From Pleomorphomonas sp. T1.2MG-36 (GTDB taxonomy: Bacteria; Pseudomonadota; Alphaproteobacteria; Rhizobiales; Pleomorphomonadaceae): 64,000 nucleotides of DNA. The stretch covers positions 620,001-684,000 of the forward strand of contig NZ_CATNLY010000012.1 in the NCBI RefSeq assembly GCF_950100655.1, read 5' to 3'. Both the position numbers and the translations under genes were made by a program. Of the stretch, positions 1 to 64,000 are shown piece after piece. The stretch's first letter is position 1, and every line of letters starts with the position of its first letter. The notes beneath the pieces are model-generated. The model was not told where the DNA came from. It saw only the letters and a list, made by a program, of their open reading frames with translations, and made no database searches.

Positions 1-643
1 CCTGCCGGGCCTGCTTGCGCAGGCCTTCGAGCCGCGTCTCGATCTCCCGCAACACGTCTTCCATGCGCGTGAGATTGGTTTCGGCGCCCTTGAGACGCAG
101 TTCCGCGTCATGCCGGCGGGAATGCAGGCCGGAAATGCCGGCCGCCTCTTCCAGGATGGTGCGCCGTTGCGTCGGCTTGGCGGCGATCAGTTCGCCGATC
201 TGCCCCTGCCGCACCATGGCCGGCGACCGAGCGCCGGTGGACGCATCGGCGAACAGGAGCTGCACGTCGCGGGCGCGCACGTCCTTGCCGTTGATGCGAT
301 AGGATGAACCCGCCTGCCGTTCGATGCGGCGGGTGACTTCCAGAAGATCGGCATCGTTGAAGGCGGGAGGCGCGGTGCGCAGATCGTTTCTCAGCACCAG
401 CGTCACTTCGGCGGCATTGCGGGCCGGACGCTTGCCGGAGCCGGAGAAGATGACGTCGTCCATGCCGGAAGCGCGCATCGCCTTGTACGAGCTCTCGCCC
501 ATCACCCAGCGCATGGCCTCGACGAGATTGGACTTGCCGCAGCCGTTCGGCCCGACCACGCCGGTCAGGCCGGGTTCGATGACGAACTCGGAGAAATCAA
601 CGAAGGACTTGAAGCCCTGTATCTTCAACCGCTCGAACTGCAT
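1..643 (-). CDS. smc: Chromosome segregation ATPase SMC, N-terminal part (cut by window edge)
   Basis: The reverse strand reads from an ATG at 643 to the window edge without a stop, giving 214 residues. They start [14 protein letters not shown] and carry a Walker A GPNGCGKS at residues 31-38, then the conserved VRQGQIGEL segment. The final stretch turns charged, as expected for the start of the SMC coiled coil. SMC is the ATPase that, with ScpA and ScpB, compacts and separates replicated chromosomes. The hinge, the second coiled coil and the C-terminal ATPase half lie outside the window. The DsbA-like gene is upstream on the same strand after 141 bases. Confidence 0.95.
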
Positions 644-784
644 TGGCGATCCGCTTCGGCAGCACCCTATTCATAGAGTGTGACCGTACCATGGACCACC
701 ATATCATGAAGGCCGCGACGCCGCCCCGGCAAGGGGCGGGCATCGCGGCCCTGTTGATATCCGGCGGTTATCACCAGTTGAGAA

Positions 785-1435
785 TCAGAGAAGCGGGTCG
801 ATCTTGGCCGACAGCTCGTCGACCGACATGAAGCCGACCTCGCGCTGACCGTTGATGAAGAAGGTCGGCGTTCCGGTTATGCCGAACTCGTCGCCACCAC
901 GCTTGCGCGTCGCATTGAGGTCGTCGAGCAGCTTCTGGTCGGTCAGCGTCGCCTCGAAGGTCGCGGGCGAATAACCGAACTGCTTGGACACATTGCGCAG
1001 ACCGGAGAGCGGGTCTTCGACGAAGGCCCATTCGCGCTGCGTCTTGAAGAGATAGGACACGACCTCGAAATACTTGCCGCCAGGTGCGTTGCGCGCCAGC
1101 ATGAAGCCGGCGGCGGCCAGTGGATCCAGCGGGAACTCGCGGATCACGAAATAGACCTTGCCGGTGTCGATATACTTGGTCTTGATCTCATCGAAGGTCT
1201 TGTTGTGGAAGTCAGCGCAGTGGCTGCAGGTCATCGACATATACTCGACGATCTTCACCTTGGCGTTGGGATCACCGAGCGCCATGTCGGGCAGCACGCC
1301 CGGTTTCATCAGCTCGGTCACGTCGACGGTGGCCGCCGGTTCCTGGGCAAAAGCCAGTCCGGGGAAAGACGCAAGCGCGGCAAAGCCGGCCGCGGCTACA
1401 GCTGTGGTCGTGAGGAAGCGGCGGCGAGTCAACAT
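785..1435 (-). CDS. DsbA-family periplasmic thiol oxidoreductase
   Basis: This 216-residue protein has an N-terminal export signal with a twin-arginine-like MLTRRRFL start and a likely cleavage after AFA near residue 30. A thioredoxin fold follows, with the redox pair Cys70-Ser-His-Cys73 and the cis-proline at Pro190 in GITGTPTFF. Proteins of this type (DsbA/DsbG/BdbD-like, thioredoxin_4 family) form or isomerise disulfides in exported proteins. The ATG at 1435 is directly followed by the signal sequence. A DciA-like gene lies upstream on the same strand and smc downstream. The exact substrate class cannot be read from the sequence. Confidence 0.9.
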   Translation of the reverse strand: MLTRRRFLTTTAVAAAGFAALASFPGLAFAQEPAATVDVTELMKPGVLPDMALGDPNAKVKIVEYMSMTCSHCADFHNKTFDEIKTKYIDTGKVYFVIREFPLDPLAAAGFMLARNAPGGKYFEVVSYLFKTQREWAFVEDPLSGLRNVSKQFGYSPATFEATLTDQKLLDDLNATRKRGGDEFGITGTPTFFINGQREVGFMSVDELSAKIDPLL

Positions 1436-1531
1436 GTCGTTCCCTTTCGGATAACCGGCCCCACAGGGTCCGTCATTGGCGGCAAATTATGGCAAGCCCA
1501 CGTCATTGGAAAGAGGAAGTGCTTTTTCCTG

Positions 1532-2059
1532 TCATCGACGACCGCGGATATCGCCGCTGACCGCCCGCCCCAGCCGTTCCACCGCCGCTTTCAAGCCATC
1601 GTCGGCGATGCCGGCGGCGAGGGTTTGCACCCTGGCCTCGGCCTCGGGAGAAAGCTGCCCCGGTCTCGGGCGGGGCCTTGGGCCGATCTTCACCGGCGGA
1701 AGCTGCAGCGGCTTCAGGCGACCGACAAGGCGGTAGCCGAAAAAGGTATTGATGCGCTCGATCAGCTGCGGCGCCTCGAGCGTCAGGCGCATGGCCGCCG
1801 CCCCGGAGCAGCGCACCGTCAGAACGGCGGGCTCGTGCTCTTCTTCCTCGATCAGTCCCTTCGGCCGACGCGGCCATGAGAGCTGGTCGGGGGCCGTCGT
1901 TTCGGCATAGACGGGACCGACGATATCAGGCCAGTGAGCGACGAGATCGAGCGTGGCAAAACCGCGCTTGCGGCAGGCGGCATTGAGCGGCGCGGCTATG
2001 ATGTCGGCGAGCGGCCGCACTCCCTTGTAGACGAAAGCCGGTTTTCTCAAGCGCGCCAT
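1532..2059 (-). CDS. DUF721 / DciA-like protein
   Basis: A 175-residue protein of the DUF721 family, to which the replicative helicase loader DciA belongs. The N-terminal half (about residues 15-115) has the family pattern: PLADIIAAPLNAACRKRGFA, then VAHWPDIVGPVYAETTAP, then a beta-rich segment ending in the LIERINTFFGY helix. The C-terminal part is Pro/Arg-rich and then helical. In bacteria lacking DnaC or DnaI, DciA helps load DnaB at the origin. The gene is divergent from mutY. Assignment to DciA rather than another DUF721 paralogue is an inference. Confidence 0.75.
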   Translation of the reverse strand: MARLRKPAFVYKGVRPLADIIAAPLNAACRKRGFATLDLVAHWPDIVGPVYAETTAPDQLSWPRRPKGLIEEEEHEPAVLTVRCSGAAAMRLTLEAPQLIERINTFFGYRLVGRLKPLQLPPVKIGPRPRPRPGQLSPEAEARVQTLAAGIADDGLKAAVERLGRAVSGDIRGRR

Positions 2060-2118
2060 CTGCTATGGAACCTCCAGCATCCCATCGGGACTGTTCCTCG
2101 AACCGCAGTTTATCCCAC

Positions 2119-3228
2119 ATGCCGGCGCCGTCCGCCACCGCCCTTCTCGAATGGTACGACGTCCACGCCCGCCGACTGCCCTGGCGCGTATCGCCGGAAG
2201 ACAGGGCGCTGGGCATATTGCCCGATCCCTACCGGGTCTGGCTTTCGGAGGTGATGCTGCAACAAACCACGGTCGCAGCCGTCAAAAGCTATTTCCTAGA
2301 CTTTCTGGAACGCTGGCCGACCCTGCGGGCGCTCGCCGCCGCGCCACGCGACGACGTGATGGCCGCCTGGGCTGGCCTTGGCTACTATTCGCGCGCCCGC
2401 AACCTCAAGGCCTGCGCCGAGGCGGTCGCCCGCGACTATTGCGGCCGCTTTCCCGATACGGTGGACGGCCTGTCGCAGCTGCCCGGCATCGGCCCCTACA
2501 CGGCGGCGGCGATCGCCGCCATCGCCTTCGACGTGCCGGCGGCGGTCGTCGACGGCAACGTCGAACGCGTGGTGGCCCGCCTGTTCGCCCTTGAGACGCC
2601 GCTACCGGACGTCAAGCCGGAGATCCGCCGCCTGACCGCAACGCTGACGCCGGACGAGCGCCCGGGCGACTTCGCCCAGGCGATGATGGACCTCGGCGCC
2701 ACCATCTGCACGCCAAAGCGACCGGCTTGCGCTTTGTGTCCGTGGTCGGAGTCCTGCATGGCTCGCCGACGCGGCGATGCCGAGACCCTGCCTCGCCGAC
2801 GGGCCAAGCCGGAGCGGCCGACCCGTCACGGCGTCGCCTTCGTCGCCCGCCGGCACGACGGCGCGCTCCTCGTTCGCCGCAGAGCCGACAAGGGACTGCT
2901 CGGCGGCATGCTGGAGGTACCCGGTGGCGAATGGTGCGAGGGGGCGGCGCCAGAGACCGCAGAGCCGTTTCAGGCCGCCTGGAAGACCGTCGGCGAGATC
3001 GAGCATACCTTCACGCACTTCCATCTCGTGCTGACGGTCAAGGCCACCGAGGTGGGCGACCGCCCGCCGCCTGCGGACTGCTTCTGGCTCGATGCCGCTG
3101 CCGTGGCGGGCGAGGCCCTGCCAACGGTCATGCGCAAGGTTGTCGAGGCGGCGACGGGAGTGCCGGCGCGGCGGGTGTTGCGACGCCCCACGATAGCGCC
3201 CCGGCTCAAGCTCTCACCTGAGGGTTGA
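2119..3228 (+). CDS. mutY: Adenine DNA glycosylase MutY
   Basis: MutY removes adenine mispaired with 8-oxoguanine. From the ATG at 2119 the product has 369 residues. Visible features are the catalytic Glu44 in SEVMLQQT, the helix-hairpin-helix LPGIGPYTA at 121-129, catalytic Asp145 in VVDGNVERV, a [4Fe-4S] motif with Cys197, Cys204, Cys207 and Cys213, and a C-terminal NUDIX-like 8-oxoG recognition domain. An in-frame ATG at 2065 would add 18 residues without family similarity and leave only 5 bases to the divergent gene's start, so 2119 is preferred. Confidence 0.93.
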   Translation: MPAPSATALLEWYDVHARRLPWRVSPEDRALGILPDPYRVWLSEVMLQQTTVAAVKSYFLDFLERWPTLRALAAAPRDDVMAAWAGLGYYSRARNLKACAEAVARDYCGRFPDTVDGLSQLPGIGPYTAAAIAAIAFDVPAAVVDGNVERVVARLFALETPLPDVKPEIRRLTATLTPDERPGDFAQAMMDLGATICTPKRPACALCPWSESCMARRRGDAETLPRRRAKPERPTRHGVAFVARRHDGALLVRRRADKGLLGGMLEVPGGEWCEGAAPETAEPFQAAWKTVGEIEHTFTHFHLVLTVKATEVGDRPPPADCFWLDAAAVAGEALPTVMRKVVEAATGVPARRVLRRPTIAPRLKLSPEG

Positions 3229-3454
3229 ATAATTGCTATTAACTACGACCATTGTTGCATAAAAGGTTACTTTGAGATTAACCGCAGAAGTGCGATAATT
3301 CTCGACATTAGGGCGTGACCCGACAGTCATTAGGTCGGCCCGCGTCGGGTTGGGCTAATCCGGCGTGACAGGTCGAACGATACAGATTTTGAGGGTATGC
3401 CAACCCCGCATGCCGAATGGCACGGGTTTGAAAAACAGGCGCCATTAAAGAAAT

Positions 3455-3478
3455 GGCTCTCCGAATGATCGGGGAGCC
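3455..3478. terminator. Bidirectional hairpin between mutY and ccrM
   Basis: GGCTCTCC and GGGGAGCC form an 8-bp stem with one G-T pair around an 8-base loop. T-rich stretches lie on both sides (TTCTTTCG to the right, ATTTCTTT on the reverse strand). It sits between two convergent genes. The rest of the 271-base gap (3229-3499) is AT-richer than its surroundings and shows no coding sequence. Confidence 0.6.
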
Positions 3479-3499
3479 TTCTTTCGTTAACGGCTCTCT

Positions 3500-4765
<1,266 letters not shown>

Positions 4766-4833
4766 TCATTGATTAATTATTTCAATGGTTTGTTAACCAT
4801 ATCCGACGTCCGGGGCGGGCAGGCGCCCTCCCC

Positions 4834-5340
4834 TCACTCGCGCCAGAGAAAATCGCGCTTGCCTACGGGCATGCCGAGATGCCGCAGGATGTCGTAGGCG
4901 GTAGTCAGGTGAAAATAGAAGTTGGGCAAGGCAAAACCCTGAAGATAATCGATCGCCGTAAGCTCCATCGTTTCCTGCCGGAGCTTCAGCGTGACGATCG
5001 TTTCCTCGCGGCCATTAACCGAAGTCGCCTGAACCGATGCAACGAAGGCGAGTGTCTTGTCGATGCGGGCGTAAAGCTCGGCGAAGGTCTGTTCGTTATC
5101 TGGGAAGGAGGGAACGTCGAGCCCGGCGAGACGGGCCATGGCGCCCTTGGCGTGATCCGTCGCGATCTGAACCTGCCGCTTCAACTCGAACATATCCGGA
5201 GCGAGCCGGGCGCCGAGCAGCGCCTCTTCCGACAGGCCGCGAGCCGGACCTTCGGCCTCGCCGATCTTCAGGAGATGGACAAGGGACTTGAGACGCGCCG
5301 TGAAGATGGGCGCGGAGATGGCATGGAGTTCGATGGTCAT
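4834..5340 (-). CDS. DUF1993 family protein
   Basis: A 168-residue soluble protein matching the DUF1993 (DinB-like fold) family. It starts MTIELHAISAPIFTARLKSL, has a helical FELKRQVQIATDHAKGAMARLAG segment, and a C-terminal PNFYFHLTTAYDILRHLGMPVGKRDFLW block, which is the most conserved part of the family. No biochemical role is established as far as I know. The ATG at 5340 has GGGGG-rich sequence just upstream. It lies between ccrM and a glycosyltransferase on the same strand with gaps of over 100 bases, so it is probably a single-gene unit. Confidence 0.85.
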   Translation of the reverse strand: MTIELHAISAPIFTARLKSLVHLLKIGEAEGPARGLSEEALLGARLAPDMFELKRQVQIATDHAKGAMARLAGLDVPSFPDNEQTFAELYARIDKTLAFVASVQATSVNGREETIVTLKLRQETMELTAIDYLQGFALPNFYFHLTTAYDILRHLGMPVGKRDFLWRE

Positions 5341-5443
5341 GGGATTCCCCCCGGCTGGCGGAACGCCTTCAATAGGCGCCCGGTTCGGTGTGACTGATTA
5401 GCGAGCCGCCGCCGTCATAACCAGTCAACTCTCGGAGAGGGGG

Positions 5444-6145
5444 TCAGGCCCGCCGGCCGGTGAGCCCAGCGACGACGCCGACCGGCAGACGGATGGCGAG
5501 CAGCAAGGCCGCCAATGCGCCGGCGGCGCCGCCGCCCGTCAGCGTATCGCTCTGTCCATCGGCGGTCACTCGCACGATCGGCGTCCTGAGGCGCAAAAGG
5601 CGCCGACGCCCGACGCGACGAATAAGATCGACGCCAGCCAGACCGTCACGACGGCTGAACCCGCCGAGTTCCCGAAAATAACTCCGGGAAATGATCAGGC
5701 TCTGATCGGGGTGCGTCACGCCGGCGCAGCGGCTGAACAGACGCAGAAGATAGTGCTTCAGGCTTCCGCCGAGCGTGTCATCGTCGGACGCGAGACGGAA
5801 AACGGCGGCGAAACGGCTATCGCCATGCCGGAGACGACGCTCGGCCATCGCCTGGAAGTCGCTCTCCCAACCGGGATCGAGCAGCACGCCGGGACGCAGG
5901 AACATCAGAAAGTCGCCACGCTGGGCGGCGGCCGCACCGATGGCGCAACGCGACCAGGCACCGCCCGAACCGGATATCAGATCGCAGCCCGTCCCCTCGG
6001 CGACGAGGCGCGTCTGGTCGTCGGAGCCGCCGTCAACCACGACCACCTCGCGCACCGTACCGTCGGCGGCGGCGGTAACCAGCGTCGAAAGCGTGCGCGC
6101 GAGGGCCTCCTCGCTGTTCCGGGTAGGAATGACGACCGAAATCAT
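5444..6145 (-). CDS. Family 2 glycosyltransferase
   Basis: This 233-residue protein opens with the GT-A nucleotide-sugar fold signature MISVVIPTRNSEEALARTL, followed by VVVDGGSDDQT, where the DGGSDD acidic residues bind metal and nucleotide. A second acidic region occurs in the middle. The C-terminus is a hydrophobic Ala/Leu-rich segment (about residues 205-228) that probably attaches it to the membrane. Family members transfer sugars to lipids or envelope glycans; donor and acceptor cannot be deduced. There is no partner gene beside it. Confidence 0.8.
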   Translation of the reverse strand: MISVVIPTRNSEEALARTLSTLVTAAADGTVREVVVVDGGSDDQTRLVAEGTGCDLISGSGGAWSRCAIGAAAAQRGDFLMFLRPGVLLDPGWESDFQAMAERRLRHGDSRFAAVFRLASDDDTLGGSLKHYLLRLFSRCAGVTHPDQSLIISRSYFRELGGFSRRDGLAGVDLIRRVGRRRLLRLRTPIVRVTADGQSDTLTGGGAAGALAALLLAIRLPVGVVAGLTGRRA

Positions 6146-6338
6146 ACTTTCGTTCTAGCTGGTTTTCCTGGGAAGTGCGAGCCCGTCCTAACGCTGACAG
6201 GCAATAGCCGCCTCCGGCAGAGCCGTGACGCCCGCGCCCGAACGACAGACGGCCGGCGTCAAACCTCCCAAGCACCCTTGGCCGTGGATACCTCGAGAAT
6301 GTTCTTGACCTGTTCTCATTCGGGCATAAGATCAAACC

Positions 6339-7466
6339 ATGAACATCGCATGCCAACACCCCATTGAGCCCATTCCGGCGCCGGAGATCGCCGACACGGC
6401 GATTGTCGCCGGGCGCCGGCGCGGCCGGGGCGCGGGCATCAACCCATCGGGTCGGTTCGAGGCTTATGCCCGGACGGGCTTCGACGACGGCTGGGGCGAC
6501 GGTGAGGAGCTGCCGCCGTTCAAGACGACGGTGCAGATCGAGCCGGCGCGATCGGTGATCACCCGCAACGACAGCCCCGACATCGCCTTCGATCGGTCCC
6601 TCAACCCCTATCGGGGCTGCGAGCATGGCTGCATCTATTGCTACGCCCGACCGAACCACGCCTATCTCGGCCTGTCGCCAGGGCTCGATTTCGAAACCCG
6701 GCTTTACGCCAAGACCAATGCCGCCGAAGTGCTGGAACGCCAGCTCGGCGCTCCGTCCTACCAGCCCAAGGTGATCGCCATCGGCACGGCCACCGATGCC
6801 TACCAGCCGATCGAGAAGGAGCAGAAGGTCACCCGGCGCGTGCTGGAGATGCTGGCAAAGACCCAGCATCCGGCGCTGATCATCACCAAGTCGGCACTCG
6901 TCCTGCGCGACATCGACATTCTTCAGCCGATGGCCGCCCAGGGCCTCGTCAAGGTGGCGATCTCGATCACCACGCTCGACCGCCGCCTGGCGCGCGCCAT
7001 GGAGCCTCGCGCCTCCAGCCCTCAGCGTCGCCTGGACGCCATCCAGAAGCTCACGGAAGCCGGCATTCCGGTCGGCGTCATGGTGGCGCCCGTCATCCCG
7101 GCAGTTACCGACAGCGAGATCGAACGCATCCTGGAAGCGGCCCACACCTTTGGCGCCCGCGAAGCCGGCTACGTGCTGCTGCGTCTGCCGCTCGAGGTCT
7201 CGGAGATCTTCCGCGAGTTTCTGCTGCGCGAACTGCCCGACCGCTATCGGCACGTCATGAACGTCCTGAAGTCGATGCGCGGCGGCAAGGACTACGATGC
7301 CGAATGGGGCAAGCGCATGCGCGGAACCGGTCCTTATGCCTGGCAGATCGGCCGTAGGTTCGAGCTGACCGCCAAGCGCCTCGGCCTCAACAAGCATCGG
7401 ATCAAGCTCGATACGGAGAAGTTCCTGAAGCCGGGCAACGGCGGCGTTCAGCTGAGCCTGTTCTGA
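6339..7466 (+). CDS. PA0069-family radical SAM protein
   Basis: A 375-residue radical SAM protein. The [4Fe-4S] cluster motif CX3CX2C is at Cys94, Cys98 and Cys101 within NPYRGCEHGCIYCYARP. Segments typical of the PA0069 family (related to the SplB fold) follow: DFETRLYAKTNA, GTATDAYQPIEK, and MVAPVIPAVTDSEI. The N-terminal 70 residues include the Arg/Gly-rich stretch RRRGRGAGINPSGRFE, also a family feature. Function is unknown to me. The ATG at 6339 begins the conserved region and is the only plausible start. Confidence 0.85.
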   Translation: MNIACQHPIEPIPAPEIADTAIVAGRRRGRGAGINPSGRFEAYARTGFDDGWGDGEELPPFKTTVQIEPARSVITRNDSPDIAFDRSLNPYRGCEHGCIYCYARPNHAYLGLSPGLDFETRLYAKTNAAEVLERQLGAPSYQPKVIAIGTATDAYQPIEKEQKVTRRVLEMLAKTQHPALIITKSALVLRDIDILQPMAAQGLVKVAISITTLDRRLARAMEPRASSPQRRLDAIQKLTEAGIPVGVMVAPVIPAVTDSEIERILEAAHTFGAREAGYVLLRLPLEVSEIFREFLLRELPDRYRHVMNVLKSMRGGKDYDAEWGKRMRGTGPYAWQIGRRFELTAKRLGLNKHRIKLDTEKFLKPGNGGVQLSLF

Positions 7467-7541
7467 AAGAGCGCCTCTCCCCTTGACGCCCTCCTCCGCC
7501 GCCGACACTTGTGAGGGCAACGGAAGGCAAGGGAGAGAACG

Positions 7542-7973
7542 ATGAGACTCTTCGGCGGGAGCGCCAAGTTCGACTGGAAAGACCTCAAGGCGCCCGAGCT
7601 CGATGATTTCGAGACGATGGCAGCGGAGGCCTATGCCGCACTGCCGGCCGATTTCCGGGCGATGACCGGCGAGATCGAGATCCGCGTCGCCGACTTTCCC
7701 GACGAAGAAGTCGTCAAGGAAATGGAGCTCGAAAGCGATTTCGACATTCTGGGCCTGTTCCATGGCACCGGCCTCGCACACGACGCCGCCGTGCCGGAAA
7801 CCGGCCGCCTTCCCAACCGGGTCTGGCTCTATCGCCGCCCCATCCTCGACTATTGGGCCGAGCATGAGGAAACGCTGGGAGATATTGTCTCCCACGTGCT
7901 GGTCCACGAAATCGGTCACCATTTCGGTCTCAGCGACGACGACATGTATGGCATCGAGGACAACGAACCGTGA
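7542..7973 (+). CDS. Minimal zincin-like metallopeptidase
   Basis: A 143-residue protein with a zinc-binding HEIGHHFGLSDDDM motif beginning at residue 122 (HEXXH plus a downstream Asp), as in the bacterial metallopeptidase family formerly annotated as DUF1025. A conserved RVWLYRRPILDYW block precedes it. A GGGAGAGAACG ribosome-binding stretch lies just before the ATG at 7542. The stop overlaps the start of the next gene by four bases, so the two are translationally coupled. Its substrate is unknown. Confidence 0.8.
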   Translation: MRLFGGSAKFDWKDLKAPELDDFETMAAEAYAALPADFRAMTGEIEIRVADFPDEEVVKEMELESDFDILGLFHGTGLAHDAAVPETGRLPNRVWLYRRPILDYWAEHEETLGDIVSHVLVHEIGHHFGLSDDDMYGIEDNEP

Positions 7974-8842
7974 CCGACACGAGCACCTTGCGCATTCTGG
8001 AGCCGACACGGGGTGTGTTCGCCTATTACGACGGGCGCGTGCCGGGCGCCCGGCTGCACTCGGCCATGGAGAACTGGCTTGACGACGGCGCCTACAGTCT
8101 CGGCATCGCGTCCTACGCCATCGTCGAGGGCAGCGAGGCGGTCGTCTTCGACAGCCACATCTCGCTCGATCATGCCCGCGCCGTCAGGCAGCATCTCGAA
8201 GGACGCGGCGTAAGCCGCTTCACGCTGGTGCTCAGCCATTGGCACGACGACCACGTTGCCGGCAACGCCGTATTCGCCGATGGACCGATCATTGCCCACC
8301 ACCTGACGCGCGATGCGCTCGCCGCCAACCGCGACAAGCTGGAAAACGGCAACCCGGCGATACGGCCGCTGGTCATGCCGACCGAGATCTTCGAGGACGG
8401 ACTGACGCTCACGATGGGCGGCCGCATCGTCGAGGCCCTGCATTTCGAAATCCACAGCGCCGATGGCGTCGTGCTGCACGTGCCGGACGCCGGCCTGCTG
8501 CTTGCCGGGGATGTGGTGGAAGACACTGTCACCTACATTTCGGAAGCGGACTTCACACCGACGCACATCGCGGAACTGAACCGGCTCGCCGCCCTGCCCG
8601 TTCGCAGCATCCTGCCGGCCCATGGCGCTGCCGAGCGGATCGCGGCGGGGGGATATGATGCCGGCCTCATCGCCGCCAATCGCAGCTATCTGATGCGGCT
8701 ACTTGCCGGCGAGGGGCGCGATGGCGCGCCCCTTTCCCGCTTCGTTGCCGACGACGTCGAGGCCGGTCGCATCGGCTATTTCGAGCCCTATGAAGCGGTA
8801 CATCGGGCCAACCTCAAGGCGCTCGCGGCGGTCGGGCTCTGA
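7970..8842 (+). CDS. MBL-fold metallo-hydrolase
   Basis: This 290-residue protein starts at a GTG overlapping the previous stop. It has the metallo-beta-lactamase fold metal motif HXHXDH at His90-Trp-His92-Asp-Asp94-His95. Further metal-binding candidates are the aspartate in LLLAGDVVEDTV and the histidine in ILPAHGAAERI. The family includes hydrolases of thioesters, lactones and phosphodiesters; nothing here narrows the substrate. The overlap with the metallopeptidase gene suggests a two-gene operon. Confidence 0.85.
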   Translation: MTDTSTLRILEPTRGVFAYYDGRVPGARLHSAMENWLDDGAYSLGIASYAIVEGSEAVVFDSHISLDHARAVRQHLEGRGVSRFTLVLSHWHDDHVAGNAVFADGPIIAHHLTRDALAANRDKLENGNPAIRPLVMPTEIFEDGLTLTMGGRIVEALHFEIHSADGVVLHVPDAGLLLAGDVVEDTVTYISEADFTPTHIAELNRLAALPVRSILPAHGAAERIAAGGYDAGLIAANRSYLMRLLAGEGRDGAPLSRFVADDVEAGRIGYFEPYEAVHRANLKALAAVGL

Positions 8843-8866
8843 CACCCAACCGCCCGAGCGGCACAA

Positions 8867-9709
8867 TCAACCCTTCAGGATGGCGGCGTTTTCCTTCACC
8901 CAGGCGGCAACCTGACGCGCCGGGTGCCCGGTCAGCGTCCGGACGTCGTCGGTGACGACGGCCGTCCAGCCCTCGCGAACGGGATAGAAGATCGAGGCGA
9001 GGAAGCGCGCATAGACCTCGGGAACCCCGGCGCCGACAAGAATGCCGACGAAGGTGTCGTCGTCGACCGCCTGATAGGCAACCGGCTTGCCGATGGCCTC
9101 GGAGATCAGCGCGGCGGCTTCGGCATAGCCGAGCGCTTCCGGGCCGGTGAGATTGAACGCCTTGCCATCGAAACGGTCGGTGGTCAGAGCGGCGGCGGCA
9201 CTGTCGGCGATGTCGCGCGCGTCAATGAAGCTGGACTTGCCGTCGGCGGCCGGTACCGCGATGACGCCCGCCGCGTCGATGCCGGGCTTCCAGTAGTTGA
9301 CGAAGTTGTCGGTGAACCAGTTGGGGCGCAGCACGACCCAACGGACGCCGGACTTCTCAAGGGCAATTTCCGCCTGACGATACGGGATGGAGTCGTCGGC
9401 ATCGACGCCGAGGACCGACTGCAGCACCACCTTGACGCCGCGCGTCGCCGCCGCCTCGATGATCGGCAACAGCAGCGCCTTGGCCTCGGTGTAGCCGCTC
9501 GGCAGCATGACGAACGCGCGGTCAACATCTTCGAAGGCATTTGGAAAGGTCATCGGGTCGGCCACGTCGAAGACGACGCCCTCGGCGCCATCCACCGGCT
9601 TGCCGTTGCGCGATGCCGCCTTGACCGCCTCGCCCCGAGCCAACAACGCCTTCACGAGCGGCCGCCCGACGTTGCCGGTGGCGCCAATAACCAGAATCTT
9701 GCCAGCCAT
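8867..9709 (-). CDS. NmrA-like NAD(P)H-binding oxidoreductase
   Basis: A 280-residue Rossmann-fold protein with the dinucleotide motif GATGNVG at residues 9-15 and the atypical-SDR layout of NmrA/HSCARG proteins (ASRNGKPV after beta-2, VFDVADPMTF after beta-3, VLRPNWFTDNFVNYW in the middle). Such proteins are quinone reductases or redox sensors. The gene is divergent from an HxlR regulator, with palindromes in the shared promoter, so HxlR control is likely. Confidence 0.85.
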   Translation of the reverse strand: MAGKILVIGATGNVGRPLVKALLARGEAVKAASRNGKPVDGAEGVVFDVADPMTFPNAFEDVDRAFVMLPSGYTEAKALLLPIIEAAATRGVKVVLQSVLGVDADDSIPYRQAEIALEKSGVRWVVLRPNWFTDNFVNYWKPGIDAAGVIAVPAADGKSSFIDARDIADSAAAALTTDRFDGKAFNLTGPEALGYAEAAALISEAIGKPVAYQAVDDDTFVGILVGAGVPEVYARFLASIFYPVREGWTAVVTDDVRTLTGHPARQVAAWVKENAAILKG

Positions 9710-9729
9710 ATCGAAACTCCATAGTATCT

Positions 9730-9749
9730 ATCGGAAACCTTGTTTCGAT
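9730..9749. promoter_or_regulatory. Palindromic operator in the HxlR/NmrA divergent promoter (left)
   Basis: ATCGGAAAC and GTTTCGAT are inverted around 3 bases (one extra G in the left arm). A similar element lies about 55 bases further right. Its position between a redox regulator and its divergent target suggests an HxlR-family binding site; this is inferred. Confidence 0.55.
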
Positions 9750-9803
9750 GAAGAACATAGTCAATTCTCGAAACCATCGAAAGAAGGCAGTTTCCAGTGA
9801 CCA

Positions 9804-9821
9804 GGTTTCCTTCGAGAAACC
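9804..9821. promoter_or_regulatory. Palindromic operator in the HxlR/NmrA divergent promoter (right)
   Basis: GGTTTC-CTTCGA-GAAACC is a perfect 6-bp inverted repeat ending 15 bases before the HxlR start codon. It shares the GTTTC/GAAAC core with the left element, so the regulator probably represses itself as well as the divergent oxidoreductase gene. Confidence 0.6.
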
Positions 9822-9836
9822 GCCCGGAGAGGCCCG

Positions 9837-10205
9837 ATGAATCCCGCCTATGACGTCTTCGACGATCGCTGCCCCACCCGCTTGGTGCTCGACCGGCTGG
9901 CCGACAAGTGGGCGCTCTTGGTGCTCGATCGGCTGCAGGACGGTCCAGTGCGGTTCAATCATCTCCGACGCGACATCCGCGGACTCTCTCAGAAGGTGCT
10001 GTCCCAGACGCTGAAGCGCCTCGAACGCGATGGACTGGTAAAACGCACAGTCCATCCCACCGTTCCGGTCAGCGTCGATTATGCGCTGACCTCGCTCGGC
10101 CGGACGCTGACCGAGACGGTCGCCGCCTTCGCCCATTGGGCCGAGGTCAACATGGACGCGGTCCTCGCCGCCCAGACCGCCTACGACTCGGCCATGACAG
10201 GCTGA
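9837..10205 (+). CDS. HxlR-family transcriptional regulator
   Basis: A 122-residue winged-helix regulator with the family pattern: [46 protein letters not shown] as the recognition region, then the wing. Cys12 sits at the conserved N-terminal cysteine used for redox or aldehyde sensing in several HxlR proteins. The divergent NmrA-like gene and the downstream zinc alcohol dehydrogenase are plausible targets. Two GTTTC/GAAAC palindromes lie in the intergenic region. Confidence 0.9.
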
Positions 10206-10302
10206 CGGAAGACCGCAGGCATCGGCAATCCCACGCTTTTTCGCTCACATCGTCCGTGCTATCGCCGGGGGTGGTCGGCCAGTTGCCGCCGGGAGAATCA
10301 GA

Positions 10303-11346
10303 ATGCGCGCCATATTCTACGAGCTGTTCGGCCAGCGTCCGGAGATCCGCACCCTGCCCGACCCGACGCCGGAGCCGCACGGCCTCGTGCTGAAGGTGGA
10401 GGCCTCGGGTATCTGCCGCTCCGACTGGCACGGCTGGATGGGCCATGATCCGGACATCGCACTGCCACACGTACCCGGTCACGAGTTCGCCGGCCGCGTC
10501 GTCGCCATCGGCCGCGACGTCCGTCGCTTCCGGGTGGGCGATCGCGTCACCATGCCCTTCGTTGCCGGTTGCGGGCGCTGCCCGGAGTGCGGCTCGGGCA
10601 ATCAGCAGGTCTGCCGCAACCAGACTCAGCCCGGCTTCACCCATTGGGGGTCGTTTGCCGAGTATGTTGGCGTCCATAATGCCGACGACAACGTGGTCGC
10701 CCTGCCCGACGACATCGACTTCCCGACGGCGGCCAGCCTGGGCTGCCGCTTTGCCACCTCCTTCCGGGCGGTGGTCGACCAGGGTCGGGTGCGCGGCGGC
10801 GAGTGGGTGGCGGTGCACGGATGTGGCGGTGTCGGCCTGTCCGCCATCATGATCGCCGCGGCGATGGGCGCCGACGTGATCGCCGTCGACATCGCCGACG
10901 ACAAGCTGGAGTTTGCCAAGACCATCGGCGCCACGGCGGTGATCAACGGCAAGACAACACCGGACGTCGCCGGCGCCATCCGCGACCTGACGGGCGGCGG
11001 CGCTCATCTTTCGATCGATGCCCTTGGTCACCGGGTCACCGCCCGCAACTCCATCCTCGGCCTCAAGCGGCGTGGACGCCATGTGCAGGTCGGCCTGATG
11101 CTCGGCGACGACGTCGAGGCCCCCATTCCAATGGCGCGCATCATCGGCTGGGAGCTCGAAGTCTACGGCAGCCATGGCATGCAAGCCTGGCGCTATGACG
11201 ACATGCTCGCGATGATCGCCGCCGGCAAGCTCCAGCCGCAGAAGCTGGTCAACCGCCACGTCGGACTCGACGAGGCGATCGACCTGCTCATCGGCATGGA
11301 CCGTTTTCAGGAGACCGGCATCAACGTCATCACCGATTTCGGCTGA
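10303..11346 (+). CDS. Zinc-dependent alcohol dehydrogenase (MDR superfamily)
   Basis: A 347-residue medium-chain dehydrogenase. Catalytic zinc ligands are Cys38, His60 and Glu61 (GICRSDWHG and GHEFAG), and structural zinc ligands are Cys90, Cys93, Cys96 and Cys104. The cofactor site GCGGVGLSA and a following acidic residue ([10 protein letters not shown]) favour NAD over NADP. The substrate is not predictable. It follows the HxlR gene in the same direction after 97 bases and may belong to the same response. Its 3' end overlaps the convergent GNAT gene by 17 bases. Confidence 0.87.
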
Positions 11347-11914
11347 CGATGCGGTCTCGCCACCGCATCGGAACGTCCGAAGACCGGCCTCCACGTTCGG
11401 CCGATGCGCTTTTGGCGGTGAAGAAGGCCGGATGGAAGACGATCGCCTTCCACGCCGGCGCCTCTCCAAAGGCAAGCGCCTGGACATAGACGTCCGGAAC
11501 GCCTTGGCAGGACAGGCCCGGCTGCGCGGCGAAGCCGAAGCGGCCGTAGTAAGCCGGCTCGCCAACCAGGACGACGCCGGCTGCCTTCAACTCTGTGAGC
11601 TGAGCAAGACCGGCCTGGACCAGCGCTGAGCCGACACCAATCCGTTGCCATGCCGGCGCCACGGACAGCGGTCCCAGACCGAACCAGCGGCCGGGCATGT
11701 CCGTCTCGATCGGCGAAAAGCCGGCGTGTCCGACGATTTCGCCGGCCGGATCGACGGCGACGAGCGACAGGACCAGCGCGCCAGCAGCGCGTAGATCGCG
11801 AACGATCGCCGCCTCGGTGCCGTTGGCATGGGCGACGTTCAGGAAGGCAGCGGTGGTCAGCTCGCCAATAGCGGCTTGATCAGCCGCCGTTTCACTGCGG
11901 ATGACAAAACTCAT
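11330..11914 (-). CDS. GNAT-family N-acetyltransferase
   Basis: This 194-residue protein begins [24 protein letters not shown], the typical first strand and helix of GNAT enzymes. The acetyl-CoA-binding region follows ([24 protein letters not shown], with the Q/RxxGxG/A loop). The late block [14 protein letters not shown] is seen in the YhbS-like subgroup. The ATG at 11914 begins this conserved region; upstream in-frame ATGs would add unsupported sequence. The substrate is unknown. Confidence 0.87.
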
Positions 11915-12074
11915 GGTCTTCTTTCCGATTGCAGGACAATGCCGCACGGCCGCCGTCAGGGCAGCCGCGCGTCGACGATGCGTCGGAACGAGCCGAACCC
12001 GGACCACAAGGCCCGGATGCGGCTCAACCCGCAGTGTCCGATCGGAAAAGAAGGCCGGGCATCATCCCGTTGCC

Positions 12075-12602
12075 TCAGAAGGGAATGTCGTCGTCGAGAT
12101 CCGACGAGAAATTGGAAGCCGGGGCGCCACCACCCTGTGCGCGACCACCGCCGCCACCCGAACGGGCAGGAGCGCGCTCCATCGGACCGGACGAGCCGTA
12201 GTCCGAACCGGCGTCGCCGAAGTCGCCTTCGCTGCGACCGCCGCCTTCGCCGCGGCTATCGAGAATGGTCAGCTCGCCACGGAAGCGCTGCAGCACGACC
12301 TCGGTGGAGTAGCGCTCCTGGCCGGACTGGTCGGTCCACTTGCGCGTCTGGAGCTGACCCTCGATGTAAACCTTGGAGCCCTTCTTCAGATACTGCTCGG
12401 CGACCTTGGCCAGATTTTCGTTGAAGATCACCACCGAGTGCCACTCGGTGCGCTCCTTGCGCTCGCCGCTCTGGCGGTCGCGCCAGTTTTCCGAGGTGGC
12501 AATGCGCAGGTTGACCACGGCGTCGCCCGACCCCATCCGCCGCACCTCGGGATCGCGCCCAAGATTGCCGATCAGGATGACCTTGTTGACGCTGCCTGCC
12601 AT
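12075..12602 (-). CDS. ssb: Single-stranded DNA-binding protein
   Basis: A 175-residue protein with an N-terminal OB fold ([22 protein letters not shown], then WHSVVIF and [13 protein letters not shown]), a Gly/Arg/Ser-rich linker from about residue 115, and the acidic tail ending DDDIPF that recruits repair and replication partners. It is divergent from uvrA, the classical arrangement, and the shared region holds a LexA box. Confidence 0.97.
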
Positions 12603-12776
12603 GGCTTTCTTCCCTCGAACTCGTTACCTTCGGTCCGGTGCGTTGACACGCCGGACCGGCCGGGCCATTGCCGGCAACACAGGCGCACGTTAACGCCGGC
12701 ACCACCCCTGCGAAACCCCGCCCCAGCGGCGGCGCATCCTTTTCCACAGTGAGAAAAAGGCTGGCGCCCATTTCGT

Positions 12777-12791
12777 GTTCCTGATACGTTC
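12777..12791. promoter_or_regulatory. LexA (SOS) box between ssb and uvrA
   Basis: The sequence GTTC-CTGATAC-GTTC is a perfect match to the alphaproteobacterial LexA direct repeat GTTC-N7-GTTC. It lies in the 429-base divergent region (12603-13031) between two genes that are SOS-regulated in many bacteria. No other feature is recognisable in that gap. Confidence 0.8.
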
Positions 12792-13031
12792 TAGACGTTT
12801 CATAAGGATGTCGCAACCGAATTCCGAGGCTTTCCGCGTTTCATCGCTGGATCCGGCGGCATGGCTGCCGCGCACGCCGGTGCCTTGCAGGCTCTCGGCC
12901 GATCCTGACAGGATGCGACAGCAGACCCGGACTAGCTTAGCGCGCCCTCTGGCCGCCCGGTTCAGGATCCCCGGGCAAGACACTCCGCTTCCCGCCCTCC
13001 GCCGGGAAACGCGACAAGGACGACGACAGAC

Positions 13032-15944
<2,913 letters not shown>

Positions 15945-15961
15945 TCGTCGCAGACGAGTCC

Positions 15962-15995
15962 ATGCCGCCGGCCGGCCATCGCGCGCCGGCGGCAT
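15962..15995 (+). terminator. Hairpin after uvrA
   Basis: ATGCCGCCGGC and GCCGGCGGCAT form a perfect 11-bp stem 17 bases after the uvrA stop. There is no clear U-tract, so it may terminate weakly or protect the 3' end. The remaining bases to 16227 are AT-richer and probably hold the folP promoter. Confidence 0.5.
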
Positions 15996-16227
15996 CGGGG
16001 CAAGGCGATCCCGTTACCAGGGCACAGGCAAAGCTCTGCAAAAGATTCGGGAAAGAACAACAACGCATTGAATTAGAAAACGAATTTCCATATTCACATG
16101 TTGATTCAAGTGGGCGCGACCTCACAATCAGAATCAGGATGAAGAGCTTCAGACGTTGTAGCTGAACAGCCGCTTGCCAGCGGACGGCGCGCGGGCTACC
16201 TCAGAAGTCCGACCTCCAAATGCGAGC

Positions 16228-17052
16228 ATGCCCATGGTCCTTTCCCTTCTGCCAGACCTCGGCAAGCGAACACTGGTTATGGGCATCCTCAACGTCACGC
16301 CGGACAGCTTTTCCGACGGCGGACGCTATTCCTCGGTGGAAGCCGCTCTCGCCCACGCCCGCCACATGACCGACGAAGGCGCCGACATCCTTGACGTCGG
16401 TGGCGAGTCCACTCGACCGGGCGCGACCGAAGTTTCGGCAGAGGAAGAGATGGCCCGCGTGGTGCCGGTCATCGAGCGGCTCTTGGCAGGCGGCCTTCCT
16501 CCGGTGTCCATCGACACCTACAAGGCCAAGACGGCAGAGGCGGCGCTCAGGGCTGGGGCGGCCATCGTCAACGACGTCTGGGGCCTTCAGCGCGAGCCGG
16601 ACATCGCGTCCGCCGCTGCCGCTCATGGCGCAGCGGTGATCGCCATGCACAACAGGACCGACATCGACCCGACGATCGACATCATCGAGGACATGAAAAC
16701 GTTCTTCGGGCGCTCGCTGGATATCGCCCGCAAGGCCGGCATCGCCGACGAGCATGTCATCCTTGACCCTGGCATCGGCTTCGGCAAGACCTTCGAGCAG
16801 AACCTTCAGGCGGTGGCCCGCGTCGGCGAGCTCAAGGCGCTCGGCTTTCCGGTTCTGATGGGGACATCGCGCAAGCGTATGATCGGGGCTCTGATCGGTG
16901 CCGAACGACCGGTCGCCGAGCGGCTTCATGGCACCATCGCTTCCAACGTCGCCGCCATCCTGGCCGGTGCCGACATCGTCCGCGTCCACGATGTCGCCGC
17001 CCATCGCGACGCCGCCGCCGTCGCCGACGCCATCAGAAGGGAAATGCGATGA
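16228..17052 (+). CDS. folP: Dihydropteroate synthase
   Basis: Condenses p-aminobenzoate with hydroxymethyl-dihydropterin diphosphate in folate synthesis. The 274-residue product has both DHPS signatures: MGILNVTPDSFSDGG near the N-terminus and GADILDVGGESTRPGA. Later blocks include DPGIGFGKTFEQN and the phosphate-binding GTSRKRMIG. The ATG at 16228 was chosen over 16174 because the extra 18 residues lack similarity. It overlaps folB by four bases. Confidence 0.95.
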   Translation: MPMVLSLLPDLGKRTLVMGILNVTPDSFSDGGRYSSVEAALAHARHMTDEGADILDVGGESTRPGATEVSAEEEMARVVPVIERLLAGGLPPVSIDTYKAKTAEAALRAGAAIVNDVWGLQREPDIASAAAAHGAAVIAMHNRTDIDPTIDIIEDMKTFFGRSLDIARKAGIADEHVILDPGIGFGKTFEQNLQAVARVGELKALGFPVLMGTSRKRMIGALIGAERPVAERLHGTIASNVAAILAGADIVRVHDVAAHRDAAAVADAIRREMR

Positions 17053-17420
17053 CCGACCATATTCGCGTTCATCGGCTTGCCGTCTTCGCCCGCCACGGCG
17101 TGTTGCCCGAGGAGGCCGCGATTGGGCAGCGCTTCTTCATCTCGTTCGATGCCGCCGTCGACACCCGCGCCGCCGGTGCCAGCGACGATCTGACGAAGTC
17201 CGTATCCTATGCGGACATGGCCGACGTCGTCGTTTCCATCGCCACGACCCGGCGCTTCAAGTTGCTGGAGGCCCTGGCCGAAGCGATCGCCACCGACATT
17301 CTGGCTGCGTTCCCGCTCGTCGAGGCCATCACCGTCCGCGTCGACAAGCCATCTGCACCAGTGCCGCACGTGCTCGACACCGTGTCGGTGGAGATCACAC
17401 GGAGTCGCGCAGATGGCTAA
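17049..17420 (+). CDS. folB: Dihydroneopterin aldolase
   Basis: Converts dihydroneopterin to hydroxymethyl-dihydropterin and glycolaldehyde. The 123-residue product shows the family pattern DHIRVHRLAVFARHGVLPEEAAIGQRFFISF at its start, the catalytic YADMADVV region and the C-terminal VRVDKPSAPVPHVLDTVSVEI. It is coupled by overlaps to folP upstream (4 bases) and folK downstream (8 bases), so the three genes form one operon. Confidence 0.95.
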   Translation: MTDHIRVHRLAVFARHGVLPEEAAIGQRFFISFDAAVDTRAAGASDDLTKSVSYADMADVVVSIATTRRFKLLEALAEAIATDILAAFPLVEAITVRVDKPSAPVPHVLDTVSVEITRSRADG

Positions 17421-17883
17421 AGCGGCGCTCAGCCTTGGCGGCAACATCGGCGACGTCCGCGACACCATTGCAAAGGCGCTGCGGCATCTGGAGGCGGCGG
17501 GAGTAAGAGTGGCGGCCCGCTCGTCGGACTACCGTACCCGCCCCTGGGGCAAGACCGATCAGCCAGACTTCACCAACGTCTCGGCCGTCGTGGAGACCGC
17601 CCTCCCCCCGCTGGAGTTGCTCGCCACCTGTCTTGACGTGGAACGCCAGCTTGGGCGCGTTCGCCACGAACGGTGGGGGCCACGCGTCATCGACATCGAC
17701 CTCATCGCCTACGACGGCGTCAGCATGGAGACCCCGGAGCTGACGCTGCCGCACCGCCACGCCCACGAGCGAGGTTTCGTGCTGATCCCTCTTGCCGAGA
17801 TCGCTCCGGACCTCTTGATTGGCGACAGGGCCGTTGCCGAGCTGGCGGCCCGATTCGCGAACGATCCAGTAGAGAAGCTCTGA
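17413..17883 (+). CDS. folK: Hydroxymethyl-dihydropterin pyrophosphokinase
   Basis: Transfers pyrophosphate from ATP to hydroxymethyl-dihydropterin, supplying FolP. The 156-residue product starts at the ATG at 17413 inside the folB 3' end (MAKAALSLGGNIGD). It carries the HPPK signature RWGPRVIDIDLIAYD, in which the two Asp residues bind magnesium, followed by LPHRHAHERGFVLIPLAEI. The longer reading frame upstream is a shadow of folB. Confidence 0.95.
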   Translation: MAKAALSLGGNIGDVRDTIAKALRHLEAAGVRVAARSSDYRTRPWGKTDQPDFTNVSAVVETALPPLELLATCLDVERQLGRVRHERWGPRVIDIDLIAYDGVSMETPELTLPHRHAHERGFVLIPLAEIAPDLLIGDRAVAELAARFANDPVEKL

Positions 17884-17900
17884 CGCGCCGGAGACTTGCC

Positions 17901-18578
17901 ATGACCGCCCTTCAGGTGACCGTCACCACCGCCGACGAGGCGAGAGCCGCCGTTGTCGCGGGCGTGACCATGATCTTCGCCGCCGTCGGAACGGTCTCCG
18001 CCGTTCCGTTATCCGAACTGCGCGCCATCCTGGCCGTCGCGGGCGAGCGGGCCGAGGTGGTGGCCGCGGTGGGAGGATTGGCGGACAGTGATCTTGCCGA
18101 TTTTGCCGCAACGGGCGTCACCGCGCTGGCCTTGCCAGTGCCGCAGGGCGACGCAGGCGCGGCGCTGCTGTCACGGATCGGCCGTTCGCTGGCAGCCAGC
18201 GTCCGGCTGGTTGCCGTGTTCCCACCGGAGGCCGGGCCGGATTTCGATCTCTTGCCGGTCGCCGCCATTGCCGGCTTCTCGGGCGTCTGGCTTTCCGCGT
18301 CCGAGACTATCGATGGCCTGATCAAAACCATCAAGCTCGCCGACATTGCCCGCTTCATCGCATCGGCGCGTCGGTCGAAGCTGACGGTTGGCGTTTCGGG
18401 GGGCTTGCGCGTCGTCGACGTCGGAACGTTGTTGCCGCTTCGACCGGATCACCTCGGCTTCCGCGCCGCCGTATCGGAAGACGAAGATCCGGCGAAGCCG
18501 ATCGACCCGGCGCGTGTCCGCGCCGTCGCCGCCGCTTTTGCCATCCACTCGGTCCGACCGGAGGCCGACGAGGCCTGA
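17901..18578 (+). CDS. Degenerate MfnB-like (DUF556) TIM-barrel protein
   Basis: A 225-residue protein 17 bases after folK. Its overall pattern (LQVTVTTADEARAAVVAGVTMIF, GVWLSASETIDGLIKTIKLADIARFIA, LTVGVSGGLRVVDVGTLLPLRPDHLGFRAAV) resembles MfnB, the (5-formylfuran-3-yl)methyl phosphate synthase of methanofuran synthesis, also used by H4MPT-dependent methylotrophs. The expected catalytic-lysine segment after the first strand (DVKNP-like) reads IFAAVGT here, so the classical active site appears lost, although a later Lys in TIKLADI remains. Its role may be divergent or regulatory. The family call is from memory of the pattern and is moderately certain. Confidence 0.5.
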   Translation: MTALQVTVTTADEARAAVVAGVTMIFAAVGTVSAVPLSELRAILAVAGERAEVVAAVGGLADSDLADFAATGVTALALPVPQGDAGAALLSRIGRSLAASVRLVAVFPPEAGPDFDLLPVAAIAGFSGVWLSASETIDGLIKTIKLADIARFIASARRSKLTVGVSGGLRVVDVGTLLPLRPDHLGFRAAVSEDEDPAKPIDPARVRAVAAAFAIHSVRPEADEA

Positions 18579-18600
18579 CGTCTCGCGCAGGACGCAAGAC

Positions 18601-19347
18601 TCAGGCGATCCAACCGCTTTCGAGTGCCGACGCCCATTCGGGCCGGCCGGCCTCGCGTGCAAGACGAACGACGTTGGCGGTGTCATAGGGCACGGCGTGG
18701 TGTACCACAGCCCAGCCGATGGCCCGCTTCTCCGCTATGGCGTAGCGGGCCTCAGGTGCACCGACTTGCATGATGTGTACCGGCGCGTCATCGGTATAGC
18801 CCTGCAGGCCGACGCTGCCGGGATTGACCACCGTCGCGCCGGACTTCAGCCGAATGACGCGCGGCATATGCGTGTGCCCGCAAAGAAGCAGACTGGACGG
18901 GCCGATCGCGGCCGTCGACACGCGCGCCCGGGCTTCGACCGTATCGCGATCTGCGAGTCGCATCCGGCCACCCTCCACCGTCTCCAGCCAGTATTCGACG
19001 TCCGAGGCGGGCGTTCCATGCCAGGCGATGACCGGTCCGACGGACAGCGAGGCGGGCAATCCCTTCAGCCAGGCGATATGCGCGCCCGAAAGCTGGTCAT
19101 AGGCATGGCCATCCGACGGCCCCATCTCGGACCTGGGCGTGCTGACGAGCGCCCGATCATGGTTGCCGGCAATGCAGGAAACCGGCGAAGCCATCAGCAT
19201 GTCGGCCGTCCGCCGCGCTTCCAGCGGCCCCGACAAGTGGTCGCCGAGGCAAAGCGTGGCGTCCACCGAGCGGCCGGCGAGATCGTCGAGCACCGCCACG
19301 AGCGCGTCGGCGTTGCCGTGTATGTCGGAGAGGATAGCGATACGCAT
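18601..19347 (-). CDS. Calcineurin-like metallophosphoesterase
   Basis: A 248-residue YfcE/MJ0936-type phosphoesterase with the full two-metal motif set: DIHGN at residues 8-12, GDH(L) near 40, GNHD near 69, a histidine in AWHGTP and GHTHMP further on. The C-terminal VVNPGSVGLQ block is typical. Members hydrolyse small phosphodiesters in vitro. The ATG at 19347 begins the MRIAILSDIHGN consensus, so the longer upstream frame is rejected. It follows valS on the same strand. Confidence 0.9.
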   Translation of the reverse strand: MRIAILSDIHGNADALVAVLDDLAGRSVDATLCLGDHLSGPLEARRTADMLMASPVSCIAGNHDRALVSTPRSEMGPSDGHAYDQLSGAHIAWLKGLPASLSVGPVIAWHGTPASDVEYWLETVEGGRMRLADRDTVEARARVSTAAIGPSSLLLCGHTHMPRVIRLKSGATVVNPGSVGLQGYTDDAPVHIMQVGAPEARYAIAEKRAIGWAVVHHAVPYDTANVVRLAREAGRPEWASALESGWIA

Positions 19348-19425
19348 GGGAGGCTTCCGTGGGCTCCTGCTAAACTTATCGGATTTCGAACCGCGCTCCA
19401 ACACCCCGCCCCGGACGTGCGCTGG

Positions 19426-19460
19426 AATCAAAAGAGCCCCGCGGCAAAAAACCGCGAGGC
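19426..19460 (-). terminator. Rho-independent terminator of valS
   Basis: On the reverse strand a GC-rich 9-bp stem (arms at 19452-19460 and 19436-19444, one mismatch) with an A/T loop is followed by TCTTTTGATT. It starts 26 bases after the valS stop. Confidence 0.8.
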
Positions 19461-19486
19461 CCCAATCAAACCGGGTATGACGACCC

Positions 19487-22246
19487 TCAGGCCAGTCGCG
19501 CCAGCGCTTCGCGCACCTTGACGAGCCGCTCCGCATAGCCGTCGCGCTTGGCCTTCTCCTCCTCGACCACCTCTTCCGGAGCCTTGGCGACGAAGGCGGC
19601 ATTGCCGAGCTTCTTGTCGATGCGTTCGATCTCGCCGATGAGCTTGCTCTCCTCCTTGCCGAGGCGAGTACGCTCGCCGTCGAGATCGACCACGCCGGAC
19701 AGCGGCAGGGCGATGACGCCGTCGGCGGTGACGATCTGGGCCGACTGACCCGGCGCCACTTCGGCAGTCGACACATCCGACACGCGGGCAAGGCGCAGGA
19801 TGGCCGGCGTGTGGGTGGCGAGCCAGCCCTTCACCTTGTCCGACGCGCCAACCAGCACCAGCGGCAGCAGCGTCGCCGGCGCGACGTTCATCTCGGCGCG
19901 CACGGAGCGGATCTCGGTGATGACGTCGATCAGCCAGTTGATCTCGTCGGCGGCGTCGGTCGTCTCGCGGCTGCCTTCCGGCCAAGACGTCAGCACCAGG
20001 AGGTTGTCGCGCGCCGGGCCGGCCTCGCCGGTCTTGGCCCACAACTCCTCGGTGATGAAGGGCATGAACGGGTGCAGCACCTTCAGGATCTCGTCGATCA
20101 CCCAGGCGCAGCTGGCGCGCGTCTCGTCCTTGGCCGATCCGTCGTCGCCCGTCAGCACCGGCTTGGTGAACTCGAGATACCAGTCGCAGAACGAATTCCA
20201 GACGAAGCGATAGATGGCGCCGGCCGCGTCGTTGAAGCGATAGGCGTCGAGCGCTTCGGACACTTCGGCCTGCGTCTTGCGCACCTCGGTGACGATCCAA
20301 CGGTTGAGCGTCTCGCTCGCCCTGTCCGGATCGAAGCCGGCAACGCGGACGCAGCCGTTCATTTCGGAGAAGCGGACGGCATTCCAAAGCTTGGTCGCGA
20401 AGTTGCGATAGCCGCCGACACGGCTGGTGGCGAGCTTGATGTCGCGCCCCTGCGCGGCCATGGCGGCCAGCGTGAAGCGCAGGGCGTCGGCGCCGAACTC
20501 GTCGATCAGGTTGAGCGGATCGATGACGTTGCCCTTGGACTTCGACATCTTGGCGCCCTTCTCGTCGCGGACGAGCGCGTGGATGTAGACGTCCTTGAAG
20601 GGCTCGGTGCCCATGAAGTGCTTGCCCATCATCATCATCCGGGCGACCCAGAAGAAGATGATGTCGAAGCCGGTGATCAGCACGTTGGTCGGATAGTAGC
20701 GGGCGAGCTCCGGCGTCTCGTCCGGCCAGCCGAGCGTCGAGAAGGGCCAGAGGGCCGACGAGAACCAGGTGTCGAGCACGTCCTCGTCGCGCTTCAGCCC
20801 GACCGCCTCGCCGTAGTGCGCCTTGGCTTCCTCGGCCGCGGCGGCCTCGCTCTCGGCGACGAACACCTTGCCGTCCGGTCCGTACCAGGCCGGGATCTGA
20901 TGACCCCACCAGAGCTGGCGCGAGATGCACCAGGGCTGGATGTTTTCCATCCAGTCGTAATAGGTCTTCTCCCAGTTCTTCGGCACGAAGTTGGTGCGGC
21001 CTTCCTTGACGGAGGCGAGCGCCGGTTCGGCCAGAACCTTGGCGTTGACGTACCACTGGTCGGTCAGGAAGGGCTCGATCGGCACGCCGCCGCGGTCGCC
21101 ATGCGGCACCTGATGGACGTGCGGCTCGATCTTGTCCAGAAGGCCGGCCGCCTCGAAGGCAGCGACCACCAGCTTGCGCGCCTCGAAGCGATCTCTGCCG
21201 TGCAAGCTCTCGATGGTCTGGGCGAGCTCGTCCGACGGCGTCACCCCCTCAAGGAACTCGGCGTTGTCCTTGAGGACCACCGCCGCCTCGACGTCGAGGA
21301 CGCTGATCGGCGTCAAGCCATGGCGCTTGCCCACCTCGAAGTCGTTGAAGTCGTGCGCCGGAGTGATCTTCACCGCGCCGGTGCCCTTGGTCGGGTCGGA
21401 ATACTCGTCGGCGACGATCGGAATCAGGCGGCCGACCAGCGGCAGCAGCACCTTCTTGCCGACGATCGCCTTGTAGCGCTCGTCGGTAGGATGGACGGCG
21501 ACGGCCGTATCGCCCAGCATGGTCTCGGGACGGGTGGTGGCGACGACGATGTAGTCGCGCGTCTCGAATTCGGTCGGCTTGCCGGCTTCGTCGAAGGCGA
21601 TGGGATGCTGGTAGGTGACGCCATCAGCCAGAGGGTAGCGGAAGTGCCAGAGATTGCCCTTCAGCTCCGTCTGCACGACCTCAAGGTCGGAGATGGCGGT
21701 GAGCAGCTTCGGGTCCCAGTTGACGAGACGCTTGTCCTTGTAGATCAGCCCTTCGCGGTAGAGCTGGACGAAGACCTTCAGCACCGCCTTGGACAGGCCG
21801 GCGTCCATGGTGAAGCGTTCGCGCGACCAGTCGCAGGAGGCGCCGAGGCGCTTCAACTGGCCGACGATGGTACCGCCCGACTCGGCCTTCCACTCCCAGA
21901 CGCGCTTGACGAACTCCTCGCGGCCGATCTGACGGCGATGCAGCTGCCTTTCGGCCAACTGGCGCTCCACCACCATCTGCGTAGCGATTCCGGCATGATC
22001 GAGTCCGGGCTGCCAGAGCACGTCGAGGCCGCGCATGCGCTGCAGGCGCACCAGAATGTCCTGCAGCGTGTTGTTGAGCGCGTGGCCCATGTGCAGCGAG
22101 CCGGTGACGTTCGGCGGCGGAATGACGATGGTGAACGTGTCCTTGCCCGGCTGCTTGCCGGCGCCTGCGGCAAACGCCTTCGCATTGTCCCAAGCCTTGG
22201 CGATGCGCGGCTCGACGTCCGCCGCTTCGAATGTCTTTTCCAGCAT
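19487..22246 (-). CDS. valS: Valyl-tRNA synthetase
   Basis: A 919-residue class I synthetase that charges tRNA-Val. It contains the HIGH-type motif in PPPNVTGSLHMGHALNNT near residue 46, the editing domain in the middle, KMSKS in GAKMSKSKGNVIDP, and the C-terminal coiled coil beginning around residue 850 that is specific to ValRS (GKEESKLIGEIERIDKKL). Length and motif order are normal. Confidence 0.98.
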   Translation of the reverse strand: MLEKTFEAADVEPRIAKAWDNAKAFAAGAGKQPGKDTFTIVIPPPNVTGSLHMGHALNNTLQDILVRLQRMRGLDVLWQPGLDHAGIATQMVVERQLAERQLHRRQIGREEFVKRVWEWKAESGGTIVGQLKRLGASCDWSRERFTMDAGLSKAVLKVFVQLYREGLIYKDKRLVNWDPKLLTAISDLEVVQTELKGNLWHFRYPLADGVTYQHPIAFDEAGKPTEFETRDYIVVATTRPETMLGDTAVAVHPTDERYKAIVGKKVLLPLVGRLIPIVADEYSDPTKGTGAVKITPAHDFNDFEVGKRHGLTPISVLDVEAAVVLKDNAEFLEGVTPSDELAQTIESLHGRDRFEARKLVVAAFEAAGLLDKIEPHVHQVPHGDRGGVPIEPFLTDQWYVNAKVLAEPALASVKEGRTNFVPKNWEKTYYDWMENIQPWCISRQLWWGHQIPAWYGPDGKVFVAESEAAAAEEAKAHYGEAVGLKRDEDVLDTWFSSALWPFSTLGWPDETPELARYYPTNVLITGFDIIFFWVARMMMMGKHFMGTEPFKDVYIHALVRDEKGAKMSKSKGNVIDPLNLIDEFGADALRFTLAAMAAQGRDIKLATSRVGGYRNFATKLWNAVRFSEMNGCVRVAGFDPDRASETLNRWIVTEVRKTQAEVSEALDAYRFNDAAGAIYRFVWNSFCDWYLEFTKPVLTGDDGSAKDETRASCAWVIDEILKVLHPFMPFITEELWAKTGEAGPARDNLLVLTSWPEGSRETTDAADEINWLIDVITEIRSVRAEMNVAPATLLPLVLVGASDKVKGWLATHTPAILRLARVSDVSTAEVAPGQSAQIVTADGVIALPLSGVVDLDGERTRLGKEESKLIGEIERIDKKLGNAAFVAKAPEEVVEEEKAKRDGYAERLVKVREALARLA

Positions 22247-22334
22247 GATCCGACGTCTTTTTCCTGTCGTCTTCGGGTGAGCGACGGTTAGCTGCTACGC
22301 CCCCGAAAATCAACAAGAAGCGGCCTTTCAGCCG

Positions 22335-22571
22335 TCAAAACCGATCGAACTCGCACCGACGCTCCGCCCTTTCCCGCATGCCGGCCTCCGTGGCACGACC
22401 GCCGGTAAAGCCGATGTCCCGCAGCATATGCTCGTTGAGATCCTCGATCTTCCCCGTCCGCCACCGACGAAGAGAGAAACCCAAGCCGGCCAGGAGGGGC
22501 AAGATCGAGAGAATGGAGGCGCGCCAGCTGCCGCGCCGGATCATGGGCGGATCCAGGCAAGTCATTGTCAT
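22335..22571 (-). CDS. Small DUF1127-type protein
   Basis: About 78 residues (76 if the second ATG at 22565 is used). After a hydrophobic stretch (ILSILPLLAGLGFSL) comes the DUF1127 signature LRRWRTGKIEDLNEHMLRDIGFT, an arginine-rich segment ending in DIG. An AAGGGA ribosome-binding site lies just upstream and favours the second ATG. Some DUF1127 proteins bind RNA and affect phosphate or RNA metabolism, but most are uncharacterised. It is divergent from a LysR regulator. Confidence 0.75.
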   Translation of the reverse strand: MTMTCLDPPMIRRGSWRASILSILPLLAGLGFSLRRWRTGKIEDLNEHMLRDIGFTGGRATEAGMRERAERRCEFDRF

Positions 22572-22667
22572 ATCCCTTGATCCATTGATGCGGTAGAAGC
22601 AATCTCTGCCCAAAAGCCGAATGTTTCCAATCGAACGTTTGTCTCGACCCATAAAGAGAACTTATCC

Positions 22668-23573
22668 ATGAAGCTGAGCCGACAGATCCCGCTCAATGCG
22701 CTACGGGTGTTCGAGGCCGTGTCGCGCCTGATGAGCTTCACGCGCGCTGGCGAGGAGCTCGGCATGACGCAAACGGCGGTGAGCTATCAGGTGAAGCTCC
22801 TGGAAGGCGTGCTGGGCGAACTGCTATTTCGCCGACTGTCGCGTCGCATCGAGTTGACCGAAGCCGGGGAGCGTTTGAAGCCCAAGGTGAGCGAAGCCTT
22901 CACGCTTCTTGGCGAAGCGATGTCGGCGGCCCGAACGGCGGCCGATGAGTTGCTCGTCATCAACACCACGCCGACGTTCGCCGCCCACTGGCTCGCCCGG
23001 CGTATCGGCAATTTCCAGCTCGGCGACCCGCATATCGCGGTGCGGCTCATCACCGACACCACCGTGATGGATTTCAACCGCGATCCGGGTGACGTGGCCA
23101 TTCGCGCCGGCATAGGCGGCAAGGGCGAATGGCCGGGCCTCGTCGCTCACCACATCATGAACCTCGACTTTGCGCCGATGCTCAGCCCATCCCTGCTTGA
23201 ATGGGTCAAGCCACTCGACAGCCCACGAGACCTTCTGAAGTGCAAGCTCATCGATCCCAGCGACCCCTGGTGGCGGCGCTGGTTCGAAGCCGCCGGCGTA
23301 CCCGACGCCGACCTTGAGGGACGGCCGCGAAACCTGTTCGGATCGCAGGCGCTGGAAGCGAGCTCGGCCATTGCCGGTCACGGCGTCGCCATCCTGACGC
23401 CGAACTTCTATCGCGAGGAACTGGCCAGTGGCCGTTTGATCATGCCGTTCGATCTCATCTGCAGCGATGGTTCCGCCTATTGGCTGGTCTACCCGGAAAA
23501 CCGGCGCAGCCAGCCGAAGATCAGGGCGTTCAGGGACTGGCTCTTGAAGGACATCGAGAAGAACCCGCCGTGA
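22668..23573 (+). CDS. LysR-family regulator (GcvA-like)
   Basis: A 301-residue regulator. The N-terminal helix-turn-helix region reads PLNALRVFEAVSRLMSFTRAGEELGMTQTAVSYQVKLLE, a GcvA-like pattern, followed by the linker helix and a periplasmic-binding-protein-like effector domain (about residues 95-295). GcvA-type proteins control amino-acid, beta-lactamase or redox genes. The divergent DUF1127 gene is the only close neighbour, so its target is unknown. Confidence 0.9.
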   Translation: MKLSRQIPLNALRVFEAVSRLMSFTRAGEELGMTQTAVSYQVKLLEGVLGELLFRRLSRRIELTEAGERLKPKVSEAFTLLGEAMSAARTAADELLVINTTPTFAAHWLARRIGNFQLGDPHIAVRLITDTTVMDFNRDPGDVAIRAGIGGKGEWPGLVAHHIMNLDFAPMLSPSLLEWVKPLDSPRDLLKCKLIDPSDPWWRRWFEAAGVPDADLEGRPRNLFGSQALEASSAIAGHGVAILTPNFYREELASGRLIMPFDLICSDGSAYWLVYPENRRSQPKIRAFRDWLLKDIEKNPP

Positions 23574-23672
23574 GCAGGAAATCATTAACCGTATTTTTCT
23601 GAGATTTCGGCGCCTGGTTTCGGTGTGAGGCCCGTCTAAAGCTGCAGAGGGAGTTTTTCCCGGAGGCAGCAG

Positions 23673-24419
23673 ATGTCGTCCCTTTCCGCCTTGACCAGCA
23701 ACGCCAGCAGCCTTGCCGCCCTTCTCGGATCGTCCAGCAGCAAGACAAGCTCGGCACCAACCGCTTTTGCGCCACCAGCATCGTCCGGCAGTCAGGACAA
23801 CAGCTCGACGACCGGAACTGTCTCGTCGACCAGCTCCTTTTCCTCGCTCGGCGACGACTTGCAGTCGGCGCTGCTATCGCTCCAGGAGCAGATGGGCGAG
23901 AGCGATGGATCGATGATGCCACCGCCTCCGCCGCCTCCTTCGGACACGTCGGCAACGGCGTCCGCGACCGACGTTGCGTCCGCGACTTCGGGAGAGTCGA
24001 GTGCTGCGATGGCGCCGCCACCGCCGCCTCCGCCACCGTCGGAAGAGAGCTCCTCCAGCGCTGAGGCTGCGGCATCGACCGATGCGACCACTTCGACCAA
24101 TGCCGGCACCTCGGCGTCAGGCGATGCCTCGTCGTCCGGCAGCGCCTCCGGCGCGAGCGAAAGCAAGGAAGTCGTCAGCACGACCTATCTCGACAATCCG
24201 GACGGCAGCAGCACCATCACGGTCAGCTACTCGGATGGCTCGACCAGCGTGACGACGACCGGCGGCCAAGGCCAATCCGCGTCGGATACGTCACAGGCGA
24301 ACATGCCCTACAACTTCGGCAGCGGCAGCAAGGGCGGCTTGTCTCAGGCCGTGAGCAACCTCTACGCCAGCATCGCCAACAGTGCCGCGATGACCTATTC
24401 GGCCGGCGTCGCGGCCTGA
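23673..24419 (+). CDS. Ser/Ala/Pro-rich low-complexity protein
   Basis: A 248-residue reading frame dominated by Ser, Ala, Thr and Gly. It holds two polyproline tracts (seven prolines near residue 83, eight near residue 115) and almost no charged clusters. A more ordered C-terminal part follows: VVSTTYLDNPDGSSTITVSYSDGS, a possible beta-hairpin, and a final LSQAVSNLYASIANSAAMTYSAGVA. A GGAGG ribosome-binding site precedes the ATG. No signal peptide is evident. I do not recognise a family; an exported or surface-associated protein is possible. Confidence that it is coding comes from the ribosome-binding site and unbroken frame. Confidence 0.65.
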   Translation: MSSLSALTSNASSLAALLGSSSSKTSSAPTAFAPPASSGSQDNSSTTGTVSSTSSFSSLGDDLQSALLSLQEQMGESDGSMMPPPPPPPSDTSATASATDVASATSGESSAAMAPPPPPPPPSEESSSSAEAAASTDATTSTNAGTSASGDASSSGSASGASESKEVVSTTYLDNPDGSSTITVSYSDGSTSVTTTGGQGQSASDTSQANMPYNFGSGSKGGLSQAVSNLYASIANSAAMTYSAGVAA

Positions 24420-24445
24420 CAGCCTGATAGCCTGACAGCCTGAAC
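24414..24445 (+). repeat. Four tandem 8-bp repeats over a stop codon
   Basis: GCCTGACA, GCCTGATA, GCCTGACA and GCCTGAAC follow one another. The first unit contains the stop codon of the Ser-rich gene and every unit carries a TGA. Slippage here could add or remove copies without altering the protein end. Confidence 0.8.
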
Positions 24446-24454
24446 AAGGACCTC

Positions 24455-24787
24455 TCAACCGGCCGCCGCCCGTGGCCCGAGCAGAATGATCGCCGCGCCA
24501 ACCAGACAAACCGCTGCGCCCATGAGGTCCCAGCGGTCGGGCGCCTGCCGCTCCACCGTCCATAGCCAAATCAACGAGGCAGCGATGTAGACGCCGCCAT
24601 AGGCGGCATAGGCCCGGCCGGCCGCTGCGCTGTCGATGCGCGTCAGCACGAGCGCGAACAGGATCAGCGACACGACGCCGGGCAGCGTCCACAGCACGGA
24701 CCTGCCCAAACGCAACCATGCCCAGAAGGCAAAACAACCGGCAATCTCGAAAAATGCGGCGAGCCCCTGAAGAAGGATGGCCCTCAC
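24455..24787 (-). CDS. YnfA-family small membrane protein
   Basis: A 110-residue protein with four predicted membrane helices. It matches the YnfA (UPF0060) family, relatives of small multidrug resistance exporters: [23 protein letters not shown] at the start, [27 protein letters not shown] in the middle. The conserved Glu14 in helix 1 is present. It begins 4 bases after the popZ stop, so it is co-transcribed with popZ. Confidence 0.88.
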
Positions 24788-24791
24788 GGCC

Positions 24792-25472
24792 TCAGCGCCC
24801 CCGCGAGACGCGCTCGATCTCGGCCCGCACCAGCCGCTCGACGATCACCGGGAGGTTTTCATCGAGCCAGGCCCGCAGCATCGGCCGCAGCATGTCCTTG
24901 ACCAGATCGTCGAGCGTGCGTGCGTTGGCTGCAAGCACCGTGTGGCTCAGCTGACCGAAGGCGGATTGCACGGAAGCACCGGCGGCCGCGGAAACAAGCC
25001 GCTCTTCGGCTTCCTGATCCAGAAACGCATTGGCGCGCGGCGCCTCGGCCTTCGGAGGCTCGGGCCGGCGCGGGGGTTCCGGCTCAGGCTCGGCGAAGGC
25101 GACCTCGGCTTCGTCGTCCTTCAGCCCTTCCACCAGATCCAGCGGCTCCGTCTCGTCGACCATGGCGACATCGGCGAGATCGAGCACTTCAGGCTCGTCC
25201 CCGTCGTCGGCGTCGTCGACATCCATTTCCGGTTCGTCCTCGTCGTCACCCGACTGGGCAAACAGCTTGTCGAGATCCTCCTCGGAAATGTGCTCGTCCT
25301 CGACCGCCGGCTTGGCCATAGTTTCGACCTCCGGTTTCGGAGCGACCGCCTTGGCCGGGGCCGGCTTGGGTGCCGCAGCCTCCTTGCCATCGGGCTCGTC
25401 GGCAATGATCCGCCTGATGGAAGCCAGGATCTCTTCCATTGAAGGTTCGGCGGACGCAGCTGCCTTGGCCAT
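24792..25472 (-). CDS. popZ: Cell-pole organising protein PopZ (DUF2497)
   Basis: The 226-residue product has the PopZ layout: an N-terminal [17 protein letters not shown] helix, a long Pro/Asp/Glu-rich disordered middle (about residues 28-140), and C-terminal oligomerisation helices reading [21 protein letters not shown] then VRAEIERVS. PopZ polymerises at cell poles and anchors the origin/ParB complex and kinases in Alphaproteobacteria. The ATG at 25472 with GGAGT upstream is preferred over 25502. Confidence 0.92.
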
Positions 25473-25726
25473 TGGTCTACTCCGAGTGGGTCGCCCCACC
25501 ACATGTTACACGATCGATCAATGCCTTTTTCCGCCCGGCACTTCTGACAATCGACCTGCCTCCGTTCCCGACGGCGGCGTCGAAACGCCAAACAACGCGG
25601 CGGTCAACCGGATGAATACCGGCAGCAAGCCTGATTCGACCTCCGAAGTATAGATTAGTTAACGCAGCTGAACACGGTTTGCGCCGGAAATGGGGCGGTT
25701 ATCCCCGGCGCCCGGCCATTCAAGGG

Positions 25727-27154
25727 TCAGCGGCCGTCCGGCGTACGCAGGCCGATCCACTTGTCTCGGACCTGCTCGTAATGGCGCTCCGGCTTATAGG
25801 CCGTGACCTTGAGGCCGAGTCGTTCCCGATCCAGGCGCCCCATGGCAGCTAGGACGCGATAGCTCGCCACCACGAGTTGGGTCTCGGCGCCGACTTCCGA
25901 CAGACGGGCGTCGATCAGCGTGCTCTGAGCGTTCAGGACATCGAGGGTCGTCCGCTGGCCGACTTTCTGCTCCTCGACCACGCCTTCAAGCGCTAGCCGG
26001 CTTGCCGTTACCGACGCCTCGGCCGCAACGATCTGCGCCTTCGCCGACTCAAGCGCGCTCCACGCCTGGGCAAGGGACGCATCGACCGACATGCGGGCGG
26101 CATCGACCTGCAGCTTGGCCTGACCAAGCTCTTCCTTGGCTTGGCGGACGGTCGCATACTCGCCACCACCCTGATAGATGGGGATAGACAGGACGGCGGC
26201 GACCGATCCTTCAAGCGTGCGCGCCCGCTCCGGCGTGCTGCTCCCGCCGGGTACGGAACTCCCGGCAAAGGCGCTGCTTACCGTTCCCTGCAGGACGAAG
26301 CTCGGCAGCAGCGCGCCCTCCTGAATCTCGACGTTGTAGGACGCGGTATCGGCATTGTAGATCGCCTGACGGATCGACGGATGCTCGGTGCGCGACGCAT
26401 CGACGGCAACCGCCAGCTTGGCCGGCAGCAGCTTGGTGATCGGTCCGGGCGAGCGCAGCCCCTTGGGCTCATGGCCGACCACCTGGATGTAGCTGGCCCG
26501 AGCGGTGAGAAGATCGGCCTGCGCCGCGCTGACGGAGGAGGTCGCCGCGGCCAGTGCCGCCTGGGCCTGCGACACGTCGGTCCGCGTCCCCTCGCCCACT
26601 GAGAATCGGTCGTTGGCGGCCCGCACCTGCTCCTGAAGGAAGGCGACGTTGGACTGACGCAGCTCGAGCACCTGTCCGGACAGAATGACGTTCATGTAGG
26701 CGGCGGCGGTCTCGAGCAGGGTCGACTGCTCGGCGGTCCTGAGTTGCTCGCGCGATGCTTTCACCGCCGATTCCGCCCGCTTGACGCCATTGTCGATGCG
26801 CCCGCCCATGTAGAGGGGCTGGACGATCTGAATCTGGCCCTGAATGGCTCCGGTGTCGGTGTAGGTGCTGGCCCAGTTCGAGCTGCCCTTGATGCGAAAC
26901 CGCGTATCGGTGGCGGTCAGCCCGGTCGAGATCTGGCCGTTGATCGTCGGCCGGTAGCCGGAAAGCGCCTGCGGCACGTTCTCATCCATGGCACGCATCC
27001 CGGCGCGCGCGGCGTTGAGAGAGGGATTGTTGGCGTAGGCCGCGGACATGGCCTCTTGCAACGTTTCCGCCGACACGGCGCCGGACAGGGCGAGAAAGAG
27101 GCCGACGGCGGCCGACATGTACAAAGAGGGACGGAACGCCACGACACACCTCAC
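25727..27154 (-). CDS. TolC-family outer-membrane efflux protein
   Basis: A 475-residue protein with an N-terminal signal (hydrophobic GLFLALSGAVSA, cleavage before ETLQEAM) and two repeated outer-membrane-channel domains rich in Ala/Gln helices. The repeats contain the typical NPSLNAARAG near residue 50 and QRTTLDVLNAQSTLIDARL in the second half. It forms the trimeric outer-membrane duct of tripartite exporters; no pump gene is adjacent. An alternative ATG at 27118 lies within the signal sequence. Confidence 0.93.
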   Translation of the reverse strand: MRCVVAFRPSLYMSAAVGLFLALSGAVSAETLQEAMSAAYANNPSLNAARAGMRAMDENVPQALSGYRPTINGQISTGLTATDTRFRIKGSSNWASTYTDTGAIQGQIQIVQPLYMGGRIDNGVKRAESAVKASREQLRTAEQSTLLETAAAYMNVILSGQVLELRQSNVAFLQEQVRAANDRFSVGEGTRTDVSQAQAALAAATSSVSAAQADLLTARASYIQVVGHEPKGLRSPGPITKLLPAKLAVAVDASRTEHPSIRQAIYNADTASYNVEIQEGALLPSFVLQGTVSSAFAGSSVPGGSSTPERARTLEGSVAAVLSIPIYQGGGEYATVRQAKEELGQAKLQVDAARMSVDASLAQAWSALESAKAQIVAAEASVTASRLALEGVVEEQKVGQRTTLDVLNAQSTLIDARLSEVGAETQLVVASYRVLAAMGRLDRERLGLKVTAYKPERHYEQVRDKWIGLRTPDGR

Positions 27155-27369
27155 CTTTATCGCCGACCGAAGCGATATAGCCTGCGATCGATGCCAGGTC
27201 TTCTCACGCCTGCGCGAGGAAGCCGCCCAACCGCCACATTCGCTAACAAAACGTTAATCGTCGGCGACGGAATATAACCGATGAGCGTACGAACGGAAGC
27301 GCGGCCGGCAACGAGGCGGCAAATTCAGTCAAATCGATGCACAGAAATCACATCGGCGCCACAAGACCA

Positions 27370-27394
27370 GCCGGCCCGCTTTACGCTGGCCGGC
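27370..27394. terminator. GC-rich hairpin between pcm-like gene and tolC
   Basis: GCCGGCC and GGCCGGC form a perfect 7-bp stem around an 11-base loop, 42 bases beyond the stop of the reverse-strand pcm-like gene. There is no U-tract, so it is only a candidate terminator. The other bases of 27155-27436 show no gene and should include the tolC promoter. Confidence 0.4.
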
Positions 27395-27436
27395 GGAGAG
27401 GTACAGTCGTGTGAAACGTACCGTTACAAGGCGGAA

Positions 27437-28093
27437 CTAGAAGGCGAACGTCTCGACCGCCTCAAAGCCCGGCAGCACCGGGATCGAAGCATTGAACAAC
27501 GCACGGCCGGAAATGCCGGCATCATCCCTGGTATAGAGCTTGGCCCAGGGGGCGCTGCCCCCCTCCTCGACGAGGAGCATCCGGCCACCCTTGGCCAGTT
27601 GATCGGCAATGGCATCGGGGAAAGTGACCACGGCACCATTGAAGATGATGACGTCGAAGGGCGCCGCATCCCGCACGCCCTTGGTCAGCGACGCCTCGAC
27701 AACCGCCACATTGGCAAGACCCGAGAGCTGCCGGCGGGCGATGGTCGCCAGATCCCCATCCTGCTCCAGCGCCACGACGGATCCCGCGAGTCGGGCCATC
27801 ACCGCAGCGCCGTAGCCCGACGCGCTGCCGACCTCCAGCACCTTGTCGGTCGGCTTGATAGCCGCGTACTGGAGCATGCGCGCCAGCACCATCGGCTGGA
27901 TCAGCACGCGCGGAGCGCGCCCCGCACCCAGAGGCAGGTCCCGATCGAGGTAGGCAAGCGGCTTCTGGTCGTCGGGCGCGAAGTTCTCGCGCGCCACCTC
28001 GCCCATCGCATCGATGATACGGAGATCGGTGACGTCGTTCGGCCTGACCTGACCGTCGACCATCTTGGTGCGCAACGCCGGAAAATCGACCAT
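27437..28093 (-). CDS. Protein-L-isoaspartate O-methyltransferase family protein
   Basis: A 218-residue AdoMet-dependent methyltransferase. The PCMT pattern is visible: VDFPALRTKMVDGQVRPNDV at the start, LIQPMVLARMLQYA near residue 85, the AdoMet loop LEVGSASGYGAAVMARL, ALEQD and the FDVIIFNGAV strand. Classical Pcm repairs isoaspartyl residues; the Rhizobiales branch upstream of tolC is usually only annotated by family. The ATG at 28093 starts the conserved region. Confidence 0.85.
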   Translation of the reverse strand: MVDFPALRTKMVDGQVRPNDVTDLRIIDAMGEVARENFAPDDQKPLAYLDRDLPLGAGRAPRVLIQPMVLARMLQYAAIKPTDKVLEVGSASGYGAAVMARLAGSVVALEQDGDLATIARRQLSGLANVAVVEASLTKGVRDAAPFDVIIFNGAVVTFPDAIADQLAKGGRMLLVEEGGSAPWAKLYTRDDAGISGRALFNASIPVLPGFEAVETFAF

Positions 28094-28524
28094 GGATCGC
28101 AGTCCCCTGGAATTCTCTGCCGGCTCCTCCAATAGCCGCCCCCCTCTTCCGAAACAAGGGCTTCTACGCAGCTTTGCGGAGCGGATGCACGAGTCGATCG
28201 GAGGATCGGGATCGCTGAATGACGGGACGGCGCGAAATGCCCGGCGAACGCCATATCGGTCAGGAAAACGTGACGACCCGATACCGTCGCCAGACCAGAC
28301 CATCAGCGTCTCCGGGACTTGGGACGGGTTTCGACGAGGGAAGCGCGGTTTCGGCAAAACGCGATCCGTTTTTTCAATCGGCGGGTTTCGCAGCACAGCC
28401 TCTCGATCGGGACGACGCAATTAGAATAGTATTTTTATAGACTATATGGACAATCGCCGACCCGGGATTATCCTTCTGGTTGATGGGCCGAAGCGTGATG
28501 CGGCCGCAAACCGGAGCATGGGGC
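28094..28524. other. Intergenic region with operator and promoter of the sulfonate-type operon
   Basis: About 430 bases between the pcm-like gene and the sulfonate-type transporter. Most of it is ordinary GC-rich sequence with no supported gene. From about 28420 to 28450 it becomes strongly AT-rich and holds one copy of the shared sulfur-block operator (28423-28444). Confidence 0.6.
28423..28444 (+). promoter_or_regulatory. Sulfur-block operator, copy 1
   Basis: The site reads AGAATAGT, seven bases, then TAGACTA, matching AATA(C/G)T-N7-T(A/C)GNCTA. It lies 80 bases before the start of the transporter operon in the same orientation. The arms ATAGT and ACTAT (28426-28445) are also an inverted repeat. 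The identification rests on comparison with the copies at 38343, 39269 and 52744. Confidence 0.6.
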
Positions 28525-29571
28525 ATGGCGAATTCTTCAGACATAAAGATCTCACCCGAGGCCCGACTGTCGCGGCGTGACATCCTGAAACGGACGGCGC
28601 TCGGCGCCGGCGCCGTCGCTCTCGGCGCAACCGCCGGCAGCCGTCTGTTCACGCCGGCCATCGCCGCGCCACCGACCAAGATCCGCCTCGCCTGGACGGA
28701 AGTGGCGGCCTGCCACTCTCCGCTCGGCTTCGGCGTCGCCAAGGGCATCTATGCCAAGCACAACGTCGACGTCGAACTGTTCTATCAGGGCGCCAGCGGC
28801 CAGACGCTGATCCAGGCGCTTGCCACCGGCAAGGCCGACGCCGGCGCAGGTCTGGTCGGCGATTGGCTGAAGCCGCTCGAACAGGGCTTCGACGTCAAGC
28901 TGTTCGTCGGCTCGCACGGCGGCTGCCTGCGTCTCCTGGCACCGGAGGCGTCGGGTATCAAGACGCTCGCCGACGTCAAGGGCAAGACCATCTCGGTCGC
29001 CGGTCTCGGTACCTCGCCGCACCTGCAGTTCCAGGTGGCGCTCGCCAAGGCGGGCGTCGACGTCCAGAACGACATCACCTGGAAGGTCGTGCCGTTCGAA
29101 CTGGTTGGAGAGGCAGTGGTGAAGGGCGAGGCCGATGCCGTCGCCCATCTCGACCCCTGGGCCTATTCGATCCAGAAACAGCACGGCTTCAACCTGATCG
29201 CCGACAGCCAGACCGGCTATTTCGACGGCCGCGTCTGCTGCGTGCTCGGCGCCAACGGACCGTTCCTCAGCGAGAACAAGGACGCCATCCGTCGGCTCGC
29301 CGAAGGCAACATCGAGCTGCACGAGTACACCGCCTCCCATCCGGACGAAGTGGCCGCCTGGTATCTCGAAAATCTCAAGCCGGCCGGGCTCGATCTCCAG
29401 AGCCTCACCGAGATCATCGGCCATCTGGTGACGCACAACCATCCGGTCGGCCCGGAACTCATCGATCAGGTTCGGCGCGGCGCCGAGGATCTGAAGTTCG
29501 TCAACGTGCTCGATCCGGCCACCGACCCGAAGGATCTGGCCGAGCGAGTGACGATCAACATTCTCGCATGA
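28525..29571 (+). CDS. Sulfonate/taurine-type ABC transporter substrate-binding protein
   Basis: A 348-residue periplasmic binding protein with a Tat-like signal (SRRDILKRTALGAGAVALGA) and the SsuA/NrtA/TauA fold: IRLAWTEVAACHSPLGFGVAKGIYAKHNVDVELF at the start of the mature part, and KTLADVKGKTISVAGLGTSPHLQFQVAL in the middle. Such proteins capture alkanesulfonates, taurine or related sulfur compounds. The Met at 28525 was chosen over 28480. Its operon ends in a homocysteine/methionine-forming sulfhydrylase, which favours a sulfur-containing ligand; the actual ligand is unknown. Confidence 0.85.
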   Translation: MANSSDIKISPEARLSRRDILKRTALGAGAVALGATAGSRLFTPAIAAPPTKIRLAWTEVAACHSPLGFGVAKGIYAKHNVDVELFYQGASGQTLIQALATGKADAGAGLVGDWLKPLEQGFDVKLFVGSHGGCLRLLAPEASGIKTLADVKGKTISVAGLGTSPHLQFQVALAKAGVDVQNDITWKVVPFELVGEAVVKGEADAVAHLDPWAYSIQKQHGFNLIADSQTGYFDGRVCCVLGANGPFLSENKDAIRRLAEGNIELHEYTASHPDEVAAWYLENLKPAGLDLQSLTEIIGHLVTHNHPVGPELIDQVRRGAEDLKFVNVLDPATDPKDLAERVTINILA

Positions 29572-29615
29572 CGGCAGCGGCCCGGCCGCCCCTTCATCTT
29601 TCCAGGAGACATGCC

Positions 29616-30614
29616 GTGAGCGATCTGGCTCAAACCGCCGATGGCCGCGTGACAGCGGCTTCGGCGACGTCCTTTCCCATCTGGTACCAGGGCTTGGTGG
29701 CGTCCGTATTCTGGCTGCTCACCGCTGCAGTCACCTGGGGGTTGCCCGACGTCATACCCTGGGGCAGTGCCGGGCTGTTCGCGGCGATCATCGCCATCGG
29801 CGGCGTGCTGCTGCTGGCGCTGGCATTGACCCTTCACCGCCTCGGCAGCACCGGCGACCGCATCGCCTTCTGGGGACCTTGGCTTATCGCTCTCGGCGTC
29901 TGGTTTCTTCTCTGGGAGTACGCCACCGCCAAGACCGGCTGGCTGCCGAAGCCCTTCTTCTCGCCGCCGCATGGCCTGTTGCAGGTCTATGTCGCCGACT
30001 GGTCGCGCCTTCTCGTCTGCATCGGCTATTCGCTGCGCCTCTGGGGCCTCGGCTTCTTTTCCGGCATCAGCCTCGGCTTCGTCATCGGCGTGGCGCTCGG
30101 CTGGTCGGCCCGCTTCAACTACTGGGGCATGCCGGTTCTGAAGCTGATCGGCCCGGTGCCGGCGACGGCCTGGATCCCGGCCACCTTCTTCTTCTTTCCC
30201 ACCACGTTTCACGCCTCGATCTTTCTCGTGGCGCTGTCCTGCGGCATCCCCGTCGCCATCCAGACGGCGGCGGGCGTCTCGCAAGTCAACCGCGCTTACT
30301 ACGACGTGGCGCGAACGCTCGGCGCCGGCGAGCGCTTTCTGGTGCTGAAGGTCGCCGTTCCCGCCTCCCTCAACCACGTCTTCGTCGGCCTGTTCATGGG
30401 CCTCTACTACTCCTTCGCCGTGCTGGTCGTCGCCGAGATGCTGGGCGCCAAATACGGCCTCGGCTGGTACATCGCCTTCCAGAGCGCCTACTCGGCCTAT
30501 GCCAACGTCTACGCCACCATCGTCATCATGGCGGTCCTCTGCTCGGGCATCGTCAAGCTGCTGTTCGTGGCGCGCAACCGGCTGCTCGTCTGGCAGGAAA
30601 GGGGGCTGATCTGA
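29616..30614 (+). CDS. ABC transporter permease (SsuC/TauC type)
   Basis: A 332-residue permease starting at a GTG at 29616 with AGGAG seven bases upstream. The N-terminal hundred residues carry additional hydrophobic segments not usual in SsuC. The binding-protein-dependent transport domain follows, with the EAA-type loop near GVSQVNRAYYDVARTLGAGERFLVLKV. The stop overlaps the ATPase start (TGATG). It partners the binding protein upstream and the ATPase downstream to form a complete importer. Confidence 0.88.
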   Translation: MSDLAQTADGRVTAASATSFPIWYQGLVASVFWLLTAAVTWGLPDVIPWGSAGLFAAIIAIGGVLLLALALTLHRLGSTGDRIAFWGPWLIALGVWFLLWEYATAKTGWLPKPFFSPPHGLLQVYVADWSRLLVCIGYSLRLWGLGFFSGISLGFVIGVALGWSARFNYWGMPVLKLIGPVPATAWIPATFFFFPTTFHASIFLVALSCGIPVAIQTAAGVSQVNRAYYDVARTLGAGERFLVLKVAVPASLNHVFVGLFMGLYYSFAVLVVAEMLGAKYGLGWYIAFQSAYSAYANVYATIVIMAVLCSGIVKLLFVARNRLLVWQERGLI

Positions 30615-31399
30615 TGTCCGCCCTCGCTGCAACCGATGGCGTAACGCGCGCCCTGTCGCTCGACATCCGCTCCGTCTCCCACCATTACGACATCGCCGGC
30701 ACCCGCTTCGACGTGCTCGACGACATCAGCCTGTCGGTAGCGCCGGGCGAGTTCGTCGCCCTGCTCGGCCCGTCCGGCTGCGGCAAGTCGACATTGCTGC
30801 GCCTCGCCGCCGGCCTCGAAGCGCCTCGGCGCGGCACGCTCCTGGAGGATGGAAACCAGATCGGCGCGCCCGATCCGTCACGCCTCCTGGTTTTTCAGGA
30901 CCCGACGCTGTTTCCATGGCGCACCGTTCGCAAGAACATCGCCACCGGCCTCGAAGCGCGCCGGCTGTTGCCGCAGAAGGCCCATCGCATCGACGAGGCG
31001 CTGTCTCTTGTCCGCCTCGAAGAATTCGCAGACGCCTACCCGCGCCAGCTCTCCGGCGGCATGGCCCAGCGCGTGGCGCTGGCCCGGGCGCTGGTCAACG
31101 ACCCCGGCCTGCTGCTGCTCGACGAGCCCTTCGGCAAACTCGACTCGCTGACACGCCTATCCCTGCAGAACGAACTCCTGAAGCTCTGGCAGACGACCGG
31201 CTTCACGGCGCTCCTGGTCACGCACGACGTCGAAGAGGCGTTGCTGCTCGCCAACCGCGTGGTCGTGCTGTCCGACCGGCCGGCCCGCATCCTCGCCGAG
31301 TTCAACATCGCGACGGACTACCCGCGCCATCGCGACGACCCGGACTTCGTGCGTCTGCGCCGCGAAATCCTGCATGAACTCGGAGTGCAGAATGTCTAG
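30614..31399 (+). CDS. ABC transporter ATPase (SsuB/TauB type)
   Basis: A 261-residue ATPase that energises the sulfonate-type importer. Walker [10 protein letters not shown], the Q-loop in LLVFQDPTLFPWRTV, signature LSGGMAQRVALARAL, Walker B LLLLDEPF and the switch histidine in LLVTHDVEEAL are all present. QDPTLFPW is characteristic of the nitrate/sulfonate/taurine group. It overlaps both neighbours by one and eight bases, so translation is coupled. Confidence 0.92.
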   Translation: MSALAATDGVTRALSLDIRSVSHHYDIAGTRFDVLDDISLSVAPGEFVALLGPSGCGKSTLLRLAAGLEAPRRGTLLEDGNQIGAPDPSRLLVFQDPTLFPWRTVRKNIATGLEARRLLPQKAHRIDEALSLVRLEEFADAYPRQLSGGMAQRVALARALVNDPGLLLLDEPFGKLDSLTRLSLQNELLKLWQTTGFTALLVTHDVEEALLLANRVVVLSDRPARILAEFNIATDYPRHRDDPDFVRLRREILHELGVQNV

Positions 31400-31697
31400 C
31401 CGCCTCCCCGCCGTGCTCACCGGCACCGGCGTGATCGCCGGCCTTGTGACGACCGCCTGGTGGTGGATCGTCTACAGCCGCCAGATCGATGCCGGCAGCC
31501 TGCCGATCGCCAACGCCCTGCCCTGCCTCGCCCGAAAGACCGACATTTGCTCGCTGGCCGAGGCGCTGTGCGCGCAAACGCACCTTCTCGACATCACCCG
31601 CTATTCGCCGGCCGCCTTCTGGCTGTCGGTCGCCCTCCTCGCCGCCGGTCTCGTCCTCATCGGCCGGCGCTCACCGTCAAAGGAGACGCAAGCATGA
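31392..31697 (+). CDS. Small two-helix membrane protein with three cysteines
   Basis: A 101-residue protein not recognised as a known family. Helix 1 (about 11-28, with WWW) and helix 2 (about 74-91) flank a 45-residue loop that carries Cys45, Cys53 and Cys60 (PCLARKTDIC). The loop resembles the Cys-containing loops of vitamin-K-epoxide-reductase-like or disulfide-exchange proteins, but similarity is weak. The gene overlaps the ATPase gene and the sulfhydrylase gene, so it is an integral member of the sulfur operon. It may be an accessory subunit or thiol-handling protein. Confidence 0.7.
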   Translation: MSSRLPAVLTGTGVIAGLVTTAWWWIVYSRQIDAGSLPIANALPCLARKTDICSLAEALCAQTHLLDITRYSPAAFWLSVALLAAGLVLIGRRSPSKETQA

Positions 31698-33004
31698 ATG
31701 CCCCGACACAGATCAAGCCACCGCTCGCCAGCGATACGCTGGTGCTGCATGGCGGAACCTTCCGCACCGACCCGGCGACATCGGCCGTCGCCGTGCCGAT
31801 CTACCAGACGACGTCCATCGCCTTCGAAAGCACGGCCAAGGCCAAGCGAATCTCCGCTTTCGAGGAGATCGCCTACACCTACTCGCGCGTCGCCAATCCG
31901 ACCGTCGATGCCTTCGAGCAACGCCTTGCCGAGCTCGACGGCGGCGTCGCGGCGCTGGGCGTCGCCTCCGGGCAGGCGGCCACCGCCGTCGCGGTGCTGT
32001 CGCTGGTCAAGGCCGGAGACAACATCGTTGCCTCGCGCGGGCTCTACGGCGGCACGGTCAACTTCTTCCGCGAGCGTCTGAAGCAGTTCGGCGTCGAGGC
32101 GCGCTTCGTCGACAGCGACGACCCCGAGAACTTCCGCCGGGCGACCGATGATCGCACGCGCCTCTACTTCGGCGAGACACTGCCCAATCCCCGGCTGACC
32201 GTGTTCCCGATCCGCGAGGTGGCCGACATCGGCAGGCCGCTCGGCGTCCCGCTCATCATCGACAACACCGCCTCGCCGCTGGCCGCCCGGCCGCTCGATC
32301 ACGGCGCGGCCATCGTCGTCTATTCGGCGACCAAGTACATCGGCGGTCACGGCACGACCATCGGCGGCGCCATCGTCGACGGCGGCTTCCCCTGGGCCGA
32401 TTTCCCCGAGCGCCAGCCGCTGATCAACAGCCCCGACCCGGCCTACGACAACCGCTCCTACGTCGATCTCGCCAATGCGCTCGGCGGGCCGATCGCCTTC
32501 ATCGTCCGCGCCCGCGCCGCCATCGTCCGCGACCTCGGCCCCGCGCTGTCGCCGCAGAACGCCTTCCAGCTGATCCAGGGCCTCGAAACGCTGCCGCTAC
32601 GCCTCGAACGCCATTTCAGCAATGCCGCCAAGGTGGCCGAGTTCCTGTCGAAGCACCCGAAGGTCGAGCGCACCGTCTATCCGAGCCTTCAGGCCGGCGA
32701 GGATCGCCGACGTGCCGACACCTATCTCAAGGGCGGCTATGGCGCACTGGTCGGCTTCGAGCCCATGGGCGGCGAGGATGCGGCGCTTGCCTTCATCGAC
32801 CGGCTGAAGCTCATCTACCACCTCGCCAACATCGGCGACGCCCGCACGCTGGCCATCCATCCCTATTCGACCACCCACGGTCAGCTGTCGCCGGAGGAGA
32901 AGCTGGCCGCCGGCGTGACGCCGTCCTTCGTCCGCCTCTCGATCGGCATCGAGAACCCGGCCGACATCATCGCCGACATCGATCAGGCGCTGGCCGGGCT
33001 CTGA
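31694..33004 (+). CDS. metY: O-acetylhomoserine aminocarboxypropyltransferase (sulfhydrylase)
   Basis: A 436-residue PLP enzyme of the Cys/Met metabolism family. It joins O-acetylhomoserine with sulfide or methanethiol to give homocysteine or methionine. It shows the long-form MetY pattern: LVLHGGTFRTDP, TTSIAFES, LYGGT, and PLP-lysine Lys214 in SATKYIGGHGTTIGG. The ATG at 31694 overlaps the small membrane gene by four bases. In known methylthio-alkane reductase pathways this enzyme captures the released methanethiol as methionine, a good fit with the Mar-like operon downstream. MetZ (O-succinylhomoserine) is a less likely alternative because of the length. Confidence 0.9.
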   Translation: MNAPTQIKPPLASDTLVLHGGTFRTDPATSAVAVPIYQTTSIAFESTAKAKRISAFEEIAYTYSRVANPTVDAFEQRLAELDGGVAALGVASGQAATAVAVLSLVKAGDNIVASRGLYGGTVNFFRERLKQFGVEARFVDSDDPENFRRATDDRTRLYFGETLPNPRLTVFPIREVADIGRPLGVPLIIDNTASPLAARPLDHGAAIVVYSATKYIGGHGTTIGGAIVDGGFPWADFPERQPLINSPDPAYDNRSYVDLANALGGPIAFIVRARAAIVRDLGPALSPQNAFQLIQGLETLPLRLERHFSNAAKVAEFLSKHPKVERTVYPSLQAGEDRRRADTYLKGGYGALVGFEPMGGEDAALAFIDRLKLIYHLANIGDARTLAIHPYSTTHGQLSPEEKLAAGVTPSFVRLSIGIENPADIIADIDQALAGL

Positions 33005-33015
33005 CCTGCATGAAC

Positions 33016-33046
33016 GCCCCCGGGCAGGCATGACCACCCCGGGGGC
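33016..33046. terminator. Hairpin between metY and metI
   Basis: GCCCCCGGG and CCCGGGGGC are a perfect 9-bp inverted repeat 12 bases after the metY stop, between two convergent operons. No U-tract follows on either strand. Confidence 0.6.
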
Positions 33047-33076
33047 ATCCGTCCGTCTGGACCAGTGCTTTCAGAG

Positions 33077-33769
33077 TCACGAGACCCGACGCCGTCGCGC
33101 CAGACGATGGTTGACCGCGAAGGCGGCACGATCGCCGGCGAACTGGATCAGTTGAACCAGAACCACCAGGATGACGACGACGATCAGCATCACTTCCGGC
33201 ATGAAACGCTGGTAGCCGTAGCGGATGCCGAGATCACCGAGGCCGCCGCCGCCCACCGTGCCGGCCATGGTGGAATAGCCGACGAGGCTGACCAGCGTCA
33301 CCGTGACGCCAGCGACGATGCCCGGCAGCGCCTCGGGAATGATCACCTTGACGATGATCTGGAACGGCGTGGCGCCGATCGCTTCCGCCGCCTCGATCAG
33401 GCCGCGATCGACCTCGCGCATTGCCGTTTCGGCCAGGCGGGCGAAGAGCGGCGTGATGGCCACTGTGAGCGGCACGATGGCCGCCGAGGTGCCGACCGAC
33501 GTGCCAACCAGAAGCCGCGTCAGCGGGATGATCGCCACCATCATGATGATGAAAGGCGTCGACCGGATCAGGTTGACGAAGGTGCCGACCACCTTGTTGA
33601 GGAGCGGCCGGGTGAAGATGTGGCCCGGTGTCGTCACCACTAGCAGCACGCCGAGCGGCAGGCCCAGCACCAACGCCAGAACCGCCGATACCGACACCAT
33701 CACGGCCGTCTGCGTCAGCGATTCCAGGAGCAGATTGGCAAGTGCCGGACTAAGCAAACCGAACAACAT
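33077..33769 (-). CDS. metI: Methionine ABC transporter permease
   Basis: A 230-residue permease with five predicted membrane helices. The MetI pattern is clear: LLESLTQTAVMVSVSAVLALVLGLPLG at the start, NLIRSTPFIIMMVAIIPLTRLLVGTS, and the EAA loop EVDRGLIEAAEAIGATPFQIIVKVIIPEALPG. The final YSTMAGTVGGGGLGDLGIRYGYQRF is diagnostic. The ATG at 33769 overlaps the end of metN by 20 bases. It is the last gene of a five-gene reverse-strand operon. Confidence 0.95.
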   Translation of the reverse strand: MLFGLLSPALANLLLESLTQTAVMVSVSAVLALVLGLPLGVLLVVTTPGHIFTRPLLNKVVGTFVNLIRSTPFIIMMVAIIPLTRLLVGTSVGTSAAIVPLTVAITPLFARLAETAMREVDRGLIEAAEAIGATPFQIIVKVIIPEALPGIVAGVTVTLVSLVGYSTMAGTVGGGGLGDLGIRYGYQRFMPEVMLIVVVILVVLVQLIQFAGDRAAFAVNHRLARRRRVS

Positions 33770-34847
33770 GGCCGAGGACCTCCGCAAAGAGACCGAGAGA
33801 GACGAGATGGGCGACGATGGCCGGCAGATGCGCCTCGCCATTGGCAAGTGCCAGCGTCAGGACACCGAGCGGCCGGTCGCCGACATAGTCGATGCGGCCG
33901 AACAGGATGTTCGGCTCGACCGGGAAGCGGTGGACGAGGTCGGCGATGATCGGCTGGTGGGCATTGTCGCCCGAGAACACGATGCGCAGCACCGGATCGG
34001 TGTCCGGTCCCGCTTCGCTTCGCAGCCGGCGCTCGACGGGTGGCGGCAGCTCGTGGGCGACGAGGCCGGACAGGAACGACCGGGCCACCTGCGACTTCGG
34101 AAAGGCCAGGACGTCGAAGGTCGCCCCCTCCTCCACCAATCGTCCGCGTTCGAGAACGGCGACGTGGCTGGCGATGTCGCGAACCACCTGCATTTCGTGG
34201 GTGATCAGGACGATGGTCAGGCCGAGGCGTCGGTTGATGTCTTTCAGCAGCGAAAGGATCTGCTCGGTAGTCTCGGGATCGAGCGCCGACGTCGCCTCGT
34301 CGCAGAGAAGCACCGAAGGATCGGTGGCAAGTGCCCGGGCGATACCGACGCGCTGCTTCTGGCCGCCAGAGAGTTCCGACGGATAGCTTTTCGCCTTGTC
34401 GGCAAGGCCGACCAGGTCGAGCAGCGAGGGAATGCGCCTGTCGATCTCGGCGCGCGACAGGCCTATCACCTCCAGCGGCAGCGCGACGTTGCCCGCCACC
34501 GTGCGCGACGACAGCAGATTGAAATGCTGGAAGATCATGCCGATATCGCGCCGCGCCGAGCGGAGATCGGCGCCGGACAGCGCGGTGATATCCCGCTCGG
34601 CGACGAGCACCCGACCGCTGGTCGGGCGCTCCAGATTGTTGATGCAGCGCACCAACGTCGACTTGCCGGCGCCGGAGCGGCCGATGATGCCGTAGATGTC
34701 GCCCTGCCCGATGGTCAGCGAGACGTCCTCCAGCACGGGACCGACGGCAGGGTCGAAGGTCTTGCCGAGCCTTTCGAGGCAGATGGCCGGCGCTTTCGTC
34801 ACTACGTCGAACGGCGCGAAGTCGGCGGACGGAGGCAAGGCGTTCAT
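33750..34847 (-). CDS. metN: Methionine ABC transporter ATPase
   Basis: A 365-residue ATPase with Walker A GRSGAGKST, signature LSGGQKQRVGIARAL, Walker B LLCDEATSALDP and a C-terminal NIL (ACT-like) domain from about residue 285. In MetN the NIL domain binds methionine and inhibits transport when the cell is replete. It starts 11 bases after metQ and overlaps metI. MetNIQ imports D- and L-methionine and related compounds. Confidence 0.95.
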   Translation of the reverse strand: MNALPPSADFAPFDVVTKAPAICLERLGKTFDPAVGPVLEDVSLTIGQGDIYGIIGRSGAGKSTLVRCINNLERPTSGRVLVAERDITALSGADLRSARRDIGMIFQHFNLLSSRTVAGNVALPLEVIGLSRAEIDRRIPSLLDLVGLADKAKSYPSELSGGQKQRVGIARALATDPSVLLCDEATSALDPETTEQILSLLKDINRRLGLTIVLITHEMQVVRDIASHVAVLERGRLVEEGATFDVLAFPKSQVARSFLSGLVAHELPPPVERRLRSEAGPDTDPVLRIVFSGDNAHQPIIADLVHRFPVEPNILFGRIDYVGDRPLGVLTLALANGEAHLPAIVAHLVSLGLFAEVLGHVVRFA

Positions 34848-34858
34848 CGGCGTGCTCC

Positions 34859-35647
34859 TTACCAGCTGACGATGATGTTGCCCTCGAACTTCTTGGCGAT
34901 GAAGTCCTTCACCTCGGGCGAGCGGTAGGCTTCGACCAGCGTCTTGACCCAGGGCTTGTCAGCGTTCTCCGGCTTGACGGCGATCAGGCAGAAGTAATCG
35001 GACTGCTGGCTTTCGATCAGCAGCGCGTCGCGGCTCGGCAGCAGGCCGGCGCTGATGGCGAAATGCGAGGTGATGACCGAGAAATCGACGTCCTCCAGCG
35101 AGCGCGGCAACTGCGCCGTCTCAAGGGGAAGGATCTTCACATGCTTGGGATTGTCGACGATGTCGAGCTCGGTCGCCTTGAAGGTGACGCCCGGCGTCAG
35201 CTTGATGATGCCGCCCTGCTCCAGAAGCTTCAGGGCACGCCCGCCGTTGGAGGGATCGTTGGGAATGGTGATCTCGGCGCCGTCCGGCAGATCGGCAGCC
35301 GACTTCACCTTGTGCGAATAGGCCGCCATCGGCAGCAGCACGGTCTTGGCAACAGAGACGAGATGCAGGCCGCGGTCGGCGTTCTGCTGGTCGAGATAAG
35401 GCGTGTGCTGGAAGGCGTTGGCATCAAGGTCGCCATCCTCGGTGGCCGGGTCGATGAGCGCGCCGTCGGAGAACTCGACGATCTGAACGTCGAGTCCCTT
35501 GGCAGCGGCCACCGGCTTCAACGCCTCGGCGATCTCCGCATGCGGACCGGCGGTGACGCCGAGCTTGATGGTTTCGGCCGAGGCTCCGTTCGCGAGAGCC
35601 AATAGGAGGCCGATGGCAGAGGCGGCGAGCAGTTTTCTGGCGGTCAT
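34859..35647 (-). CDS. metQ: Methionine-binding periplasmic protein
   Basis: A 262-residue NlpA/MetQ family protein. The signal peptide ends LALANGASA before ETIKLGVTAGPHAEI; there is no lipobox cysteine, so it is probably a soluble periplasmic protein. Family blocks present are GALIDPATEDGDLDANAFQHTPYLD, ITIPNDPSNGGRALKLLEQGGIIKL and VKDFIAKKFEGNI at the end. It delivers methionine or analogues to MetNI. Confidence 0.93.
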   Translation of the reverse strand: MTARKLLAASAIGLLLALANGASAETIKLGVTAGPHAEIAEALKPVAAAKGLDVQIVEFSDGALIDPATEDGDLDANAFQHTPYLDQQNADRGLHLVSVAKTVLLPMAAYSHKVKSAADLPDGAEITIPNDPSNGGRALKLLEQGGIIKLTPGVTFKATELDIVDNPKHVKILPLETAQLPRSLEDVDFSVITSHFAISAGLLPSRDALLIESQQSDYFCLIAVKPENADKPWVKTLVEAYRSPEVKDFIAKKFEGNIIVSW

Positions 35648-35681
35648 GATCGTGGTGTCTCCGAAAGATCGTGGCGGGAGG

Positions 35682-37115
35682 TCATGGGAAAAACGTCGGC
35701 AAGCCGGCGGCCGCCGCGATGTCGTCCGGCAGCACCTTGCCGGGGTTGAGGATGTTGTCGGGATCGAGGGCTTTCTTCAGCAGCGCCATCACGGCGACAG
35801 CGTCGCGGCCGTGTTCGGCTTCGAGATAAGCGCGCTTGCCAAGGCCGACGCCATGCTCGCCGGTCGACGTGCCGCCGGCGGCAATGGCGCGCTCGACGAT
35901 GCGGGCGTTGAGGCGAGAAACCTCGGCCACCTCGGCGGAATCGTCCGGCTTGAGCTTGAACACGCAATGGAAGTTGCCATCACCGACGTGGCCGACGATG
36001 TAGGCGGGCACGCTGGACGTGGCGATGTCCGCCTCGGTTTCGAGAATGACCTCGGCGAGGCGCGACACCGGCACGCAGACGTCGGACGGCCAGGAGGTCG
36101 AACCCGGTCGTTCGCTGCCGGCCCAGCCGAGCCCGAGACGACGGGTTTCCCAAAGGGCGCGGGCCTCATCGAGCGTCTTCATCCAGGCGATGGCGCCGCC
36201 ATCATGTTCGGCGACGATCTCGGCCACCGCGCCGGCAACGGCGTCGATCTCCTCGACGCTGCCATGGAACTCGAAATAGAGCGTCGGTCTTTCCGGCAGG
36301 CGGATGGTGGAATGGCGGCCGATGACGCCGACGAGGCGCGCGTCGAGCAGTTCGACGCGGCCGATCTGCAAGCCCATCCGCTTGATGTCGACCACCGTCC
36401 GAACGGCGCCGTCCAGCGTGGCGAAGCCGGCAACGGCCGACACCGAGTCCGGCACCGGGTGCAGGCGCAGCGTCACTTCGGTGACGATGCCGAGCGTCCC
36501 TTCCGAGCCGACGAGAAGGCGTGTCAGGTCGTAACCGGCCGACGACTTGCGGGCCAGCGAACCCGTGCGGATGACGCGGCCGTCGGCGAGCACCGCTGTC
36601 AGGCCGAGGACGTTCTCGCGCATGACGCCGAAGCGAACGGCATTGGTGCCGGAAGCGCCCGTGCCGACCATGCCGCCGATCGACGCGTCGGCGCCGGGAT
36701 CGACCGGAAAGAACAAGCCGGTGTCGCGCAGGAAGGCATTGAGGGTTTGTCGACGGACGCCAGCCTCGACGCGGGCGATCATGTCGGCCTCGCGAACTTC
36801 CAGGATGCGATTGAGGCGGATGGTGTCGAGGCAGATACCGCCGTGGACCGGGATCGCCGCGCCTTCGAGGCCCGAACCGGCGCCGAAGGGCACGAGCGGC
36901 ACCTTGTGGCGGCTGGCGATGCGAAGGATTTCGACCACCTCCTCGGTGGTCTCCGGCTCGACGACGACATCCGGCAGGCTGACCGGATGATGACTTTCGT
37001 CACCGCCGTGATGGCGGCGGACCGCCTCGGAATCGCGGGCTCGCGCACCGAAGCGCGCCGTGAGCTCGGCGACGGCGCCCGACACGTCGGGCTTCAGGCG
37101 GAAGGGGCTGTTCAT
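35682..37115 (-). CDS. FAD-linked 2-hydroxyacid dehydrogenase (GlcD/D-lactate dehydrogenase type)
   Basis: A 477-residue flavoprotein of the VAO/PCMH family. The FAD-binding part has VPLVPFGAGSGLEGAAIP near residue 85, GGMVGTGASGTNAVRFG and SSAGYDLTRLLVGSEGTLGIVTE. The C-terminal substrate domain ends GGTSTGEHGVGLGKRAYL, with the conserved EHGVG histidine, and the ILNPGKV tail. Members oxidise D-lactate, glycolate or D-2-hydroxyglutarate. Here it sits between metQ and a methionine-type aminotransferase and overlaps the latter by four bases. I infer a sulfur hydroxyacid such as D-2-hydroxy-4-methylthiobutyrate as possible substrate. Confidence 0.88.
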   Translation of the reverse strand: MNSPFRLKPDVSGAVAELTARFGARARDSEAVRRHHGGDESHHPVSLPDVVVEPETTEEVVEILRIASRHKVPLVPFGAGSGLEGAAIPVHGGICLDTIRLNRILEVREADMIARVEAGVRRQTLNAFLRDTGLFFPVDPGADASIGGMVGTGASGTNAVRFGVMRENVLGLTAVLADGRVIRTGSLARKSSAGYDLTRLLVGSEGTLGIVTEVTLRLHPVPDSVSAVAGFATLDGAVRTVVDIKRMGLQIGRVELLDARLVGVIGRHSTIRLPERPTLYFEFHGSVEEIDAVAGAVAEIVAEHDGGAIAWMKTLDEARALWETRRLGLGWAGSERPGSTSWPSDVCVPVSRLAEVILETEADIATSSVPAYIVGHVGDGNFHCVFKLKPDDSAEVAEVSRLNARIVERAIAAGGTSTGEHGVGLGKRAYLEAEHGRDAVAVMALLKKALDPDNILNPGKVLPDDIAAAAGLPTFFP

Positions 37116-38290
37116 TCGGCGGCAGCCCGAACGCCGGCGCCAGCGCGCCAGGATGCAAGGCGGCGGACCGCTTCCTCGATCGTCTCGCGGCGCTTGGCAA
37201 AGCAGAAGCGAATATGAGATCGGACATCCCGGTTGCCATAGAAGGAAGAGATCGGCACCGCCGCGACGCCCGCTTCGCGGGTGATGCGCTGGCAGAAGGC
37301 GAAATCGTCGCCCTCCGGGTCGAGGTCGCCAAGCTCGGCCAGGGCGAAGTAGGTCGCTTCGACGTCGGCCACCTTGAAGCCCGCCGCCCTGAGGCCGCCG
37401 ACCAGAAGATCGCGCCGTTCGGTCAGCGTCGCGCGCAAGCCGTCGAAATAGGCGTCCGGCTGGTTGAGGCCGAAGGCCACCGCCGCCTGCAGGGCCGGCG
37501 GCGTCGTGAAGGTGATGAACTGATGCGCCCGCGAGATCGGCGCCAACAGGCGGCGATCGGCCGTGACATAGCCGACCTTCCAGCCGGTAACCGAGAAGGT
37601 CTTGCCGGCCGAGCCGATGCGCACCACCCGGTCCCGAACCTCCGGCAGGGCGAACAGCGTCCGATGATGGCGACCGTCGAAGACCAGATGCTCGTAGACC
37701 TCGTCGGAGATCGCGATGAGATCGTGCTTCAGGAGCAGATCGGCGAGAAAGCGCAGTTCCTCGTCGCCGATGATGCGGCCGGTCGGGTTCCAGGGCGTAT
37801 TGACGACGATCGCCCGCGTGCGCGGCGTGATCGCCCTTTCGATCCGGTCGGTCGGCAACTCCCAGCGGGGCGGTTCGAGACGCACCGGGACCGGGACGCC
37901 TCCGGCGCGGCGGATGATGGTGGCGTAGCTGTCGTAGACCGGCTCGAGCAGGATCACCTCGTCGCCGGGCTCGATGAGGCCGAAAAAGGCATCGCTCAGC
38001 GCTTCTGTCGCTCCGGAAGTGACGAGCACCTCCTGCTCCCAGTCGACCTCGATGTCGAGAAAGCGTCTGGTGTTGGCGGCCACCGCCTGACGCAGAGCCG
38101 GCAGACCCAACATGGGCGGATATTGATGCGGCCCGGCGCGCAGCGCTTCGATCGCCGCTTCGATGACGGCCTCAGGCTCCAGCCCTTCCGGAAAGCCCTG
38201 CCCTAGATTGATGGCATTGGTTTCCACCGCAAGGCGCGACATGGCCTCGAAGATGGAGGTGCCGATCGCGCTGAAAATCGAGCTGACCAT
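37112..38290 (-). CDS. Class I/II aminotransferase, YbdL-like (methionine/KMTB)
   Basis: A 392-residue fold-type I PLP aminotransferase; the Schiff-base lysine is Lys230 in GSAGKTFSVTGWKVGY. The N-terminal INLGQGFPEGLEP, the NTPWNPTG segment and the late DVEATYFALAELG are typical of the YbdL/kynurenine aminotransferase branch, which prefers methionine and its keto acid KMTB. It is the first gene of the operon with the hydroxyacid dehydrogenase and MetQNI. A role in converting 2-keto-4-methylthiobutyrate to methionine is therefore likely but inferred. Confidence 0.85.
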   Translation of the reverse strand: MVSSIFSAIGTSIFEAMSRLAVETNAINLGQGFPEGLEPEAVIEAAIEALRAGPHQYPPMLGLPALRQAVAANTRRFLDIEVDWEQEVLVTSGATEALSDAFFGLIEPGDEVILLEPVYDSYATIIRRAGGVPVPVRLEPPRWELPTDRIERAITPRTRAIVVNTPWNPTGRIIGDEELRFLADLLLKHDLIAISDEVYEHLVFDGRHHRTLFALPEVRDRVVRIGSAGKTFSVTGWKVGYVTADRRLLAPISRAHQFITFTTPPALQAAVAFGLNQPDAYFDGLRATLTERRDLLVGGLRAAGFKVADVEATYFALAELGDLDPEGDDFAFCQRITREAGVAAVPISSFYGNRDVRSHIRFCFAKRRETIEEAVRRLASWRAGAGVRAAAE

Positions 38291-38626
38291 GTCGCCGTCC
38301 CCCGTTGTCCGACGTGGCCGCCGGTCCAGGGAAACGATGATAAGAATACTGATCTAATAGCCTAAGTATATTATTCGAAATGTCGCCCTGGGTCGGAAAC
38401 GTTGTTCCCCGGGAACCGCAATCGGCCGACGCGTTCGTTTCCGGACCGGATGGACGAGGTCTAGCCTTGATCCTCACCAGGGCGGAACGCTGCAACAGCG
38501 ATCCGCCATCCGGGCTGAAAACGCAAAATACGACCACTACAAGTGGCGCCGCTGCTCCTACCCTCTTGCGACATGCGGGCGATGCCATCCGGCGTCCGCC
38601 CCCTTTCAGGCAAGGGGAGACATGCG
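38291..38626. other. Divergent promoter region, aminotransferase / alpha-beta hydrolase
   Basis: 336 bases between divergent starts. The AT-rich part at 38335-38385 holds a shared operator copy. The remainder is GC-rich with no supported reading frame. Confidence 0.55.
38343..38364 (+). promoter_or_regulatory. Sulfur-block operator, copy 2
   Basis: The site reads AGAATACT, seven bases, then TAGCCTA. It lies 53 bases before the aminotransferase-MetQNI operon but points the other way, towards the alpha/beta hydrolase gene. Inverted GAATACT and AGTAT...ATTC elements overlap it (38344-38377), so orientation may not matter. Confidence 0.6.
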
Positions 38627-39244
38627 ATGACAACGCTCATTCTTCCGGGCTGGCAAGGCTCCGGACCCGAACATTGGCAGGCGCACTGGCTGAACCTGAT
38701 GGACAGGACCGTGCTGGTCCGCCAGCGCGATTGGGACAGGCCCGACCTCGACGACTGGCTCGATGCAGCCATCGCCGCCATCGAACGCCATCCCAATCCC
38801 ATTCTGGTCGGGCATAGTCTCGGTGCCGTCCTGATCGCCCATCTCGCCAACCGTCGCCCGGAGCTTCCCATCGCCGGTGCGTTGCTGGTGGCGCCGGCGG
38901 ATGTCGACGCGCAGGCTGCCAAGGTGCCGGCTCTCGCCTCCTTTGCCCCGATACCCACCGCTCCCCTTGGCTTTCCTGCCATCGTGGTCGGCAGCCGCAA
39001 CGATCCTTGGATGCCGGCTGCCCGCGCCCGCATTCTCGCCCGCATGTGGGAAGCCGAGTATGTCGACGCCGGCCACGTGGGGCACATCAACGCGGCCGCC
39101 GATCTCGGCACCTGGCCAGAGGGCCAGAAACTGCTCGCCCGCCTGACCGCAGTGGCTCGCGGCCGGTCGCTGGCCCTCGGAAGCGGCTTCTGCGGCAGCG
39201 CGTCGCGCAAGCGAATTTTCCCGGTGGCCGCGATCGCGAACTGA
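38627..39244 (+). CDS. RBBP9/YdeN-family alpha/beta hydrolase
   Basis: A 205-residue serine hydrolase. The start MTTLILPGWQGSGPEHWQAHW and the nucleophile elbow VGHSLGAVL (Ser near residue 65) identify the RBBP9/YdeN group; Asp in VVGSRNDPWMP and His in AGHVGHIN complete the catalytic triad. GGGGAGA precedes the ATG at 38627. The C-terminus has an unusual Cys/Ser/Arg tail (CGSASRKRIFP) beyond the family domain. It lies in the sulfur block between two operator-bearing promoters; its substrate is unknown. Confidence 0.85.
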   Translation: MTTLILPGWQGSGPEHWQAHWLNLMDRTVLVRQRDWDRPDLDDWLDAAIAAIERHPNPILVGHSLGAVLIAHLANRRPELPIAGALLVAPADVDAQAAKVPALASFAPIPTAPLGFPAIVVGSRNDPWMPAARARILARMWEAEYVDAGHVGHINAAADLGTWPEGQKLLARLTAVARGRSLALGSGFCGSASRKRIFPVAAIAN

Positions 39245-39268
39245 AAATGCAAGGTGGAGGCGATCTAA

Positions 39269-39290
39269 AGAATACTAAATCTGTCGTCTA
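39269..39290 (+). promoter_or_regulatory. Sulfur-block operator, copy 3 (oxygenase promoter)
   Basis: The site reads AGAATACT, seven bases, then TCGTCTA. Positions 39271-39290 agree with the Mar-operon copy at 19 of 20 bases (AATACTAAATCTGTCGTCTA here). It ends 64 bases before the oxygenase start codon in the same orientation as the gene, close to where promoter elements are expected. Confidence 0.75.
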
Positions 39291-39354
39291 TAAGAAGGCC
39301 ATGCTCGAATGAGGAAAGACGCCGGCGTGGCGCCAATTCCCGAGGAGCTTGTCC

Positions 39355-40410
39355 ATGACCTACCAGCCGACCTCCGTCACCTTGCCCTTCGTCGACATTT
39401 CCCGCTTCCGGGGACCGGCCGAGGAGCGGGGCCGCTTCATCGACGAAATCCGGCGCATTCTCTACGATCATGGCTTCTTCTATCTGACCGGCCACGGCGT
39501 GCCGCAAGCGCTGATCGACGACGTGCTCGCCCAGTCGCGCCGGTTCTTCGCCCTGCCCATCGAGGAGAAGCTGAAGGTCGAAATGGCCAACTCGCCGCAT
39601 TTCCGAGGCTACAACCGACCCGGCTGGGAGCTGACGCGCGGCGAGAAGGACTGGCGCGAGCAGATCGACATCGCCACCGAGGCGGAACGGCTGCCGGAAG
39701 ATCCGGACAAGCCATGGAACCGGTTGACGGGCCCCAACCAGTGGCCGGAAGGGCTGCCTGACTTCAAGCCGCTCATCCTGCGCTATCAGGCGGAAGTGAC
39801 GCGCGTCGGCCTCGAGGTTCTGAAAGCCATTTCGGTCGCACTCGGCCAGGACGAGGAAGTCTTCTCCGACATCTACACGCCGCTGCCGACGCAGTTGCTG
39901 AAGCTGATCCGCTACCCGGGTCGTGACGTCGCCGAGAGCTCGCAAGGCGTCGGCGCCCACAAGGATGGCGGCTTCGTCACCGTGCTGTTGCAGGACAAGG
40001 TCGCGGGCCTGCGCGTCCGTACCGAGGAGGGCGTGTGGATCGAGGCGCCGCCGGTGCCGGGTACCTTCATCATCAACACGGGCGAAGTGCTGGAATTGGC
40101 GACGCAGGGCTATGTTCGCGCCGACGTCCATGACGTGGTGGCGCCGCCAGCCGGCAGCGAGCGCCTGTCGGTCGCCTTCTTCCTCGGCGCGCACGTCGAT
40201 TCCGTGGTGCCGGTGATCGAGCTACCCGAGGAGATCAAGGACAAGCGGCGCGGCGTGACGGTCGATGCGCTCAACCCGATCTTCCAGCAAGTGGGTCGCA
40301 ACGCGCTGAAGAGTCGCCTTCGGTCGCACCCCGACGTTGCCAGGCGGCACCACGCAGACCTGCTGACGGAGGCGGAACGGACCGCGACCGGCCCTGGGTC
40401 GGCCTACTGA
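39355..40410 (+). CDS. Isopenicillin-N-synthase-like Fe(II)/2-oxoglutarate oxygenase
   Basis: A 351-residue oxygenase of the IPNS/DIOX family. The N-terminal DIOX_N domain reads PFVDISRFRG ... LYDHGFFYLTGHGVP. The iron ligands are His202, Asp204 (GVGAHKDGGFVTVLLQD) and His259 (ADVHDVVAP), and Arg270-x-Ser272 binds the 2-oxoglutarate carboxylate. The ATG at 39355 has GAGGAG upstream; a TTG two codons earlier is less likely. Its promoter shares a nearly identical operator with the Mar-like operon, so I infer a role in oxidising an organosulfur compound. No substrate can be read from the sequence. Confidence 0.88.
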   Translation: MTYQPTSVTLPFVDISRFRGPAEERGRFIDEIRRILYDHGFFYLTGHGVPQALIDDVLAQSRRFFALPIEEKLKVEMANSPHFRGYNRPGWELTRGEKDWREQIDIATEAERLPEDPDKPWNRLTGPNQWPEGLPDFKPLILRYQAEVTRVGLEVLKAISVALGQDEEVFSDIYTPLPTQLLKLIRYPGRDVAESSQGVGAHKDGGFVTVLLQDKVAGLRVRTEEGVWIEAPPVPGTFIINTGEVLELATQGYVRADVHDVVAPPAGSERLSVAFFLGAHVDSVVPVIELPEEIKDKRRGVTVDALNPIFQQVGRNALKSRLRSHPDVARRHHADLLTEAERTATGPGSAY

Positions 40411-40418
40411 TACGCGTT

Positions 40419-40450
40419 CCGCTTGATCCGGACTCATCCGGCTCAAGCGG
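40419..40450. terminator. Bidirectional hairpin between the oxygenase and the Rrf2 gene
   Basis: CCGCTTGATCCGG and CCGGCTCAAGCGG pair over 13 positions with one mismatch around a 6-base loop, 8 bases after the oxygenase stop and between two convergent genes. No strong U-tract. Confidence 0.6.
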
Positions 40451-40545
40451 GTTTCGGCCTGACTGGCCGGCGCCCGGTCGGGCGCTTCCGCTTCCGTCAG
40501 GTTCCGCCCGAAAGGTCGAAACCCGACGGAAACGGTATGACGTCT

Positions 40546-40983
40546 TCAGCTGGCGAGTGCTGCGGCGCTGGACTTCTCCAGCATGTCGGCGAGGGTCGTA
40601 CGGTCGAGAACCTCGGCGATGGCGTCCCTCACCTCGGTCATGACGATGCGGACCGAGCAGGTCGAAAGATCGCCGCAGTCGTCGCAAGGCTGGAAAGCGG
40701 TACGGCTGGCGCAGGCAATCGGCGCCAGCGGTCCGTCCAGTGCCCGCACCACCGGCCCGACCACGATCTCGGATGCCGGACGGCTCAACGCGAACCCGCC
40801 GCCCGGTCCCTTCCAGGACCGAACGAAGCCAGCGTTCTTCAAATCCCGCATGATGGCGTCGAGGAATTTCTTGGAAATGTTCTCGCGCGCGGCGATTTCC
40901 GCAACCTGGACCGCCTTGCCCGGCTCCGATCGGGCAAGGTGGACCAGTGCCTTGAGCCCGTATTTGCCCTTCTTGGTCAGCAT
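40546..40983 (-). CDS. Rrf2-family transcriptional regulator (CymR/IscR-like)
   Basis: A 145-residue winged-helix protein with the Rrf2 pattern: MLTKKGKYGLKALVHLA at the start, AEIAARENISKKFLDAIMRDLKNAGFVRSWKGPGGGFALSR for recognition helix and wing, then the dimerisation helix. Cys91, Cys100, Cys103 and Cys109 (PIACAS...CDDCGDLSTC) form a cluster that could bind an Fe-S centre or sense thiols. The ATG at 40983 starts the family consensus. CymR and IscR-type relatives control cysteine and Fe-S metabolism. It lies in the middle of the sulfur block, divergent from the amino-acid transporter, and is the best candidate regulator of the shared operators. Confidence 0.88.
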   Translation of the reverse strand: MLTKKGKYGLKALVHLARSEPGKAVQVAEIAARENISKKFLDAIMRDLKNAGFVRSWKGPGGGFALSRPASEIVVGPVVRALDGPLAPIACASRTAFQPCDDCGDLSTCSVRIVMTEVRDAIAEVLDRTTLADMLEKSSAAALAS

Positions 40984-41124
40984 CGATCGCCTCCGGACGT
41001 ACCCGGCCGAGATAGCCGGGCATGCGAATGGCGTCAATTGCAGAGCATTGCTCCGGCGCCCCCGGAGCGCGGAAAATGGCGTTTCTCACGACCATCGGGC
41101 GAACGTGGAACGAAATTCGCCATT

Positions 41125-41146
41125 ATGCTATAAATTTGATAGTTTA
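41125..41146 (+). promoter_or_regulatory. Operator-like element between Rrf2 and amino-acid transporter genes
   Basis: A weaker relative of the shared operator: the right half TAGTTTA matches with one change, the left half does not. CTAT and ATAG arms around AAATTTG form an inverted repeat (41128-41142). It lies in the divergent promoter of the Rrf2 gene and could serve autoregulation. Confidence 0.4.
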
Positions 41147-41187
41147 TATTTTGGCACTATCGGCAAGACCTGCTCAATTCGGCATCA

Positions 41188-41255
41188 GAGCCCGCCCTGA
41201 TCGGGAGGTTCTCTCCTCTCCCGATCTCAAGCCTTTCGGCGGGCTCGTCCTTTTT
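41188..41255 (+). promoter_or_regulatory. Nested hairpin with U-tract in the transporter leader (attenuator candidate)
   Basis: GAGCCCGCC (41188-41196) pairs perfectly with GGCGGGCTC (41238-41246). Inside it GATCGGGAG (41199-41207) pairs perfectly with CTCCCGATC (41218-41226). Four bases after the outer stem comes TTTTT, and the ATG at 41270 follows 14 bases later. An intrinsic terminator this close to a start codon suggests leader control by attenuation or a riboswitch, or else the end of a short leader RNA. I do not recognise a known riboswitch consensus. Confidence 0.6.
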
Positions 41256-41269
41256 CGATAGGTGATCTC

Positions 41270-42307
41270 ATGTCATTTCATTTCGGGCTCAGCCAGAGCC
41301 TGCGCGCGGCAGCCGTGGCCATCGCCGTCAGCGGCGCTTTCCTGACGACGGCCAAGGCCGGCCCCACCCTCGATGCCATTCAGCAGCGCGGACTGATCAA
41401 GGTCGGCGTCGGTACGTCACCGGGTTTCTTCGCTCCCGACTCCAACGGCAAATGGCAGGGGTTCTTCGTCGATTTCGGACGGGCGCTGGCCGTCACCGTG
41501 TTCAACGATCCCAACAAGGTCGACTTCACCTCGTCCTCGCCGCAGCAGCGCCTGCCGGCGCTTCAGGCCGGCGAGTTCGACATCCTGCTGTCCGGCGTGA
41601 CGCAGACCATCACCCGCGCCTTCAAGCTTGGCTTCCACTTCGGGCCGGTGCTGTTCTATGACGGCCAGGGCATCCTGGTGAACAAGTCGCTGGGTGTCGA
41701 GAAGGCCGCCGATCTCGACGGCGCCACCATCGGCGTGCAATCCGGCACCACCGGCGAACTGAACATCGCCGACTTCTTCCGCAAGACGGGCAAGAAATAC
41801 ACCCCCGTGGTGATCGAGGACTCCAAGGAGTTCGTCGCCGCCCTCGAGTCCGGTCGTGTCGATGCCCTGACGCAGGACAGCTCGGACCTTGCCATCCGCC
41901 GCAGCCAGCTCGCCAAGCCCGACGATTACGTAGTGCTGCCCGAGCGCCTGTCGAAGGAGCCGCTGGTTCCCGCCGTCCGCGCCGGCGACGACCGCTGGCT
42001 GGAGATCGTCAACTGGACGGTCTACGCCACCATCCAGGCCGAGGAGTTCGGCATCACCCAGGCCAACGTCGACGAGTTCCTGAAGAGCGAGGATCCGGCG
42101 ATCAAGCGCTTCCTCGGCGTCGACACCTCGCTCGGCGAAGCCATCGGTCTCGATCCGAAGTTCGCCTACAACATCATCAAGGCGGTGGGCAATTACGGCG
42201 AGATCTTCGACCGCAACATCGGCCCGAAGACGCCGGTCGGCTTCGAGCGCGGCTATAACCAGCTCTGGACCAAGGGTGGCCTTCTCTACTCGCCGCCGTT
42301 CCGCTGA
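41270..42307 (+). CDS. Polar amino-acid ABC transporter substrate-binding protein
   Basis: A 345-residue binding protein of the AapJ group, longer than GlnH-type proteins. A signal peptide ends AKA before GPTLDAIQQRGLIKVGVGTSPGFFAP. Conserved blocks include GFFVDFGRALAVTVFND, DILLSGVTQTITRAFKLGFHFGPVLFYDGQG and the late GYNQLWTKGGLLYSPPFR. Such proteins carry amino acids to the membrane permease. An AGGTGA ribosome-binding site follows the leader hairpin. The location next to cysteine/methionine enzymes suggests a sulfur amino acid such as cystine or cystathionine, which is inference. Confidence 0.9.
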   Translation: MSFHFGLSQSLRAAAVAIAVSGAFLTTAKAGPTLDAIQQRGLIKVGVGTSPGFFAPDSNGKWQGFFVDFGRALAVTVFNDPNKVDFTSSSPQQRLPALQAGEFDILLSGVTQTITRAFKLGFHFGPVLFYDGQGILVNKSLGVEKAADLDGATIGVQSGTTGELNIADFFRKTGKKYTPVVIEDSKEFVAALESGRVDALTQDSSDLAIRRSQLAKPDDYVVLPERLSKEPLVPAVRAGDDRWLEIVNWTVYATIQAEEFGITQANVDEFLKSEDPAIKRFLGVDTSLGEAIGLDPKFAYNIIKAVGNYGEIFDRNIGPKTPVGFERGYNQLWTKGGLLYSPPFR

Positions 42308-42319
42308 GAGGCGAGAGCC

Positions 42320-43531
42320 ATGGTCGACGGCGTCATCAACGCCTCGGTCGAAACCGGAGAACCGGGCCGCACGCGGCCCGGAATTCCGGCGTTCGTCCGT
42401 ATGTGGCTGGGGGGCTGGCCACTTGCCCAGATCGCCCTCTACCTCGGCACGCTGCTGCTCTTCCTGTGGCTCGGCCGAAATCTTCTCGCCAACATGGCCC
42501 GGCTCGGCCTCACGCCCGGGTTCGAGTTCCTGGAACACACCGCCAACTATGAGATCGGCGAGAGCTTCATCGCCTATGCCGCCGGCGACAGCTACGCCCG
42601 CGCGGCGCTGGTCGGTCTTCTCAACACCATGGCCGTCTCGGCGCTCGGATGCCTTGTCGCGACGGTACTCGGCGTCGGCGTCGGCATCGCCCGCCTGTCG
42701 CCCAACCCGCTGGTTTCCCGCCTCGTGCAGGCCTATGTCGAGCTGTTGCGCAACACGCCCCTGCTGCTGCAGCTCTTCGCCTGGAACACGGTGATCCATC
42801 TCCTGCCCGTACCCAAACAGGCGCTGTCGCCCGTTCCGGGCATTCTTCTCACCAATCGCGGCCTGTTCCTGCCGGCGATCGATGCGGGCGGGCGCGGATT
42901 GCTCGTGCTGGCCGCGATGGCCGCCATGCTGATCGCGACCCGGCTGGTTCTGCGCCGTCGCCGCCGGTTCGCCGGTCCGGCGCCAAGCCGCGTTGTCCTC
43001 TCGGCCTACGCGGTCGCCCTGTTGCTGCCCGTCGCCATCGCGACCGGCCTCGGCATTTCCTTCGCGCCCGACATACCGACGCTCAAGGGCTTCAACATTC
43101 GCGGTGGCGTCTCCATGACGCCGGAGTTCGCGGCACTGATGCTGGGGCTCGCCGTCAACGCCTCCGCCTCGATCGCCGAAACGGTGCGCGCCGGCATCCT
43201 CGCCGTTCCCACCGGCCAATGGGAAGCTGCCCGGTCCCTGGGCCTACGCCCCCTTGCGGTGATGCGCCTCGTCATCCTGCCGCAGGCGCTCCGCATCATC
43301 ATTCCCGTGATGACGTCGAGCTACTTGAGCCTCACCAAGAATTCGTCGCTTGCCGTTGCCATCGGCTTTCCGGACCTCGTCAGCATTCTCAATACAACGG
43401 CCAACGTCACCGGACAGGCGTTGGAGGTGATTGCGCTGATGCTCGGCGCCTACCTGACGCTCAGCCTTACGACCTCCGCGATCATGAACGCCTACAACCG
43501 AAGCCATGTCCTGAGGAGCGAGCGGCGATGA
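42320..43531 (+). CDS. Amino-acid ABC transporter permease (AapQ-like)
   Basis: A 403-residue permease 12 bases after the binding-protein gene. It has the extended AapQ/BztB layout: an N-terminal hydrophobic segment, a large periplasmic insertion, and the HisM-type domain with the VELLRNTPLLLQLFAWNTVIH and GQWEAARSLGLRPLAVMRLVILPQALRIIIP blocks. It pairs with the following permease to form the membrane heterodimer. The stop overlaps the next start. Confidence 0.9.
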   Translation: MVDGVINASVETGEPGRTRPGIPAFVRMWLGGWPLAQIALYLGTLLLFLWLGRNLLANMARLGLTPGFEFLEHTANYEIGESFIAYAAGDSYARAALVGLLNTMAVSALGCLVATVLGVGVGIARLSPNPLVSRLVQAYVELLRNTPLLLQLFAWNTVIHLLPVPKQALSPVPGILLTNRGLFLPAIDAGGRGLLVLAAMAAMLIATRLVLRRRRRFAGPAPSRVVLSAYAVALLLPVAIATGLGISFAPDIPTLKGFNIRGGVSMTPEFAALMLGLAVNASASIAETVRAGILAVPTGQWEAARSLGLRPLAVMRLVILPQALRIIIPVMTSSYLSLTKNSSLAVAIGFPDLVSILNTTANVTGQALEVIALMLGAYLTLSLTTSAIMNAYNRSHVLRSERR

Positions 43532-44583
43532 GTGCGCTGCGTCCGCCATCCCTCCTCGACAGGTCGCCATTCCTGAAAGCGACCGTCGGCAGTCGTGGCA
43601 ACCTGGCCCTGTCGGTCGCCGTCGTGATCGTCGCGGCATTGCTGGTGCCGCCGCTGGTCCGCTGGTTGCTGATCGACGCCACCTTCCTCGGTACGGCCGA
43701 GACCTGCAAGGCGGCCAGCGGCGCCTGCTGGGCCTTTGTCGGCGAAAAGCTGAAGTTCATCGTCCTGGGCTTTTATCCGCAGGACGAGGCTTCGCGCGCC
43801 TATGCGGCCAGTGCGCTTCTGATTGGGCTTCTGGCACTGTCAGCCGTACCGCGCTTCTGGGGCCGCTGGCTGGTGGGCGGCTGGGTCGCAGGAGTTGGCG
43901 GCGCCATCTGGCTGCTGGGCGGCGGCGGGCCGCTGTCGCCCATACCGACCGAAAAGTGGGGCGGCCTGCCGGTGACGCTGCTTCTGTCGCTCGGCAGCTT
44001 CATCCTCGCCTTTCCGCTCGCCATCGTGCTGGCGCTTGCCCGCCGCTCGAAGCTCGGCGGCATCCGCCTCTATGCGGTCGTGCTGATCGAGACTGTGCGC
44101 GGCGTGCCGTTCATCGCCATTCTCTACACGGCAACGCTGCTGTTCCCGTTGATGCTGCCGGCCGGCGCCGCCATCGACAAGTTCGCGCGCGCCGCGGTGG
44201 CGCTATCGATCTTCGTGTCGGCCTATCTCGCCGAAATCATCCGCGCCGGCCTTCAGGCGGTACCGCGCGGACAGTCGGAGGCCGCCGCGTCGCTCGGTCT
44301 CACGCATTGGCAAACGCTGCGTCTGGTGGTGTTGCCGCAAGCGCTGAAACAGGTGATCGCCCCGATCGTCAACCTGGCGATCGGCATCTTCCAGGATACG
44401 ACGCTGGTGGCGATCATCGGCATGTTCGACCTGCTCAACGCGGCGCGCGCGGCCGCGACCGATCCGATGTGGATCGGCTTTTATGCCGAAGCCTATGTGT
44501 TCGCCGCGGCCGTCTACTTCGTCTTCTGCTTTACCGCCGCTCGCTACAGCCTCTGGCTGGAGCGGCATCTCAGCGTGCCATGA
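43528..44583 (+). CDS. Amino-acid ABC transporter permease (AapM-like)
   Basis: A 351-residue permease starting at an ATG overlapping the previous stop (ATGA). It shows the AapM/BztC pattern: several N-terminal helices, VVLIETVRGVPFIAILYTATLLFPL, then the EAA loop QAVPRGQSEAAASLGLTHWQTLRLVVLPQAL. No ATPase gene follows: 260 bases of non-coding sequence lead to the cystathionine beta-synthase gene. The energising subunit must therefore be encoded elsewhere. Confidence 0.9.
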   Translation: MSALRPPSLLDRSPFLKATVGSRGNLALSVAVVIVAALLVPPLVRWLLIDATFLGTAETCKAASGACWAFVGEKLKFIVLGFYPQDEASRAYAASALLIGLLALSAVPRFWGRWLVGGWVAGVGGAIWLLGGGGPLSPIPTEKWGGLPVTLLLSLGSFILAFPLAIVLALARRSKLGGIRLYAVVLIETVRGVPFIAILYTATLLFPLMLPAGAAIDKFARAAVALSIFVSAYLAEIIRAGLQAVPRGQSEAAASLGLTHWQTLRLVVLPQALKQVIAPIVNLAIGIFQDTTLVAIIGMFDLLNAARAAATDPMWIGFYAEAYVFAAAVYFVFCFTAARYSLWLERHLSVP

Positions 44584-44638
44584 GCGTTCAAGACAAACCG
44601 CATGCGCTCAAACCCGGTTGACGCGGCATATCGTTCCA

Positions 44639-44663
44639 GTATTTCGCAGCAAAATGGAAATAC
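44639..44663. promoter_or_regulatory. Inverted repeat upstream of the CBS gene
   Basis: GTATTTC and GAAATAC form a perfect 7-bp inverted repeat with 11 bases between. It lies in the 260-base gap before the cystathionine beta-synthase gene. It resembles the AATAC core of the shared operator only weakly. The rest of the gap shows no gene. Confidence 0.4.
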
Positions 44664-44843
44664 AAAGCTGATGACCTGTCGACATAACGGCTAACCTTCG
44701 CTGAAATCCTGGCTGTATCCGGCATCGTCCGGACCAATAGCAAGCGCGATGTCGTGCGACACCGAAGCCAGATGCAACCTTCTTCTTTCGGTCTGTTCGC
44801 CAATACGGTGAGCAACCGACCGTTTTCTCTTGGGAGACACTCC

Positions 44844-46229
44844 ATGTCCGCTCTCCGGAAACCCGCCCATTCGGCGCTCGACCTGATCGGCGCCACGCCG
44901 GTCGTCGAACTCACTCGCTTCGATACCGGCCCCTGCCGCCTGTTCGTCAAGCTCGAAAGCGCCAATCCCGGTGGGTCGATCAAGGATCGCGTCGCCCTTT
45001 CGATGATCTCCGCCGCCGAGGCCGACGGCCGCCTGAAGCCCGGTGGAACCATCATCGAGGCGACCGCCGGCAACACCGGCCTCGGCCTTGCCCAGGTCGG
45101 CCTGCCCAAGGGCTACAAGGTGATCCTCATCGTGCCCGACAAGATGTCGCGCGAGAAGATCGCCCACCTGCGCGCGCTCGGCACCGACGTACGCATCACC
45201 CGCTCCGACGTCGGCAAGGGCCACCCCGCCTATTACCAGGACATGGCCGAGCGTCTCGCCTCCGAACTTGGCGCCTTCTACGTCAACCAGTTCGCCAACC
45301 CGGCCAACCCTGCCGCCCACGAGACGACGACCGCGCCGGAGATCCATGCGCAGCTTGACGGCGACGTCGACGCCATCGTGGTCGGCGTCGGCTCCGGCGG
45401 CACACTTTCGGGCATCGGTCGCTACTTCAAGCGGGTATCGCCGAAAACCGAGATGGTGCTCGCCGACCCCTCCGGCTCCGTTCTGGCGCCGCTCGTCAAC
45501 ACGGGCGAACTGATCGAAGCCGGCTCCTGGGCCGTCGAAGGCATCGGCGAGGACTTCGTGCCGCCCAACTGCGACCTGTCGCTGGTGTCGTCGGCCTATA
45601 CCGTCACCGACGCCGAAAGCTTCGCCACCGCCCGCGAACTGCTCTCCAAGGAGGGCATCCTGGCCGGATCCTCGTCCGGCACGCTGCTGGCGGCGGCGCT
45701 CAAGTATTGCCGCGCCCAGACGACGCCCAAGCGCGTGGTCACTCTCGTTTGCGACACCGGCGCCAAGTACCTCTCCAAGGTCTACGACGACAGCTGGCTC
45801 GCCGAGCAGGGGCTGGCCGACCGGCCGGTCCGCGGCAACCTCTCCGATCTGGTCATCCGCCGCCAGCAGGATGGTTCCACCGTGACCGTCGCTCCCGACG
45901 ACACGCTGGCGACCGCCTACAAGCGGATGCGGCAGGCTGACGTGTCGCAGTTGCCCGTGGTTGCGGGCGGGCGGCTCGTCGGCATCATCGACGAGAGCGA
46001 CCTCTATGCCGCCTTGGGGCGCGGAGCGGTGGCCGGGCAGGCCCGCTTCGGAGAGGCCGTCGGCAACCACATGATCACCGATCTGCACACGCTGCAGTCC
46101 ATCGATCCCGTCAGCGCCGCCCTCCCCCTGTTCGAGCGCGGCGAAGTCGCCCTGGTGCTCGACGGCAGCGATTTTCTCGGCGTGGTCACCCGCGTCGATC
46201 TCATCAATCACCTGAGGCTTCACTCGTGA
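44844..46229 (+). CDS. Cystathionine beta-synthase
   Basis: A 461-residue PLP enzyme that joins serine and homocysteine to cystathionine. The PLP lysine is Lys47 in NPGGSIKDRVAL, followed by EATAGNTGLGLA and the phosphate-binding GVGSGGTLSGIGRYFK. Two C-terminal CBS repeats (about residues 335-455, DLVIRRQQDGSTVTVAPDDTL and HMITDLHTLQSIDPV) distinguish it from cysteine synthase. GGGAGA precedes the ATG. With the overlapping downstream gene it forms a reverse-transsulfuration pair converting homocysteine to cysteine. Confidence 0.9.
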   Translation: MSALRKPAHSALDLIGATPVVELTRFDTGPCRLFVKLESANPGGSIKDRVALSMISAAEADGRLKPGGTIIEATAGNTGLGLAQVGLPKGYKVILIVPDKMSREKIAHLRALGTDVRITRSDVGKGHPAYYQDMAERLASELGAFYVNQFANPANPAAHETTTAPEIHAQLDGDVDAIVVGVGSGGTLSGIGRYFKRVSPKTEMVLADPSGSVLAPLVNTGELIEAGSWAVEGIGEDFVPPNCDLSLVSSAYTVTDAESFATARELLSKEGILAGSSSGTLLAAALKYCRAQTTPKRVVTLVCDTGAKYLSKVYDDSWLAEQGLADRPVRGNLSDLVIRRQQDGSTVTVAPDDTLATAYKRMRQADVSQLPVVAGGRLVGIIDESDLYAALGRGAVAGQARFGEAVGNHMITDLHTLQSIDPVSAALPLFERGEVALVLDGSDFLGVVTRVDLINHLRLHS

Positions 46230-47404
46230 CCTACCAGCCCCCGCGCATCAATCATCGGCTCGCCTTCTCGACCCGCACCATCCACGGCGGCCAGAGCCAT
46301 GATCCGACCACCGGCGCCGTGATGGTGCCGATCTACGCCACCTCCACGTTCGCCCAATCGAGCCCCGGCGTGCACAAGGGCTGGGAATACGGCCGCACCC
46401 ACAACCCGACGCGTCAGGCCTTCGAGCGGGCGATCGCCGACCTCGAAAGCGGCACCGCCGGCTTCGCCTTCGCCTCGGGCCTTGCCGCCATCGCCAACAT
46501 CCTGGAAACCCTCGACCATGGCGCCCATATCGTCGCCTCCGACGATCTCTATGGCGGCACCTTCCGGCTGATCGACAAGGTGCGTCGCCGCTCGGCCGGT
46601 CTCGACGTCTCCTTTGCCGACTTCCGCGATCCGGCTGCCATCGAGGCGGCGATCCGGCCAGGGACGAAGCTGATCTGGGTGGAGACGCCAACCAACCCGA
46701 TGCTGAAGATCGTCGATCTCCAGGCGATCGCCGCCATCGGCCGCAAGCGCGGCATCGTCACCGTCGCCGACAACACCTTCGCCAGCCCCGCCATCCAGCG
46801 CCCCCTGGAGCTCGGCATCGACCTCGTCGTCCACTCGACGACAAAATATCTCAACGGTCATTCCGACATGATCGGCGGCGCGGTTGTGGTGGGCGATAAC
46901 GCCGAGCTGCGCGAGCGCCTCACCTTCCTGCAGAATGCCGTTGGCGCGGTCTCCGGGCCGTTCGACAGCTTCCTCGCGCTGCGCGGCCTGAAGACGCTGG
47001 CGCTCAGGATCGAGCGCCACTCGTCCAACGCGCTTGCCATTGCCCGCTATCTCGAGGGACGGAGGGGTGTGCGACGGGTGATCTATCCCGGCCTCGAAAG
47101 CCATCCGCAACATGCTCTCGCCAAATCGCAGATGTCGGCCTTCGGCGGCATCGTCAGCGTCGAGCTCGACCGTGATCTTGAGGGCACCAAGCGCTTCCTT
47201 GAGAACACCAGGCTGTTCACGCTGGCCGAAAGCCTCGGTGGCGTCGAAAGCCTGATCGAGCATCCGGCCATCATGACGCATGCCTCTATCCCTGCCGAAC
47301 AGCGCGCCAAGCTCGGCATCTCCGATGGCTTCGTTCGCCTGTCGGCCGGCATCGAGGACAGCGGCGACCTGATCGACGACCTCAGGGCCGCCCTCGACGC
47401 CTGA
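46226..47404 (+). CDS. Cystathionine gamma-lyase / gamma-synthase family enzyme
   Basis: A 392-residue PLP enzyme starting at a GTG that overlaps the CBS stop. The Cys/Met family pattern is complete: STRTIHGGQSHDPTTGAVMVPIY, YGRTHNPTRQAFE, LYGGTFRL, WVETPTNPMLK, and the PLP lysine Lys207 in VVHSTTKYLNGHSD. Coupling to CBS favours gamma-lyase, which splits cystathionine to cysteine, 2-oxobutyrate and ammonia. Gamma-synthase activity cannot be excluded from sequence. Confidence 0.9.
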   Translation: MTYQPPRINHRLAFSTRTIHGGQSHDPTTGAVMVPIYATSTFAQSSPGVHKGWEYGRTHNPTRQAFERAIADLESGTAGFAFASGLAAIANILETLDHGAHIVASDDLYGGTFRLIDKVRRRSAGLDVSFADFRDPAAIEAAIRPGTKLIWVETPTNPMLKIVDLQAIAAIGRKRGIVTVADNTFASPAIQRPLELGIDLVVHSTTKYLNGHSDMIGGAVVVGDNAELRERLTFLQNAVGAVSGPFDSFLALRGLKTLALRIERHSSNALAIARYLEGRRGVRRVIYPGLESHPQHALAKSQMSAFGGIVSVELDRDLEGTKRFLENTRLFTLAESLGGVESLIEHPAIMTHASIPAEQRAKLGISDGFVRLSAGIEDSGDLIDDLRAALDA

Positions 47405-47423
47405 GCGGCCGACATCGAATGCG

Positions 47424-47454
47424 AAGAGGCCGGGGGGATGACCTCCGGCCTCTT
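47424..47454. terminator. Bidirectional terminator between the transsulfuration and Mar-like operons
   Basis: AAGAGGCCGG and CCGGCCTCTT form a perfect 10-bp stem with an 11-base loop, 19 bases after the lyase stop and 23 bases before the end of the NifH-like gene. It separates the convergent operons. Confidence 0.75.
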
Positions 47455-47477
47455 GCTTTGCGCGGTATCGCTGAAGA

Positions 47478-48347
47478 TCAAGCCACGGCGCGTGCCCGCT
47501 CGGCCCGTTCCATCTGGACGATGTGCTCGGCCCAGCGCGCCGACCAGTCGCGCAGTTCCGACTGGCTGAGCGGCGTCGGCACCTTCGACTGTTCGTGGCC
47601 GGCGATGTGGCGAGCGAGCGCACGGTAGACGTCGGCCTGCTCGGAGTGCGGCGCGGCCTCGATGGTCGTCTTGCCCGACAGCTCGGCCTGGGTGACGGTC
47701 AGCGAGCGCGGCACGAACTGGACGATCGGCGTCGAGGTCTTGGCCGAAAAGTCCTCGATGATCTCGCGCTGGAAGTCGGTGTTGATCGAGTTGGCGATGA
47801 TGCCGCCCAACAGCGCGCCGCCGCTCGACGAGAATTTCTCGATGCCGCGGAACAGGTTGTTGGCGGCGTAGATGGCCATGAAATCGGCAGAGGACACGGT
47901 GAACACGTGTTCGGCAATGCCCTCGCGCACCGGTACGGCAAAGCCGCCGCACACCACGTCGCCCAGCACGTCGTAGATGACGAAGTCGAGGTCAAGATCC
48001 TCGAACACCCGCTGCTGCTTCAGGAGCTCGACGGCGGTGATGATGCCGCGGCCGGCGCAGCCGACACCCGGCGCCGGACCGCCCGCCTCGACGCAGTAGA
48101 TGCCGGCAAAGCCCTTGAACACCGCCTCGCGGGCATCGACCCGGCGCTTCTCGGCCAAGAGGTCGAGCACAGAAGGGATGTATTCGCCGCCACGCAGCGT
48201 CGTCGTGGAATCGGCCTTCGGATCGCAGCCGAACTGCATCACCTTGTAGCCGGCCTCGGCAAGCGCGGCGGAGATGTTGGAGGTGGTGGTCGACTTGCCG
48301 ATGCCGCCCTTGCCGTAGATGGCGATCTGCTTGGGTTTGCGGGACAT
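47478..48347 (-). CDS. marH: NifH-like reductase (MarH candidate)
   Basis: A 289-residue P-loop ATPase that passes electrons to the D/K component. Walker A GKGGIGKST lies at residues 12-20, and Cys97 (CAGRGI) and Cys133 (DVVCGGF) are the ligands of the subunit-bridging [4Fe-4S] cluster. Arg100 matches the ADP-ribosylation site of nitrogenase reductase. The C-terminal 40 residues diverge from NifH. It is the last gene of the operon, 32 bases after the NifB-like gene. Close overall similarity to NifH does not by itself separate it from true nitrogenase; context does. Confidence 0.85.
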   Translation of the reverse strand: MSRKPKQIAIYGKGGIGKSTTTSNISAALAEAGYKVMQFGCDPKADSTTTLRGGEYIPSVLDLLAEKRRVDAREAVFKGFAGIYCVEAGGPAPGVGCAGRGIITAVELLKQQRVFEDLDLDFVIYDVLGDVVCGGFAVPVREGIAEHVFTVSSADFMAIYAANNLFRGIEKFSSSGGALLGGIIANSINTDFQREIIEDFSAKTSTPIVQFVPRSLTVTQAELSGKTTIEAAPHSEQADVYRALARHIAGHEQSKVPTPLSQSELRDWSARWAEHIVQMERAERARAVA

Positions 48348-48379
48348 GAAATACTCCTTGAGGATTGAAAAGCGGGCGG

Positions 48380-49321
48380 TCAGCCGTGTGAGAACGTGGG
48401 TTCGGTCTGCAGATCGTCGCCGTAGAGATCGGCCGTGTAGTCGGAGAGTCCGGGCACGCCTGCGGCATCGGCACGGCAGCGCTGGCAGTGGGTGAACACC
48501 TTGAGATGCCGTGCGGCATCGGCGCGCGCCTTGTGTCGCTCAATGAAGGTCGGTTCCTTCAAGTGGGCGAGCTGATGCTCGGGGATCAGCGGGATGACGT
48601 TGATCATCCGCGCGCCGGCCGCCGCCACCGTTTCCGCCACTTGCCCGATGTGATGATCGTTGATGGTGGGGATCAGCACCGTGTTGATCTTGATGGTGAA
48701 ACCGAGCTCGGCAGCACGGGCGATGCCCGTGAGCTGACTGTCGATCAGCCGCCGTGCCGCTTCGATGCCGTCGAGCCGTTTGCGCTCCCAGGCGAGCTTC
48801 GGCGTGATCTTGGCCTGAATCTCCGGATCGACGGCATTGACCGTCACCGTCAGCGTGACCACGCCGGCCGCGTGGAGATCGCCGATGCGCGCCGGCAATT
48901 GTAGGCCGTTGGTCGAAACGCAGAGCGTCAGGTGGGGCCAGCGGGCATGGATCTCGGCGAAGGTCTCGATGGCATGGTCGGAGGCGAGCGGATCGCCGGG
49001 GCCGGCGATGCCGACGACGGTGAGATTGGGGATCAGCCGCAGCGCCCGCTCGACGACTTCGACGGCTTCCTGGGACTTGAGCAGACGGGCGGCGACGCCG
49101 GGCCGCTGTTCGACGCGGTTGAAATCGCGCCGGCAGAAGGCGCAGGCGATGTTGCAGAGTGGAGAGACGGGAAGATGCAGTCGCGCCGCCTTGGCATGGC
49201 CCTCCGCCGTGGTCGAAAAGCAGGGATGCTTGCCTTCGAGGTCGGGGAAAGCCGGCTGCATGGCGGCCTGCCGCATGCCGTGTGCCGCGCAGGCCGAGGA
49301 GGCTATGCCTGAAACGCTCAT
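48380..49321 (-). CDS. marB: NifB-like radical SAM cofactor synthase (MarB candidate)
   Basis: A 313-residue radical SAM protein. The AdoMet cluster motif CX3CX2C is at Cys56, Cys60, Cys63 (LCNIACAFC). The upstream KHPCF (Cys34) and the C-terminal HCQRC (Cys279, Cys282) are NifB-specific cysteines that hold the precursor clusters, and GIAGPGDPL follows. NifB fuses two [4Fe-4S] units and inserts carbide to make the 8Fe core. The C-terminal NifX domain found in many NifB proteins is absent and encoded by the previous gene instead. The ATG at 49321 overlaps that gene's stop; an upstream ATG at 49441 lies within it and is rejected. Confidence 0.85.
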   Translation of the reverse strand: MSVSGIASSACAAHGMRQAAMQPAFPDLEGKHPCFSTTAEGHAKAARLHLPVSPLCNIACAFCRRDFNRVEQRPGVAARLLKSQEAVEVVERALRLIPNLTVVGIAGPGDPLASDHAIETFAEIHARWPHLTLCVSTNGLQLPARIGDLHAAGVVTLTVTVNAVDPEIQAKITPKLAWERKRLDGIEAARRLIDSQLTGIARAAELGFTIKINTVLIPTINDHHIGQVAETVAAAGARMINVIPLIPEHQLAHLKEPTFIERHKARADAARHLKVFTHCQRCRADAAGVPGLSDYTADLYGDDLQTEPTFSHG

Positions 49322-49710
49322 GCTGCGGCCTCCGCGCTGAACAGGCCGCCGAAGGCGGCGAGCTGACGGACTGTGTCGTCCACCGTGTCGTCGGTCTCGA
49401 AGGCGAGAATGCCGAGCTTGGTCAGCCTGTTGATGGCGCATTCGCCGAGACGCGACACCACCACGGCCTTGCAGTCGGCGATCAGAGCCACCGAGGCATC
49501 CATCACCACCTCGGCCTGATCGCCGCAGCCCGAGCCGCAGGCGGGGCGGTTGTTGCGGGATTCGAGATAGCGAGAGCCGGCGGGGCCGACTTCCCAGATC
49601 TCGAAGCGGGTGGCATGGCCGAAATGCTCGCTCACCCTGGCGCCCGTCGCGGTGCCGATGGCGACGCGCACCGCGCCGGAGGAAGGAGCGGGATCGGAGA
49701 GTGCCGTCAT
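49318..49710 (-). CDS. NifX-like cofactor-binding protein
   Basis: A 130-residue protein of the dinitrogenase iron-molybdenum cofactor family (NifX/NifY/VnfX fold). The core reads VRVAIGTATGARVSEHFGHATRFEIWEV, with the His of the HFGHA motif, then CGSGCGDQ, then IADCKAVVVSRLGECAINRLTKLGI. Related proteins hold and shuttle cofactor precursors between NifB and the catalytic component. It overlaps both the K gene and the NifB-like gene by four bases. It looks like the detached C-terminal domain of NifB. Confidence 0.85.
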   Translation of the reverse strand: MTALSDPAPSSGAVRVAIGTATGARVSEHFGHATRFEIWEVGPAGSRYLESRNNRPACGSGCGDQAEVVMDASVALIADCKAVVVSRLGECAINRLTKLGILAFETDDTVDDTVRQLAAFGGLFSAEAAA

Positions 49711-51110
49711 AGCGCGGCGACCTCCGGGTTTTCCTCGGTCGACTGGCGGACCACCGTCGTATAGGTGCGCTCGATCAGTTGCAGCGCGCCGCGATAGCCG
49801 ATGTAGGAGCGCGACAGCACCACCTCGTCGGTCACCGGATAGCTGATCTCGACCAGCGGCGCGCCGATCTCGCCTGCCAGTCCCGCCTCCCAGGTCGAGC
49901 CGAAGACGATCGGCAGTTCGCCGATCCTTGGATGAGCCCGAAGGACGGCATGGGCCTTGTGTCCGTCGGATTCGAACAGCGGATCGGCATCGATGCTCGG
50001 CGCCAGATCGCGGAAAGCGTCACGGATCGCCTCGCGCTCGGTCTCCGGCGGGTTCTCGGTGATGACGATGACGCCGGGGTTGAGGCCGAGGTCGCCGACC
50101 AGGAACTTGGCGACGGCCAGCGCATAGGCGCTGTCGGCGACGATGTTCACTTCCGACGGCAGCCGGTACTGGCTGGTGCAGTTGGCATAGAAGGCCGCGA
50201 AGTCGCGCAGGTAGTGGTAGTAGGTCTTCTCCTCGCGGGCGATGAAGGCGTCCACCTTGCGCCTGTCGATGCCGGCATGGTCGCCCACCTTGCGCAGGAA
50301 GGCCGCCGTCTCGCGCGCACCGACCGGCAGGGCCGGAATGTGCAGAGTGCTCTGGCCGTAGGCGGCCTTGAGATCGCGGGCCACCGAAACGCCGAGCCAA
50401 GGGCTGAGCACGAGGTTGAACGCGGCGGCAGGAATGGCGCGCCACTCGGAAAGGCCGGCCGAGGCTGGGCCGAACAGAATGTTCACCTCCAGGCCGATGC
50501 CTTCGAGAATGCGCCTGAGTTCGGTAAGATCGCCGCGCCAGAACGGGTTCTGATAGGGCAGCAGCGCCCAGACGTTGACGAGGCCGGCCCGCTTCGGCTG
50601 TTCCGGTTGCTTTGCCACATACTGTTCGATGATCGCCTTCACCACCGTCTCGTGGCCGGTGAAGTTAGTGCCGCGATAGCCGAGCGTTTCGGCGAACACG
50701 ATGGGCACGCCGCGCCGCTGGTAGCCCTTCACCAGGTTCTCGACGTCGTCGCCGACGAGGCCGGGAATGCAGCCGGACTGCACGACGTAAAGCTCGGCCT
50801 CCATCACCTTCAGCGTCGAGGAGATCAGTTCGTCGAGCCGGTCGGCGCCGCCGAAGATCACCTCCTTGTTGCCAATGTTGCTGGACGGCACGTGGAACTC
50901 GCCCCCCTGATAGCCGGAGATGCCGGACAGCGCGTGGAACTGCTTGGAGGCGCAGCCAGGGCCGCAATGGGTGATGGGGATCGCCCCTTCGATGGCGATC
51001 ACCGAGGTGAGCGCGCCGAGGGCGCAGGCATAACGCACCTGCTCGATCGGCCCCGGCGGGGCCGCGAAGGAGTCGGAGGTGTCCTGGGAAACATAGCTGA
51101 CGATGTTCAT
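49707..51110 (-). CDS. marK: Nitrogenase-like component 1 beta subunit (MarK candidate)
   Basis: A 467-residue NifK homologue, shorter than the 520 residues common in NifK. Cys29, Cys53 (HCGPGCASKQ) and Cys114 (VQSGCIPGLVGDDV) have the spacing of the three P-cluster ligands of NifK. An additional Cys49 lies close by. No extended N-terminal NifK domain is present. It starts 13 bases after the D gene and overlaps the NifX-like gene. With D it should form the heterotetramer carrying a P-cluster. Confidence 0.85.
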   Translation of the reverse strand: MNIVSYVSQDTSDSFAAPPGPIEQVRYACALGALTSVIAIEGAIPITHCGPGCASKQFHALSGISGYQGGEFHVPSSNIGNKEVIFGGADRLDELISSTLKVMEAELYVVQSGCIPGLVGDDVENLVKGYQRRGVPIVFAETLGYRGTNFTGHETVVKAIIEQYVAKQPEQPKRAGLVNVWALLPYQNPFWRGDLTELRRILEGIGLEVNILFGPASAGLSEWRAIPAAAFNLVLSPWLGVSVARDLKAAYGQSTLHIPALPVGARETAAFLRKVGDHAGIDRRKVDAFIAREEKTYYHYLRDFAAFYANCTSQYRLPSEVNIVADSAYALAVAKFLVGDLGLNPGVIVITENPPETEREAIRDAFRDLAPSIDADPLFESDGHKAHAVLRAHPRIGELPIVFGSTWEAGLAGEIGAPLVEISYPVTDEVVLSRSYIGYRGALQLIERTYTTVVRQSTEENPEVAAL

Positions 51111-51123
51111 CGGTCTCTCCGGC

Positions 51124-52638
51124 TCACTCGGCGGCCTCAGTGGTGTCGAGGGCGTAGGGATTGGTCTCCTCCAGCCACCATTTCTGGTAGGGGAAGGACG
51201 AATGGGCGGCGACGTCCTCGTAGAAGCGCCGGCGCGGCAACACGCGCAGGATGGCGCGGCCGATGGTCAAAAGACCCTCGTAGCCGAGACCGTCGTTGGA
51301 ATAGAAGATCGGCAGCACCGGAATGCCCAGCCGGCCGGCCAACGTGGCGGTGGTGCCGGAATGACGGCAGATGACGAAGTCCGGATTCGAACGCTTCAGC
51401 GCCGCATGCGTCTGGAAATGCTGGTCCGGGCTGACGGTGAAGTTCTCGATGTCGCCGGTGGTCTCGATGAGATGGCCGAGCGAATCCTGCTCGGGATCGC
51501 GGCTGTCGGTCGAGGGATCGTGGTGGAAGGAATAGGCGTCGTCGACGGTGACGCCCAGCTCGCGCAGATCGGCGATCAGGCCATGAGCGAAGGCGGCGCC
51601 GGCGGCAACGAAGCCCTTCTTGCCCTTGAGGAGGCGCCGGAGGCGCTCCAGTTCCGGCGCGATACGAGCCCGTTCGGAGGCGATCACCGCCTCGACCAGA
51701 TGCGTCCGCCCGGTGACGCGGGCGATGTCGCGCAGCCAGTTGTCGGTGGCCTCCTGCCCATAGGGCAGCGGCGCGCGGATTTCCGGCACGCCGTATTCCT
51801 GCTCGAGGCCGGTGGCGAGGTAGCTCAGCACGAAGCACATGGTCACCGTCGCCGCCGCCGTGGATAGGTCGGCGAGGCGTTCGAGCGAGTTGCCACCCAT
51901 GATCAGGTTGACCTTTAGGCCCAGTGGCTCGACCAGCGGCGTGAACACGTCCGGGCCGCCGAGGTGGATGACATTGAGAAGATCGGGGTTCTTCTCATGC
52001 GTCCGGTCCGGCACCAGGCGGCGCAGGATGCCATGCTCGATGACGTCCCAGCCGGACGACCAGTGCCGCGACTTGAAGCCCTCGCAATGCAGGGCAACCA
52101 CGGGAATGCCGAGCTCGTCTTCGAGCTGGCGGACCGTGCCGTCGACGTCGTCGCCAATGATGCCGGTGGCGCAGGAGGTGGCGACGAAGATGACGCGCGG
52201 CTTGTGCCGCTCATAGGCGTCGCGGATCGTCTCGGCGAGGCGCTCGACGCCGCCGAACACCATGTCCTGCTCGCCGAGATTGGTGCAGATCGACTTGGGG
52301 TCCTCGGGCTTCCAGCCGCGCCGGGCGGCGAGATCGCGGGAATAGCGCGAGGTGAACGACTGGCTGGAGGCGCAGCCGATCGGCGAATGCTGGATGACCA
52401 CCGTGTCCTTGATGATGGTGGCATTGGTGACCGCGATCTGCTCGGCGCACATCGAGGCCTGCGAATATGGGCTGTTCAACTCGCAGAGGCGCTTGCCGCC
52501 GGGGCCGCAATCGCGACCGCAGCCGAAGGTGAAGGCCGAATCCTTGGCGAGCTGGGAAGCGGGGCCATCCCACTGAGTGATGGTGCCAAGACGCTGATCG
52601 CGCGTCTCGGCCTGAGGTGTACGAAGATTGATCGGCAT
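51124..52638 (-). CDS. marD: Nitrogenase-like component 1 alpha subunit (MarD candidate)
   Basis: A 504-residue NifD homologue, first gene of the operon. Cys64, Cys89 (HSPIGCA) and Cys156 (TSCATGIIGDDV) reproduce the spacing of the NifD P-cluster cysteines 62/88/154. Cys268 (TVTMCFVLSYL...EYGVPE) aligns with the cofactor ligand Cys275. The cofactor ligand His442 aligns with Leu451 (LGYEG), and the catalytic Gln191 and His195 align with Trp193 and Trp197 after CEGF. The enzyme thus probably carries an 8Fe cofactor without Mo/homocitrate. With the sulfur context this points to methylthio-alkane reductase rather than nitrogen fixation. The specific function is inferred. Confidence 0.85.
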   Translation of the reverse strand: MPINLRTPQAETRDQRLGTITQWDGPASQLAKDSAFTFGCGRDCGPGGKRLCELNSPYSQASMCAEQIAVTNATIIKDTVVIQHSPIGCASSQSFTSRYSRDLAARRGWKPEDPKSICTNLGEQDMVFGGVERLAETIRDAYERHKPRVIFVATSCATGIIGDDVDGTVRQLEDELGIPVVALHCEGFKSRHWSSGWDVIEHGILRRLVPDRTHEKNPDLLNVIHLGGPDVFTPLVEPLGLKVNLIMGGNSLERLADLSTAAATVTMCFVLSYLATGLEQEYGVPEIRAPLPYGQEATDNWLRDIARVTGRTHLVEAVIASERARIAPELERLRRLLKGKKGFVAAGAAFAHGLIADLRELGVTVDDAYSFHHDPSTDSRDPEQDSLGHLIETTGDIENFTVSPDQHFQTHAALKRSNPDFVICRHSGTTATLAGRLGIPVLPIFYSNDGLGYEGLLTIGRAILRVLPRRRFYEDVAAHSSFPYQKWWLEETNPYALDTTEAAE

Positions 52639-52679
52639 GTGGCGCTATCCCCTGTCGGCAGGCCGCTTGGAACGGAACC

Positions 52680-52714
52680 GGTCGCGAAGGGATGCTCGAA
52701 AGCCTCTCGCGACC
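52680..52714 (-). promoter_or_regulatory. Leader hairpin of the Mar-like operon
   Basis: GGTCGCGA and TCGCGACC form a perfect 8-bp stem with a 19-base loop, 41 bases before the D start codon. There is no U-tract, so it may affect mRNA stability or translation rather than termination. Confidence 0.4.
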
Positions 52715-52743
52715 TCTGACTTCAGGAGATCACGGAGAAATAT

Positions 52744-52765
52744 TAGACGATAGATTTAGTATTTT
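52744..52765 (-). promoter_or_regulatory. Sulfur-block operator, copy 4 (Mar promoter)
   Basis: On the reverse strand the site reads AAAATACT, seven bases, then TCGTCTA. Twenty bases (AATACTAAATCTATCGTCTA) differ by one from the oxygenase copy at 39271-39290. It lies 105 bases before the D start codon, in the gene's orientation. Confidence 0.75.
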
Positions 52766-52831
52766 AATTGACGGGAAGAGAGAGCAGTTTTTGCCCTGAA
52801 TCCGCGCGAGCCCGAGAACGAGCTTCCAAGA

Positions 52832-52853
52832 TAAGCTAATAATATTATATACT
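52832..52853 (-). promoter_or_regulatory. Partial sulfur-block operator, upstream Mar promoter
   Basis: On the reverse strand the site reads AGTATATA, seven bases, then TAGCTTA. It keeps the right half with one change and part of the left half. It lies about 67 bases further upstream than the perfect copy, so the pair could bind cooperatively. Confidence 0.4.
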
Positions 52854-52992
52854 TAAGATATTTCACTTAGCCCGTCTTCCGGTTCACCAGCCGCTGTCAA
52901 TTGTTCGCTCGCAACGGGCACGGGAAGCGCGATCACAGCGGCGGACGGCCAACTGAACAAGTCCAACAATATCAATGTCGATTGGATGGTCT

Positions 52993-53065
52993 GGAGGCCA
53001 CGGAGGGAATCGAACCCCCGTACACGGATTTGCAATCCGCTGCGTCACCACTCCGCCACGTGGCC
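52993..53065 (-). tRNA. tRNA-Cys (anticodon GCA)
   Basis: The reverse strand folds as a cloverleaf: acceptor arms GGCCACG and CGTGGCC, anticodon loop TTGCAAA with GCA, T-loop TTCGATT. The CCA end is encoded (52993-52995). It lies directly upstream of the Mar-like operon on the same strand. Confidence 0.97.
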
Positions 53066-53301
53066 TCACGGAGAAGGGTCATAAGCGAGCGCGGCTGCGT
53101 AGACAAGGGGGCAGCGAGGGAAAATCCATCGCAGCATTATCGTCGGCCATTTTGCTTAGGTCCGGCCGGTGCTCGCCATGCCGATCGGCATGATCTAAGA
53201 CCACCGGGAGGGGGTACACACCGTCTGCCCGATGTTGGTCGGCGATCACGCGGGTTCGGCAAGGCCGCCGTGACGAACGGCGATAGGCGTCACCCCGACC
53301 G

Positions 53302-53591
53302 TTGCGCATGATCCCGTTCGATACGAACGGCCATGAACCACCTTGCTTACTCGACCAGAGGCGGATCGACTGGCATCGGCAGGTTCTGTTGGAATGCGCG
53401 CGACCATCGCCGACGGGGCGTCCGTGCGGGCGTTCCATGCCTGGACGCCGCTCGACACTTTCCAGTGGGTGGAGGGATACACCGAGCGTTACGGCCTGAT
53501 CCACACGGACTTCCGCAGTCATAAGCGGACGATCAAGGCCTCTGGCCTGTGGTTCGGCCGTATGGCCGCCACCAATCGGCTCGACTGGTAG
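53302..53591 (+). pseudogene. Frameshifted remnant of a GH1 beta-glucosidase (C-terminal part)
   Basis: One frame reads DQRRIDWHRQVLLECAR (53353-53403), matching the GH1 helix before the last strands. Another frame then continues ATIADGASVRAFHAWTPLDTFQWVEGYT and YGLIHTDFRSHKRTIKASGLWF to a stop at 53591, the hallmark C-terminus of GH1 enzymes. An indel near 53404 separates the two. Upstream, the catalytic TENG motif is degraded to DTNG, and the first 350 or so residues are missing. The same fold is intact in the gene at 56448, but the sequences differ too much for a recent duplication. Confidence 0.75.
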
Positions 53592-53634
53592 CGACCTATT
53601 TGTATGAGGAGTTGGTGCGCGTGACGGCCATCGC

Positions 53635-53871
53635 TCAGACGGCGACCGCCAGCTCGGCAGGGAAACGGCTCGAACCGAAGGGCCGCTCCACACTGTCCCG
53701 ACCGGCGAGAAGCCGGGCGGCCGCCCGCTGGGCCTCGGCGACAGAACCGTAGAGCTCGCCATCGAGATCCCAGACATCATACTTGACGGCAACGAAACGC
53801 ACCTGATCGCCCGCGGGGGCAGCAACGGCAACGGCCTTTCCGGCCACTTCAATCACAATTGGCTTGGACAT
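53635..53871 (-). CDS. Small conserved-looking hypothetical protein
   Basis: A 78-residue protein starting MSKPIVIEVAGKAVAVAAPAGDQVRFVAVKYDVWDLDGELYGS. A GGAGAG ribosome-binding site precedes the ATG at 53871. It appears to be a small beta-rich domain followed by a helix (VAEAQRAAARLLAG). I do not recognise its family. The longer start at 53913 would precede the ribosome-binding site and is rejected. Confidence 0.6.
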   Translation of the reverse strand: MSKPIVIEVAGKAVAVAAPAGDQVRFVAVKYDVWDLDGELYGSVAEAQRAAARLLAGRDSVERPFGSSRFPAELAVAV

Positions 53872-54320
53872 AATATTGCTCTCCTGGCCTTTCGCCGGTG
53901 GCGAGACCATCATCCTGTCGACTACGTTTTTTGTAAGAAGTGTCAGATGCTCAGCAAAGACACGTTCGCCATTGGCGTTTCGAGCGAAGATGATTGGGGC
54001 GGATCATTGAACGGCATACATTCGTGCGCGTCATCCGCGAGAGCGAAATGTGTGTCATTTATGACCTCCTTTCCCAAATTCGAGAGAGCGTTACTCTCTG
54101 GGGCACACCGATAGTGATCAACAACGACCGAAATATGACGCCGAACGACTCGGCTGGGTGTCCTGTTCCGGCAGTACCGCGATCCCATCGCGCCTGTCCT
54201 GCATTCAACCTGCCATAAGTGGAGTCCCCACTCCAGAAACGAAATATCAAAGTCGGGCACATTCGCGTGAATGGATTCCGCCAGGTGACCGAAGTCGGTC
54301 GAGATATGGCTGATGCCGAT
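53872..54320. other. Non-coding stretch without recognised features
   Basis: About 450 bases with lower GC than the surroundings in part. Short reading frames on both strands lack ribosome-binding sites and look random (Cys/Arg/Pro scatter). With the GH1 remnant beside it this looks like decayed sequence. I see no RNA gene here. Confidence 0.5.
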
Positions 54321-54575
54321 CTAGACGGAGCCGACGTTGCGCCTTTTCCAGCGATTGTAGCGACGCAGGACCCAGACTTCGGCACGGCGTCTGAACCGCC
54401 GGGCAAGCGGCGAATCCACCGAAAGGATGGCCAGGCCGACCGGAATCATCCAGAAGCCGACAACCGGCAGGAAGCCAACGAGCCCCATGGCAACGAAGGC
54501 AAAGCCCATGGCGACACGAAGGGGCCGATTTCTCGGCAATCGCACCGTCCGCCCCCAGAACTTCACCCTCGACAT
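54321..54575 (-). CDS. Small PGPGW-like transmembrane protein
   Basis: An 84-residue protein from the ATG at 54575 (MSRVKFWGRTVRLPRNRPLR). A hydrophobic hairpin AMGFAFVAMGLVGFLPVVGFWMIPVGLAILSVD, split by the polar turn LPVVGFW, precedes an Arg-rich cytoplasmic tail. This matches the small two-helix transmembrane family known as PGPGW. A longer frame starts at 54767, but its additional residues look non-conserved. Function unknown. Confidence 0.6.
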   Translation of the reverse strand: MSRVKFWGRTVRLPRNRPLRVAMGFAFVAMGLVGFLPVVGFWMIPVGLAILSVDSPLARRFRRRAEVWVLRRYNRWKRRNVGSV

Positions 54576-54832
54576 GCGCAGCCTTTCGAAATGCTCGCGT
54601 TTCCGGCGAAGACCGGTTCGGGACAGATAGGAAAGCACCCCCGGCTTTTCAAAGCCTATCGCGGGGCTTGCGGGAAAACACTGCCCGGCGAAGGAAAAGC
54701 CGTTCCCCACCATACCGTTAGCTACAAAATTTCCACCTCTTCCGGCCTTTTCACGCCACGATCGCATTTTCCTTGCCGAGGGGGCTTTGCAAACCGGAAC
54801 AGCTTTGTTATACGCACCGCCACCGAAGCTGT

Positions 54833-54908
54833 TCCGCGATAGCTCAGTTGGTAGAGCAGGTGACTGTTAATCACCGGGTCGTAGGTTCGAGTCCTACTCG
54901 CGGAGCCA
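54833..54908 (+). tRNA. tRNA-Asn (anticodon GTT)
   Basis: A 76-base cloverleaf: acceptor arms TCCGCGA and TCGCGGA, D-loop AGCTCAGTTGGTAGAGC, anticodon loop CTGTTAA with GTT, T-loop TTCGAGT, and an encoded CCA end. Confidence 0.98.
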
Positions 54909-54989
54909 TCGGTTTCCCAAGGAAATCAAAAGACTGGCACTGATGCATCCATTCGTGGATTGATGCGTCCGGTCGTGTGACGCGCCCGT

Positions 54990-56150
54990 TTACGACGGAA
55001 GCGAGAAGAAGCTGTCGATGGCAAGCGCGGCCGCGCCGCGCGCCCAGGCGTCATCGTTCCAGAACTCGACGAACACCTCGGTATCGCGCTGGAAGTTCTT
55101 CTCTTTCAGCGTCGCCACCATGGGTTCGAGCAAAGCCGGCCCGAACAGCACGCCCTCGCCGCCGATCACCATGGTTTCCGGATCGAACAGGCTGGCGAAA
55201 GTGGCAGCAGCAGCGCCAAGACGGCGGCCGGCGGTACCAAGGATCTCGCAAGCCACCGGGTCGCCCTCCCCCGCCAGCGCGGCAAGGGAAACGGGGTCGA
55301 TGGCATGGCTGGACGGCCGCACCATGCGATAGGCGTTGAGAATGGCCGGGAGGGACGTCACGGCCTCAAGGCAGCCCAGCCGGCCGCACTCGCAACGGGG
55401 ACCATCCTCGACCACGCTGAGATGGCCGATCTCGCCAGCGCCGCCGTAGCGGCCGCGCAGAAGTTGGCCGTCGACAATCATTGCAGCGCCGATGCCTCGG
55501 CCAAAGGAAAACACTGCCAGCGACGACGCCTGCCGCCCGGCTCCGAACAGATGTTCGGCGAGCGCAAAGGCGTTGACGTCATTGTCGACCCAGGCAGGCG
55601 CGCCGGCCAGACCGGAGATCAGCGCGGCGATCGGCACATCTTTCCAGCCGAATCGATCGCACCGCAGACATACGCCGCTCTCGGCATCGTGCTGGCCGGG
55701 CATGGCGAGGCCGATCCCGATGAGCCGCTTCCGATCCTCGCCCGAACGCTCCATGAGACATGTGAGCGCGTCGGCTGTCGCCCGCGCGACCGCGTCGGGC
55801 GACCGCGCGTCGACGTCCGCCGTCAGCGTGTCGATGACGTTGGTGCCGAGGTCGGTCAGCGTCGCCCTCAGGTGACGCTCCATCAGCTTGACGCCGAGAG
55901 CGACGTGACCGGCGTAATTCAGATCGAGCCGGGTCATCCGGCGCCGGCCGCCGTCGGCCACGGCGTCGCGTTCGGTAATGATCTGCTGGTCCAGGAGCTC
56001 GGACGAAACATAGGAAATGGCTGCCGGGCTGAGTCCGGTCGCCGCCGCAATGTCCGATCGCGCCGTTGGTCCATGCCGACGCAGGTGATTGAGCAGCAGC
56101 AGCCGGTTGAGCGTGCGCGACGTACTCTGATTTCCCTTCAGCGAGGGCAT
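54990..56150 (-). CDS. ROK-family transcriptional repressor (NagC/XylR type)
   Basis: A 386-residue protein with an N-terminal winged helix (LLLLNHLRRHGPTARSDIAAATGLSPAAISYVSSEL) and a ROK sugar-binding domain. The latter contains DNDVNAFALAEHLFG, FSFGRGIGAAMIVDG, GGAGEIGHL and the zinc motif CECGRLGCLE. It is divergent from the beta-glucosidase gene, and an inverted repeat lies just upstream of its start. It probably represses the glucoside operon and itself, released by a sugar from that pathway. Confidence 0.92.
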   Translation of the reverse strand: MPSLKGNQSTSRTLNRLLLLNHLRRHGPTARSDIAAATGLSPAAISYVSSELLDQQIITERDAVADGGRRRMTRLDLNYAGHVALGVKLMERHLRATLTDLGTNVIDTLTADVDARSPDAVARATADALTCLMERSGEDRKRLIGIGLAMPGQHDAESGVCLRCDRFGWKDVPIAALISGLAGAPAWVDNDVNAFALAEHLFGAGRQASSLAVFSFGRGIGAAMIVDGQLLRGRYGGAGEIGHLSVVEDGPRCECGRLGCLEAVTSLPAILNAYRMVRPSSHAIDPVSLAALAGEGDPVACEILGTAGRRLGAAAATFASLFDPETMVIGGEGVLFGPALLEPMVATLKEKNFQRDTEVFVEFWNDDAWARGAAALAIDSFFSLPS

Positions 56151-56183
56151 GAGAACATTTCCATTTCCGGAGCCAGCGACCCG

Positions 56184-56206
56184 TTCGTTTCACTTATAGA
56201 AACGAA
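56184..56206. promoter_or_regulatory. Perfect inverted repeat, ROK operator
   Basis: TTCGTTTC-ACTTATA-GAAACGAA is a perfect 8-bp inverted repeat centred 45 bases upstream of the ROK start codon. Size and spacing suit a NagC/XylR-type dimer. A second copy near the glucosidase promoter was not found. Confidence 0.7.
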
Positions 56207-56381
56207 AGCGGTTGGACTTCAACATATCGGACAACTGCGGATGGACTTCTCCCGAGCGTCATCGACTGGGACGCCTGCCGACGACGAGCTAGCGAAAGCG
56301 GCGGAAATCGGCCGGGACTTCCCCACTTCCAAGGCCTCATTCCACCCATGCGCATAAATTTTGGAGGGCAAACTATCTCGC

Positions 56382-56409
56382 TTGACTCGTCGTACATTTC
56401 ATTTAATTA
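56382..56409 (+). promoter_or_regulatory. Candidate sigma-70 promoter of the glucosidase operon
   Basis: TTGACT (56382-56387) and TAATTA (56404-56409) are spaced 16 bases, about 40 bases before the ATG. The surrounding DNA is AT-rich compared with its neighbours. Confidence 0.45.
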
Positions 56410-56447
56410 ATTGAAGCAACATCAGGTCATCAACGGCGGTCGTCAGC

Positions 56448-57785
56448 ATGCCTCGCTCCACTCGCGCCCAGTTTCCCGACGCTTTCCGGTGGGGCGTTTC
56501 CACCTCCGCGCTGCAGATCGAAGGCGCCACGGACATCGAAGGCCGCCGCCCCTCGGTCTGGGATACCTTCGCGGCCGAGCCGGGGCGGATCCGAAACGCC
56601 GACACGCCGACGGTGGCCTGCGATCACTTTCATCACCTCGATGAGGACCTTGATCTGGTCAAGGCACTCGGCGTCGACGCCTATCGCTTTTCCGTGTCTT
56701 GGCCGCGCATCCTGCCAAAGGGAACCGGCGCGGTGAACGAGGCCGGCCTTGCCTTCTATGACCGCCTCGTCGACGGGCTGCTGGAGCGTGGCGTCGAGCC
56801 GTGGCTGACGCTTTATCATTGGGACCTGCCGCAGCCGCTCGAGGATGCCGGCGGCTGGCCGCACCGGGAAACCGCCCTCGCCTTCGCCGATTTCGCCGAC
56901 GTGGTGTCCCGCCGGCTCGGCGATCGTGTCAAGCGCTGGATTACCCACAACGAGCCCTGGTGCAGCACGATCAAGGGCTATTACGAGGGCGAGTTCGCGC
57001 CCGGCAAGCGCGACCTCTCGGCGGCCATGCAGGCGACCCATCACGTCCTGCTGTCGCATGGCCTGGCATTGCCCGTGCTCCGGTCCAATGCCGCCGACGC
57101 CCAATGCGGCATCGCCCTGAGCTTGCATCCGATCCACACGGCATCGGACTCCGCAGCCGATCGCCTTGCCGCCATCCGCCACGATGGCCTCAGGAACCGC
57201 TGGTTCCTCGACCCGCTGCATGGTCGCGGCTATCCGGAGGACGTCCTCCGCGAGTTGGGCGCCGCCGCGCCCGATATCCTCGAGGGGGATCTCGCGATCA
57301 TCGCCGGCAAGACCGACTTCCTCGGCATCAACTACTACTTCCGGGAGATCATCGCCGACGATCCGAAGGGTGGACCGATGCGGTCGCGCGTCGTCGAGAC
57401 CACGGCCCCCGACGTCACCGGCTTCGGTTGGGAGGTCTATCCGGAAGGCCTCACCGAACTGCTGCTGCGCGTCACGCGCGATTACCACCCGGTGCCGATC
57501 GCCATCACCGAAAATGGCGCCACCTATCCAGATGAGATGGCCGCGGACGGCCGTATCCATGACGACCGGCGAGCGATCTACATCCATCGCCACATCGACG
57601 CATTGCGCGCCGCGATGGATGGCGGCGTCGATCTCGCCGGCTACTTCGTCTGGAGCCTGCTCGACAACTTCGAATGGGCGGAAGGCTATTCCAAGCGGTT
57701 CGGCCTGGTGCACGTCGATTTCCAGACCCAGACGCGGACCATGAAAGACAGCGGCCGCTGGTTTGCAGACTTCTTGAAAGGCTGA
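56448..57785 (+). CDS. GH1 beta-glucosidase
   Basis: A 445-residue cytoplasmic GH1 enzyme that hydrolyses beta-glucosides. The acid/base is Glu169 in ITHNEPW and the nucleophile is Glu355 in IAITENGATYPDE. The N-terminal FPDAFRWGVSTSALQIEGA and the C-terminal YFVWSLLDNFEWAEGYSKRFGLVHVDF signatures are intact. It is transcribed with the downstream sugar ABC transporter (126 bases apart) and divergent from the ROK repressor. Some GH1 enzymes of this size prefer galactosides or fucosides, so the exact sugar is open. Confidence 0.95.
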   Translation: MPRSTRAQFPDAFRWGVSTSALQIEGATDIEGRRPSVWDTFAAEPGRIRNADTPTVACDHFHHLDEDLDLVKALGVDAYRFSVSWPRILPKGTGAVNEAGLAFYDRLVDGLLERGVEPWLTLYHWDLPQPLEDAGGWPHRETALAFADFADVVSRRLGDRVKRWITHNEPWCSTIKGYYEGEFAPGKRDLSAAMQATHHVLLSHGLALPVLRSNAADAQCGIALSLHPIHTASDSAADRLAAIRHDGLRNRWFLDPLHGRGYPEDVLRELGAAAPDILEGDLAIIAGKTDFLGINYYFREIIADDPKGGPMRSRVVETTAPDVTGFGWEVYPEGLTELLLRVTRDYHPVPIAITENGATYPDEMAADGRIHDDRRAIYIHRHIDALRAAMDGGVDLAGYFVWSLLDNFEWAEGYSKRFGLVHVDFQTQTRTMKDSGRWFADFLKG

Positions 57786-57911
57786 TCCGCCAGCCGACGG
57801 CGGAAGCGAATTCCATTCCGTCGCCCCGACGCTTCGCGTTCAGGGCCAGCGGTTTGGCGATGCAGGAGAGGCCCGAGGGGAGAGTTCGGGCTGCGATGAA
57901 GGAGGAGAGAG

Positions 57912-59138
57912 ATGTTGAACAAGCTTGGAGTGCTGGGCTCGGTCATGGCCTTCGCCCTGACCACGACCACGCCGGTGTTCGCCGGCACCGCCGAGGTCAT
58001 CCACTGGTGGACGACGGGCGGCGAGGCGGCCGCCCTGAAAATTCTCGTCGAAGCCTATGAGAAGACCGGCAACACCTGGAAGGACAATCCAGTGGCCGGC
58101 GGCGAAGCCGCCCGCATGGTGGCGCGCACCCGTATTCTCGGCGGCGATCCGCCGACGTCCATGCAGTGGCAGGTCGGCGCTCCCTTGATGGCGCTCGCCG
58201 AGGAAGGCCAGCTCAACGACATCGACGAAGTGGCCAAGGATTGGGATAAGCTTCTGCCCAAAGTGATCGCCGACAACGCCAAGTTCAAAGGCAAGTACGT
58301 CACGGCGCCGATGAGCATCCACGGCCATAACTGGCTGTGGGGCAACCAGGCGGTGCTCGACGACGTCGGCATTGCCATGCCGAAGACCTGGGACGAGCTG
58401 ATCGCCTCGGCCGACAAGATCCGCGCCAAGGGTTACATTCCGCTGGCGCTCGGCGGTCAGTCCTGGCAGGAAATCTTCGTCTTCGAGAGCATCCTGATCG
58501 ACGTCGGCGGCCGCGATTTCCTGACCAAGGTCACCTATGATCTCGACGACGCCGCTCTGCGCAGCCCGGAAATGCTGAAGGCCTTCGGGACCTTCGCCAA
58601 GGTGCGCGATCTGGTCGATCCCGGCAGTCCGAGCCGCGACTGGAACATCACCGGCGGCATGCTGATCAGCGGCAAGGCCGCCTACATGATCATGGGCGAC
58701 TGGCTTAAGGGTGAGTTCGTGGCCGCGAACAAGGTTCCCGGCAAGGACATCGTCTGCGAGATCTTCCCGGCCGGCGGCAAGACGCTGGTGTTCGGCACCG
58801 ACGCCTTCGCCATGACCGCCGTCAAGGATCCGGCCGCCCGCGAGGCCCAGCTGGCGCTGGCCAAGACGATCATGGACCCGGTGGTGCAGAAGGAATTCAG
58901 CCTGCGCAAGGGCTCGATCCCGCCGCGTCTCGACATCGACAAGACCGGCTTCGACGCCTGCGCCCAAATCGCCATGGGCGCCGCCGCCGATGGTGACCTG
59001 TTCCTGGTGCCCGACAACGTCACCGACGCCACCGGCATCGGCGCGCTGGTCGACCAGATGACCACCTTCCTGCACAGCAAGATGACGCCCGAGGAAGGCA
59101 TGACCGCCATGGCCGACGCCGTGGCCGCGACCCGCTGA
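57912..59138 (+). CDS. Sugar ABC transporter substrate-binding protein
   Basis: A 408-residue family 1 extracellular solute-binding protein. The signal peptide ends TTPVFA before GTAEVIHWWTTGGEAAALKIL. Typical blocks are GGDPPTSMQWQVGAPL, PMSIHGHNWLWGNQAVLDDVGI, PKTWDELIASADKIRAKGYIPLALGG and RKGSIPPRLD. GGAGAGAG precedes the ATG. It probably captures a disaccharide or glucoside for the GH1 enzyme. Confidence 0.92.
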   Translation: MLNKLGVLGSVMAFALTTTTPVFAGTAEVIHWWTTGGEAAALKILVEAYEKTGNTWKDNPVAGGEAARMVARTRILGGDPPTSMQWQVGAPLMALAEEGQLNDIDEVAKDWDKLLPKVIADNAKFKGKYVTAPMSIHGHNWLWGNQAVLDDVGIAMPKTWDELIASADKIRAKGYIPLALGGQSWQEIFVFESILIDVGGRDFLTKVTYDLDDAALRSPEMLKAFGTFAKVRDLVDPGSPSRDWNITGGMLISGKAAYMIMGDWLKGEFVAANKVPGKDIVCEIFPAGGKTLVFGTDAFAMTAVKDPAAREAQLALAKTIMDPVVQKEFSLRKGSIPPRLDIDKTGFDACAQIAMGAAADGDLFLVPDNVTDATGIGALVDQMTTFLHSKMTPEEGMTAMADAVAATR

Positions 59139-59158
59139 CGGGCATTCGACACGATGTG

Positions 59159-59179
59159 CCGGCGGCGGCTTGCCGCCGG
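59159..59179 (+). other. Intercistronic hairpin after the binding-protein gene
   Basis: CCGGCGGC and GCCGCCGG form a perfect 8-bp stem with a 5-base loop, 20 bases after the binding-protein stop. Such hairpins often stabilise the upstream message, giving more binding protein than permease. Confidence 0.6.
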
Positions 59180-59212
59180 TACGCTCCGATCCGTGAAGCG
59201 AAGGCTCCGATC

Positions 59213-60085
59213 ATGCGCAGATTCCTCCAGCGGCACGTGTCGCAGGTCGCCCTATCGCCGTCGCTGGCGCTGATCGCGATCTTTCTCTACGGCTTCATCG
59301 CCTACACGGTGGCTGTCTCGACAACCAACAGCAAGGCTTTCCCGCGCTTCGACAGTTTCGTCGGCCTCGAGCAGTATTGGCGCCTGTTCCATACCCCGCG
59401 CTGGCACGTCGCCTTCACCAACATGTTCCTGTTCGGCGGGCTGTTCCTGCTCGTCACCATCTCGCTCGGTCTCCTGATCGCCATCCTGATCGACCAGCGC
59501 ATCCGCGCCGAAAGCTTCTTCCGGTCGATCGTCATGTATCCGATGGCGATGTCCTTCGTGGTGACAGGCATCATCTGGCAGTGGCTGCTCAACCCGACAC
59601 TCGGCATCGAGGTGATGATGCATCAGCTCGGCTTTGAGAGCTTCCGGCTCGACTGGCTGACCAATCCCGACACCGTCATCTGGGCCCTTGTGGTCGCCGC
59701 CTTCTGGCAGGGTTGCGGCCTTGTCATGGCACTTTTTCTCGCCGGTTTGCGCGGCATCGATGAAGACATCTGGAAGGCGGCAGCGGTCGATGGCATCCCG
59801 GCCTGGCGCGTCTATGTGTTCATCGTCATTCCGATGCTGGCGCCGGTGTTTCTCACCGTCGTGGTGCTGTTGTCGCTGTCGATCGTTCGCGCCTTCGACC
59901 TCGTGGTGGCGCTGACCAACGGCGGCCCCGGCGTGTCGTCCGACCTGCCGTCGGTGTTCATGTTCGACATGGCCTTCCGCCGCACCAACCTCGGCCTGTC
60001 GGCCGCCTCGGCGGTGGTGATGCTCGGCACGGTGCTGGCGATCCTGATCCCCTATCTCTACGTCGAAACGAGGGAGCGCGCCTGA
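59213..60085 (+). CDS. Sugar ABC transporter permease (MalF/UgpA type)
   Basis: A 290-residue permease with six predicted helices. SLALIAIFLYGFIAYTVAVS begins the first helix, and the EAA loop reads GIDEDIWKAAAVDGIPAWRVYVFIVIPMLAP. The final NGGPGVSSDLPSVFMFDMAFR block is typical of the family. The ATG at 59213 is preferred over the upstream frame at 59156. Stop and next start overlap (TGATG). Confidence 0.92.
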   Translation: MRRFLQRHVSQVALSPSLALIAIFLYGFIAYTVAVSTTNSKAFPRFDSFVGLEQYWRLFHTPRWHVAFTNMFLFGGLFLLVTISLGLLIAILIDQRIRAESFFRSIVMYPMAMSFVVTGIIWQWLLNPTLGIEVMMHQLGFESFRLDWLTNPDTVIWALVVAAFWQGCGLVMALFLAGLRGIDEDIWKAAAVDGIPAWRVYVFIVIPMLAPVFLTVVVLLSLSIVRAFDLVVALTNGGPGVSSDLPSVFMFDMAFRRTNLGLSAASAVVMLGTVLAILIPYLYVETRERA

Positions 60086-60999
60086 TGTCGGCTCCGACAG
60101 ATGCAATGCTCCGGCCCACGCGATCCGGCTGGCTGACGCCCCGGCGGACCAAGGCCATCCTGAAGCGGGTCGTTCTCTACCTGCTGCTTGCCATCGTCGC
60201 CTTCTTCTTCGCCGGGCCGCTCTACATCCTGCTCAGCACGTCGTTCAAGACGATGCCGGAGATCCAGGCGGGCGGGTTGATGTCGCTGCCGCACGAGCCG
60301 ACGGCCCAGGCCTGGGTCACCGCCTGGGGCGAAGCCTGCATCGGCATCACCTGCGGCGGTCTCAAGGGCTATTTCGGCAACTCGATGGTGATGGCCGTCC
60401 CCGCCGTGCTGATCTCGGTGATGATCGGCGCCATCAACGGCTATGCGCTGGCCAAATGGCCCTTCCCCGGCGCCCGCTTCGTGTTCGCCGCCCTGGTCGC
60501 CGGCAACTTCGTGCCGTTCCAGGTGGTGCTGGCGCCGGTGTCGGTGACGTTGCGCACGCTCGGCCTGTTCGGCTCGGTGGAAGGGTTGATCCTGATCCAC
60601 GTGATCTACGGCATCCCCATCACCACCATGCTGTTCCGCAACTTCTTCCTGTCGGTGCCCAACGACCTGATCAAGGCGGCGCGCATCGACGGCGCCGGCT
60701 TCTTCTGGATCTTCTTCCGCATCGTGCTGCCGCTGTCGCCATCGGTGATCGTGGTGGCGCTGATCCTGCAGTTCACCGGCATCTGGAACGACTTCTTGTT
60801 CGCCGTTTCCTTCTCCAATCCGTCGAGCGCGCCGATGACGGTCGCCCTCAACAATCTGGTCAACTCCAACTTCGGGGTGAAGGAATACAACGTCCACATG
60901 GCCGCGACGGTGATCGCCGCCTCTCCCACCCTCATCCTCTACATCCTGCTCGGCCGCTACTTCCTGCGTGGCATGACCGCCGGGGCCGTCAAGGGTTGA
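60085..60999 (+). CDS. Sugar ABC transporter permease (MalG/UgpE type)
   Basis: A 304-residue permease pairing with the preceding one. It has the MalG-type layout: a first helix after an Arg-rich cytoplasmic start, GPLYILLSTSFKTMPEIQAGG, then NSMVMAVPAVLISVMIGAINGYALAKW, and the EAA loop VPNDLIKAARIDGAGFFWIFFRIVLPLSPS. It ends in LGRYFLRGMTAGAVKG, close to the family consensus. Confidence 0.93.
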   Translation: MSAPTDAMLRPTRSGWLTPRRTKAILKRVVLYLLLAIVAFFFAGPLYILLSTSFKTMPEIQAGGLMSLPHEPTAQAWVTAWGEACIGITCGGLKGYFGNSMVMAVPAVLISVMIGAINGYALAKWPFPGARFVFAALVAGNFVPFQVVLAPVSVTLRTLGLFGSVEGLILIHVIYGIPITTMLFRNFFLSVPNDLIKAARIDGAGFFWIFFRIVLPLSPSVIVVALILQFTGIWNDFLFAVSFSNPSSAPMTVALNNLVNSNFGVKEYNVHMAATVIAASPTLILYILLGRYFLRGMTAGAVKG

Positions 61000-61004
61000 C
61001 CGTC

Positions 61005-62087
61005 ATGATCGACATCCGGATTTCCAACTGCAACAAGAACTACGGTTCGCTGAGGGTGCTGAAGGACATCAACCTGGAGATCGAGCGCGGCGAATTCATC
61101 GTGCTCCTGGGGCCGTCGGGCTGCGGCAAATCGACGCTCTTGCACATCGTCGCCGGCCTCGATCGGCTGACCTCCGGCGTCGTCGAGATCGGCGGCCGCG
61201 ACGTTACCGACGTCGAGCCCAAGGATCGCGACATCGCCATGGTGTTCCAATCCTATGCGCTCTACCCGACCATGAGCGTTCGCAGCAACATGGAGTTCGG
61301 CTTGCGCATGCGCGGCAAGCCGATGTCGGAGATCCGACCGCTGGTCGAGGACAAGGCACGCATGCTGCATATCGACCACCTGCTCGACCGCCGGCCGAGC
61401 CAGCTCTCCGGTGGCCAGCGGCAGCGCGTCGCTATCGGTCGCGCCCTGGTGCGCGACCCCAAGGTATTCCTGTTCGACGAGCCGCTCTCCAACCTCGACG
61501 CCAAGCTGCGCGCCAGCATGCGCACCGAGATCAAGAAGCTGCACCAGTCGCTCGGCACCACGGCGATCTACGTCACCCACGATCAGCTCGAGGCGATGAC
61601 GCTCGCCACGAGGATGGTGGTGATGAAGGCCGGCGAGATCCAGCAGGTCGGCAAGCCGGAGGAGGTCTATCATCGGCCGGTCAACCTGTTCGTCGCCGAC
61701 TTCCTCGGCAATCCCGGCATGAACTTCATGAAGGGCCACCTCCGTATGGAGGGCGGACGCGTCTCGGCGGACGTCGGTGCCGCTACCGTACCGCTCGACG
61801 GCTATGCCTTCGAAACGGCGCCCGCCGACGGACAGGCGGTGGTGGTCGGCCTGCGCCCCGAGTCCGTCCAGCCGACGACGGGCGGCGAGCCCTTCATACT
61901 GACGCTCAAGCCGACGCTGATCGAGCACACCGGCTCGGACAATCTCGTCGTGCTGGCCATGGGCGGCGAGGAAATCGTCGGCAAATTCCCGTCCGACATG
62001 CTGCCGAAGCTCGGAGAACCTGTTGTCGTCGGGTTCGATCTTTCCCGTCTGTCGGTGTTCGACGCCCAGACAGAGCGGCGGATCTAG
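61005..62087 (+). CDS. Sugar ABC transporter ATPase (UgpC/MsmX type)
   Basis: A 360-residue ATPase starting [26 protein letters not shown]. Walker [11 protein letters not shown]-loop [14 protein letters not shown], signature [15 protein letters not shown], Walker [14 protein letters not shown] and the switch [11 protein letters not shown] are complete. The C-terminal regulatory TOBE domain (about 235-355) contains [10 protein letters not shown]. It closes the glucoside operon (glucosidase, binding protein, two permeases, ATPase). Confidence 0.95.
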
Positions 62088-62093
62088 CACGGA

Positions 62094-62684
62094 TCAGCTT
62101 GGCCGCTTCGCCTGCAAGCCGGCAATCATGACGTCGATGATGGCGTGGGCGGCGGCTTCCTCGTTGTCGCGGCCACCGCTGAACTGGACCATGCCGGCCA
62201 AGGCTCGCAGCAGATCGATCGGTTCGGCGTCGAAGCCGATCTCGCAGGCCGCGATGGCATTGCCCACCAGAAGGTCGATCGTCTGTTTGGTGGCAGCGCC
62301 GGACGCGGCGTAGAGCGACGACTTGCCATCGGCGAGCGAGTCCAGAAGCTCCATCATGCCGTGTTTGACGGACATGTAGCGGAAGAACAGGCGCATCCAC
62401 GCCCTGAGCGCCTCGACCGGCGGCCGGCTGGCGGCAAGCTCGGAAGCCGCCCGCACCAACTGATCGCTTTCGTTGCGATAGACCGCCTCGATCAGCGCAT
62501 CTCGCGTCGGGAAATGGCGGTAGAGCGTGCCGATGCCGACCCCCGCCGTCCGCGCCACTTCCTCGAGGCTGGCGGAGCCTCCCCTCTCGGCAAAGACCGA
62601 CTTGGCGGCATCGATCAGCCGGGTGCGATTGCGCTCGGCATCGGCGCGCGGCTTGCGGGGCGGTTTTCCGGCACTATCGATCAC
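62094..62684 (-). CDS. TetR-family repressor
   Basis: About 196 residues from the GTG at 62684, which has AAGAGG eleven bases upstream. The helix-turn-helix reads RTRLIDAAKSVFAERGGSASLEEVARTAGVGIGTLYRHFPTRDALIEAVY, followed by a ligand-binding helical domain with the C-terminal SBDV-like pattern. An ATG at 62741 would add 19 residues but would place the coding region over a perfect palindrome that looks like the operator. It is divergent from an SDR gene, its likely target. Confidence 0.88.
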   Translation of the reverse strand: MIDSAGKPPRKPRADAERNRTRLIDAAKSVFAERGGSASLEEVARTAGVGIGTLYRHFPTRDALIEAVYRNESDQLVRAASELAASRPPVEALRAWMRLFFRYMSVKHGMMELLDSLADGKSSLYAASGAATKQTIDLLVGNAIAACEIGFDAEPIDLLRALAGMVQFSGGRDNEEAAAHAIIDVMIAGLQAKRPS

Positions 62685-62706
62685 GTCCGCGTGAGCCTCT
62701 TGATAA

Positions 62707-62723
62707 ACGGAGGTTCCCTCCGT
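62707..62723. promoter_or_regulatory. TetR operator candidate
   Basis: ACGGAGG-TTC-CCTCCGT is a perfect 7-bp inverted repeat between the divergent TetR and SDR genes. A further half site AAACGGAG lies at 62730-62737. Both suit repression of the two promoters by one TetR dimer or pair. Confidence 0.65.
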
Positions 62724-62820
62724 ATTTAGAAACGGAGACATCCTCCTTTTTATTGCAAACCCGATCCGAGGGCAACGGTTCGCTCGGCCCGGCGGATGGT
62801 CTCGACCTACGGAGACAGAC

Positions 62821-63792
62821 ATGACCGCAGAATTCGGCGCGACCTCCACCACCGACGACGTACTCGCCAGTATCGATCTTTCCGGCAAGCGCATCCTGAT
62901 CACCGGCGTATCGGCCGGCCTCGGCGTGGAAACGGCGCGTGCACTCGTCGCTCACGGCGCTGCAGTGGCCGGCGCGGCACGCGATCTCAACAAAGCCGAA
63001 ACGGCGACGGCGCCCGTGCGCGCAGCCGCCAAACAGGGCAACGGCGCATTCGATCTGATCGAACTCGACCTCGCCTCGCTTGCCAGCATTCGCAAGGCCA
63101 CCGACAGGCTCGTCGCCGACGGCCGGAAGTTTGACGTGGTCATCGCCAATGCCGGCGTCATGGCCGCTCCCTTCGGGCATACGGCCGATGGCTTCGAAAC
63201 GCAGTTCGGCACCAATCACCTCGGCCACTTCCTGTTCGTCAACCGCATCGCCGGGCTGATTGCGCCGGGGGGCCGGCTGGTCAATGTGGCCTCCTCGGGC
63301 CATCGCTTCGCCGATATCGATCTCGACGATCCCAACTTCGAGCGCACGCCTTACGACCCGTGGGTTGCCTATGGCCGCTCCAAGACGTCCAACATCCTGT
63401 TCGCCGTGGAGTTCGATCGCCGTCACAAGGCGCGCGGCGTGCGCGCCACCGCACTGCACCCGGGCGGCATCAACACCGAACTCGGCCGTCACGTCGGCGT
63501 CGACACGTTGAAGGCGATGATCGAGCGCATCAATGCCGAGCTCGACGCCGCCGGCAAGCCGCCCTACAGCTGGAAGACCATTCCGCAAGGCGCGGCAACG
63601 TCCGTCTGGGCCGGCGTGGTCGCCGAGGCCGACGCGGTGGGCGGCCGCTACTGCGAGAACTGCCATGTTTCGGAGGTCACCGACGGCGTGATCAACCCCG
63701 TTGCCGAAGGCGTTCGCTCCTACGCGCTCGACCCTGATCGCGCCAGGGCGCTATGGGCAAAGAGCGAGGAACTGGTCGGCGAACGCTACTGA
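62821..63792 (+). CDS. Short-chain dehydrogenase/reductase (retinol-dehydrogenase-like)
   Basis: A 323-residue SDR with the cofactor motif TGVSAGLG at residues 29-36, NAG in VVIANAGVMA, catalytic Ser in NVASSG and the Tyr-x-x-x-Lys pair in YGRSKTSN. The extended length and the HLGHFLF/FERTPYDPW blocks are typical of the oxidoreductase group annotated as retinol dehydrogenase-like. It follows the TetR operator and is probably induced by that regulator's ligand. Substrate unknown. Confidence 0.9.
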   Translation: MTAEFGATSTTDDVLASIDLSGKRILITGVSAGLGVETARALVAHGAAVAGAARDLNKAETATAPVRAAAKQGNGAFDLIELDLASLASIRKATDRLVADGRKFDVVIANAGVMAAPFGHTADGFETQFGTNHLGHFLFVNRIAGLIAPGGRLVNVASSGHRFADIDLDDPNFERTPYDPWVAYGRSKTSNILFAVEFDRRHKARGVRATALHPGGINTELGRHVGVDTLKAMIERINAELDAAGKPPYSWKTIPQGAATSVWAGVVAEADAVGGRYCENCHVSEVTDGVINPVAEGVRSYALDPDRARALWAKSEELVGERY

Positions 63793-63872
63793 CATTCGCG
63801 CCGCCGGCCGAACGACAGCTCGGCCGGCGGCTAACCATCTCGATAAATTGCGAATATTTTTCAGCCGCTTAG

Positions 63873-63912
63873 ATGTCACGCGGCATTCATGCGACTGTCA
63901 CGCCCGCGTCAT
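63873..63912 (+). promoter_or_regulatory. Double Pho box (four 7-bp units)
   Basis: Units ATGTCAC, CATTCAT, CTGTCAC and GCGTCAT follow each other with exactly four bases between them, giving an 11-base period. This is the layout of two adjacent PhoB boxes (consensus CTGTCAT direct repeats). It ends 63 bases before the ATG of the truncated last gene, so that gene is probably induced by phosphate starvation. Confidence 0.7.
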
Positions 63913-63975
63913 ACCCCCTGCCTACCAAGGAGCGCGCGCTCTCATCGACGCGATCCAATTTTCAAGGGGCAGATT

Positions 63976-64000
63976 ATGCGCAGTCTTTTTCTGGCACTCG
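63976..64000 (+). CDS. Start of a Pho-box-controlled gene (cut by window end)
   Basis: Only the first eight codons (MRSLFLAL) are inside the window. AAGGGG lies seven bases upstream of the ATG. The residues look like the start of a signal peptide. With the double Pho box this could be a phosphate-binding protein such as PstS or a phosphatase, but the sequence inside the window cannot tell. Confidence 0.5.

Follow-up and report, generated by a model that had tools for sequence, protein, structure and literature searches.

A nitrogenase-like operon in Pleomorphomonas sp. T1.2MG-36 that probably encodes a second methylthio-alkane reductase isoenzyme

Which substrate is reduced by the nitrogenase-like enzyme that is encoded by a five-gene cluster in Pleomorphomonas sp. 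T1.2MG-36? The genes lie on the reverse strand at 47478-52638 of a stretch of 64,000 nucleotides (the window) in the order D-K-X-B-H, and ORFs as well as Pfam matches for each of them establish that the cluster described in the initial annotation is real. D (51124-52638, 504 aa; Oxidored_nitro, 2e-74) and K (49707-51110, 467 aa; Oxidored_nitro, 4e-63) are the MarD-like alpha and the MarK-like beta catalytic subunit, both of a group referred to below as clade B. X (49318-49710, 130 aa; Nitro_FeMo-Co, 1e-18) is a separate gene for a cofactor protein resembling NifX or the C-terminal domain of NifB, B (48380-49321; Radical_SAM, 2e-17) codes for a radical SAM maturase resembling the NifB core and H (47478-48347, 289 aa; Fer4_NifH, 3e-99) for an Fe protein of the MarH type. 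The listed ORF of B begins at 49441, but the likely start is 49321, which gives an ATGA overlap with X. With the NCBIfam models, D, K and X scored far under the nif cut-offs (D with nifD, 138 bits, cut-off 654) and B reached 250 bits with nifB (cut-off 344); H exceeded the nifH cut-off of 394 with 401 bits. As had been stated, nifEN is absent from the window, where D and K are the only component-1 genes, and the gene order is unlike that of marBHDK (Rru_A0793-0796) in Rhodospirillum rubrum. The Mar gene set of B, H, D and K is present, B being assigned by its nifB match only.

The earlier proposal of a methylthio-alkane reductase (Mar) is supported: D, K and H match R. rubrum Mar far above nitrogenase chains, and the trees and the model of D agree. 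The best relatives in the PDB were the R. rubrum Mar chains (9fmg, 9d9u), with 582 bits for D, 538 for K and 521 for H, compared to 141, 65 and 283 bits for the next non-Mar matches; identities to R. rubrum Mar are 53% (D), 55% (K) and 80% (H). The AF2 model of D aligned to 9fmg_A with a TM of 0.92 by target length, and to non-Mar chains with at most 0.78 among the 50 best matches listed. R. rubrum Mar is the only family member with a solved structure among the PDB matches listed.

A phylogeny, suggested as a check, placed D and K with Mar lineages and apart from Nfl, and D also apart from the Nif-type rows. Within the Mar group, the sequences of D and K form a subclade of their own, apart from R. 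rubrum. This clade B, which includes D of the window, was supported by 100/100 in a careful D tree (46 locus rows, 6 listed proteins and R. rubrum, with four Nfl rows) and by an SH-aLRT of 100 in the K tree, which included ten Nfl rows. Monophyly of clade A, the R. rubrum type, was moderately supported (91/56) in the careful D tree. There, clade C1 was sister to clade B (99/92), which conflicts with the K tree, where it fell with part of clade A (95). The sole D or K tree with Nif rows was a quick D tree with two Nif-type and eight Nfl rows; it used 16 of the 120 listed proteins, and it omitted 16 locus prefixes, either as near-duplicates or for thinning, along with 7 pieces that were short or doubled. 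The K and H trees were thinned likewise, and both quick trees gave long-branch warnings. D of Blastochloris viridis (P0020) falls in clade B. The heliobacterial NflDK5/MarDK proteins, put in group IV-C together with R. rubrum MarDK in PMC9147875, differ in that their rows (L051, L061) fell in clade A, not B, in the quick D tree. H nests beside R. rubrum MarH in the H tree and can be regarded as an ordinary MarH. Since D and K belong to a separate subclade, the substrates of the R. rubrum enzyme are not simply transferable. A second Mar clade was not found in the open-access titles and abstract openings listed, and in this literature clade-B sequences may appear simply as Mar.

The residues of the two enzymes were compared using the roles described for R. 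rubrum Mar (PMC12552129) and an alignment of D with 38 clade-B rows, some of them near-duplicates, 62 clade-A, 6 C1 and 10 Nfl rows. All 38 clade-B rows keep the P-cluster cysteines 66, 91 and 158, the cluster ligands Cys270 and His429, and Arg428, His194, Trp195 and His375 (R. rubrum numbers). In K, the P-cluster cysteines 32, 56 and 121 are present in 22/22 clade-B rows, and the window proteins retain all six P-cluster cysteines, three in each subunit. Homologous D, K and H, a NifB-like B, the ligands of P-cluster and Fe8S9C, the Arg-His pair, His194-Trp195-His375 and the fold are common to both systems. The pair Arg428-His429 was proposed as a possible hallmark of Mar, but it is also found in 10/10 of the more distant Nfl rows and so is no proof of Mar by itself. 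The differences, apart from the 53-55% identity of D and K, the other clade and the gene order, concern the pocket. Of the residues lining the cofactor in MarD, Cys73, Gln74 and Phe199 are replaced by Thr, Asn and Trp in D of the window; their lining role was described for one enzyme, R. rubrum MarD, and not set as a rule for the family (PMC12552129). Phe199 is Trp in 36 and Phe269 is Met in all of the 38 clade-B rows, a one-residue deletion at 274 is likewise found in 38/38, and the stretch 443-452 is altered. Altogether, 30 fixed columns of D differ between clades B and A and 148 are shared. Some of the 30 are positions lining the R. rubrum active site, and the changes fixed in clade B include residues lining or adjoining the cofactor. 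This would lead to the assumption that the clade-B substrate may not be that of R. rubrum.

A true or alternative nitrogenase is extremely improbable. The enzyme has the architecture, the Fe protein and the P-cluster ligands in common with Mo-nitrogenase NifHDK, and its H even exceeds the nifH cut-off, but D (138 of 654 bits for nifD) stays below the NifD, VnfD and AnfD cut-offs, NifD and NifK scores being far under theirs, and the residues for N2 reduction, NifD Val70, Gln191, His195 and Gly424, are replaced by Thr/Asn, Trp, Trp and Arg. In addition, the genome has separate nif genes: nifH and four further component-1 genes (nifHDKEN) on one contig (C23) and nifB on another (C34). These four and the D-K pair of the window make up the six component-1 matches of the genome. 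A sulfonate reductase like the isethionate reductase Isr, supplied by an SsuABC transporter, was also considered and is unlikely. IsrBHDK of Rhodobacter capsulatus is a group IV nitrogenase-like system with a radical SAM partner, and its locus is shared by SsuCAB, which imports isethionate (PMC11423573); SsuABC-type genes are indeed found in the window. However, IsrD has one of the three P-cluster cysteines and lacks NifD-type cofactor ligands, and IsrB, with 13.8% to NifB, does not resemble the latter (PMC11423573). D of the window, compared with this published description, has all three cysteines and both Mar-type ligands, B reached 250 bits with nifB, and the direct neighbour in 10/20 loci is metY and not a gene of sulfite reduction.

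The distribution of clade B bears on the remaining alternatives. A genome collection contained 20 clade-B loci, 13 of them from genomes that also have an R. rubrum-type or third-type D; in a class-wide sample there was no further match, the one hit among 385 being the genome itself. The genes X-B-H follow D-K in 6/7 loci without a second type, as opposed to 1/13 paired loci. Clade B is the only type in seven of ten matching genomes (G000, G004, G007, G011, G012, G276 and G291) and, hence, is able to stand alone. This already contradicts the idea that clade-B DK is a NifEN-like scaffold maturing an R. rubrum-type MarDK, which, despite the frequent presence of two DK-type pairs per genome, as with NifDK and NifEN, is very unlikely: a second Mar-type DK is missing from the window genome, clade B is the sole type in six further genomes, and none of the six P-cluster cysteines has been lost, nor has the His ligand. 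It is a real possibility, at clearly less than even chances, that the enzyme is a plain isoenzyme with the R. rubrum substrates and that the clades were split by drift or regulation only. The same fold and ligands, the 80% identity of MarH and the solitary clade-B copies are in line with this; the maintenance of two types within one genome for 13/20 loci and the changes at Phe199, Phe269 and 274 speak against it. Tentatively, and close to an even chance, clade-B DK may be a functionally distinct second Mar that has MarH and MarB in common with the classical enzyme in genomes with both, is tied directly to MetY and acts with a rebuilt pocket on a different thioether.

We consider it probable that the operon encodes a second Mar isoenzyme, predicted to cleave the C-S bond of methylthio compounds, with methanethiol likely being released for methionine synthesis. 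B and X would build the [Fe8S9C] cluster, for which D has the ligands Cys268 and His426 in its sequence. MarH2 would spend ATP to pass electrons to the P-cluster in DK and on to the [Fe8S9C] cluster, where R-S-CH3 would be reduced to CH3SH and a hydrocarbon. MetY would then form methionine from CH3SH and O-acetylhomoserine, and CBS and CGL would transfer methionine sulfur to cysteine. The release of gases such as ethylene from small sulfur compounds is predicted.

Sulfonate-type uptake, MetY, MetQNI and transsulfuration genes had been noted as neighbours and are present, SsuA, MetN, CBS and CGL at family level only. MetY (O-acetylhomoserine sulfhydrylase, 31733-33004, +, the matched part of ORF 31460-33004), MetI and MetQ/NlpA exceed a model cut-off; SsuA-type, MetN, CBS and CGL-family matches are under the cut-offs shown. 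The CBS-like gene (PALP and CBS domain, 44754-46229) and the cystathionine gamma-lyase/synthase gene (CGL, 46226-47404) are on the plus strand, and the methionine importer (33077-35647) is on the minus strand, with MetI at 33077-33847, MetN at 33750-34847 and MetQ at 34859-35647. The SsuA-family substrate-binding protein (28480-29571), the SsuC/TauC-type permease (approximately 29874-30597, in ORF 28863-30614) and the SsuB-type ATPase (approximately 30659-31375, in ORF 29879-31399), all on the plus strand, are compatible with sulfonate uptake, too, which counts against the proposed role. A distance of 18 kb separates MetY from the Mar-type cluster of the window, but metY is directly upstream of D in 10/20 clade-B loci, and 14 of the 17 full loci have MetY and 12 have CBS near D.

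Joint encoding of MtnK, MtnA and a class II aldolase makes 2-methylthioethanol, derived from methylthioadenosine, a likely internal substrate; alternatively, the enzyme could act on imported sulfur compounds. Away from the window, MtnK (507 bits, cut-off 275) and MtnA (397 bits, cut-off 279) share a locus with the aldolase (PF00596, 8e-52), which is under all 12 NCBIfam cut-offs listed and only a candidate methylthioribulose aldolase. This set is a possible source of 2-methylthioethanol. The search of the genome for MTA phosphorylase gave only a match below cut-off to purine nucleoside phosphorylase.

New is that D and K belong to a Mar clade of their own, apart from the structurally solved R. 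rubrum branch. Such a deep variant with the same cluster ligands and fixed pocket changes could be a probe for the residues that set the choice of C-S substrates on Fe8S9C. If clade B is functionally distinct, bacteria with both types would have access to two groups of organosulfur substrates, and the hydrocarbons given off would differ. The clade also adds to the bacteria that are candidates for forming methane, ethane or ethylene out of organosulfur compounds in oxygen-poor soil and water, and metY-D-K could be a gene marker to spot them.

A conserved element, AAAATACTAAATCTATCGTCT, lies upstream of the operon (52745-52765, -) and is likely its promoter or operator; in several rows that were matched by the K query, which aligns to D as well, the gene downstream of the element is D. 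A sigma-54 (-24/-12) site was sought for the operon, and the one match in the window, at 7763 with one mismatch, was no better than in shuffled sequences. An Rfam search of the window gave two tRNAs only. A second copy of the element with two mismatches (39269-39289, +) begins 80 bp before the listed ORF of a 2-oxoglutarate/Fe(II) oxygenase (DIOX_N and 2OG-FeII_Oxy; 39349-40410, +), which is likely in the same regulon. An Rrf2-family regulator, matched by the CymR and IscR models under their cut-offs, is encoded at 40546-41037 (-). The oxygenase, whose best PDB match (9ovh, 201 bits) belongs to a paper on ancestral-EFE reconstruction (PMC12329707), was rejected as a true ethylene-forming enzyme; other entries named ethylene/succinate-forming scored just 44 to 70 bits.

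The five genes at 47478-52638 on the reverse strand are transcribed in the order D-K-X-B-H, with ATGA overlaps at K/X and X/B (B start taken as 49321) and gaps of 13 bp at D/K and 32 bp at B/H. Family models concur with the NifD-, NifK-, NifX-, NifB- and NifH-like labels of the initial annotation, and the relationship to methylthio-alkane reductase (Mar) it had proposed was borne out for D, K and H: R. rubrum Mar is the top PDB match of all three (582, 538 and 521 bits, respectively; best non-Mar scores 141, 65 and 283 bits). Identities to the R. rubrum proteins are 53% (D), 55% (K) and 80% (H). Among the 50 structures listed for an AlphaFold2 model of D (53-row alignment, mean pLDDT 81.3), 9fmg_A is nearest (TM 0.85 on query length and 0.92 on target length), followed by 9d9u (0.71 and 0.93); the highest target TM for a non-Mar chain is 0.78. 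Some 350 bp before marD, and likewise on the reverse strand, there is a tRNA-Cys(GCA) gene (52992-53065).

D and K fall on a branch separate from the R. rubrum enzyme. In a careful tree of D (53 rows) the window protein lies inside clade B (20 rows, support 100/100), whose sister (99/92) is a small third branch, C1 (4 rows, 100/97); clade A, which includes R. rubrum, has 25 rows (91/56), and four other nitrogenase-like (Nfl) rows lie outside these three. Clade B was recovered in a quick D tree of 105 rows (34 rows, SH-aLRT 100) and in a K tree of 87 rows (22 rows, support 100). The placement of C1 is in conflict, since the K tree joins it to part of clade A (95). Unlike D and K, the window H belongs to the MarH group, adjoining R. 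rubrum MarH.

The roles of Mar residues in D and K are taken from the available text of the R. rubrum structure paper (PMC12552129), and R. rubrum numbers are used throughout. Among clade-B alignment rows, some of which are near-duplicates, the P-cluster residues Cys66, Cys91 and Cys158 of D, the Fe8S9C-cluster ligands Cys270 and His429, and Arg428, His194, Trp195 and His375 are identical in 38/38, and Cys32, Cys56 and Cys121 of K are kept in 22/22. Therefore, the same two cluster types as in R. rubrum Mar are predicted from sequence for clade-B DK. The Arg-His pair is also present in all ten distant Nfl rows, His194 in none of them. In five Firmicutes loci (L052, L055, L063, L066, L098) extra Nfl D and K genes (~33-42% identity) lie next to clade-A Mar genes; the extra rows examined keep the Arg-His pair and have Ile/Val in place of His194.

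With a fixed column defined as >=90% in each clade, 30 D columns are fixed differently between clades B and A (38 and 62 rows) and 148 are fixed alike. Of the residues that the available text of PMC12552129 places around the cofactor, Phe199 is Trp in 36, Cys73 is Thr in 33 and Gln74 is Asn in 30 of the 38 clade-B rows. Adjoining ligand or lining residues in sequence, Phe269 is replaced by Met, Val373 by Ser, and one residue is deleted at 274, each in 38/38; the sequence of stretch 443-452 is altered too. With the ligands kept and their surroundings changed, a substrate range differing from that of R. rubrum Mar is a tentative proposal that falls just short of an even chance. That clade-B DK is a plain Mar isoenzyme with the same substrates is possible, if somewhat doubtful. 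Literature searches covered open-access text; clade B may already figure in the original Mar report, as Mar without comment.

The genome contigs of the best 80 of 263 relatives gave 77 loci, and 20 of these (L022-L041) carry a clade-B D. Hosts include Pleomorphomonas, Rhodopseudomonas, Rhodoblastus, Roseiarcus, Siculibacillus, Magnetospirillum, Telmatospirillum and Rhodopila, and some of the genomes are MAGs. Clade B also takes in P0020 from Blastochloris viridis and P0050 from a Terracidiphilus bin, and D of P. koreensis is 98% identical to the window D. At least 13 of the 20 loci are paired, with a clade-A or C1 D in the same genome (L023, 25, 29, 30, 31, 33-38, 40 and 41). The unpaired status of the other seven is less sure, coming from the best 80 of 263 relatives; for L024 and L028 this is the sole basis, and the genomes to which contig coordinates or length assign L022, 26, 27, 32 and 39 (G004, G291, G011, G276, G007) gave one match each in whole-genome searches. 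In an order sample, with type set by identity to the window D and at most three first-look candidates scored per genome, 10/397 genomes matched: seven with clade B alone, two with both types (G003, G048), and G155 with clade A alone. The single match in a class sample of 385 genomes was the host itself. G048 has tandem clade-A D genes followed by a single K (X-B-H-D-D-K; L110 from 8909) and a clade-B metY-D-K set at another locus (L109). A Rhodopila genome bin (L037) holds three Mar-type DK pairs within 21 kb, one clade B and two C1.

The D-K-X-B-H layout is found in six of the seven unpaired loci, several of which are close kin, and in one of the 13 paired loci (L025). In the unpaired exception, L028, X, B and H are ~9 kb off; in L040, X-B-H sits between its two DK pairs. 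This pattern fits a sharing of MarH and MarB between both DK types where they are paired. The host genome (5.2 Mb, 99.99% complete, 2.56% contamination; window on contig C12) encodes nifH, four component-1 genes and nifX on C23 and nifB on C34; a component-1 search of it found no second Mar DK pair.

Taken together, the operon probably encodes a Mar-family reductase that acts on thioether C-S bonds. A nitrogenase fails because residues and model scores disagree. An isethionate reductase, with its features as described in the available part of PMC11423573, fails because the cofactor and P-cluster ligands of D and the B protein disagree, and a NifEN-like scaffold because there are genomes with clade B but no clade A. 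Most likely, the operon would make a Mar-type reductase plus its own cofactor; methanethiol would be passed to MetY, and the cystathionine beta-synthase-like (CBS) and gamma-lyase/synthase family (CGL) enzymes would next make cysteine. Expectations for the cluster chemistry and the products come from analogy with the R. rubrum enzyme.

In 10/20 clade-B loci (L028-31, 33, 34, 36-38, 41) metY lies just 5' of D on the same strand, its aligned part ending 14-43 bp before D; in the window it is non-adjacent, 18 kb from D within the same sulfur island. Within ~10 kb, 14 of the 17 clade-B loci with full flanks have MetY, 13 CGL, 12 CBS, 10 a 2OG-oxygenase and 7 SsuA, compared with MetY in 6, CGL in 9, CBS in 5 and 2OG-oxygenase in 1 of 27 clade-A loci, also fully flanked (Pseudomonadota sub-list, n=7: 0, 1, 1 and 1, with SsuA in 3); this contrast is descriptive, because the window proteins were the identity reference for calling neighbours, a bias towards clade-B relatives, and because loci are related. 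A GlcD-like FAD-linked oxidase and a methionine-aminotransferase-like enzyme (35682-38290, reverse strand) adjoin MetNIQ and may recover methionine from its hydroxy or keto analogues. Contig C23 carries a group of genes for MtnK, MtnA and a class II aldolase; in the DHAP shunt such a set makes 2-methylthioethanol, a putative role here.

Upstream of marD lies a 21-base element, AAAATACTAAATCTATCGTCT (52745-52765, reverse strand), conserved across six aligned loci and weakest in that of Ancalomicrobiaceae. A second copy with two mismatches (39269-39289, forward strand; 0 expected in dinucleotide shuffles of the window) starts 80 bp before the ORF of a 2OG/Fe(II) oxygenase family protein (39349-40410, forward strand). 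With <=5 mismatches allowed, there are eight matches in six of the 20 named clade-B loci, against one in a single mononucleotide shuffle of that 416 kb; the other 14 loci, Rhodopseudomonas included, had none. The element precedes D in L022, 25, 26, 27 and 39, and in Siculibacillus (L032) the 2OG-oxygenase and, in a five-mismatch form, ssuA; a match at L022 6301 has no listed downstream gene. Among further loci, both D and the 2OG-oxygenase are preceded by it in L113 (G012), L065 has one match with no listed gene, and L112 and L114 repeat L032 and L039. A common element before marD and the 2OG-oxygenase, and ssuA in Siculibacillus, likely marks a sulfur regulon, which would couple an anaerobic enzyme with an oxygen-dependent one. 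The top PDB match of the oxygenase is 9ovh (201 bits), from a study of ancestral ethylene-forming enzymes.
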